A stretch of DNA of 64,000 nt from Apostichopus japonicus (taxonomy: Eukaryota > Echinodermata > Holothuroidea > Aspidochirotida > Stichopodidae): positions 30,281,960 to 30,345,959 of the forward strand of contig NC_092563.1 in NCBI RefSeq assembly GCF_037975245.1, read 5' to 3'. How positions within the stretch are numbered: the first letter of the stretch is position 1; the number at the start of each line of letters is the position of its first letter. Below, in pieces: positions 1-64,000 of the stretch. The translations under genes and the position numbers were made by a program. The notes under the pieces are model-generated. The model made no database searches and had not been told where the DNA came from. It worked only from the letters and a program-made list of their open reading frames with translations.

Positions 1-30
1 CAAATTTGGGATCATTACTGCTGATCTTCA

Positions 31-880
31 TTAGTAAGTAAGTAATTAAGTCAGTAAGTAAGTAGTAAGTAAGTAAATAAAAATTTATTGCTCCATAAAA
101 GGTAATTACGATACTCGCACATATCAAAAGTACAAATATATATTAACCTATATTCATATTTACACTTAAGAGTTGAAAAAGTAAGAACAGATTTAATGGA
201 TAAAAAACAGTAAGCATACCCATTAAAAAGGCCAAACAATTAACGACTCAAGTTATTATTGTAAAGTATTATTGCACTGGGGATGAAGGAATTACGGTGC
301 TGATTAGTCTTTAGTTGTGGGAGTCTCAGTTTGCCTGTACCTCTCTTAATTAACCTGTCTTGAAGGTGGTGATGGGAAGGATATACAGTTACTCCACACT
401 GTATCAAGCTTGGATTGTAGAAGGCACTGGTACACAGTGTCAACAGCAGACTGAGAACCCCAACTATGATTTCAGCTTTCTTAATAATATTATCAATTCG
501 GTCCCTTTCTGATTTACTGACATACCACTCAAGCAAATTAGACAATATATCCAGACTCCACAAATAGTAGAATTATAAAAACATCTTTAAAATTTCTGAA
601 CGCACATTGAATAATGACATTTTTTAAAGGCAATATAGCCTAGAATTCCACTTTTTGGCTATTACATCAATATGATTCCCCCAAGTCAATTGATCATTCA
701 GCACCATTCCTAAATATTTGTATGGAGAAACACGTTCTACTTCAATACCTTTAATAATAACAGGCGATGGTAAAATATCATTACGTCTAAAATCAATACT
801 AATTTATTTTGTCTTAGAGACATTTAATTGAAGAAAGTTAGAGTCACAGTAATCTACAAATGACTGAAGCTGGCGCATGT
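31..880 (-). mobile_element. Degenerate non-LTR retrotransposon, 3' part (reverse transcriptase C-terminus)
   Basis: Read on the minus strand, about 860 to 590 gives the end of an RT domain: a YCDSNFLQLNVSKTK block, then IDFRRND, YKYLGMVLNDQLTW and HIDVIAKK, all typical of L2/CR1/jockey-like elements. Positions 563-240 continue with the usual C-terminal block, ending KLRLPQLKTNQHRNSFIPSA. At least two stops break the reading frame (one right after the SKTK motif, one near 565). The 3' end is followed by an AATAAA-like stretch and a (TTAC)n tail seen on the plus strand as agtaagtaagt repeats at about 31-79; short tandem tails are common in this class. It is a dead copy. The exact clade is not determinable by eye. 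Confidence 0.8.
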
Positions 881-985
881 ATTCCCTGTCATCATAACCA
901 CAGGTATGCCCTGTCATCATTACCACAGGTATGCCCTGTTATCAGTACCACAGGTATGCCCTGTCATCATTACCATGGATATGGC
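881..985. repeat. Short tandem repeat, 25-bp unit, about 4 copies
   Basis: Units of the form tgccctgtcatcattaccac plus aggta repeat four times with a few substitutions. It lies between two retrotransposon fragments. The plus-strand reading frame through it (860-1141) has no other support. Confidence 0.8.
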
Positions 986-1270
986 CAGCCATATGTAAGG
1001 AATGTAACCAATTTTAAAAGATCGATTATAAATGAGAGTGAATATATCGGCCAGTTCTATTGCACAATGTTTTTTATACCCGTGATGATAAATGATCTGG
1101 ACCGACAGCTGTTGATGAGACTGTGTAACCTAGATAATTGATAACATACGTCATCCTTCGTATCACTAAATCGGAATCGGCAAGCAATACACGTAAATTG
1201 TCAAGATCTGATGAAAAATCATTATTGTCAAAACGGTTATAAATTTAATTCAATTCATTTGCATAATCAA

Positions 1271-1511
1271 CTGTAGTGGCAGGTAATTGGCAAGAGTTAT
1301 AGTTATTAGTGTACCCACTCATCAAACGCATACCCTCCCAAACACGCTGTTTTCCTGATAAGAGTTATATTTATTAGTGTACCCACTCATCAAACGCATA
1401 CCCTCCCAAACACGCTGTTTTCCTGCGGTAGTGGTGAGTAATTGGCAAGAGTTATATTTATTAGTGTACCCACTCATCAAACGCATACCCTCACAAACAC
1501 GCTGTTTTTCA
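1271..1511. repeat. Tandem triplication, ~85-bp unit (one copy 17 bp shorter)
   Basis: The block running from agttatatttattagtgtac to cacgctgttttcctg occurs three times. Copies 1 and 3 are preceded by gtaattggc, which copy 2 lacks. The array abuts a fragment of a non-LTR element and probably arose within it. Confidence 0.85.
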
Positions 1512-1707
1512 GGAGATGAGCAGCCTTCTCTTCCTTGATCACCCGTTGAAGTTCAAACTGCACTTGTTTCAGTCCCTCCCAATCCCCTTTCCCAAAAAGT
1601 TCCTTTTTCTTGTTGATAATATTTTTGACCCTTTTTGAGATCCACGGTTTATTGTTGGGGTATTTTTTAATCTGCTTATGAGACCTTTCAATATTTGTTT
1701 GTTGCAT
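1512..1707 (-). mobile_element. Non-LTR retrotransposon fragment: linker upstream of the RT domain
   Basis: The minus-strand frame contains KKYPNNKPWISKRVKNIINK, followed by a lysine-rich helix (KKELFGKGDWEGLKQVQFEL). The NKPW(I/M)(S/T)xxxK signature is characteristic of the segment between the endonuclease and RT domains of jockey/CR1/L2-like ORF2 proteins. It has the same orientation as the RT C-terminus at 31-880, so both may be pieces of one element from which the central RT was lost. The open frame runs into the tandem repeat below 1511, so its last residues are not homologous. Confidence 0.7.
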
Positions 1708-2172
1708 GGTACCCTCACCTCCATATTATAAGATGGCTTTTGTTTTCACAGGTTTCGTAAAAGTTCTTAGAAGAAGTGTCACAGTATTTTAAATCAATGT
1801 TACAGGAACCAAATTGATTGATTATTTTGGCATTTGCAAATCATGCCAGATACAGTATATACCAAGATATTTCTTCTTATGATAGTCTTTGTTGTTTACT
1901 GGTAAATTACAAACAAATTTTGCTTGTATTAAGAAAAGTTAGAGAGAAATGGAGTAAGACTAATTGGCCTCATGATTCTTCAATCTATTTTAAAAACATA
2001 TTGATCAGAAACAAAAGGTATATACAGATAAAACTGACCCCTCCACCCTGTTCTTTTCTAGAGCCAATCCTCAAGTGTTCATATATTAATCTTAAATTAA
2101 TTTCTCGATTTATTATATCCCTTTTTTGGCTTTGATTTTCCCCATTAAATATCATGTGTTTTTCTTTATTGA

Positions 2173-16919
<14,747 letters not shown>

Positions 16920-17022
16920 AGGGACCAATGCGTTATTCAGAAACTAATGAAGAGGCATGAATCACTTGCCTTCTTGTGAATACATCCTCCTTTCTTGAAC
17001 TAAATGCCTTTTATGAAATCCT

Positions 17023-17028
17023 AATAAA
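17023..17028 (+). terminator. Polyadenylation signal of the EGF/EMI gene
   Basis: AATAAA about 105 bases after the stop codon, in a good position to end the transcript. A GT/G-rich stretch follows at 17095-17120, as expected of a downstream element. Confidence 0.6.
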
Positions 17029-17387
17029 AGATTCAGAGGTTACCACTGGAGCATAGAGGAACGACAAAGAGAGTACCAGCAAGAAATGAGGAATGAGGGT
17101 GGGGAGGGGAGGGGGGTTGTAGCTGCTGCACAGTAGATGGGTAAACATGGCTTTATGGACATCATGAAGTTGTGGTACACCAGTGCTTTTTTCTTGATAA
17201 CATAATGTAAGAACAATGGACTATGGGATCATGTGGGGTTTGATGGGGGGGGAGGGAGGGGAGTGGATTTGAAAGGTTCTGTGAGTTCTACAAACTGTTG
17301 GGAAATCCAAGCCTCAGTTTGATCCAGCTGTCAATATTTGAATTCATTTTCCATCCTGATAGGGAGGAACATATGTCCATAGACTTA

Positions 17388-18030
17388 AAGGGTGACTGGA
17401 CTGATAGCAGTGTTTTAAGGCTCTACAACATTCAATTTAATTTCTCAAGATTGGCTGAGAGCAATGTTTTAAGGCTCTACATTCAATTTAATTTCTCAAG
17501 CTGGACTGATAGCAATGTTTTAAGGGTCTACAACATTCAATTTAATTCCTCAAGCTTGGCTGGTAGCAGTGTTGTAAGGTCTACAACATTCAATTTTAAT
17601 TTCTCAAGCTTGGCTGGTAGCAGTTTCAAGGGTCTACATTGTTCAGTTAAATTTCTCAAGCTTGGCTGGTAGCAGTGTTTTAAGGGTCTACAACATTCAA
17701 TTTAATTTCTCAAGCTTGGCTGATAGCAGTGACTTAAGGGTCTACAACATTCAATTGAATTTCTCAAGCTTGGCCGGTAGCAGTGTTTCAAGGGTCTACA
17801 ATATTCAATTTAATTTCTCAAAGTTGGCTGGTAGCAGTAATTTAAGGGTATACAACATTCAATTTAATCTCTCAAGCTGGACTGATAGCAGTGTTTTAAG
17901 GGTCTGCAACATTCAATTTAATTTCTCAAGCTTGGCTGGTAGCAGTGTATTAAGGGTCTACAACATTCAATTTAATCTCTCAAGCTGAACTGATAGCAGT
18001 GTTTTAAGGGTCTACATCATTCAATTAATT
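17388..18030. repeat. Minisatellite, 54-bp unit, ~12 copies
   Basis: The unit is ttaagggtctacaacattca atttaatttctcaagcttgg ctggtagcagtgtt with scattered substitutions and small deletions. Because 54 is a multiple of three, plus-strand frames stay open for over 100 codons, reading VLRVYNIQFNFSSLAGSS. The frame shifts at length-changed copies, so a protein is unlikely. It starts about 470 bp past the stop of the EGF/EMI gene. Confidence 0.93.
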
Positions 18031-19675
18031 TTGTGTCTAATGTCATCCTTTTTATAGTAGTACCAGACACTTATAGTCACTATGAAGAATGTTTTCAATT
18101 CTTGAATGGAAATAAGACCTTAGTTTTAGTATTCTTACATGTTCTTTTTTATTGTTTTAATTTTGGCAGGAAGCTGCTCATTTCTACTGCTTATGTTCTA
18201 TTACTTGTGACCTTTTCAGTGTAAGCCCCATTATCAAAGCACTGTTTCCAAGTAATTGTTGGTAAAAGATGTCTTAACTTGGGATGAAAAGTACTGCATA
18301 TGTTATGTAAACTGTCAAAAAGTTTGGATTCAACAAGTAAAACTCATATTAAAACAAACTGGAATCTTCCATGATCAGTCAGGACTGACACAGCAATTCA
18401 CAGATTGTTGGAAAAGTTAAAACAAAACTTCAGTTACCCTGGCAACTGTATGACAGTACTAGCAGTCAAAAAGTTAATAATGCACACTGTTGCATGGAAT
18501 AGCTTAGGTCTATACAGTTCATATGGAGAACATTTAATGTCAGCTGCAGCCATGAAGTTACCACACAGTAATTACAGTAATTTAAATGGATCTTCTTTGA
18601 CAAATTCTACCAGTCACAGTATCAGGTTTGCTCTGGCATTAATTATCGAGGATCTAAGTTGAGGTGATGAACTTATGACAGTGGCAACTGTTAACCTTCA
18701 AGCATATCCAAGATTCATCCAGGACTGGATAATATTGTTAAACTCAGTCAACTTCATATGTATAAAGATTACAAGTCCTCTTTTAGTGTATATGATGCAT
18801 CATTTTCTTCAGGCATTGTTCTGACATGAGGAGATTGTGATGTGATGGACCAGTCTCTCTCCAAATGGCTGTATCTAACAGTAAGGTCCTCGAGCCTATT
18901 GCCTTCAGGGCCAGCATACCCTGTTAGTGCAAGACTGAGACAGACCTTTCCTTTCGAAGGCAGGATTCAAATGTTTGCAGGCCAGATTTGGTCTGTTGTT
19001 GCTATGCAGAACACCTGCAATAGAACATTTAAATATCCAAGTGAACAAAGAAAACAGAAAATCACATCAGTAGTTACAAATATTCATAATTTAAGTAATA
19101 ATAATTCAAGTAACTCAAGTAATAATTCAAGTAATTATTCAAGTAATAATCCAAGTAAAAACAAGGACAGCAGCTGGAAGACTTTCAAAAGTGTCTCATT
19201 TGACTTCAAATATATATTTTCCAAACAATGTAATCCATAATTTATGTATTAAAGCAAAAACTTAGTCAAAAATACCACACATGAATAGGAGGATGTCAAT
19301 ACCTATGATTTTAAGATGATAAAAAGTTACCAGTACAGAAATCTGATCATGAATGTTTCATAAACGCTGTAAAATGATAATTTACATAAATCAGATGTTT
19401 CCTCACAAAGTTTCAAATTGGGCTGCAATAATCCTCTAATGGCTGGGTACGAATTTGACCTTACGTTCCTTGTAGTTTTACAATTCTGAAGGAATTTGGT
19501 GATGTAAAAATGTAACATTCTATTAAATCCTTACTTCCTGAAAAAAACTTTGAAATGGATGCAAAATGTCTGTTGCCAACAGGAGCATTCATACAAAAGA
19601 GAGGCACATCTAAGCACCTCAGACCACTATTAGTCTTTAAAGTTTTGTCTGTGAATGGAACCAGAAGGCCTTAAT
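18031..19675. other. Intergenic sequence without recognisable genes
   Basis: AT-rich. A short (AAGTAATAATTC)n run at 19095-19160 makes a Ser/Asn-rich open frame (18842-19240) without other support. Confidence 0.4.
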
Positions 19676-19760
19676 TACTTTTTGGTTTCCCAAAAGGGAA
19701 ACCTATGGAGTCACTCTTATCAACCTTGCTAAATTGTGAGGGGACTAGGGATTGCAAAGT
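19676..19760 (+). mobile_element. End of a dispersed repeat with GGTTTCCC hairpin
   Basis: GGTTTCCC-aaaa-GGGAAACC followed by tatggagtca closely mirrors the start of the 7238 element (ggttcctt ... aaggaacctatgcagtca). It is probably a fragment or relative of the same class; its other end was not located. Confidence 0.4.
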
Positions 19761-20458
19761 AGGCAATGACTATAAAAAAGTTGGTAGTTACTATTCATCC
19801 AACACGGTAGCAACGGAAATGTTGTGCTCAAAGCCAATGTGAATTTACAGTCACACATCCAGAGTCTACGCATGATAAGTTCTTTAGTACCGCCCTCATT
19901 CCTTTCACAAGACATCTCATACTAGCATTGAATTTTCACCAGTTCCATATGTGTTTAACTCTTATTTTTTATTCTTCTATATATATATATACCTTCTTTT
20001 TTTTTGGTTTACAAGTAAAAAAAAACTTTGTACAAGAAGAAGTATAACACTACTTAATTATTAAGAAATCTTTAAAGTCAGACAGTTTTTTAATCATGGA
20101 GAATAAATGGTAACCCTTCAAGAATCACAATGACACTTTGATTCAATGCCCAAAATTGATAAAACTGCAACAGTTGGAAATAATTATTCCTGGAGCCAAA
20201 AGAGTAGCAAACAACTTTCACATTCACACTAATTACAGCCTTCAATCCTTCTTAATAAGTTACAGATGATATAACAAAAAATAAAAATTAAGAGGCTTAA
20301 ATAACTGGGATAAAGGTTTCCCCTCTGATAAGCCTCCTGTCACCCGCCCACCCCCTCTCCTCCCCCACCCCCTCAAGAAAAAAAGGCAGACATGCACAGT
20401 TTATATCATAATTTTCCTTTAAGATTTGAAAATGATTGCTCCGATATATGTGTGTATA

Positions 20459-20539
20459 CAACATATATACATATATATATATATACACATATCTATACAT
20501 ATCTATATATATCTATATATATCTATATATATATGAAAT

Positions 20540-20573
<34 letters not shown>

Positions 20574-20592
20574 TGTATATATATCTATATAA
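20459..20592. repeat. (TA)n-rich microsatellite
   Basis: Mixed tatatatac, tatatct and tatatgt units. Confidence 0.85.
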
Positions 20593-21506
20593 ACACATGG
20601 TTTTAAACTACTTTTAACACAAGTCTCATGCACAATCCAGAAGAACCTCACAGAATCAATATTTTGCAACCCAGAAGAAGTTCATTTATGAGATCCAATG
20701 CAAATGCTGCCTGATAGAATAAAAACTGTTTGAAGAGTTTACTTGCAATATCTGCCAATGCAACCTTGAAATTACTAGATTAATTAGTTGATTAATAGAC
20801 TAATATATTAGACTAATAGATTCATTTATTTTCAAGTGCAGGACTGTTAGTCTGCTGTTTTGCACTATGTGGCTGTACTGCTTGAAACCTGTTAGGTTTG
20901 GTTAATTCTTTTTAACTATGGTTTGCAAAAATAACTAATTTTGCCCTAGCGATTCCCTAGAGAAGAGTGGTGCTATGTTACATATCAATATCATAATATC
21001 TATAATATATCAATGTACTGTGTACCCCTAGTAATATATTACTGTGTACCCCTAGTAATATATCAATAAACTGCATACTAAATATCAATATACTTTGTAC
21101 TCAACAAAATCAATATACTGTGTAGCCCTAACAATATATCGATATACTGCATACTCACAACAGTCTACCTATCTATGTGTACCGTGTATTAAAACAATAA
21201 TACACTGTGTACCAATGTCATAGATTGCATAATGTAAGACTGAGGAAAGAGTGGAACACAATTTTGATATTATTTAAGAATATCATTTTCTTACTCTGAC
21301 AAACTGTGGCAAATTGTTTTTGTAAAAACAACTCATCTGTGTTCTTATGGACAAGAAGCAAGCATTTTCAAGGCTTAGACATGTCCTTCCAAATAATTTA
21401 GTAAAATCAAACTGATGTCACACATGTCAAAGGAGCATTGGAACATATGTGATGTTAGATGTTTATTGGTAGTTTTAATGAAAGGCTCAAACAGGAGGAA
21501 AACAAA

Positions 21507-21512
21507 TTTATT
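21507..21512 (-). terminator. Possible polyadenylation signal of DCAF11
   Basis: AATAAA on the minus strand, about 800 bp beyond the DCAF11 stop codon and the first such hexamer I see after it. Position only; transcript end not proven. Confidence 0.3.
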
Positions 21513-21619
21513 TTGAAACTCTGAAAGACTAACAGGGGTAAAATTGAAATTTACCCTTTAAAACGACAATTTTCAAAATACGACATTATTAGCAACATGG
21601 TTTTCACAATTTGACCCCT

Positions 21620-22220
21620 GCTGTACTCAAACCACCATTGACCTCGGCCCACAACATTAGGCTTCTTGTACTCAATGTGGTACGATTACATACCAAATTT
21701 TCTGTCTGTGCAAGCTTCTCTTACGATGTTATGTCTAGGACGATGCATTAGTGCAGAGAGACAGGTAAGAGGGGAGTGAAGTAACTGTTTGGCGTTTGTT
21801 GACTTCAAATGACCTTTTTGACCTCCACCATATCTTCTTGTACTCAATAATGTACTCCTACACACAAAATGTAAGATCTTTCTAAGCTTCGCTTTTTGAG
21901 ATTACGTGTTTTCAAGCTGGGCGTCACCAACACACATATACTGTACATATGCCAGCATGAATGGATAGGTTACGATTGTCATCCAAACCAAAAATGAGTC
22001 ATGAAGACTGAACTGCTCTAAATTAATGAAGTCTTGGTTTGAGACCAACAGAAGCCAACCAAACTGAGACTCAGATTCAGACCATCAGTGGCACAGAAAT
22101 AGACTCAAGTGCAGACTGACTGAGTCCCATACTAAGATTGAACTGCTCTAAATTAATGAAGTCTTGGTTTGAGACTAACAGAAGCCAACCAAACCAAGAC
22201 TCAGATTCAGACCAGCAGCA
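21620..22220. repeat. Diverged duplications in the DCAF11 3' flank
   Basis: Two segments of ~80 bp beginning gaactgctctaaattaatga (22009 and 22139) are nearly identical, 130 bp apart. Further left, two diverged ~120-bp blocks each start with gacctc and contain cttcttgtactcaat (21640 and 21820). Confidence 0.75.
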
Positions 22221-22316
22221 GTTGTCAAAGCAATCAAATCTCAGTCCAAGACTGACACTTGTTAAAGACATTTTCCGATCCAGACTGAATATGGTCACAG
22301 CTAATTTGGCCTGGAT

Positions 22317-22520
22317 TTAGACTGCCACATCAGTCCGGTTTCTCCCACCACCTCTTCTTCTTCTGGACTGTTCTCTCTTATCCTTGAGTCGCCTACTCCT
22401 CCTCACAGTCTTGAAGATATCATCTTCATCCGAACCATCCTCATCCTCGCTAATATCCGACATATCAGAATCATAGTAGACATTCTCTTTATACTCCCAC
22501 AGAATGTGTCGTTCATCCCA
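22317..22520 (-). CDS. DCAF11: DCAF11 coding exon 14 (stop codon)
   Basis: Acceptor cctcaatatag, 67 codons and TAA at 22317-22319. It encodes WDERHILWEYKENVYYDSD, completing the last blade, then an acidic segment (SDISEDEDGSDEDD) and a basic tail rich in RR and GGG. The vertebrate tail is different, so this lineage has its own disordered C-terminus. Confidence 0.9.
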   Translation of the reverse strand, partial: WDERHILWEYKENVYYDSDMSDISEDEDGSDEDDIFKTVRRSRRLKDKREQSRRRRGGGRNRTDVAV

Positions 22521-25500
22521 CTATATTGAGGAAGTAGAACAAACATGACATCAGTCTTGTTGTCAAAGCAAGCATTAAGTCCAAGACATGATTCAAACAA
22601 AACAAACATATGGACTGAGAAAACAATATTTATTTTATCCTGGAATGTTACAAGCAACTTTTCCAAGTTGAAAATAAAAAAGTTAACTCATGACAATGCC
22701 AGCCAATCAAAACAACATTAATGACTCAGCTAAGTGTGTTGATGGAAAATTAACAAGTTTGCTAGGATTGCTTGTCAACTTTGAAAGATTTCTATGGGTG
22801 GGTGACATTGTGTGTATATGTGAGTGTTAATTAACACGAAAACATTGGTAAAATAAGAACTTCAGGACAGTACAAATATCAGCAACTAGAAGAATTTATT
22901 ATGTTCTTAGAAAGGGGAAATGAAGCAAACAGTGGTAAAAAAATGAATATCACAATAAGAATATCAATAGGTTCAAGATGTTTTATCTCCAGATGACATT
23001 GTCTTGCTTAATGAGTAGGAAATTGGCTTGTGAACAATTGAAGAGGTACTAATATCTACAGTCATTTCTTTGTTTCAGACAATGATAAGACCCAAACCAT
23101 CTCAATACTCGTATCAACAGTTTGAACAGAATGTGCCTTTGCAACTTATTTTATTTACAACACATGTAAGAAATCCCAACACTACCCAAAAAGTGCCTGA
23201 TTTTAGGAATTTGTCTAAAAAAGTTATTTTGAAATGCATCCCACTTAGATTCTACTTGTGAAAGACAGTGACATCCAGCTACAGTTGATGTCACTTTAAT
23301 CACTGGGGGAAGGGGGTGGGGATACTTGGGAGAGTGTTTGGGGGAAGGGGGTGGGGATACTTGGGAAAGTGTGAGGCTCTTGAAAGTATTGATTTTCATG
23401 AGTCATAAAAACTAAGGAAATTTTCGACTTTGATAAAAAAGTGTGCTACTCACCCCTGAGCTTATGATCTTGTTTTCATATGGATGCCATGATACGTCTC
23501 GTACACAGCTGCCATGGCCTTCACTTAACGTCCTAACCACCTGTCCAGTTAGTGCATCATAAACTAGGAAATAACAACCAAACATAAATGAAACTTTTGG
23601 CTTGATAGGTTAATATAGTGTGTAAAGCACAATACTAAGTGTATTCATTGGATGGAATCTTATTCTTGGCCAAAGCTGACTCAAACATTTTATTTTCCTT
23701 TGTAGTTTCACATCAGTCTTTTGTTGAGCCTAATGGGATGTCTACTGTGAAAAAAATTATTCTGAGCAGGACATGTTTGGGGGAGAAGATACTCCATTTG
23801 TAATTTAATCTGTGACTGTAGTTACAAAATTCATTTTTAAAGGTTGCACTGCTATCTGTGCAGGTTGAATTTCTTTATCTCTCAAATTAAAAAAAATTAC
23901 CCTTTAAAGAGCAGAGCAACACTTGCTATGAAAACAAGACTTTTCATGTCTCAAATAACAAGTTTATATTTTATTAAAAAGGTTGTAGAATGTCATTCAA
24001 GTGTGCTTCTGTTTTTTTTGTATGAGATAAACAGAATTGCTTTGGTTAAGCTATTAGAATGCTGAAACAAATGTTAACATTAATGTTTACAGTAGGTCTG
24101 CACTGCAGAGTACGTATTTTATGATGTGCAGATGCTGTAATTCCTGATTTAAAGGAAATTTTATACCTTGTGAACAAAAAAATGCTATCATTGCATAACA
24201 GGCCTACAATATTTATATCTAAACAAACTTCAAATTAAATACACAGGTTTGTTGCCATGCATCCCTTCATTTTATACTTTTCTTTCTTCTCAGGGATACT
24301 AACAGGCAAGAACACTGAATAACATTACCTGAACACAGTACTAGGACACTGAATAACATTACCTGAACACAGTACTAGGACACTGAATAACATAACCTGA
24401 ACACAGTACTAGGACACTGAATAACATTACCTGAACACAGTACTAGGACACTGAATAACATTACCTGAACACAGTACTAGGACACTGAATAACATTACCT
24501 GAACACAGTACTAGGACACTGAATAACATTACCTGAACACAGTACTAGGACACTGAATAACATTACCTGAACACAGTACTAGGACACTGAATAACATTAC
24601 CTGAACACAGTACTAGGACACTGAATAACATTACCTGAACACAGTACTAGGACACTGAATAACATTACCTGAACACAGTACTAGGACACTGAATAACATT
24701 ACCTGAACACAGTACTAATGCAGGAAAAATGCAGGTTTTCTCTTATAAAATACTATGGTTTCCTGTGTATACATACTGCTACACGTCATTGCACTTGTGT
24801 AACTAGTTGCTTACTTGTAGTAATATCAGAAGCTACCAGTACTTGTACTAATTTCAGTACCTACCAGTACTTGTAGTAGCTACCAGTACTTGTACTAATT
24901 TCAGTACCTACCGGTACTTGAAGTAATGCAGTACCTACCAGACCTTGTAGTTATTACAGTACCTACCAGTACTTGTAGTAATATCGGTACCTAACAGTAC
25001 TTGTAATATTTGCAGTATGTACCAGTACTTGTAGTAATTGCAGTATGTACCAGTACTTGTAGTAATTTCAGTACCTACCAGTACTTGTAGTAATTGCAGT
25101 ACCTACCAGTACTTGTAGTATTTGCAGTACCTACCAGTACTTGTAGTAATTGCAGTACCTACCAGTACTTGTAGTAATTTCAGTACCTACCAGTACTTGT
25201 AGTAATTTCGGTACCAACCAGTACTTGTAGTAATTTCGGTACCTACCAGTACTTGTAGTAATTTCGGTACCTACCAGTACTTGTAGTAATTTCGGTACCT
25301 ACCAGTACTTGTAGTAATTTCGGTACCTACCAGTACTTGTAGTAATTTCGGTACCTACCAGTACTTGTAGTAATTTCGGTACCAACCAGTACTTGTAGTA
25401 ATTTCGGTACCTACCAGTACTTGTAGTAATTTCGGTACCTACCAGTACTTGTAGTAACTGCAGTACCTACCAGTACTTGTAGTAATTTTAGTACCTACCC

Positions 25501-28500
25501 GTACTTGTTGTAAGTGCAGCACCTACCAGTATTGAAGTAATTTCAATACCTACCAGTACTTGTAGTAATTTCAGTACTTACCAGTACTTGTAGTAATTGC
25601 AGTACCTACCAGTACTTGTAGTAATTGCACTTACCTACCAGTATTTGTAATAATTTCAGTACCTACCAGTACTTGTAGTAATTTCAGTACCTACCAGTAC
25701 TTGTAGTAATTTCAGTACCTACCAGTACCTGTAGTAATTTCAGTACCTACCAGTACTTGTAGTAATTTCGGTACCTACCAGTACTTGTAGTAATTTCAGT
25801 ACCTACCAGTACTTGTAGTAATTGCACTTACCTACCAGTATTTGTAATAATTTCAGTACCTACCAGTACTTGTAGTAATTGCACTTACCTACCAGTACTT
25901 GTAGTAATTTCAGTACCTACCAGTACTTGGCTCAAAGCATTTGCCCTCTATCATGTGCAGTTTAAGAATTATAAAACAGAAATCCAAAGGAAGAATAAAA
26001 CTTACTGATAACTTTGCCAGTGGCACAAGCTGAATATATGTAGTTCTGAAGAAGGACAAAATATTAAAGTAGAATCAGCAGAAATTAGAAATAATAAATT
26101 TTATAAAGAAACATTTGGTTATATGATTTTAACATTATTGTTAATGCAAACAAAACAATAAAGCCTATTCACTGGATCACAAAGACAAAATTAGGTGACT
26201 TTTCATTGTTGGTATTAGTAGAGGACACCTGTTGTAAAGCTTAACAATGGGTATTGTGAAAAAAAAAAACACATTTATTTTAAAGGGTTGTCCTTGTTTG
26301 TAGGAGAATCTGTTGAATTGGTACTTTTAAATGAGTACATCAAAATGTAAGGCTGCATGTGTGATTAAATTTTCTGCAGGCTTCATCAATAATACAACTG
26401 CCTCTTCATCAATTTATTTAAATTTTAATCACCTGATCTGTGGTAAACTTTGGAGAGAAGCGACATCTGAGTAATGTATGCAACACACCGTGACCCCGGT
26501 AAGTCATTAGGGAAGTATCACCTTTAACAAGTATCCTCCTACGAGCTGAACATAAAAATAAAAACAACATTTAAGTACGGTGGGCAACACAACTTTACCT
26601 TGGTAAGTCATTAGGGAAGTATCACCTTTATCAACTTAACTTTCAACTTAACCAAGTAACTTAACCAACCCTCAACTTAACCAAGTATGAACTTAACCTT
26701 GGTAAGTCATTGATAAGAGTGGCAAATGCAAATCTGAACATTGGTGAATAAGACATTGCTTAATAGATTACAACCTTTATGTGAAATCATTTTGTCACCA
26801 ATACCAACACCATGCAGTATTATTATGCAAGAGACACACTTTTCTATAGAAGATTGACACAATCATTCACCAACAGACACAGTTCAGAATACCAATGTTA
26901 TAGAACCCTGGTATTCAGAGTTTTCTGATTGGTGACGTAAATCTTCACCATCATCATCTTGGCGACCCTCCGGTAGTAGATATTGTGACCAGGGGAAGGG
27001 GTCCACGTGTACATCAACTTGGCGACCCTCCAGTAGTAGATATTGTGACCAGGGGAAGGGGTCTACGGGTACATCAACTTGGCGACCCTCCGGTAGTAGA
27101 TATTGTGACCAGGGGAAGGGGTCTACGGGTACATCAACTTGGCGACCCTCCGGTAGTAGATATTGTGACCAGGGGAAGGGGTCTACGGGTACATCAACTT
27201 GGCGACCCTCCGGTAGTAGATATTGTGACACGGGGAAGGGGTCTACGGGTACATCAACTTGGCGACCCTCCGGTAGTAGATATTGTGACCAGGGGAAGGG
27301 GTCTAGAGGTACATCAACTTGGCGACCCTCCGGTAGTAGATATTGTGACCAGGGGAAGGGGTCTACGGGTACATCAACTTGGCAACCCTCCGGTAGTAGA
27401 TATTGTGACCAGGGGAAAGGTGTTATGGGTAAGAGGTATCCACCTACTCTGTTGATGGGAGCTACGTTACAAGTGGTGTTATATTTAGCAACTTTTGAAC
27501 TTGAAGATTTCTTCTTCTTTTTCAGAAATTATTTGAATTCTTTAGCTAACCTTGAAACAAAAAAATATTTGCAACTCAAGACAACTTTGAATACCAAGGT
27601 TAAAGAAATAAAGAGGGATTTACAACCAAAGAGGTCATAATATATTCATTCAGGCCTACAAATGCTACAAGTTCTTGTTCTGGTTCTTGCTTGTATGTCT
27701 AAATATGATAACAACTTTACCACCATCTTCAAAGTTACTATTTGCCCTAGGTTTACAGTTTCGTGAACTAATTCATGTTCTACGTTACATCTTTCAAAAC
27801 CTTCAAAGGAAGGACACCATTGTTACCTATCTGAGTGAGAATATGACTTACACCTCCTGGGAGCCCTTTGCCACCTGTAGTCCCATTGTTACCTATCTGA
27901 GTGAGTATCTATGACTTCCACCTCCTGGGAGCCCTTTGCCACCTGCAGTCCCATTGTTACCTATCTGAGTGAGTATATGACTTACACCTCCTAGGAGCCC
28001 TTTGCCACCTGTAGTCCCATTGTTACCTATCTGAGTGAGTATCTATGACTTACACCTCCTAGGAGCCCTTTGCCACCTGTAGTCCCATTGTTACCTATCT
28101 GAGTGAGTATCTATGACTTACACCTCCCAGGAGCCCTTTGCCACCTGTAGTCCCATTGTTACCTATCTGAGTGAGTATCTATGACTTACACCTCCTAGGA
28201 GCCCTTTGCCACCTGTAGTCCCATTGTTACCTATCTGAGTGAGTATATGACTTACACCTCCTGGGAGCCCTTTGCCACCTGTAGTCCCATTGTTACCTAC
28301 CTGAGTGAGTATCTATGACTTACACCTCCTAGGAGCCCTTTGCCACCTGTAGTCCCATTGTTACCTATCTGAGTGAGTATATGACTTACACCTCCTGGGA
28401 GCCCTTTGCCACCTGTAGTCCCATTCTTGCTGGGCCACTGCCCTCCTGGCATTCTCCACAGCATTCTCAGAGGAGAAACATCTCATATCCCAGAGTTTGA

Positions 28501-31500
28501 TTGATTGATCCTTAGAGTTACTGATCAAGTGGCGTGTATCACCCTGTAAATTAATTGAAATATGGCATTTAAACATATGTGGGATGGAAAAGTTACAGCT
28601 TTTCTGGTGCCTGAAGCTAAAATTGCAGAAACATTTGGGGTAGCTTGAGTTTCTTCGTTTGGCATAGTTACCAAAATTTTGTCACGAAATGCTACAGAAT
28701 AGTCAGGTACTGCATCCCAAATGAAAAGCACTTTAAGTCTTTGTCTCCAATCGTTTGTTCATTTGACAAGTATAGAGATTCATATGCTGTCCCTTTCGCC
28801 TCGCCACCAAAGTATGTGCGAAAATGGTGGTTCTTGATTGCTAAGGTTACAACGCTTGTACGTGACTCAATGAATAAATTAGGTCATAATTCCAAGTTGA
28901 TGCTATGAAATGTTTCCCCTCACTCCAAACTGCAATGAACCAATTACTTAACCTTAATAATAATGATGACACTAAACCTGATTAGAGTCTAACCATGTTA
29001 ATGGATGAGTCTTCACACTACCTATTACCACTTTCACTTTTTACCAATCAGAGTTGTTCTACCACCAAGGGTTCCAATTAATTTTACAACAAGGGGCAGA
29101 AAACATGATTTGTTGGAGCAAACATGCAGACATCATCAATATCTTCATTTACCTTTATACTCTTAATAATTAAGGTTGACTGATTGTTCAACAAAGCCCA
29201 AAGATTTAATGATTTGTGATGTCATTAAAGTGCAAGATTGTGGACCTATTTTTATTCACAGGCCAGATTAAAATATATCACCGTTCAGATTTCCCTCTCA
29301 TGTTACCTATTGATAAACTCCTTGTAAACACAAATTCTTATAGACATACTCTCCATATGACACCATACAGACCCCCCTATGACGTACCTTTGACTGGCAC
29401 TACACAACATATTCAAATTCCTAAAGACATGCTCTCCATATGACACCATACAGACCCCCCTATGACGTACCTTTGACTGGCACTACACAGCATATTCAAA
29501 TTCCTAAAGACATGCTCTCCATATGACACCATACAGACCCCCCCCCCCCTATGACGTACCTTTGACTGGCACTACACGACATATTCGAATTCTTAAAGAC
29601 ATGCTCTTCATATTACACCATACAGACCCCCCTATGACGTACCTTTGACTGGCACTACACGACATATTCGAATTCTTAAAGATATGCTCTTCATATTACA
29701 CCATACAGACCCCCCTATGACGTACCTTTGACTGGCACTACACGACATATTCGAATTCTTAAAGATATGCTCTTCATATTACACCATACAGACCCCCCTA
29801 TGACGTGCCTTTGTATCAATGAATGTGATACCATCACTGTGTCCTGCCAGAGTCCCAACTGGAGATGAATTTGATTCACTCAGCATCCGGCGATCCCAGA
29901 CCTTGCACAAGCCGTCATCACCGCCGGAGAACAAAATCTGAGACGAAGAGTCTGCAAAACAGACTGCGTTTACATCATCCTCATGTGCATCGACCTGGAA
30001 AAATGAAAACCAAAAGAGCCCACCAATTCAGTTATTTACAACAGTCCTCTGTGTAAGTTTGTCAATTTTACCAGATGTATATCCTGCACTATTAATATAT
30101 GATAACTACTGATACAGCCTAAGACACCGTCAAACATTTACTTTCACTGACTCACTTCTATTACAAGACTTTTTTGGGGCTGGGACAAATTTTCATTATC
30201 GTAGTAATAATTACAAAATTTAAAGAGGTTATGAAATGAAAAATTTTCATGTCTTAGAATGGTTTATCTACATTACTACAACACCATCTATGCACAACTT
30301 TCCGTAAATACAGCTTCAAACGCCAGAAATTCGCTGTCAAAGTATTCCCCAGAGACCTCTCGAGCTGCCACTCGTAAAAAAAAGCAAAGCTGCCCACCGC
30401 AGTTCATCTGACGTCATCAAAGGAACCATTTCAGCCAAAGCCGACTCCCCGCTGTTTACCGATACGGCGTTACACAGTTTACTACATGTAACCACAACAC
30501 TCTTCTCATCAATTGAAAATGTCTTCTCCCGAATCTTCCGATTCAGAGGAAATCTCTCAGGACATTCGTAAGCTTTGACGAAAATTATTTTCTTGAGGAA
30601 GATGAGGAGGAAATAGTTTTCAAGGGTGATGAAGATAATATCGGTGTTTTTCCCTATCAATTGAGCCCCTTGCAGAAGAATTGTAAAACGATCCCGGTGG
30701 CCGAGACGCGTCGCTGCCGATCGAAGTCCCCGAGCAGAACGGTTGGACGACCCTGAACCGAAACTGGTCGGTTGAGCATAAACAAAACCACCCTTGTTAA
30801 GACCATCATATGATTTAAATTATCTCGAATGTCGATGATCCTGCTACTTAACTTCGTAGCGAAGCTTCTAGAATTTTGTGTCTTACAGTGCAAGGAAAAT
30901 GTGACATTCTGTTCATTGCAACCCTATAGTACTAGTAGTGGTAACATGGGGTCTAGACCTAATAGACGTTGTATAACAGGCTAGCCAGTGTAATTGTATC
31001 ATCCAACTGTTACGTAAAATCACAACACAACGCCAGATTTACCACAAAAGAAAACTTGCAGATCTAGTATTGATTGTTCTTAAACCAACTGGCTTTAAAA
31101 TTTGTGCGAAATATTAGGTACCTGTAACCATAAAAAAAATCGTCATTTGCTGTATCAAGGAGGCCTAGGCTATGGTCATAACAAGTAATTTGGCAACAGT
31201 ATAGGCCTACAGGCACTCGTAATGTTGTGTATGTGTAGTGTTTTGAGCAAGTCGTGTTCAAATTCTTCGATTTTGTCATCTTTTGGAAAAGCTTGCAGTA
31301 GAAATCCGTCTTTACTTGTGGTGGAGCAACCTGATACCACATATCGGCTCGGCATTTTTAACTTTACGAGATAAATTTACGTAAAAACAAACTCCAAACA
31401 CCAAATCTCAATTACTACGGAGCAATGCAACAGTGTAATGGTGTGTGTTCTCAGACGTTTAAGAGTGTAAACATAGCGTCTCGGAAGTGAGCTGAGTTCC

Positions 31501-34500
31501 TCGACTGACGTCACGCCGCGTTACCGTAAATACAACAATTTTTAGAAAGTTTTTATTACCCTCGAATTTTTGATCGTTTATTCCTCGAGAATGCAAGCTT
31601 CGTTTGACACAAATTGGGTATCATTGGAAAGCTACGAGTGTACAGAATACGATGATAAAGAATTTTTTTTTCATTTCATAACCTCTTTAAGGTTTTACAG
31701 GAACTCACCATCAATGTTCTTTCCCCCTTTTCCCTGTCATATATGTAAAGATTTCCATCGTTTGCACTGTCGAGAAGAGATGCACAAAGTAAAACAAGAT
31801 CGGATTGACATGTAAAACAAACACTGAGGATCCTTCACAGAACCTGCACCATAGATTGAATGATACCGCCTGCACCATAGATTGAATGATATCGCCTGCA
31901 CCATAGATTGAATGATATTGCCTGCACCATAGATTGAATGATATTGCCTGCACCATAGATTGAATGATATCGCCTGCACCATAGATTGAATGATATCGCC
32001 TGCACCATAAATTGAATGATATCGTCTGCACCATAGATTGAAGGATATCACCTGCACCATAGATTGAATGATATTGCCTGCACCATAGATGGAAGGATAT
32101 TGCCTGCACCATAGATTGAATGATATCGCCTGCACCATAGATTGATTGAAATTGCCTGCACCATAGATTGAATGATATCGCCTGCACCATAGACTGAATG
32201 ATATCGCCTGCACCATAGATTGAATGGTATCGCCTGCCGGATAGCAGTATGGTATACAAACTAAACATAAACTAAACACAAACTTAATATAAACTAAACA
32301 AGCAGACAAGCTGCCATAACCTACCCTGCGAGGATTTCTTTATTGTCACTGGAAAACTGAATGGAGAAAGCACAAAACTGGGCTTGGCTGGGATTCAGAT
32401 CTAAGGCACTGTGAGTTTCATAGTCTCCATGGATATTGCAAATGTGTACTGTGGAAGAAAATAAACATACATCAGAGTCAACTTAGATTCTTAATGAAGG
32501 AGCAGACATGTCTTGGTACACAGGAAGGATTATTCTATATGTAACAATATGTACATTAAAGGCATCACTTTCCAATTAATGTGCCGAGACCAAGTCACAT
32601 GACTTATGAGTAGCAAGGTCACATAGCCTACATTAACTGGTTCATTATTGCCAAAAACAAGACAATGAACCACTGTCTGTACTCATTATTTAGAACACTG
32701 TTTTGGAATGATGATCAGCTCTGTTTAGGATAATTCTATCTGAAGTTTAAAAAGAATGTAAAGGAGTATACTCAAATCAATGAGCAATGCCAAGGCAAAT
32801 AGGCAAAGCTTAGAATGCAGTTTACAACAGTAAAAGTGACCCAAAAAAATGATAAGTTTGACAGCTTACTGTTTTCTGACCAGCTTGAATATATCAGGTA
32901 ACATCCATCAGGACTGTAAATTTAAAGGAAGAAAATAAACAAATAAACACAACAGCAAAACCAAAGTTATTAAAAAGGAAAATTCATCTGAGAGTTTTCA
33001 AGAATTCACTACCGACAACAATCTAACGAGACAAGACCTTTTCTTGGTCAGCATTTGAACAGATCATATCCAAAATGTCTCTCATGAATAACTTTTTGAA
33101 GGAAACTTTAGTCTTTTTCTTTAAAGAATCAGTTAATTTCAAACCACTTTTGTCCATAGTTAATACACAAAGTCACTGAAACCGACGATGTTTTTTGCCA
33201 TAAGTGTTAATTTGGTATCATCTACCCATGTGCTAAAATTGTAAGATCTTCCTTCAAAATGGACAGAAGCCCTAAATTAACAGATGCATACTGTCAGCTC
33301 TAATAAACTGTGGGTTGAGACAGGACAAAGTTAAAATCCCCAAAAGTGTAAAGAAGAGTTCAGATCAAATTTTATTATAGTTGCTAAAGAAGTTTATAAA
33401 ATACCTATTAATTGTATTAGTTAGATATATGTATTAGTTATAGAAGGGAGACAATTATTAAAGGTACAGAAGTAGATTACACATATTCACCTGAATGCAG
33501 TATCCAGCACACTCCAACCGACATCTTGAGCCTTGATTGCCCTGAACAGTTTGAACTGTCCCTTGGAAACGTCAAAGAGACGTAAATACTGATCCTGGCA
33601 TGCCGAGAGAAAGACGTTGCCATCCTGTGAATAGGTACCGCAGAACAACTTGGACGGAAACCTATCCAGCTCAGTACCATTATTTGGAAGGAAGCTGTGG
33701 AAAGATACAAGCAGATTGCAGTGAATCTGCAGGACGGCTTACTATTTGACCCTAGTCTTGGTCTACAGCAGCTCAAAGCATATTCAAGGAATTAATTACA
33801 TACATTAAAATATTTCCCTAATGAGGTATATGGCAGAACAAAAGGACATCTTGAGGCTGTGGATAGTCACCTGCCAAGAATGAGATGCCTCTTATCACTG
33901 CATCTAATCAACTTCAAGGGGCATCCTATATAGTAAGATGCCAAGTCAATTTAATATTAATGGCTGCTAATATTATCAACTAAAACAGTACCTTGGTGTG
34001 ACAGTTGATTGATCATTCATGTATGGTGTTTTATCTGCACTCTTTATACAAAGCTTGCATAGCATCATAAAACAATCTATGAGCAAATTTAACAGGTTAC
34101 ACCGGTTTGACAGGTAACTGTTAGTTATTCTCGCACAATCTTTACTACAGTACCGTTAGTCTCATAGTTGTAATCTTTTTCATGTTATTTTGCATGTTAA
34201 TACTGACCTTGCTGTGAACATTGATTTCTCATGCATATATGGTCTTCCCATTTCGATTAAGCCACCATTAGACTGTCTCTGTTGATGATAAACAGAACAA
34301 ACTCTGTACTGTGATATCAGATAACATGTTTTAATATCCTCAATATGGCATCTTTCTACATCTACAGTACTGTAGGTGGGCAACAGAAGGTTTAACTAAT
34401 ATCTACTGGTCACTATCAGTACAACATATGGTATCTTGGCTTGACTTAAAGGCATCTAATGTTTGATAGCAAAGCTCATACTTGATGTATTTAATAAACC

Positions 34501-37500
34501 TTGTTATTGGTATATCTGAAAGCTCTTGATGTAACAAGAAAAGACTGTAGGATTATTCTATTGACTATTATGAATATGTATTATGCAGATTTTAATTTTT
34601 CGTCTTAGTTTCTAAGATTCAGAGTAATGACTCTGCAGACTGCAACAGTACTGTACAGTAGGTGTGGGATCTTTGGTACAAGGCAGTTTATAGCTACTCA
34701 CAATATATAATCACTCTATACATTGTACTCAAATCAATGACCACATAAACACAACATACGGTATCAATGTAATCATTTCTATATGTTTGTAAGCCATCAC
34801 AAATGTCTTACTGAGAATGTACTGACATAAAAGCAACTTTTAAACAACTCTACCATGTCCTTCTAGCTATAATAACAATAATAATCTTAGATATAAATAA
34901 GTTACCAGAGGTTCTTATGATGTATTCCAACAATACATTTAGATATGGGTTTATGCTAACCTTTCTTAGAAGGTGATTGACAGATGTTGGTTTTGGTATT
35001 GTGCCATAGTGAGGCTGTCCTGCCTTGAACAGCATACTCTGTTTGAACTGGCTTTGCTGTTAAAAAGAAATCAAATGAATACATAAATATTTCAATGGTT
35101 TTTGTACTTTTACAGTTGATTTTTACTAAGTACTGTAAGTGGCCTTACATTAAAGAAAAGTATCTTTACATAAATACTGTAGAAATATAACACAAGGTAT
35201 ATTAACCAGTGATTGTGTAGGCTAACCTGTCAACAGTGGGTTTCATGATGGACCTATTTGAGGAACTGTATTAATATCGGATATTTCAGTCTCATATTTC
35301 TTATGAACTAACTTTAAATTTCCCAGTCAGTTTCCATTGTTCATTTATTGAATTAATATGAAGTGCTATACAAATAATCAGATTCTAAAAATGAAAACAA
35401 AAATTGTCTGTTCTTAAAAAGCAGCTTTCAAAGTTAAAGAAGAACACCAAATGTGTTAACCTTTTTGAGTTGAACACTTTGATATCGTTGCAAATCCAGG
35501 GGAAGGGGACAAGGAGAAGCAGGTATTACACATTAAAAGGGCACTGCAACAATTAACCATCTATAGTGTTGGTCATAAGAAATCTTGCATGAGAATAAAA
35601 AGTGGATGGACACGGTTCTCCCAAGTTATAAATTCACCAATTGCACAATGGACACGTCCACCCATAATGCAACATGTTTATACTGTTATCCTTCCTTGTG
35701 TCCACTTTTTGCTACTGTACATCACATCCTCTTACTATACATCCCAGGCCTCGACAAATATTTGTAACAGCACTCGCCAATTGGCGAGCACGACTAAAAA
35801 GCTACTGGCCAAATTGCTTTATATAAACTAAGGTTAGGCAGATATATGGCACTACATAATGCAGATTGGAAATGATATTTCTATATGAAATTTTATCTTC
35901 TTTCACCAAAAGAAAGTGATGAACATCGTAACAACATGTCACAGAATCATTAATATACAGCTACAGAACTGTATTGTGGATTTTATTTTCTGCACATCAG
36001 CTCTAAAGGGGTCTTGTGTCATGCACTTGTGGATATTGATAGCACAAAACTCAGAATATAGTGGTTACAACTTGTTAAAAAGTTTCATACAAAATATTCT
36101 ATCAATTTAGTTTTCAGTTCAGAGGGGATTTCCACCTTTTTATTTTTAGTTGTCTACTTGGGCTGCTACTGTAGTACTACTCTACTGTTTAGGGGTTGCC
36201 TGGGCATAAATAAGCAGTCTAAGTCATCACATGATGTTCAACAAACTTTTTTAATTTGTTTCTGAGAAAGGAACATATGAACACAGTGTGTATGAATGCT
36301 TTTAGGAACACATCACATAGCCTACTTTGTAAGATCAATCCATTCCCTGTACATAGTTAATAGCAATATAATGCTTTTGCTGTGTGTTTAAAATGGGGGA
36401 TTGCTCCCTACCTGTTAAGTTTGTGAACAACCTCTGTACATGCAAAATTCAGGTACATAATGCACGTTTTAGATAGCATAGTTAATTCCCATTAAGATTT
36501 GTCATTAACACAACTAAAACTTGCTTCAAGTTCACCAAGGGACTGATTTTATCATAATCTAAAATGTTTACATAAATAGTCTTGCTAATATTGGGGGTTG
36601 ACAGTCCACGAGTCACTCACCAAAATGTAGTGCTTAGTTTGTTTTCTAAGAGCCAAAGCTAAAATTCTACTTGATAATGTGGAGTTGGCTACTATTATTG
36701 TCAAGGCCTGGTAAATCCCCCTCCTATTATACTCCTGTCTGGATTTTAACCTAACCCAGATACTAAAAAGAGAGTTAAATGTAAATTAATTGATTTTTCC
36801 CCTTTATACTATAATGGTTGTTTGACAAACAGTCCAAACACAAGCAGTTTGTCCACTACAAAACTAGCTTGTCCTGTGTTCACTTCACTGTGCCTTTGAA
36901 GTTTGAAACATGGATATATTATGGTGTAATACAGTACTTCCATGACTGCACATGCTAATGCAAGTTCAATAAAAAGTCGGTATTTTTCAAGCAATCACAT
37001 ACAACAACATGAGGTACAGATCTGGGAACCGCCCCTCCTCCAACCACCAAAGATTGATTTCAAATCTGTGATTTCTAAACCTTTCCTAAATGCTGCCTGC
37101 ATGTTACTCACAATCTTATCGCCCCCCCCCCCCCCCCCCGAAGATTTATTTCAAATCTGTGATTTCAAAACCTTTCCTAAATACTGCCTGCAGTAGGGTA
37201 CTCACATCAATCTTACTCGTGTCTGGAGTTACATCAGCTGAAAGAAAGTGCAAAAACGGTTAAACCACATTGTGTAAAAGAGACAACAACTGTGCTCATC
37301 AGAACACCCCGTTATAATGTACTGTTTGGGTCATGGAATGCACCTATGACAAGCAACCAGCCACTTTAAGTTCCAGGACTCAGTCAGTGTATTTATGAGA
37401 AAGACTGATCATTTAAATCATAATTCTTGATAATATTCGAGGTCTTCTTGAAGATCCTCGTTCAGTTACTATATAGAACATGTACACATGCAACCATGCA

Positions 37501-40500
37501 CACTGTACAGTAGTTCCAACCTTCCATTGACACTGTGATAAATTCACTAATTTGGGAAATAAATCCCTAACATGCTGATCAGTGAGAAAGAAAAAAGAGT
37601 CAGTTACTTTCAGGACAACACTGAATGTTAAAATCATCATCTTCATCAGCTAAGTCATCATGGAAATCTCTGTCAACCTGAAATAATCGGACTTGACCAC
37701 TACAAAAGAGAAAAAGGGAGAAGGAGGATCCTCAGCAATTCTTCTTAGAACATTTTAAAGCATTCAAGCTACCATACTACTGGATCTCCAATATTAATGA
37801 TATTATTATTATACAACATTTCAACATAAACTTAAAGCAGCTGGTTGGGTTTGCAACGTAGAGTCTCACGTTACCTGTGCGAGATTTCACCTTTTCTAGC
37901 AGAATGTAATGGCATCACAATAGAATGACTAACACATGTAAGCAGTCAGGGCTATCTGTTTCATTAAAAAATATTGTATTATCAAAACTTGGTACAGACC
38001 CTACCACATGCATACTGCAGATTAGTATTCTGTACTGTAGGTCAAGCCTAAACTGATTTGTGTATTACAATGGGAGGGAAGTTGTTTAATTTTGTCATTA
38101 ACTGAATACCTGTTACTGTAAGTGCACCTTATCAGGGAAGGGGAAACATACAGTATCAGCTTTAAAACCAGAAATGGAATAATCATAAAGTGACAATTTA
38201 GTCATGGAACACAATCACCTGCTTTAAACAATATTAACAGCAAATGAGCTAGATACAATAACATACTGTAAATATGTACACCAATTTACCATTGATGCAC
38301 TGTTGAAAGACGTTCTTCAATAAAAGTTTGTTGGGTGACAAAAAGTTTACCAAGTGGTGTAAGAATTATGTATCTGAGTTGTAAGAAACAATCAGAAATA
38401 CTTTGAAGGACTTGTTCAACAGTTGAGAACTCTGACTCTAATAGAACTTGTAACCTTTAGTACTATGATCAAACTACACAAGGTTCTAGGCTTTGCTACA
38501 GCTTCAACAGTTTAGAACCCATCCCTATAGCTTGCTCAGCTCTCTCTCCATTTCTATAAAAAAAAAATTACAACTTTTCAACCCTTGTTCGGAACTGTAG
38601 TCCAAGAAAACAGAAAGTACTGCACACATTTGCATGGCATGAGCTGCTAAGTAGAGTATTGACTTTATTTCTAAACCTACAGTAGTTGCTAACTTCAATC
38701 AAGCACACAATATATTTGCACACTGAACAAACTGTATCCTATGGATACTGAATCTAATTATAGTACAGATACAGAAGATAATACTATGAGCTGAGTCATG
38801 GTCCATCCACCAGTTTAACCAAAGGCCTTGAGTGATAATGCAGGATAAAAGCAAACTACAGTTTTATTCAAACCTGATAAACATGGAGAAAATCAATCTT
38901 GGGTCTAGATAAAGATTAGTGTGTGTCACCAACTTACCTACAATAAATACATGTTTGGTAATGATTTAGGGGACAAAATTGACAGAACAATAACTTAAAT
39001 CCTGAAGACTGTCATCAAAGTAGCTGAAATTCATTCAGGGTACTTTATGAATGAGTGACCCTTTGAAGAATACAACTGTATTTTTCATCGGGTTGTATCT
39101 ACAGCCAACATGTACATCCTTCTAAGCAAGCCATGCTTTACTTAATTTTCAAGGGGATAAAAATATAGTTCAAATTTTGTGTACATCACAGTTTCGAAGG
39201 AGCTCTGAATTTTGTCTAGAGCTTATAAAATATTTATGCTTCTTGTGTATAAAAATGGCTTGATAAATCTTTGCACTTGTACAGCAATGTGACTACTCTG
39301 CATAGCATTTTGCATTGCAATACTGAATAAATTATTCTCTGTTCCAAAGGGGTAACTTTAGCATGACACTATGCTTTTGCTCAGCCATGTTAAATGTATT
39401 AGGGACACGGTATGTCTCTTATCAGCCCAACCAACATAAGGATATGAAATCAAAGCCAGATTTTAAACCCCAATGGATCAATCATTATACCTAAGTTTGC
39501 AAGTTACAATATTACCAGTAATCTCTACCTCTGTGCTAATTTTGAATCTCTTTCAGCCTAAACAAAGTCAGATAACTGTACTGTATGTGTAAGACTGGCC
39601 AGCAGAAAAGTTTATTATATTTTCAAAATTGTTGCTAAGTCCTTGTAAGAGTTCTTTGTCCAGCTTCCACTAAAGCATTGTAGACAATCTGTAAGTCACA
39701 CTGTTGTGTCACTCAGATTGTAACATATCGCTAAGTATGAGAACAATTTTCATGTAACCCATAGCCAATGAGAGTTCATTTCTTGATGAAGGGAATGTCT
39801 CCACTAATTGCAGATATTCAACTTCCATGAATACCCTTAAGTAGGTTGGGCTAAGGAGACACACATGTGTGTGCTATGTTCTATAATAATTTAGCATATA
39901 CAGTATGTTTCTATAAGAAGCCTAACAAACTGCAAATCTGCAAACAAATTGTTTTGTCAGTTTCTCTACATTCAGTACTTCCAGTACTAAATGAAGTGCT
40001 GCTCCCATTTTCAGGTATTGCTTGCATGTTCCAGGATAAAATAGATTGATATCAAATCTTGCTTGGGCACTGCACGTGGGAAAAGTTGTCACCTATGATT
40101 CAAAAGAAACTTATCATTTTTTTCGGAAAACTACTTACAGTAGGCCTACATAGAAAGTCAATGATTGTGCGGAACATGGACAATCTTACGTAATGTCCTG
40201 TGGGTAACGTCAACATAGGGATAAATGCACTTAGCTTGGTGTGATTTGATTATCACCATCAAAGATTTAACCCATTATCATACAGGTCTGTTAACTCTCC
40301 CGGTTTTACCGGGAGACTCCCGGTTTTAACCCGAATCTCCCGGCCTCCCGGTTTCATATTCTATTCTCCCGGTTTTTCTATGTTCTACACTTGCGACATT
40401 TCTGAAAATAGCCAACAATTTGTCCTATGCTTAGTAATTCCCCACAGTAACGCTGAACAGGAAAGGCTATTTAGTGTAGTTCGCAAGAACAAGACAGACA

Positions 40501-41220
40501 GTCGGTCAAGTCTCAAGCTTGATGGGACTCTATCTAGCATACTAGCCATGAAGTCACAGTACCCAGAGTCCACTGTTCCCTGTTTCAAATGGAAGCCTAC
40601 TAAAGAAACCCTGTAGAAAGCGAAGCGAGCTGCTGTAAACTACAACAAGAAACACTGATTGGATGATTCTCTCACTGTATTGCATAAGTAGACTATACTT
40701 ATTTAGGAGTATTTATATTATTTCAGTTGAAAATTACCAACCTCCTTATTTTCCCCTTGTTCTCCCTATTTTTTGGCCCTGAAAAATGTTATTCTCCCTA
40801 TTTTGAGGTCAAACAGGTTGACAGGGCTGCATTATGCAAGTACTATAGCCGCTACACAATAACTAAATGTGACTGTATGCTTGCGGATGTACAGTATGGT
40901 TTGCATCCATGATCCCAGGGTAAAATACAAATCTGTTAGTGTTACTAAGTGTTAGGAAAGGCAAATTTGTTCGCTCCTTCCACATCATCAATGCGCAGAT
41001 GTACAGTTCCTGGACTCTGGAGTAACATTAAGACATGGTTGAAGTATGACTAAATGTTACCTTGTGTGGGCACAGTGACTGCTACTGCTAGGATTACTTA
41101 CTTGCGGAGTAAGAATGAAACAAGTGCTGCATAATCCACTTCTTCATCTCCTTCAGACAGTCCTTCTCTTTCTTCCGACAGTCCTTCTCTTTCTCCACTT
41201 GTAGTGTTCCTGCTACCCAT
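22317..41220 (-). CDS. DCAF11: DCAF11 (WDR23), WD40 substrate receptor of CUL4-DDB1 ubiquitin ligase, spliced
   Basis: Fourteen minus-strand coding exons assemble into about 525 codons that follow vertebrate DCAF11 (546 residues in human, from memory) from the MGSRN start to a charged tail. WD40 blades are recognisable in exons 5-13. Exons 9 and 10 carry the DDB1-docking WDxR motifs (VWDRR and LWDMR). The protein is known as a CRL4 substrate receptor acting on NRF2/SKN-1-type factors and SLBP. Joined exons in order: 41102-41220, 37608-37699, 37206-37237, 34961-35056, 33491-33694, 32870-32913, 32325-32448, 31709-31766, 29809-29994, 28390-28543, 26433-26545, 26006-26045, 23454-23563, 22317-22520. 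About 20 residues expected between exons 3 and 4 were not found (phase 0 on both sides), and the exon 4/5 junction has a phase mismatch. Introns hold six minisatellites and a DNA transposon. Confidence 0.93.
23454..23563 (-). CDS. DCAF11: DCAF11 coding exon 13
   Basis: Acceptor ttatttcctag, donor GTGAGT, phase 1 to 0. It encodes IYDALTGQVVRTLSEGHGS then CVRDVSWHPYENKIISSG; CVRDVSWHP is identical to vertebrates. Confidence 0.92.
24312..24717. repeat. Minisatellite, 34-bp unit, 12 copies
   Basis: The unit is acactgaataacattacctg aacacagtactagg, almost without variation, indicating recent expansion. It is in the same intron as the 28-bp array, 90 bp away. Confidence 0.95.
24806..25929. repeat. 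Minisatellite, 28-bp unit, ~40 copies
   Basis: The unit is agtaatttcggtacctacca gtacttgt, with tttcggt, tttcagt and ttgcagt variants. The central copies (25205-25440) are the most uniform, the edges most diverged, as expected of an array expanding from the middle. It is in the intron between DCAF11 exons 12 and 13. Confidence 0.95.
26006..26045 (-). CDS. DCAF11: DCAF11 coding exon 12 (40 bp)
   Basis: Acceptor tccttcttcag, donor GTAAGT, phase 0 to 1. It encodes NYIYSACATGKVI, matching FIYSGCSTGKVVV. Confidence 0.88.
26433..26545 (-). CDS. DCAF11: DCAF11 coding exon 11
   Basis: Acceptor tttatgttcag, donor GTGATT, 113 bp, phase 1 to 0. It encodes RRRILVKGDTSLMTYRGHG then VLHTLLRCRFSPKFTTDQ, matching the GDSSLMTYRGHGVLHTLIRCRFSP block. 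Confidence 0.93.
26571..26716 (-). pseudogene. Copied fragments of DCAF11 exon 11 in the preceding intron
   Basis: Positions 26579-26632 repeat the exon 11 stretch gcaacacaccgtgaccccgg taagtcattagggaagtatc accttt, with 28 identical bases and looser similarity beyond. A shorter piece (ccttggtaagtcattgataa) follows at 26698. They lack splice sites in the right place. Confidence 0.8.
26961..27420. repeat. Minisatellite, 60-bp unit, ~7.7 copies
   Basis: The unit is ggcgaccctccggtagtaga tattgtgaccaggggaaggg gtctacgggtacatcaactt, nearly identical in all copies. Sixty is a multiple of three, so both strands stay open: plus reads GDPPVVDIVTRGRGLRVHQL and minus reads SQYLLPEGRQVDVPVDPFPW. It lies in the intron between DCAF11 exons 10 and 11. 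Confidence 0.95.
27819..28425. repeat. Minisatellite, 66-69-bp unit, 9 copies, containing the end of exon 10 and its donor
   Basis: The unit runs cattgttacctatctgagtg agtatctatgacttacacct cctaggagccctttgccacc tgtagtccc. Its last ~36 bases equal the 3' end of DCAF11 exon 10, and the following acttac is the exon's GTAAGT donor in reverse. Eight copies lie downstream of the true junction in the transcript; seven keep an intact donor and one (27911-27920) has gacttcc. Most changes in the exon-derived part (cctaggagg for cctgggagg) would be synonymous. Confidence 0.95.
28390..28543 (-). CDS. DCAF11: DCAF11 coding exon 10
   Basis: Acceptor aatttacag, donor GTAAGT, 154 bp, phase 0 to 1. It encodes GDTRHLISNSKDQSIKLWD, MRCFSSENAVENARRAVAQQ then EWDYRWQRAPRR. 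LISNSKDQ(S/T)IKLWD and the QQ(E/N)WDYRWQ block are nearly identical to vertebrate DCAF11. The last 36 bp are copied in the adjoining minisatellite. Confidence 0.93.
29338..29808. repeat. Minisatellite, ~83-bp unit, 5-6 copies, each with a copy of the exon 9 donor
   Basis: The unit includes caccatacagaccccccta tgacgtacctttg and aaagacatgctctccatat. Starts of the gacgtac motif are at 29381, 29464, 29553, 29636 and 29719, with the true exon boundary version gacgtgc at 29803. Homology to exon 9 itself is only the last few bases (cctttg). Each intronic copy reads CAAAG then GTACGT in the sense of the gene. Confidence 0.93.
29809..29994 (-). CDS. DCAF11: DCAF11 coding exon 9, with GC 5' splice site
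   Basis: A 186-bp exon, phase 0 to 0, acceptor tttttccag. It encodes VDAHEDDVNAVCFADSSSQI, LFSGGDDGLCKVWDRRMLSE and so on to GHSDGITFIDTK. The WDRR is a DDB1-binding WDxR box. Homology and phase place the end at ACAAAG followed by GCACGT, a GC-type donor. Tandem copies of the following sequence in the intron carry GTACGT at that point. Confidence 0.92.
30224..31686. mobile_element. piggyBac-like DNA element, 1463 bp, TTAA target duplication
   Basis: The left end AGAGGTTATGAAATGAAAAA is repeated inverted at the right end (ttttttcatttcataacctct). TTAA stands at both borders (30220-30223 and 31687-31690), the target site of piggyBac-type transposases. No transposase is visible, so it is non-autonomous. 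It sits in the DCAF11 intron after exon 8. Assignment to piggyBac rests on TTAA alone; the ends do not begin with CCC as in classic members. Confidence 0.75.
30519..30756 (+). pseudogene. Broken reading frame inside the TTAA element (acidic N-terminus, P2X7-domain-like)
   Basis: ATG at 30519 opens MSSPESSDSEEISQDIRKL and a stop. In the next frame from 30577 it continues DENYFLEEDEEEIVFKGDED then NIGVFPYQLSPLQKNCK up to a TGA at 30754. An acidic Ser/Glu lead followed by G-x-x-PYxxEP/SP is reminiscent of the invertebrate multicopy proteins carrying a P2X7 intracellular-type domain. That link is inference. The frame is shifted once and truncated. Confidence 0.4.
31709..31766 (-). CDS. DCAF11: DCAF11 coding exon 8 (58 bp)
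   Basis: Acceptor ttctcgacag, donor GTGAGT, phase 2 to 0. It encodes GANDGNLYIYDREKGERTLM, matching GGANDGCLYVFDREQNRRTL. It lies between a 26-bp minisatellite (31843 on) and a piggyBac-like element whose end is only 18 bases past the donor. Confidence 0.92.
31843..32237. repeat. Minisatellite, 26-bp unit, 15 copies
   Basis: The unit is cctgcaccatagattgaatg atatcg with cg/tg and single-base variants. It lies between DCAF11 exons 8 and 7. Minus-strand frames through it read as HSIYGAGDIIQSMVQAISFN repeats. Confidence 0.95.
32325..32448 (-). CDS. DCAF11: DCAF11 coding exon 7
   Basis: Acceptor cttccacag, donor GTAGGT, phase 1 to 2. It encodes IHICNIHGDYETHSALDLNP then SQAQFCAFSIQFSSDNKEIL, aligning throughout with the vertebrate blade. 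Confidence 0.9.
32870..32913 (-). CDS. DCAF11: DCAF11 coding exon 6 (44 bp)
   Basis: Acceptor aaatttacag, donor GTAAGC, phase 2 to 1. It encodes SPDGCYLIYSSWSEN, matching TPDGNHFLYSSWSDY. Confidence 0.88.
33491..33694 (-). CDS. DCAF11: DCAF11 coding exon 5
   Basis: It encodes FLPNNGTELDRFPSKLFCG, TYSQDGNVFLSACQDQYLR and LFDVSKGQFKLFRAIKAQD, then VGWSVLDTAF; the ACQDQ, IKA and DVGWSVLD blocks are nearly identical to vertebrates. Donor GTGAAT. The strong acceptor (tctttccacag) requires a phase-2 partner, which exon 4 does not supply. A weaker acceptor at 33727 (ctgcag) would extend the exon by 32 bp and restore phase 0. Which one is used, or whether a microexon lies between, needs transcript data. 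Confidence 0.85.
33695..34960. other. DCAF11 intron between exons 5 and 4
   Basis: AT-rich, no repeat array. It may hide a microexon needed to reconcile the exon 4/5 phases; none was recognised. Confidence 0.4.
34961..35056 (-). CDS. DCAF11: DCAF11 coding exon 4
   Basis: Acceptor cttttaacag, donor GTTAGC, 96 bp, phase 0 to 0. It encodes QSQFKQSMLFKAGQPHYGT then IPKPTSVNHLLRK, aligning with the segment preceding the first blade in vertebrate DCAF11. Its phase-0 end does not fit the best acceptor of exon 5, so the junction is unresolved. Confidence 0.75.
35057..37048. other. DCAF11 intron between exons 4 and 3
   Basis: AT-rich. It contains a perfect 16-bp palindrome CTCGCCAATTGGCGAG at 35773-35788. 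The ~20-residue block expected between exons 3 and 4 was sought here and not found. A weak candidate near 36617-36690 has a GTGAGT donor but the wrong reading frame. Confidence 0.4.
37049..37217. repeat. Two-copy tandem duplication spanning the exon 3 / intron junction, split by a C18 tract
   Basis: The segment gatttcaaatctgtgatttc ... cctttcctaaatgctgcctgc ... actcacaatctta at 37049-37117 matches 37143-37217, which includes the last bases of exon 3 and its donor. The copies are separated by a run of about 18 C at 37122-37139. The downstream copy keeps AAGATT followed by GTGAGT. Confidence 0.85.
37206..37237 (-). CDS. DCAF11: DCAF11 coding exon 3 (32-bp microexon)
   Basis: Acceptor cactttctttcag, donor GTGAGT, phase 1 to 0. 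It encodes (T)DVTPDTSKID, matching the conserved VDATPDT block. Its 3' end and donor are duplicated 95 bp further on (37049-37121). The following ~20 residues of the family were not located. Confidence 0.8.
37608..37699 (-). CDS. DCAF11: DCAF11 coding exon 2
   Basis: Acceptor ttttgtag, donor GTAACT, 92 bp, phase 2 to 1. It encodes GQVRLFQVDRDFHDDLADED then DDFNIQCCPE. GQVRL is identical to the vertebrate protein, and the acidic stretch replaces a similar acidic region there. Confidence 0.85.
37700..40274. other. DCAF11 first intron, unique AT-rich sequence
   Basis: No exon, element end or tandem array recognised before the hAT remnant at 40283. Confidence 0.45.
40283..40829 (+). mobile_element. 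Deleted hAT element with transposase remnant
   Basis: The left end CAGGTCTGTTAAC and the right end GTTGACAGGGCTG form an imperfect 13-bp inverted repeat. CATTAT flanks both sides as a possible worn 8-bp target duplication. The inside carries a hAT C-terminal dimerisation block (see 40395). The DNA near both ends consists of repeated cccggtttt / ctcccta phrases. It lies in intron 1 of DCAF11. Confidence 0.7.
40395..40616 (+). pseudogene. hAT transposase C-terminal dimerisation fragment
   Basis: The frame reads LVIPHSNAEQERLFSVVRKN then KTDSRSSLKLDGTLSSILAM. The PHSNAExERxFSxVRKxKT motif is the hallmark of the hAT dimerisation domain. The BED finger and the catalytic core are missing, so it is non-functional as a transposase. 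Confidence 0.85.
41102..41220 (-). CDS. DCAF11: DCAF11 coding exon 1 (start codon)
   Basis: The ATG lies at 41218-41220 and the donor is GTAAGT. It encodes MGSRNTTSGEREGLS, a second EREGLSE copy (tandem in-frame duplication), then an acidic segment and the VDYAALVSFLLR helix. It matches the MGSRNSS...DEDVDLAQVLAYLLRR start of vertebrate DCAF11, which fixes the start choice. It exits in phase 2. Confidence 0.88.
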
Positions 41221-42622
41221 TAGGTGTCAAATTCTGCTAGGCTTACCTCCTTAAGTGAAATTTCAGCTCTTCTCTTCTGTCTGTTTGGGCTGTTCAGTCA
41301 ATCAACTAGCCTAGCTTTGGTTGTTGTGCAGCCAAGCTAGCGCTATGTACTGTACAACTACAACTTACAAGTATGGTTCCACTACTACCAGTACCAGCTT
41401 CACACTACAGATTAAGTTAGGCTTCACAAAAAGTGTAGACGAAGCCTAAGTCACTCCTTAGCCTAACGTTAACGAAAATTATGTAATTCAAAGAACACGA
41501 AGTGAGGACCAATGCTGTATGGGGTGCATACAAAGCCCTTTAAATTATTAACTGTAAGAATTAAGCTAAAAGACATTAAAAAGGAGGTTAAACCATGAAG
41601 TTGCTTGCTACATTGACTTATTTCCCTTTGAAAGTAAAATTGTGTGGCAAATGTTAGTCGCAGAAGGAACAAGATTACCAGGTACTTGTCAACAATCAAA
41701 TATACTAGCCATGGATAAGAAATCAATGTATATTTTAACAATACTTTGAGATGTGAAGTTTATATTTTAAGCAACATAACTTCATACTTTCGCCAAAAAA
41801 AATGTACAAATATAGGATACATTCACATTTAAGTAAATATAATTGAGACAAACCATTGAAACCAATGATTGTTTAAGTTTAAAGCCATATGGATAAATTG
41901 AGTAAATGACATCAATTGTATAAAATTCTATGATGCCTACTTTCTCTGTGGTGAGTGCACCGCCTTGCGTAATCAGTACTTTGACACAAGCATATGAACG
42001 AATAGGATTTTCGTGTTACATGCACAGAAATTTCTGTGGTCCCACATTTCGCTAGTAACATTGATGTTTCCCCATTGTCCTCTCTCAAACGTGACTGAAG
42101 CCGAATGCATAACTATCACAGAACGGGTTCTAAATGTACCCAAGGTTTTATCGGTGGCCCATGACGTAGGGACATACTAAAGTATTATGTATTACCTCTT
42201 TGCTAATTCATTATAACGAATTTTCAAATGTCGTAATGATAGCGAATTAATGCCTGTAAAGCGGTCCGCGTAGTCTATATTTGTACAGTTGTGTGTACAA
42301 ATATTCATTTCTATTTCTTCTTCTTTTTATTGAGGGGAGGGGGTGGGGGGAGGGAGACATGGCTACGGCTCTGGTTTAAGATAAGCCTAAAATCGGTTCC
42401 TGCATCTCAGCTTAGAAGTTTCCTTTTTTCTTTTTCTCCTTCTATTTTTGTGTGTGTTGGGAATACACGTACGTTTGAGGAAATTTCGAGGAATGAGAAT
42501 AAATCTTCGAGATATAGGCCTAATAGTAGAGGTTTCCTATCGAAAGTTTGAGAAAATAAAGTTTTTGAAATAAAATGAACGGGAAATTTAAAGTATCTGT
42601 GTTAGAAATTTCTTATCTCCTC
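41221..42622. other. DCAF11 upstream region / intergenic
   Basis: It would contain the DCAF11 promoter and any 5' untranslated exon. I could not identify a TATA box or start site with confidence. No coding feature. Confidence 0.4.
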
Positions 42623-43507
42623 CAGTGGCGTATTCAGGATTTTTGCAGTGGGGGGTGGCTTGACCATTTCCTGGGAGGGCGTCTTGTTATAATCTAAGCG
42701 GAGCGCCACTATGGGTTGGCGCGCAGCGTACCGAAAATTTTTAGCTTACAAGGCCTCCTAGATCGTTGGAAATGACCTTTCCCAGGCCTTGTAAGCTGCT
42801 CTAAAGTTTTCTCAACATCCTTTATTTTGAGATGCCATCTCTTGATATGGTCATCAAATAGTTTAGTGAAATAGAAGAAAAAAACAGTCTGGTAAGTTAC
42901 TTTGAAATATCATGACATATCTTTTGTGAGTTTGACACCGGCATTGACATTTTTCGACAAATCTGCAAATTTTCGCGTGGAAAATGACGAGGGGCGAACC
43001 TGTAGGAAAATTATCAGAGGCGTAGATTCGGCATTGGAAACTATCTAAGCGTAGCGCCATCATGAGTTGGCGCGAATCGTACCAAAAAATGTTGGCCGAA
43101 AATGCTTCCCAGATCGCTGGAAATGTCGACCCTTCCCCCCCCCCCCCCCTCCCTTGGCTACGCGCCTGTATTTATTAGAGCAGGAACTATATAATTCGAC
43201 GGTCGTTAACATGCGTTCTCAGTACAGTGCGACTACTGTAGATGTCTTCTCGGCCTATGCGCTATGTCACGTCAGGTTTTTTTCCAGCAACTATAGCCTA
43301 ATGCCGGTCCGCGGTCGGAGGGTCGTTCATGAGTGGTCATCATGGAGATTCGAGACCAGAGACCATTTAGACCAATGATATATTTTTCGCACATGTAATT
43401 TTTTTCGACACCCAAAATCCCAGTGGGAGGGCGACTGGGGGGCGACAAGCTTTCACGGGGGGCTGTCGCCCCCACGCCCCCCCCCCCCCCCCGTGGCTAC
43501 GCCACTG
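42623..43507. mobile_element. Non-autonomous hAT-like element 1, CAGTGGCGTA ends
   Basis: CAGTGGCGTA starts the element and TACGCCACTG ends it. The flanks share TCTCC, possibly the rest of an 8-bp target duplication. Inside, a block beginning ctaagcggagcgccactatg and continuing ggttggcgcg is present twice (about 42696 and 43046), so it may be a nested or internally duplicated copy. A C-run and G-runs lie near the right end. No transposase. Confidence 0.75.
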
Positions 43508-44599
43508 TCTCCAACTACCAAAATGTTTGGTTTTGATCTACAGTATAAATAATTTCCAACAAATTTGTTTAACCATGGAATTTCACCCATTTAAATCAAT
43601 TCTAACATAATTTTTTGTTCTGTGTGTCTATTTGTAGGCTATATAATTTGTGTGTTTTTGTTTTTTGTTTTTTTTTAACTGCTCAACGTAAGCAGGGAGT
43701 TGGTGATAGCGACGGGTGGCTCAGTACAGTTTCCCCGTACTCTTTGATGTCGACCTTCTAAAGTAGTCTGCTTTGCTATCATGCCAATTGTCCGAAAATA
43801 GTGACCACGCATGGAGATAGTCTAACAAAGAAATTTCACCTTCACCCGTAATTGTTGACCTCCGATATGACCGTCTATATGAGCATAAATCTGTTCAGTA
43901 TATACGATGTGTGCTGAACTATACCTGCAGCATATACTATGCAGGGCTTCACAATGTATGCCTTGCTTGTAAGCAACATTCAGATTGTCGTATCGAACGC
44001 ATGGCTCCAGCTATAAAGACGTCTTCATGTTATTCAAACGTGAATATACAGAGAATAAATAAATAAATCGCTAAACTGAATCAAAGAGTAAACCATATAG
44101 TAAAAGAAAACATCAAACTGTTGTACTTCGGTTAAAGGAGTGCCGTGCGTGAATGTGAGCAGTCAGTGTAAGACTATTTAATTAGAACATCAGACGGACA
44201 AAGGGTATGTTATATATGTATATATGTAAATATATGTATAAATATATATATACGAGAAGCCGTATGTAAACTCATTATAACATATAGGATACATGTCAAC
44301 ATTACGTCATCGGAGGGAATTTGCATCCATATAGTGAAACGATTCAATTTGACCAGGGAGACGAATTTGAGCAACTCTAAGCAATCCGTGTGCAAACTTG
44401 ACGAAATCTCACGATAACAGCTATATTCCATTCTATACCGGACCTTTAAATTCGCTGTATGTGTGTGTTTCTACATGTTTGTGAATTATTTCACTACAAG
44501 AGCAATCGTGACGAACTTGAAAGACTGAAAATAAACAGTTTTAAACAAAACGAAAAACCACGACGAAATAAAAAATAAGCCAAACCGTCGGTTGTTATA
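43508..44599. other. Upstream region of the SLC35G1-like gene
   Basis: AT-rich with short (TA)n at 44210-44255. No coding feature; promoter elements not identifiable with confidence. Confidence 0.4.
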
Positions 44600-45688
44600 A
44601 TGGCTGTAGTGAATAACAGTTTAGATACTGCCAGTGAGATAAGACCTCCGGAGGAATCTGCAATGGCCGAGGAAAGCTCTGAAACCAACTGGAAAAGAAA
44701 ACTATCTGATAACAGAGGTGTTTTCCTTACCCTCTTGGCGGCGTTTTTATTCTCTCTGAAAACTGTTATGTTTCGTTTTGTGGAAGAAGACGTTCATGTT
44801 ATGCAAATATCCTTCAGTCTGTTAAGCATACAAATATTTTTCATTATTCCAGTAATGGTGTACAAGGGAACTTCACCTAAAATCAGCTCGCTGAATGTCT
44901 TTGTGTTGTTATTCTTTCGAGCTTTCAGTGGTACATTAGCAGTCTGTCTATTCTATTACGCTATTGATCACATGAGATTAGGTGACGTCACGGCCATTGC
45001 CCTCTCAGCACCAGTGTTTGTCGGAATCTTCGCAAAACTGATCTTAAAGGAAACCTTTGGCTACGTTGATTGTATTCTTGTCATGGTTGTCATTGCAGGT
45101 GTGGTTTTAATTTCTCAGCCCCAATTTATATTTCGAGGCCGAATAGATAACGATGTCGATGACGTCACAAACTTCACAGCTACCCTTGCGGCAGTCGGCT
45201 GTTGTCTTTCTCTCGCTATGACCTACGTCATCAATCGTAAGATGGGGTTACTGAAAGTGCACAGTTTCGTTATTGTGTTTTACTATATAATATTTGCATC
45301 TGTTGGGCTAGGAGTCGTTACGACTATTTTCAGAAGCTGGTCGATTCCAGCATGTGGTACAGTTAGATACGCATTTATTGCTATGGCGTTGAGTGCATTT
45401 ATTGCACAAACTCTAATGACTTACAGTTTATCTATCACTAACAGTTTTGTTGTGTCAATAGTTCACTCCAATGAAATCATTTTTGCCTATTTCTGGGAGT
45501 TTTTCCTATTCCGAGTTTCTCCAGAGATTCTGTCATTACTGGGTGTCGTATTAGTGATGACCGCATCGTCGATCACATCTCTGAGAAAAATAGGATTTCA
45601 ACGTACTCAGCAACAAAGACGCACGGACAAAATGGACGAAACCGAAGGCTCAAATCAGTCACTGGGTGAAAACATATCTGTTTTATGA
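44600..45688 (+). CDS. SLC35G1: SLC35G1-like EamA/DMT family membrane transporter, intronless
   Basis: A 362-residue single-exon frame. A hydrophilic N-terminus of about 38 residues is followed by two EamA repeats (about 39-172 and 192-328) with around ten hydrophobic segments, e.g. GVFLTLLAAFLFSLKTVMF, FIIPVMVYKG, ILVMVVIAGVVLISQP and LSLLGVVLVMTAS. The RAFSGTLAVCLFYYAI, GDVTAIALSAPVF and SNEIIFAYFWEF stretches are typical of the SLC35G/SLC35F group of drug/metabolite transporters. Human SLC35G1 is an ER and plasma-membrane protein linked to STIM1; substrate here is unknown. The start is the first ATG of the frame, preceded by gttataatgg. The tail (from about 335) is polar and Gln-rich. A broken paralogue lies 9 kb away, and lack of introns suggests retroposition or a family that is ancestrally intron-poor. 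Confidence 0.88.
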   Translation: MAVVNNSLDTASEIRPPEESAMAEESSETNWKRKLSDNRGVFLTLLAAFLFSLKTVMFRFVEEDVHVMQISFSLLSIQIFFIIPVMVYKGTSPKISSLNVFVLLFFRAFSGTLAVCLFYYAIDHMRLGDVTAIALSAPVFVGIFAKLILKETFGYVDCILVMVVIAGVVLISQPQFIFRGRIDNDVDDVTNFTATLAAVGCCLSLAMTYVINRKMGLLKVHSFVIVFYYIIFASVGLGVVTTIFRSWSIPACGTVRYAFIAMALSAFIAQTLMTYSLSITNSFVVSIVHSNEIIFAYFWEFFLFRVSPEILSLLGVVLVMTASSITSLRKIGFQRTQQQRRTDKMDETEGSNQSLGENISVL

Positions 45689-46347
45689 TTTAAGATGTAG
45701 AGGAGACTTTCATTTTCATCCTAACCTAAAACGTATCCAAATTGGAAGGATATTTCGTTGGCTGACAATGTGATACTTCATAAATATCTTGAGCGCTTGG
45801 CAGATTCAACTTCGTAAGCCGACGATTAAATTCCATTAAGGTCTCGGAAAGTGGTTTCGTTTATCAATCTCGAGGCTTTCTCTTCCGACACGACATTTCT
45901 ATGGCTTTCCTGTATGGTTTTTCCGTATAGGGCGAATTTCCGACGAGTTTCATCGTGTCTGCAACAATAGCCTTGGAATGATCATCAGTCACATTCACGT
46001 CGTGCATACGATACAGCCTCACCAAAAGGTTTAAAACAAGCTTCGGGTGCAAATTCGATGATTCTAGTTATCTTCAAGCCTATTTCTAGATACCACTTGA
46101 TCATGAGGGTTATCTCTTCGCCAAACGAACGTTATTAGCGAATATATACTTTAAAGGTCAACAGTATGTTGACAGTATACTTTAAATATCACTTTCATTT
46201 TTCTATATGAGAGAGGGCGTCCTAGTCTATATCCAGAAACATAATCGTAACACTTGAGTACTGATCATAAAGAGAAATGTGCTTGTTTTATGAATCAGAA
46301 ATGTTTATCGCAATTAAATAAGTCAAAAGAACTTCCCGTAATAGATA

Positions 46348-46353
46348 AATAAA
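46348..46353 (+). terminator. Possible polyadenylation signal of the SLC35G1-like gene
   Basis: AATAAA about 660 bp after the stop codon. Position only. Confidence 0.3.
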
Positions 46354-46744
46354 CAACAAGACGCAGTATAAAGCCGTTTGGCCCGTCTCAGCAAGTAGGC
46401 AGGACCATGTCAGTGTATTAGACTTCTATGATTGGTTATAAAATATAGAATTCATTTATAACTTCAAGTCAGGGAGGGTCCACGGACGATACGGACTACT
46501 GGGGAACCCGGACTGTAATGATGACGTAATACCGAATTATGACAATGATTTTTCCATAGATATGTGAAAAGAATGAAATAACTACTGATTGTTTAAAAAT
46601 AAGAAGAATTGAACTAGGGTAGACCTATGTAATGTAGTATGCTCTATAGTTGTACCATAAGCATTATAAAGTATACTCTATATACTAGTTGTACCATGAA
46701 CAGAACGACGAGTCAGAAACATCTCAAATGTATCCCTTTGTTTA

Positions 46745-46810
46745 AGAAGTAAGAATAAATTTATTGATCCTTGAAAGGAAACTACAGTGCTCGTGTAGCA
46801 CCTCTAATAT
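46745..46810 (-). mobile_element. 3' tip of a non-LTR element related to that at 31-110
   Basis: The stretch aagtaagaataaatttattg atccttgaaaggaaactaca gtgctcg resembles agtaaataaaaatttattgc tccataaaaggtaattacga tactcg at 70-115 in order and orientation. The rest of the 3' end is not recognisable. Confidence 0.45.
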
Positions 46811-47283
46811 TTCCCAATAGTAGTCTCTATATTTTTGTCCCCTGTATAATATACCTCTCCCCTTCACTTTCAGTTTTCCATTTTCCTCTCATTTCTTTGC
46901 TGTTCGCTCTTAGTAACGCTCGCAGATTGCTGGACAGCTTGCCAGTCCCACTGTGCCCTTGGTAGCCCATTAAGCCTCATGTGGTATGTGTTACTCTTAG
47001 GTTACTCTAAGTAACTGGTAATTTATCTGTTATTCTCAACACTAATATGCCAGGCTTTGTTTTATTCTCCTTTAAGTGTAGTGAGTTATGTCTTGCTCTC
47101 TGTAATCCCTGGTGGAATAAGTTAAAGATGTGGGAAGACAGTTTGTCTACTTCCTGGAGGATGTGTGGCCAATCTTATCTGGTAGGGCGGGATAACGAAC
47201 TTCTCTTTGTTCTAAAAATGGCTTAAAAAATCCAAGTTTGCAAGCAACTCTACCATTCACCAAGACACTCCGAGCTGCCGTAA

Positions 47284-48360
47284 AGAGACGAACAGTACGA
47301 GATAATTATAAATTAATTACATTAATTTCTACACAGGTAAGAGTTCATCTTTTGACTTTACCCCAGACCCTTCAGGAGCCTATTCATTTTCATTGTGCAT
47401 ACCTAGTGTATTTTACTTGTTAATGTATACATGCTAGTTCTGTGCTGGCAATGTGCACACAGGATAGTAGCTCTCATTAAGTGTAATTGTGTTGTACTTA
47501 CTATTTTGACCCTGTGATGGCCGAATGCACACAGACTGTATTTTTTATTTTGATCATGTGATGGCCGAATGCACACAGGCTGTAGTAATTAATTAAACGT
47601 TATGTACCTGTAGTGGCTATAGGGAGTCTATACAGGTGAAATCATTATTATTGTTACCTGTTGTTTAATAGTATGTTAATAGGGTTGATTATGGCACTTA
47701 TATTGCCCTCAACCATTAGCACCTTATGGGTGTATCGTTATGATCTAACCTACATTGAGTTAATATGAGAGTATTGAAAGTACTTTAGGTTATTGGTCTA
47801 ACAAGAACCCACATTGAGATAGTTATTTAGTTTATTATTTACTCTTATTATACGTCTAGCATTACCCGTTACTGTGATGCACTCACGTTCTTATCTAGTT
47901 GTACTTAGTTTCCCCTATTCGAGCTATGTTTAGATCCGATTATGCAATGCTACACTCTTACTAGTTGCCATGGTGATAGGAATAGCCGAACTCTCTGCAA
48001 ACCTTTATATTTGAAAGAGTTGAGGCACTATGACAGGCATATTAGTATATTGTCTATTTTGTGAATCGAGACACTATTGCTGTTGTTTTCTTAGAATATT
48101 TCTGTACTGCCATTCACGTATATGTTTCTTATTTTGTATCACCCATTGAGCGGTTATTCTCGTTTACAGTACTTATTAATTTCTCATGGAGGGAACTGTT
48201 TAGTTCACACTGTAATACACATGCTATTGTTAATACTTAAAGCCACCTGCATGTGTGACTCTTCTTATCTTTCTCTCTGCAGTCTGCTCTGTGGTCAGAT
48301 CAGTTGAGTATACAATAGAGACGAACTGTACGAGATAATTAGAAATTAATTTCTACACAG
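47284..48360. repeat. Direct repeat pair (about 45-53 bp), 1 kb apart
   Basis: Segments 47284-47336 and 48317-48360 share agagacgaac[a/t]gtacgagat and end aatttctacacag. The region in between also holds a 30-bp doubling (gatggccgaatgcacacag at 47516 and 47563). After the second copy, tggcaccctaccgag at 48379 resembles a primer binding site, so parts of an LTR element are possible but unproven. Confidence 0.5.
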
Positions 48361-48789
48361 TATTTATTATTGAAGTAGTTGGCACCCTACCGAGAGACTG
48401 TGCTGGTGATGTTCCCCCTTAGACGGTATTTTTAGACACCGGAGCCCCTCTCCTGGTCCTGTGAACCAAGGCACGTAATTGATGCATGTGTACCGTCCCC
48501 ACTTGCCGGACTTTATATTATGCATATCGTAATTCACTTTAACCGTTATTGTGAATAGTATTTTCCATGTGGATTACGACAGAACATTGTGTTTGTATTC
48601 ATTTTTTATATACTTGTGTCATATATCTTCGCAAAGGCAGGCGACTTATCGCAGAATGTGAACCCCGCCTTCCCTTGATCTAATGTATCTCGTGGTTGCG
48701 TTACCAACACAGACTAGTCTTTAAACTAGTGCTACACTCGCAAGGCAAAAGACATAAAAGAGTAAGAACTAACACTAAAAGAACGAAAA

Positions 48790-49051
48790 CATGAAGCAGG
48801 CTGTTAATAATAGGCAAGAAAGACAACCTAAAGTTTAAAATTGATATTATGAATTTTAATAGCCTGAGGAATGAAAGATAAAGGATAGCAGGTTTTGTTA
48901 ACAGTCTACCACTGCGCGGGATTATTTGTCTCACAAGCTGGACATGGAGGGAGTGATTATTGCCAGTCCATAGGGACTCCAGCTTGCTACGTACAAGGCA
49001 TTGATAAACACAGTCCACCTCCTCCTGTACCTCACCAATCACCCACCCCAC
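48790..49051 (-). mobile_element. Possible non-LTR ORF2 C-terminal remnant
   Basis: The minus frame reads NNHSLHVQLVRQIIPRSGRL then LTKPAILYLSFLRLLKFI. The H-x-L-H...RSGRL...SF pattern occurs at the C-terminus of many non-LTR reverse transcriptases. No other domain of the protein is visible. Confidence 0.4.
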
Positions 49052-49107
49052 CCTTTTTATTCATTTGTTAATACGCTCCTTTCCAGTAATTGTAGCATTG
49101 CCTCCCC

Positions 49108-50829
49108 CAGTGGCGTCACCAGACTTTTCAGTCTGGGGGGCACAGGGGGGCACCAGCATTCGATGGGGGGGGGGCACTTAGGTGGATACGGATCGCCGTC
49201 CTGGGGGAAGGTCTAAGGGGAGGGGGTGCCCCCTCCAGGCGCGGTAGAACGGGGAAATTATTGGGAGGGGGGCTAATGTGTAGAGACTATCTAAGCGGAG
49301 CGCCACCATCGGTTGGCGCGGAGCGTACAAGAAATTTTTGGGTTTTTAAAACCCCCAGATGGCCGGAAACGGCACTTCCCGAGTGTTTTATGCTGCGAAT
49401 ACCTAGCCCTAAAATATGGGTCTCAAGCCTGCAATTTCTCAGATTGCACGTAAAAGTCTGTAAAAACAATGTAATTTGTATATTCGATGGTGTTTTAAGA
49501 GAGTAGCTATTACTCGTAGTGTACTCGCAAAGACGTTTTTGAGTGTAGTAAGGGGATGTTGGAGAACTGGCTGAAATGAAGCAAGTCATTGGCCTAAGAC
49601 GAAGTTGTGTTACGCTTACCGGTACTCACACTCACTGCTTCCACTTTTCACGGGGCGTGAAGACGCGGTTGGGGTGACAATGTGGTCTATAGCCAGGGGA
49701 CGGGCCGAGGGTCCCCCAGCATTTACTAAAATTATTACACCTATATAGTATACGTGTGCATCGGACAGATCGACAATGGGCAGATGCACGTTTCGGAGCC
49801 TTGGTAAATATTGGGGGGGGGGGGCTTATCATGCATTTGCCCCCTCAACTTTTTCATTGGGGACTGAGCCCCCCAAGCCCCCCGGTTCCGTCGCCACTGC
49901 CCCCCTCCCCTTTGGAAAATTTTCGCATACGGAGGATGGGCTAGATGCAAAATGCTGCCACATTTGATGCTAAATTCGATCTGAAGATATCTCCAGAAAT
50001 TGCTATTTTGAGATAATGATTTTAACAAGGGGCAGAATTTTGCAGAGGATATGAACCACATGCTGTCGATATTATGCCTAACCCTATATCAATAGAACCT
50101 ACATTTGTTGAATTAATGTGTGCATGACCCCCGACTCCTTTCTTATCTTTCTCGTTTTCGCCCATTATCTGTTAAGATGTAACAGGTTCCAGCATCGTTA
50201 TTGGCTCCTATCAGGGATCTCACCATGCAATCCAAAGTTTGATCACACATCGAGTATGGCTCAGTATGCAGGTGTGAACATTCGCCATTTGTTCCTACAA
50301 GCATCTAACCTCAAATGACTTCTGCACCCCCTACACAACAGGGTTAATATATGGGTCCACAAATATAGGCAAGTATGGTGCCTGCGGACCCTCACATTCT
50401 CACATTTCGTCAGCTTCTAACCTGTCAACCTCAGACCAAGGCAACATATTGCAGTACCCTCACTTCTCACAGTCATGTAGCTCGCAAAGCGGAAGTGTAT
50501 ATCCGCTGGTATGGCGTGAGCACTGACACATTCAATGTAAATATCGACACCTGTTGTGGTGGCGCAGGTCACGACTTCGATACGGACGATACCCGACGTT
50601 CAAGGATAAACTTTTTCATTTTTTCGCAGCTCATTTGAAGAAAATATGAATTACTGTGCTTCTTTGTCCTTATGAAAAACCAACTCAGATGATGGGAGTT
50701 GAATATAACAAAATATATATATATATATTTACCAACCCAAATCTCAGATGGGGGGGCACTCGGGGGGGCACTGGGTTTTCCAGGGGGGGCACGTGCACCC
50801 CCCCTGGCCCCCCCTTGGCGACGCCACTG
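49108..50829. mobile_element. Non-autonomous hAT-like element 2, 1.7 kb, perfect 8-bp target duplication
   Basis: CAGTGGCGTC at the left and GACGCCACTG at the right are exact inverted repeats. GCCTCCCC flanks both sides (49100-49107 and 50830-50837), the 8-bp duplication expected of hAT insertion. Inside is the ctaagcggagcgccaccatc / ggttggcgcg block shared with elements 1 and 3, several G and C runs, and a short (TA)n at 50708. No transposase frame. Confidence 0.88.
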
Positions 50830-50944
50830 GCCTCCCCCAGCAAATTAGGAAATAACGCCAAACCCCACACAAAACAGAATTATGAAAAATTTGTCATAAC
50901 TTGCAATCTGCATTGAAATAATTCAATTTCCACAAGCAATACAA

Positions 50945-51650
50945 TGTAAAGTTTAATACTTTTAAAGACGCTATTGATATGAATAGACCAATCCAGTTTG
51001 TGATCGATACAAACACCTAAATACCATCAACACGATCGACTCTACAGTTAATTATGATAGGGTCCGGTTATTAATTATGACAGGGTCCAGTGAGGGTCTA
51101 TGACAACGAAAGTCTATTAACACCTCCTTCGTCTTATCTACATTCAGCTCTAGGAAATTATCACAGTACTTAACAAAATTACCAATTTCAGTAAGATATT
51201 TCCAGCTATTATCATTATCAATCAAGCCGAACATAAGTGTCATCTGCAAATCGATGAGTGGGCAACTCTGTTCAGAAGAACGACAGTCCAAGGTATAGAC
51301 GGAAACAGGAACGGCTAAAACAGTGCACTGTGGAGCCCCCGTATTGGAAACTGAGATATTAGAATTAGTATTACGAGACAAATGAACTGACTGCGATCTA
51401 TTTGTAAGATAATTAATTACCCAATATATGAGAGAATGATGGATAATCTCCGATCTAAAAAGTTTTTCAGCAAGCACGTGCGGCTGGATCGTGTTGAATG
51501 CCGAGGAAAAGTCGAAAAACACTACTTTGAGCTTGTGCCATTTGACTATATAAATAATCGAGAACCGTTAAATTGCATCATCTGTACTACGATTACTTTG
51601 GTATGCAAACTACAAGGGATCTAAGCACTGTCTAGAGCAAAGGGTCAAGA
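50945..51650 (-). mobile_element. Degenerate non-LTR reverse transcriptase
   Basis: The minus strand reads FAYQSNRSTDDAI, then KWHKLKVVFFDFSSAFNTIQ, then a GAPQ(C)TVL block, then NFVKYCDNFLELNVDKTKEV and LIDFR. These are RT motifs A to D region in order; the catalytic FADD-type loop is out of frame and stops interrupt motif A's upstream part. It is related to L2/CR1/jockey-like elements, as is the copy at 31-880. It follows directly on hAT-like element 2. Confidence 0.85.
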
Positions 51651-52372
<722 letters not shown>

Positions 52373-53295
52373 TAAATAAATACAACGTACATCAACAACA
52401 CCACCATCCTATACAATGCGTCGTGTACACAGTACAACGACTATAGAGAGGATGTGGTCCTCAATTTGTTGTCCACTCCACGAACGGGTTTGATTGGCTT
52501 CATATAGCAATTAACCATTCAGGATACCAATGACGTTCAATGTCCCATATTGTACTGCAGGCTACTATTAGCCTTTTTGTTTTATCTGTATTGGCGAGGC
52601 TAGACCTACTTGTTATATAGTCTACACTAACTGTTTCGCTTTGCATTTATACAGTTAGAATCATGATTGAGTAGTTATCCGCTTACATGATGATAACCAG
52701 CAGAGTACCGCAGATAGTCTCCCTTAGCTACACACTATCATACAGTGGCTTATCTGACTTGGTAAATATATTTTTTTATGACTAGTAAAGTGTTCCACGT
52801 TGCTTTATGGAGTTTAGCTAGTTCAGCTAGTTCTCTTAACTTAAGCACAGAAATACATTTCAGAGAGAAATTCGATTTCATTGGGATTTGTTTCAAAGCC
52901 CCGGATGGGGTTTAGAGGGGAAGATATACTGTAAGGTGTAGTATTTCGTTAGCGTAGTAATACACAAATCTAGGGTGTGTTTCTATTTTGTTTTACCGCA
53001 GGTACTTGATATTTAGATGTACCTTAATGAGTACAAGATCCCTGTTGTTACTTGGGGTGGTCAAAAACTCATTTTAGGTCGATATTGGAAAACCCTGTAC
53101 GCTCGATGACTTCAAAAGGCAAAAGCTTTGATGAACTTCATACTTGATATTTGGATCCACTTTGTGAATACAAACCAAAGGTCATTTAAGAACATCAGAG
53201 GTCAATGACTTCAAAGCGTGGATGAACTTCATACTTGCTGTGTGAATCCAACTTAGAATGTGACTGAACCCTGTTGTCTCCAGATTAATTTAAGG
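52373..53295. other. Intergenic sequence, nothing recognised
   Basis: It contains a diverged duplication of ggtcaatgacttcaaagcgt / gatgaacttcatacttg (53115 and 53215). No coding feature. Confidence 0.45.
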
Positions 53296-53415
53296 AAACC
53301 AACTATCATTCCTCTGTCGAGCCATTTACAACCACAGGGGGGGGGGGCGGGGTTCTTGCTGACACTACTAGCAGCTTGTTTTGTTTTTTTCTCAACACAA
53401 ACAATTTAACTAGAG
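53296..53415 (+). pseudogene. Shard of a third SLC35G1-like copy
   Basis: aaaccaactatcattcctct, atttacaaccacagggg, acactactagcagct and caacacaaacaatttaacta match, in order and spacing, the 53865-53965 region of the neighbouring paralogue (aagcaactttccattcctt, atttacaatcgcagggg, acgttactagcagct, caacacaaaatattttaact). A G12 run interrupts it. It corresponds to the first membrane segment. Confidence 0.75.
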
Positions 53416-53788
53416 TTCAGGAGTTATCGGGAAAAATCCAACGTGATACTTATAGAAATAGTCTAGAAAAGCCTTTAAAACAATTCCAGAATTTGATATT
53501 TGACTTTTATTCAATTTGCCGGCACCTATGGAGATAAATTGTAAACTTTGTCTGGTCCAAAGTTTACTATTAGCTTAATAAGTGTCTTAATCGTTACTGT
53601 ATGGTAAATTTGTAAAGATGTGTGTGGATAGGCTCATCAACGCGCACACACCAAAAATACATAATATGTATGCATATATGTAACTGTATATATCACACTG
53701 GTTAGTGTGCAACGACTAACCAGCCAACACCAAGAACTGCTGCCACTGAGGTCGTTAAATCTCATGATAATTCGAATTTCGTGTTAAC

Positions 53789-54792
53789 ATGGCAGTGCCT
53801 CATTATAATTTCCAAACCGAAGAATGTTCTGTCGAAACAGAAAACGATGCCGCTGTCAGGAGAAGCAACTTTCCATTCCTTTTGCGAAGAATTTACAATC
53901 GCAGGGGAATCTTTCTAACGTTACTAGCAGCTGCCATGCTTACAACACAAAATATTTTAACTAAATTTTTGCACAGCGACGTGAACGTCTTGGAAATAAC
54001 GTTCGTTATTGTAATAATGCAAACTGTATGTGTTATACCATTCATGATAAAGAAAGATATTTCGCCTAAATTCGAATCAAAACAAATACTTATTTTGCTC
54101 TCGTTAAGAGGTTTCTTGGGAATGACTGCCTCATGTCTGTTTTATTTCTCTATACTTCATATGAGTATTGGTAACACCACGGCGATTGTATTTTCGTCTA
54201 CTGTATAGTGACTGGAATCTTGGGAAGAATTTTCTTAAAAGAGGCGTTTGATCTCTTTGATGCCCTGCTTGTTTTGGTCAACATCTGTGGAGTGGTCCTA
54301 ATAACAAAACCCTCGTTCATCTTTAAAGGAAACGAAGAGGAAGATGACGTCACAAATGTTTATGCTCCGATATCTGCTGTAGGTTCCTGTTTATGTTTCT
54401 CCGCCAGTTTTATACTTTGTCGGAAGATGGGATTGCTCAAGGTTCACAGTCTTGTAATAGTGTTGTATGGCTCAACGGTTGCAGCTTTGGGGATTGCTGT
54501 TATCAACACTGCCGTCAGTGGGTGGACAATTCCACAGTGTGGTACAACCAGGATTCTCTTGGTTCTCATGGGAATTATTGGCTTTACATCTCAATGCTTC
54601 TTAACGTACAGTTTTGGTATTGAAAACGCATTAATTATAACAATTATCAACTCAAATGAAGTTACGTTTGCTTATGTTTTAGAGTTTTTAATCTTCGATT
54701 TGTCGCCAGATATTCTAGCGGTATTTGGAGCTATATTAATTGTAACGGTGTCATTTTGTGCTTCGGTGAAGAAATTTCTGCGTAAACTTTGA
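53789..54792 (+). pseudogene. SLC35G1: Frameshifted SLC35G1-like paralogue
   Basis: Residues 1-139 (ATG at 53789) and a second frame to 54792 together align with the intact gene at 44600 along nearly its whole length. Shared blocks include RGIFLTLLAA, SLRGFLGMTASCLFYFSI, GNTTAIVFSS, then in the other frame GILGRIFLKEAFDLFDA, MGLLKVHSLVI and NSNEVTFAY. At 54204-54210 a single missing base relative to the intact paralogue turns the frame into TAG. Coding quality is otherwise good, with no further stop, so the lesion is recent, a polymorphism, or a sequencing error. The C-terminal tail is shorter than in the intact gene. Polyadenylation signal AATAAA at 55054-55059. Confidence 0.85.
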
Positions 54793-57700
54793 CAAGAAGT
54801 AGCAACATTGAATTTAAACAAATTGATCCTCCGGAAGAGGATGACGAACAGTCGTAATGACTGCTGATATAAGGAGGCTTTAAGGAACCTTATCATGGCA
54901 AGTTTATGCTGATCGGGTGCTTTAGGAAGTAATAATAGAGGAATTCCTCTTTTTTCAAAACAAACGGTTTGAAAGAAGATTAAAGGTCGTCAATGTTGGC
55001 CCCATGTTTTAGCACGCTTAAACTAATTATTGACAGACAATGACGAGTATTAAAATAAAGACAATCATGCATGGATAAGTACTGTGTAACTTATGTAACT
55101 TTCTAACATATTGAGGAGCAGTAATACCACCATAAGTATGTAACCAATTAAAGCGCTATTAGGAAGATGATGATATCAGGACGGAGCGGTATTGGAAAAT
55201 AAGGACTATTTTTTTTTGGGTGGGGGTCAGTTACATTGGATTAGTACAAGACTATTTTTTGGGTGGGGTCAGTTTAATTATATTAGTACACGTGACGATA
55301 TTGACAAAACATTTATGGTCTGGTTCCATCTCCTCATGGATTGCTAATGTATAGGTTACATTCTAACGAATGTTCAGAGTATATAGGCTAGTAGCCTACG
55401 TCTTTCTGATGTAGCTGTGTGCTTGAATATCGCTACCTGCAAAACAAAGCTAGGTACAACATCCATTTCCGGTTGTCGTTTCCATGAAGATCTCTCGGTA
55501 GGCTTCACCTTTTCACCATTATTCCAGAAGCCAACAAGTTACCATCTTAGAGAGCGTTTCGGAGTTGAACATGTGACATTCCGAGACTCTCCGCATAGCG
55601 TACTCGGAAATCTTCCGGACACGATACCCATTAAAGTTAGCCATTGATATAAGAATATAAACATATGCAAATCTCGTTGCGATTAATTGTATGTCTTAGA
55701 GTTTGCAATTGGACTTGGCTGGTTGTGATCAATAACAATGGCCTAAAGTCTCGAAGAAGTTTGTATAGGTGGTTAATTCAATAGAGGAACAATAAATCCT
55801 GTTCCTACTCTAAATTTAGTATTTTCTTGCTCCGTTATTGTCTGAGCTTGCCTCGCTTTTCATCCTCATTTAAGTTAAACAAAACCTTGTCTCAGCGACT
55901 GGTTGCTCGCTTCACTCGCTTTTGGGCCTATCTAATCATTTCCCTATCCCCATCTCGGCCCCTAAGTTAATCGTTAACCCCCTGTATCATATCACAATGA
56001 CAGTATTGTATATCAGCATAACAGAATAATCGTTATCGGGGAAGAAATCTAAATTGACCTAATGCACTGATTGTTTTACCATATTTTCAGATATCGTCAA
56101 ATCAATTTGCAGATGCTGTAAAAATAAGGAGGCTCCTCTGTGCTTTAGTTCTAGCTCAAAATCTATAAACGATGTTGGTATATAGTAAATACCATGATAT
56201 TCCATGCCATCAGCTATAGCCATGTGGTTGGTGGGAGATTTCAATTGAAAACTATACCATATGGTATGCTCTGATCTCAATGGCTGTGATCTACTGGTAC
56301 CATTAGCCCATTTGTATATTGATGATTGACTGATTGCCGGCTGAGCGGCATCTTGGGGCCTGGTGGCCAATTATTGGATGGGGTCCCTGAAGCGATCGCA
56401 GCGAGTAACCATTTTTTAAGGGGGGGGGGGGCATGTTTTTGCTCTCTATCCATAGGCCCCTTTAATGTGAGGATAGTTAAGTTAATGGTGTTAGCCAATT
56501 ATGTAACGCAGGCTGCCTTCCACAACTTTTTGTAAGCTCCGGCATGTAAGATTACGGGACCCGGGGCTTTGGACTGATAAGGACTAGAATAAATACTAAC
56601 AACGGTTTGCTGCATGACTCAAAAACTGGACAAAAGAGGAGCACAAGTGTTGCCTTGCTATTAAACAAAACAAATTTCGGACTAAAACCAGCAACACGTA
56701 GAGTGGCGCACTTTAACAACGTCAGCAAAAGAAATTGGGACAAACGTTATAGTTTTCGAAAGCTTTTTATTTATATAAAGACATTACGGGCTAAAGGCAG
56801 AAACATGTTCAAATGCATACCAGTTGGAAAATCAAAATGCTGTGGAGAGGGGTGGAGGTTGGACTCAAATGGAAATATTACATTACATGGGCAGTAAGTT
56901 GTATATATTCGCACGTTTTCTTCTGTTATTTTGAAATATGCTATACATTCTAGAGGGTCACGTGGTATACATTAAGCAGAAGCGAAGAAATACCGCACCA
57001 CCTCGTATACCAGTGAAAACGTCAGAACCTTCTTATATTTCATTCAGCTATTTTGAGCATAACATTACTAAGTGAAATAGAACGATAAGCAACAAAAATT
57101 TAGGAATATCAAAATCTATAGACGTAGTTGAGAAAAAAAAATTTAAAAAAATTAAGGGATCCATAAAAATGATATACGGCTCAGGAGGTATCTGGAGTTC
57201 CGTTATAAAAGGTATTACTGGAAGAGCGCCCTTAAATTTGATCGGGCAGCTTCTGAGCTATATACGGAGATGTGAGTCTGCATACATGGCTCTGGGCAGA
57301 TCCATGTTTCTGTTTATGATGCCAATGTGTATGTTTTCTGTTTATGGCGACAATGTGTATGTCTTCTGTTAATTATGACAATATTAATGGAGGGCTGAAA
57401 ATCTGGGCTATGAAAGCACTTCCATGTAAACGGAATTCTTATTTCGTAGAGCAATGATGCAAAGATCCGAGAAGTTTAGAGTTTGAGCTTTTTGTCCAGA
57501 GCATACTGAAATTGTCACCCTCTGTCCATAAACTTGCTTGTTGCTTACTGTATAGGCTGACATCATTCGTTTGATGCTACCCGTGTCTATAAATAGCTCA
57601 AAACTTGGCCGAAAAACAAACTCGTGATATTCCCTTTAGATTATCTTCTTAGTTTAGTTTATGTCAATGAATTAAAAGCGGTAAGGACGTCAAAAGAAGC

Positions 57701-58592
57701 TCATTGCATACCCTATATATATATTTGATGGCCGTGGATGAACACTTAAAGGTCATCAGTATTGCCCGCAAATTTGCTAGAAAGACGGTCAAGTAATGCT
57801 CACTGATTCTCAGATTTCAACAACAATTTTACTGCCAACCACAAAGCATTTAAACTCACTGAGACATTTAGATGCTTATAAAGGTGAACCCGTCTCTACA
57901 TGTCCGTGAATCATTTGTTGAGCAGGAACCAACATGAATACTTTGAAAACGTTTATCAGTTTGCATCATTCAATTGCGGGGGGGGGGGGGGGGGTGGGTC
58001 AATATTGATGACCTTGTCCCCATTCGACGAACGAAAGTACGCATAATTGCATCTGAACACTTTGCCAAATATTGAGGGATATATCGTCACTGCAGTACAG
58101 CCATGGTGGACAAAGTTTCAGAAACCAGTGTCCACTGCCCCCCCCCCCCACCGGGTCCTCTCGATCATGAGCCTGCTCATCCTTTCCTAAAATATGACAC
58201 ATTTAATACGAAACCGTTATCATAGACATAGCAAAGGCGGGGGGGGGGGGGATTTACAGAGGAGTTAGCTTACTCCACTTTTGTAACTAGAGCTGTTCCC
58301 CGTGGCAGTGATGGCCCATCCAGTAGGATCAAAATAATTCCAGGCAACCAAAATGATTAACTTTTTGTTTCATATTCCCTATAATACATTAAATGATCGA
58401 CTGATCGCGTTCATCAAAATCGAAATTTCGATAGTCAAAATCGCTAAAATACCTACATTTCAACAGTCTATGTGGACCACCTTTGTGGCCGATCCTAACC
58501 CAAATTACTGAGAACGAATATAATCCTAAACTTAAATGTAAGTGATAAATAACGTTGACCGTAGCTTCGGGGGGGGGGGGGGGCGGGCGGGG
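54793..58592. other. Intergenic sequence with poly-G/C tracts, no confident gene
   Basis: G or C runs of 9-20 occur at 55208, 56421, 57978, 58140, 58241 and 58570. A 96-codon plus frame at 56607-56894 ends at a plausible donor (ggcagtaagt) and has a CIPVGKSKCCGEGWRLD stretch, but I recognise no family. A 76-codon frame at 55417 is likewise unsupported. Confidence 0.35.
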
Positions 58593-59369
58593 CAGTGGCG
58601 TCGTGCCCATTGGGGCCCGGGGGCACAGGCCCCCCAAATTTTGTCAAAGGTGTCATAACATTTTGTCATAATTTAAAAAAAAAAAAGAAGTGTTTTCGAA
58701 ATCGAAAAGAAGACTAAATAGTCAATTGCTCTTTCCACACACCTCAAAGACGACATATCGGGATTAGTAATGCCATTGCCTTTGAATATGTTTGTCCTAA
58801 GCTCGCGTTTGATACAGTCACAATTAACCTGGAAAATAATCACTTCGTTATCGCACGTTTTACCTTAGGTTTCGCTACTTTCGCTTTTTCTGCCCATGTT
58901 TACAAACGGCATAGCTTTCTCTTCACCCAGTCACCACTTCACACGGGCATGGGCGGTGATCATGGATCAGCCAACACAAAAATGTTTCGATTTCTTAAAT
59001 TTTGGGCGCTTCTGGGCGATGAGGAATTGGTAAACTGAGGAACAAATGGCGATCACTTCCTTCGAGAATATTTCCCAAAATAAAAAATTGCCTGAAATTT
59101 TTATCGATTTTAGGGGTGTTGCTTACTGCCATAAGGCACGGGAAGTGCCGTTTCCTGCAATCTGAGGGGTCTGCCAGACGAAAAATTTTCTTGTACGCTG
59201 CGCGCCAACCTGTGGTGGCGCTCCGCTTAAATAGTCATCACCCCCCCAAAATTTATTTTCGCACGACGCCCCCTGGACGGGGGCACAGACGGACATCAGC
59301 CACATTCGTTCCCCTCCCCAAAATTGTACGGGCCTGTGTCCCACTCTTTAATAGCTACCTACGCCACTG
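58593..59369. mobile_element. Non-autonomous hAT-like element 3 (777 bp), reverse orientation
   Basis: CAGTGGCGT at the left and ACGCCACTG at the right. The shared internal block is present inverted at 59180-59235 (gtacgctgcgcgccaacctg, ggtggcgctccgctt). The left flank is G-rich and no target duplication is visible. Start of element lies right after a G-run at 58570. Confidence 0.72.
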
Positions 59370-60173
59370 GTCTTTTCCTTCGGATCACATGTATTAACTC
59401 GATCTGTCTACTTGTGACGCTTATTTACCCCCTCTCCAAATTGAAAAGCAAAAAGGTAGGAACGGAGGAAAACCGCGGATTATCTCTTCCACTAAAGCAA
59501 CACCCTATAGACAAGCAAACTTGATCTACTCTCAACCCAAAGACCCACTCAGAACTAATTTGGAAACTTCGCCATCAATACTGTAATTTCAAAAAGTTCG
59601 TCACGTATGGTTCCCGCTATGTAAATACCAATGTTGGATTCCTTCTCAAAAGCACAAGCTGCAAAGAGTAGGTGTTCTTTCTGAGTACGAGGTGTCGAAG
59701 CTGCAGTTCACATTCTAAAGTCCAAAGATCTAGCCATTCGTGACAGTTAGGCATTGGACTTTCACCGCGGTGGCCCGAAGAAAAGAAAAAGGTTCACCCG
59801 ATCGGGACAAGGGATCAAGGAGCAACATTTTCCGGTTGACTGGCTTTGCTCTTTGGAATCACTGCAAATCTGGCAATGCAGGTGGACAGTAAAGTGCCGC
59901 CTAAGCCAGCAGGTAGGAATTATATCATTTAGATGTAGACTTAGACAAAAATAGGATAGATGGGAATTTGTTTGAAATACCAGGGCAAACACCTTTATTC
60001 AAATTTAATGGTTACCATAGCGAAATCTGCAGTCTATGCCCCTGACGAAATCCTAGCATTTGATGACCACCATGTCGCCTAACGTTCAACTTCAAGTAGA
60101 GATTTTTATTTGTTAATGATATACCAGGGTTAGCCTAATTATTATACATCTTGGTGAGAGGATAACCCAGCAG
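59370..60173. other. Intergenic sequence, nothing recognised
   Basis: No element end or coding block recognised. A 66-codon frame at 59754 has no supporting motif. Confidence 0.4.
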
Positions 60174-60279
60174 ATGCTTGTCAAAAAAGAAACAGAAGAA
60201 AATATCACAATGGAGACTCATACATATGAATGTCGGTCATTACCAAACTATTCGTCCTCTAGCCAAAGCTATCATCAAG
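60174..60279 (+). CDS. Possible first coding exon of a gene continuing right
   Basis: An ATG at 60174 opens MLVKKETEENITMETHTYEC then RSLPNYSSSSQSYHQ, ending at a good donor (CATCAAG then GTAATT) in phase 1. An in-frame TGA lies upstream with no other ATG between. Codon use is less AT-biased than around it. No domain is recognisable in 35 residues, and the following 3.7 kb show no partner exon, so the call is tentative. Confidence 0.3.
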
Positions 60280-63200
60280 GTAATTGTTCTTCATGTTATC
60301 TAGGTTAGGCCTAACATAAAAGCCGGTTAACGTATGGCAAACTATTCATAAAAAATATTATATCCTATCACATAAGTTCTATATCGACTAATGAAGGGAC
60401 AGCCTAGCTATATAATTACAGCTATAGCCAAATTAGGACCATTGTACAAATTGTAGGCATAACAGTTTTAGCATTCATCAGACACACTGATATGTTTGTG
60501 AATGCAGTCATTCTGAAATTATGTGTAGTTGTAGTTTCAAGACCTAGACTAAAATACATCATAGTGGTAATACGCATGTATTCATAATTGCTTAATATTA
60601 TTGTTAAAATTTTCGAGTGTTTAATTGAAGTCAATGTTATTGTTAAGCTTTATGAAAATTTGACAGGCCTCAGACTTTATTTCTAAAGCTGAGAATGCAA
60701 GATTTTCTCCTAAGATTTGTTTGCTTTTGTTTTGGTCATTACAATATAACATATAATCTATGTATAATTAAAGTAACTATTGCTTATAAGTTTTCTTGAT
60801 AATAACAACTAATTAATGTTCACCAACAATATATTGATAAAGCTCTCTCAGGTGTTTCATACTTTGTGTAGTTTCAGAGGCTAATTTAAAATATAGGTCT
60901 CCTATAGTGCAGCAAACTGTTACATTCATGAGAATAGTAACAAATATTAAGGCCAAAATTTCAGAAACTATTGAGGCTATTCTTGGACAACCTACAATTT
61001 GGCTAATGGGTATCAGTCTGGTTATTCATCATGATTGATATCCTTCATAGCAACATCTATTTATAAAGGATACATATTTTAGTCATCAGTCTAAATCTAA
61101 GCCCATAAATAGACCAGCTGTTTGGAATAATCATTAACCATTTGCCCTGCATTTTATGTGATGAAAGAATATCCAAGGAAGCAAATAATTGTTGTTTCTA
61201 AGTTAACCAACAGTACGTGCACATTTATTTATTATGACATATTTCAAACTATGTCTGCAAAGACTACATTAGAGTTCCCTAACTGTTGATCTAAGTGTAG
61301 ATGAATTGACTGATATTAAAGATGGAAATAATCTAAGCATCCTGAAGTATTCATTTCCTATATGTATTTGTTATTTTCAAAATATGACAGAACAAGTTGC
61401 CATAGTTTGTACAAAAATAAACTTTGGCAGAGTTTAATATTGATATTTGATAAATTGGAAATTTCTTTCAGAACTGTTATTCTTAAAAACCTCTTCCTTA
61501 CTTTAACAATTGTGGAAAGATATTTAAGCTAATCTAATATGGGCCAATTCATAGAACTTTTTTAATATTGCTGCAGCTTAGAAGTCTTGCCAATTGTAGC
61601 TTTTCACATCATTTTATAGTATTCATGGTTGATATCAGTTTTGTACCATATATGGAACAAACTTGGTGTGTGACCTTTCCTTCAGTTAAAGGTTTACCTA
61701 AGTCTGTAGATCATGTAAAATTAAAGCTCTTCCAAAACTTACAAAAAATGTCCATGTACAGTACAGTATATACACCAGATTCACACCTTAATCATCTTCT
61801 TAGCAAAAGCTTAATGTTTTACAAGTATCATGTTGATTCATCATTAATGTATAACTTTTGGTTAACTAGAAAGTCTTGCACCTGTTACATTTAATTTTCT
61901 TAGCTATTGGTAGGAGTTGTTCTGTATAGTTAGTTCAATCACTGTCTATAACATGAATGTATGGATGGGTACATCATTATGGTGGCAAACTTATAATGGT
62001 TTCATGTCTTACACTAAGCAACATTAAAACTGTTCCTTAAACCTATCTTCACCATCCACACAATATGTTGTTTCAGTTCACTACAACATACAATAATATT
62101 GCCAGCTCATCAGCTCTGCTTATTGTTTAAATCTGGGCTAATATGGTAGGTTATTTTTTGAAGAGTCAGATGGTGAGCAGGACATTAATAGACAGATCTA
62201 GCATTTTGGAAGATATCAACCACTGAAAGACAGTACCACAATATTGAGTCTTAACAATTACTTGCAGCTGATATTACTAGTGTGAACATCACCATAGTAA
62301 CTTGGCAAATATCTGCATTTTTGTTCCACAGTTTTGTGACTGTTGTATATTTTGCTTGTACCTGTTCACTAACTTCCCTTTAAAAGAGAGATGATGGAGA
62401 TGGGAGGGAGCTGCTTACAATCCTGTCTTCACTTTATTAAAATTTAACTCTAGTTTTGTTCTTATTTAAAGAGGATTAATTTAACTGAAATTATTGAAAT
62501 TTAATCTCCTGATTGGAAAGACAAAACAACAACAAACATTTTGTTACTTTGCATGTTTTGGTTGACTGTTCTAATCCATTTTATATCTGAGAAGTCACAT
62601 TTTTCTGACCAAGGCTACTCTTTCTCATGGCTAAACCATAAAGCATGAAAACCATCAGGTTGAATTTAATCCATAAAATGCTTCGTGATAAGTTACCACC
62701 TTGACCAATTACTGCTCTATTAATTCCAAAAGTCAACCATGAACATCTTGAATGAAAAGTTCACAACAACTTCACTTTTAAAAGAGCAGGGAAATAAAGT
62801 ATGTACAGGTAGGTACTATAAGAAACTTCTTGGTAAGTTATTGTTAGGGAAAAAAAAAACATAACTTGGAAGTGCCAGTTTTAGTAAGCTATTGAAAGAA
62901 TGTATCTATAGTATCTCACTGTTTATTGGGTGTTTATCTCACATTTAAATAAGAATCTTTTTCTGGCCAATACTGGTAGATGGCCCACATAAGTAGTCTA
63001 AATTATTATCCAATAAAAAGCAAAACAAAATATATTTGAATTGTTTAAACATAGATCATACACTGTATTGGTAATGATGATCTGTGTCCTCAAGTCAACT
63101 GGAAAATCCTTCACGTTGACAATTTTCCCTGAAAGATCACTTGAATCCAATGACTGTTCCCATTGTTTGTAAACAAAAATATTGACAGAGGTTGAATGTT

Positions 63201-64000
63201 GTAAAAGGGCCTTATGAAAAAGTATTTTCTTATTTTTTTTATGTTTAGCTGAGTATTAATATATTTAACACAAACTTATGAAATAGACAAGGACTATTAA
63301 AAATTTGGCAAGCTGCCAGACAGCTGGCAATTTCAATGTAGTCTCCTTTGAAACCTGTTTTTCATTAATGTTGTTAAGGGATGGATAATGTACTGATCCT
63401 ACAAATTTTCTGTAATATATTTCTCTAATCCATCAAAACTGCAACAAGATCAGTGAAACTAGGCACACACACACACACAAAAAGACAAAACAATAACAGT
63501 GAAAACATACCATAGAAAATTATACTAAGTCTGTGGGACACAAAGTTGTTCTGAAAACTCTAATTTATAATCATAAAATACTATTTTTCTTGAAGTAATT
63601 TTTATTTGTTGAATGCTTTCATATCCTTTGACTTGATGTCCACAAGCGCTCACCATTACAATTTGCCCATCGTACAGTTATATCAACACATCCAATAAAA
63701 GGCTCAGTTCAAATGACTGCAGTGATAAATTATGTGAAATGGCAAACATCCTATGGTAAATAGACCATGGTATGTACACATACTCCTAAATTTGAATAAC
63801 AAAATATAAAAAAAGGCATAACATAGTTTCAACTTCAAATGTATTAAATATTAATTATATATATATAGAATGGCATATATGTGTCTGGGTTCATTAACCC
63901 AAAATATGTCAATTATATCTTTGATTATCAAATGAGACCCAACAAAAATGATTCTATGTGACAAGGGGTTCTATGATAAGTTTAAGGCCATTCATAAAAT
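60280..64000. other. AT-rich sequence, intron or intergenic
   Basis: No transposon ends or tandem arrays except short (CA)n at 63468 and (TA)n at 63857. A minus-strand stretch at 63060-63165 reads QWEQSLDSSDLSGKIVNVKD then FPVDLRTQIIITNTV with a GTGTAT donor; it may be an exon but the acceptor is poor. Confidence 0.35.

What the first reader, a model, noticed from the sequence alone, without database searches (positions are those of the whole stretch)
27819..28543. Minisatellite made from an exon end: nine copies of the DCAF11 exon 10 / intron junction
The 66-69-bp unit carries the last ~36 bases of exon 10 plus its GTAAGT donor and about 30 bases of intron. Seven of the eight extra copies keep the donor. 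In the pre-mRNA the true 5' splice site is followed by a ladder of identical ones, each with its native exonic context. Use of a downstream copy would insert intron sequence; the array could act as a U1 sink or as a source of alternative transcripts.
Basis: partly seen in the sequence, partly recalled or inferred. Interest (0 to 1): 0.82.

Follow-up and report, generated by a model that had tools for sequence, protein, structure and literature searches.

The report
Gene splice site copied into minisatellite
In an animal gene (DCAF11), a short stretch spanning the end of one exon and its splice signal stands nine times in a row, and the exon before it ends in a second such array; this is an uncommon but known kind of repeat that can disturb splicing, and whether the extra signals are used is not known.

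Summary
On the minus strand, 27818-28425 is a nine-unit array of 66 or 68 bp. Unit 1 is the last 36 coding bases of a DCAF11 exon (28390-28543; exon 11 of 15 in my model), its donor GGT|GTAAGT and about 30 intronic bases. Reading phase and a gap-free alignment to human DCAF11 confirm the donor. Eight of nine units keep GTGTAAGT.

Two additions. The preceding exon ends in a second donor-bearing array (83-bp unit, 29331-29813): its own donor is GC (AAG|GCACGT), while five downstream copies carry AAG|GTACGT. And using any of the 7 + 5 downstream donors adds nine residues, then a stop, so the ladders can make only truncated, probably NMD-targeted, transcripts.

Precedents exist: human ABCA7 (25-bp VNTR starting at the exon-18 donor), CBS (31-bp, 24 exonic + 7 intronic) and IFI6. 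I rate this a new member of a known kind. It probably arose by tandem duplication at a 5-bp microhomology and is tolerated because the first donor mostly wins. Donor conservation and RNA folding show no sign of selected function. U1 sink and regulated use are untested. The GC-versus-five-GT exon is the best natural test.

The parts
28390..28543 (-). DCAF11 coding exon 11 (of 15 in this model); its last 36 nt are the exonic part of unit 1
27818..28425 (-). Nine-unit minisatellite (66/68-bp units) spanning the exon 11 / intron 11 junction
28384..28392 (-). True 5' splice site GGT|GTAAGT (first intron base 28389)
   Evidence: reading phase; ungapped human alignment
27846..28326 (-). Seven intact extra donors (first intron base 28323, 28255, 28189, 28121, 28053, 27985, 27851) and one broken (GGAAGT, 27919)
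27817..27821 (-). AATGG at the distal array end, matching AATGG at the exonic start of unit 1 (28421-28425): probable microhomology of the founding duplication
   Evidence: flanks printed; sequence
29809..29994 (-). DCAF11 coding exon 10; by phase its donor is GC: AAG|GCACGT
29331..29813 (-). Second donor-bearing array, 83-bp units (one of 89) starting at 29812, 29729, 29646, 29563, 29474, 29391; units 2-6 carry AAG|GTACGT
26433..26545 (-). DCAF11 exon 12, acceptor partner of the array-bearing intron
22317..41220 (-). DCAF11 gene model, 15 coding exons, open frame of 548 aa

Best explanation
A tandem duplication across the exon 11 / intron 11 junction of DCAF11, probably primed by a 5-bp AATGG shared by exon and intron, founded an array that later grew by unequal exchange and stays homogenised together with the coding copy (unit 1 is identical to unit 3). 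Shown: the anatomy, the reading phase, the repeated donors, the stop after nine residues for every downstream donor, and the second donor array at exon 10. Inferred: the first donor gives nearly all productive mRNA because it defines the shortest exon (154 nt against 220-692 nt); downstream copies give a minor leak of stop-containing, NMD-prone transcripts, as in ABCA7; if array length has an effect it is a quantitative loss of DCAF11 output. Most likely a tolerated, mildly costly, passenger-like splice-site minisatellite.
For: Array and units. Phase and homology fix the donor. Eight identical donors, one broken; every downstream donor ends in the same nine residues and a stop. AATGG at both ends. 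Unit 1 equals unit 3 over all 66 bases, and units 4 and 6 are identical. No donor-specific conservation: the six donor bases vary at 1 position, against 3 of 36 exonic and 2 substitutions plus one 2-bp indel in the remaining intronic bases. No unusual RNA fold in the three stretches tried (z 0.69, 0.11, 0.23). Human precedent with measured RNA: ABCA7.
Against: No RNA evidence of any kind was available. Four of the gene's six arrays carry a donor-like site in sense and none in antisense (0.61 expected, P 0.001; post hoc, and two of the four hold true donors by construction). Two donor-spanning arrays in one gene have P 0.010-0.018 under random placement. Both hint at something beyond accident. 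The exon-10 GC donor scores well below its five GT copies (2.8 against 9.43 on a recalled matrix), which strains 'the first donor simply wins'. The exon-11 donor itself is not strong on that matrix (6.13).
Confidence: 0.66

Rival explanations
1. Regulated poison-donor ladder: the extra donors (7 at exon 11, 5 at exon 10) are used at substantial, tissue-dependent levels and copy number sets DCAF11 output through NMD.
For: Identical donors with near-native exonic context; every use gives a stop. Two adjacent exons have the same design. Better-scoring GT copies sit behind a GC donor.
Against: No donor-specific conservation. In ABCA7 the donor one unit downstream gave only 2 +/- 1% of transcripts and its share did not change with VNTR length (PMC5954066). 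No RNA data.
Confidence: 0.13
2. Length-dependent exon skipping, as in ABCA7: a long array next to the junction promotes skipping of exon 12 (113 nt) or exon 11 (154 nt), both frameshifting.
For: In ABCA7 skipping of the next exon rose with VNTR length. A TERT intron-6 VNTR promotes skipping of exons 7 and 8, by RNA pairing (PMC3948165, abstract).
Against: At 0.6 kb this array is the size of the ABCA7 reference allele (592 bp), far below the alleles of several kb in which skipping was highest; no unusual folding.
Confidence: 0.12
3. U1 sink: the ladder binds U1 snRNP and changes transcription elongation, premature polyadenylation or the local splicing factor supply without being spliced.
For: Eight perfect GTAAGT hexamers within 0.6 kb.
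Against: Eight sites are trivial against cellular U1 abundance (general knowledge); no conservation of donors. Not testable here.
Confidence: 0.03
4. Assembly artefact: the copy number, or the GC at exon 10, does not exist in the animal.
For: Arrays can be mis-assembled; unit 1 and unit 2 of the 83-bp array differ by a single base, and unit 4 has a run of 12 G where the others have 6.
Against: Units differ from each other, so this is no simple stutter. If the genome is the sea cucumber HiFi assembly that it resembles in size (671.58 Mb, 35 contigs; 671.64 Mb, 34 scaffolds), reads of mean 14.7 kb at 64x span a 0.6-kb array easily.
Confidence: 0.05

Closest known systems
ABCA7 intron-18 25-bp VNTR (human; PMC5954066, passages read)
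   Same: Array begins at the true donor of an exon (its first two bases are that donor's GT); use of a donor one unit downstream is documented as a minor isoform that shifts the frame and is subject to NMD.
   Different: Unit of 25 bp that starts at the GT, so intronic; more copies (23.7 in the reference) and polymorphic; disease-linked. Here array 1 units carry 36 coding bases. The 83-bp array at exon 10, with about 5 exonic bases per unit, is the nearer match.
CBS 31-bp VNTR, c.1444_1467+7(16_21) (human; PMC2630376, passages read; Lievers 2001 not held, recalled)
   Same: By its name each unit is 24 exonic + 7 intronic bases, repeated 16-21 times: exon end plus donor. The same anatomy as array 1.
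   Different: Shorter unit, more copies, known length alleles; here 66/68 bp, nine copies, alleles unknown.
CBS 844_845ins68 (human; PMC2630376, one passage read)
   Same: A 68-bp duplication of an intron 7 / exon 8 junction doubles a splice site; the passage says the machinery strongly favours one copy, so normal mRNA is made.
   [quoted passage not shown] by position they should be acceptors).
IFI6 / 6-16 minisatellite (human; Turri et al. 1995, only its title seen in reference lists; details recalled)
   Different: By recall its unit is about 12 bp and the alternative donors add in-frame residues; here every copy leads to a stop.
Intron gain by tandem genomic duplication (PMC3443670, passages read)
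   Same: Tandem duplication multiplies splice-site sequence inside a gene.
   Different: That model duplicates an exonic AGGT so that two new sites flank a new intron; here an existing exon-intron junction is duplicated into an existing intron.

Membership tests
Donor-spanning minisatellite/VNTR (ABCA7, CBS, IFI6 kind) | Tandem array whose first unit contains the real 5' splice site of a coding exon | tested here: met
Donor-spanning minisatellite/VNTR (ABCA7, CBS, IFI6 kind) | Further units keep a donor sequence in sense orientation | tested here: met
   7 of 8 extra units in array 1; 5 of 5 extra units in the 83-bp array, whose unit 1 is GC
Donor-spanning minisatellite/VNTR (ABCA7, CBS, IFI6 kind) | Alternative transcripts from downstream donors | not testable with these tools
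Donor-spanning minisatellite/VNTR (ABCA7, CBS, IFI6 kind) | Copy-number polymorphism between individuals | not testable with these tools
   one assembly only; units 1 and 3 being identical fits recent turnover
Intron gain by tandem genomic duplication | Duplication of exonic AGGT creating a new intron between the copies | tested here: not met
   the unit spans an existing junction; the intron 11 phase agrees with a single ordinary intron
DCAF11 (DDB1- and CUL4-associated factor 11) | Near full-length similarity to human DCAF11 and WD40 repeats | tested here: met
   PDB 9ptu, E 8.3e-175 over query 18-506 of 548; PF00400 E 4.2e-31

The most novel reading that the evidence does not exclude
DCAF11 in this animal is throttled by several splice-donor ladders. 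Exon 10 has a GC donor backed by five better-scoring GT copies, exon 11 a donor backed by seven identical copies, and the intron after exon 13 a 40-copy array holding 37 of the gene's 53 non-native donor-like sites that score 7.5 or more. All lie in sense, and those at exons 10 and 11 lead to stops if used. Array lengths would then be tunable, heritable rheostats of productive splicing in one gene.
Probability: 0.06. Interest if true: 0.7.

Novelty: new member of a known kind. Interest (0 to 1): 0.38.

Why it matters
It adds what is probably an invertebrate case, twice in adjacent exons of one gene, to a repeat type known from a few human genes. It offers clean natural contrasts on how the spliceosome chooses among repeated 5' splice sites: a ladder of identical donors in near-native exonic context (exon 11), and a GC donor against five better-scoring GT copies with hardly any exonic context (exon 10). 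RNA-seq would answer both directly.

Tried and rejected
First GT of AGGAGGTGTAAGT as the true donor: rejected because joining it to exon 12 gives a stop at the third codon (sequence, exon-12 phase). Exon 10 ending at a GT upstream of its GC: rejected because it would delete residues that align to human DCAF11 without a gap. RNA hairpins hiding the donors: not supported in the three stretches folded. Constraint on the donors: not supported. General enrichment of donor-like sites in minisatellites: 4 of 32 strand-units in the 200-kb sample against 5.35 expected, while the window as a whole gave 5 of 24 against 2.06 expected. Comparison with related species, transcripts and individuals: I had no data for it.

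Limits of the counts. Arrays were filtered to unit at least 15 bp, at least 2.8 copies, non-low-complexity and non-overlapping; the rows dropped were not counted. The script looped over files that mostly do not exist; one search confirmed that the one file held all 20 stretches (200,000 bases) and gave the same 16 arrays. Splice-site scores use a donor frequency matrix recalled from memory, good for ranking only. A first version of the array-unit test crashed and was rerun. One paper search was rejected for its wording and one 'find' for short terms. Two paper searches found nothing. Turri 1995 and Lievers 2001 are not held.

Full report
What is there. The window's minus strand carries DCAF11. 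I placed 15 coding exons between 41220 and 22317; joined, they give an open 548-residue frame. The protein matches human DCAF11 (PDB 9ptu) over residues 18-506 at E 8.3e-175 and has WD40 repeats. The N-terminal exons, where the human alignment is weak or gapped, are less certain, so the exon number (11 here, 10 in the finding) depends on the model. Whether the genome holds a second DCAF11 locus could not be tested (search did not complete).

The array. TRF reports 27817-28425 with period 68 and 9.1 copies. Read on the transcribed strand there are nine units of 66 or 68 bp; after the ninth come the five bases AATGG and then unrelated intron. Unit 1 is the last 36 coding bases of the exon 28390-28543, the donor GTAAGT at 28389, and about 30 intronic bases. 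Two GTs are possible (GAG|GTGTAAGT or GGT|GTAAGT). Seven of the eight extra units keep the same nine donor bases; unit 8 has GTGGAAGT. A query over the region matched once in the own genome (best candidates only).

Origin. AATGG stands both at the exonic start of unit 1 and at the distal array end, as expected if a 5-bp microhomology founded the first duplication (inference). Unit 1 and unit 3 are identical over 66 bases, and units 4 and 6 are identical. The coding end of the exon therefore seems to take part in the array's turnover. Variation shows no special protection of the donor: one of its six positions varies, against three of 36 exonic ones.

The neighbour. The preceding exon (29809-29994) ends where an 83-bp array begins (29331-29813; six units, one with six extra G, the last diverging after about 60 bases). 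By phase and homology its own donor is GC, AAG|GCACGT, while the five other units have AAG|GTACGT. Unit 1 and unit 2 differ only by that base.

Consequences. The seven intact downstream donors of array 1 add 66, 134, 200, 268, 336, 404 or 538 nt, and all give CKSYTHSDR followed by a stop. Each of the five downstream donors at exon 10 gives ARHRGVCMV followed by a stop. The ladders can therefore make only truncated proteins or NMD substrates (NMD is inferred from established rules). Skipping of exon 11 (154 nt) or exon 12 (113 nt) would also shift the frame. One unit and two dimers show no unusual RNA fold.

How surprising is it? The gene has six arrays in 18.9 kb, against 16 arrays in a 200-kb sample of the same contig (Poisson P 0.005; the sample covers only the contig's first 10 Mb). 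With one unit per array placed at random in the gene, at least one spans a donor in 15-20% of trials and at least two in 1.0-1.8%. Four of six arrays carry a donor-like site per unit in sense and none in antisense (0.61 expected, P 0.001). Two of those four contain true donors by construction; for the other four arrays alone, two hits have a chance near 0.04 (my arithmetic from the backgrounds). The sample shows no such excess (4 of 32 strand-units, 5.35 expected). All these tests are post hoc. One donor array is therefore unremarkable in so repeat-rich a gene; two are mildly surprising.

Which animal? The tool names none. Its genome has 671,581,487 bases in 35 contigs. The sea cucumber Apostichopus japonicus assembly of PMC10344927 (abstract and the first of two parts of its Methods read) has 671,643,915 bases in 34 scaffolds, from HiFi reads. 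The figures are close, not equal; the identification is likely but inferred.

Known relatives. ABCA7 intron 18 has a 25-bp VNTR whose first two bases are the exon-18 donor. The donor one unit downstream is used at about 2% and gives a frameshift, while skipping of the next exon rises with VNTR length (PMC5954066, passages). CBS has c.1444_1467+7(16_21), that is 24 exonic + 7 intronic bases repeated, and a separate 68-bp duplication of an intron 7/exon 8 junction in which one copy is strongly favoured (PMC2630376, passages). [quoted passage not shown] These came from five searches of the held library that combined minisatellite or VNTR with splicing terms. One search also listed a paper on repeat-bearing mucins of Schistosoma mansoni (PMC2576457), which I did not open, so another invertebrate case may be there. 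One search with 'echinoderm' listed one paper, on piggyBac transposases, also not opened. The kind is thus known; an invertebrate example in two adjacent exons of one gene I did not see in what I read.

Verdict. The best reading is a recently active, donor-spanning minisatellite in which the first donor does the work and the copies leak at most a minor amount of stop-containing RNA. The exon-10 array, a GC donor followed by five better-scoring GT donors, is the sharper test case and deserves RNA data first.

Noticed in passing
29331-29813 (-), exon 10 end 29809: 83-bp array starting at the exon-10 donor; the native donor is GC, five copies are GT; unit 1 and unit 2 differ only at that base.
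   Followed up: yes
24812-25929 and 24312-24717 (-), intron after exon 13: 28-bp array of 40.2 copies with 37 donor-like sites scoring 7.5 or more in sense, consensus CTG|GTAGGT, and 34-bp array of 11.9 copies with consensus CAG|GTAATG; no such site in antisense, and no exon of this gene matched them.
   Followed up: partly
26602-26630 (-): A 29-nt perfect copy of part of exon 12 (26545-26433) lies in intron 11, ending 57 bp upstream of exon 12: another local duplication of exonic sequence in the same gene.
   Followed up: partly
22317-41220: DCAF11 holds six minisatellites in 18.9 kb, about four times the density of a 200-kb sample from the same contig.
   Followed up: partly
31843-32237 (-) and 26952-27417 (-): Further intronic arrays (26-bp unit with GGTGCAGG, acceptor-like; 60-bp unit in the same intron as array 1).
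   Followed up: no
44579-45688 (+): 369-aa stop-to-stop open frame with EamA transporter domains (PF00892), SLC35G-like by recall.
   Followed up: no
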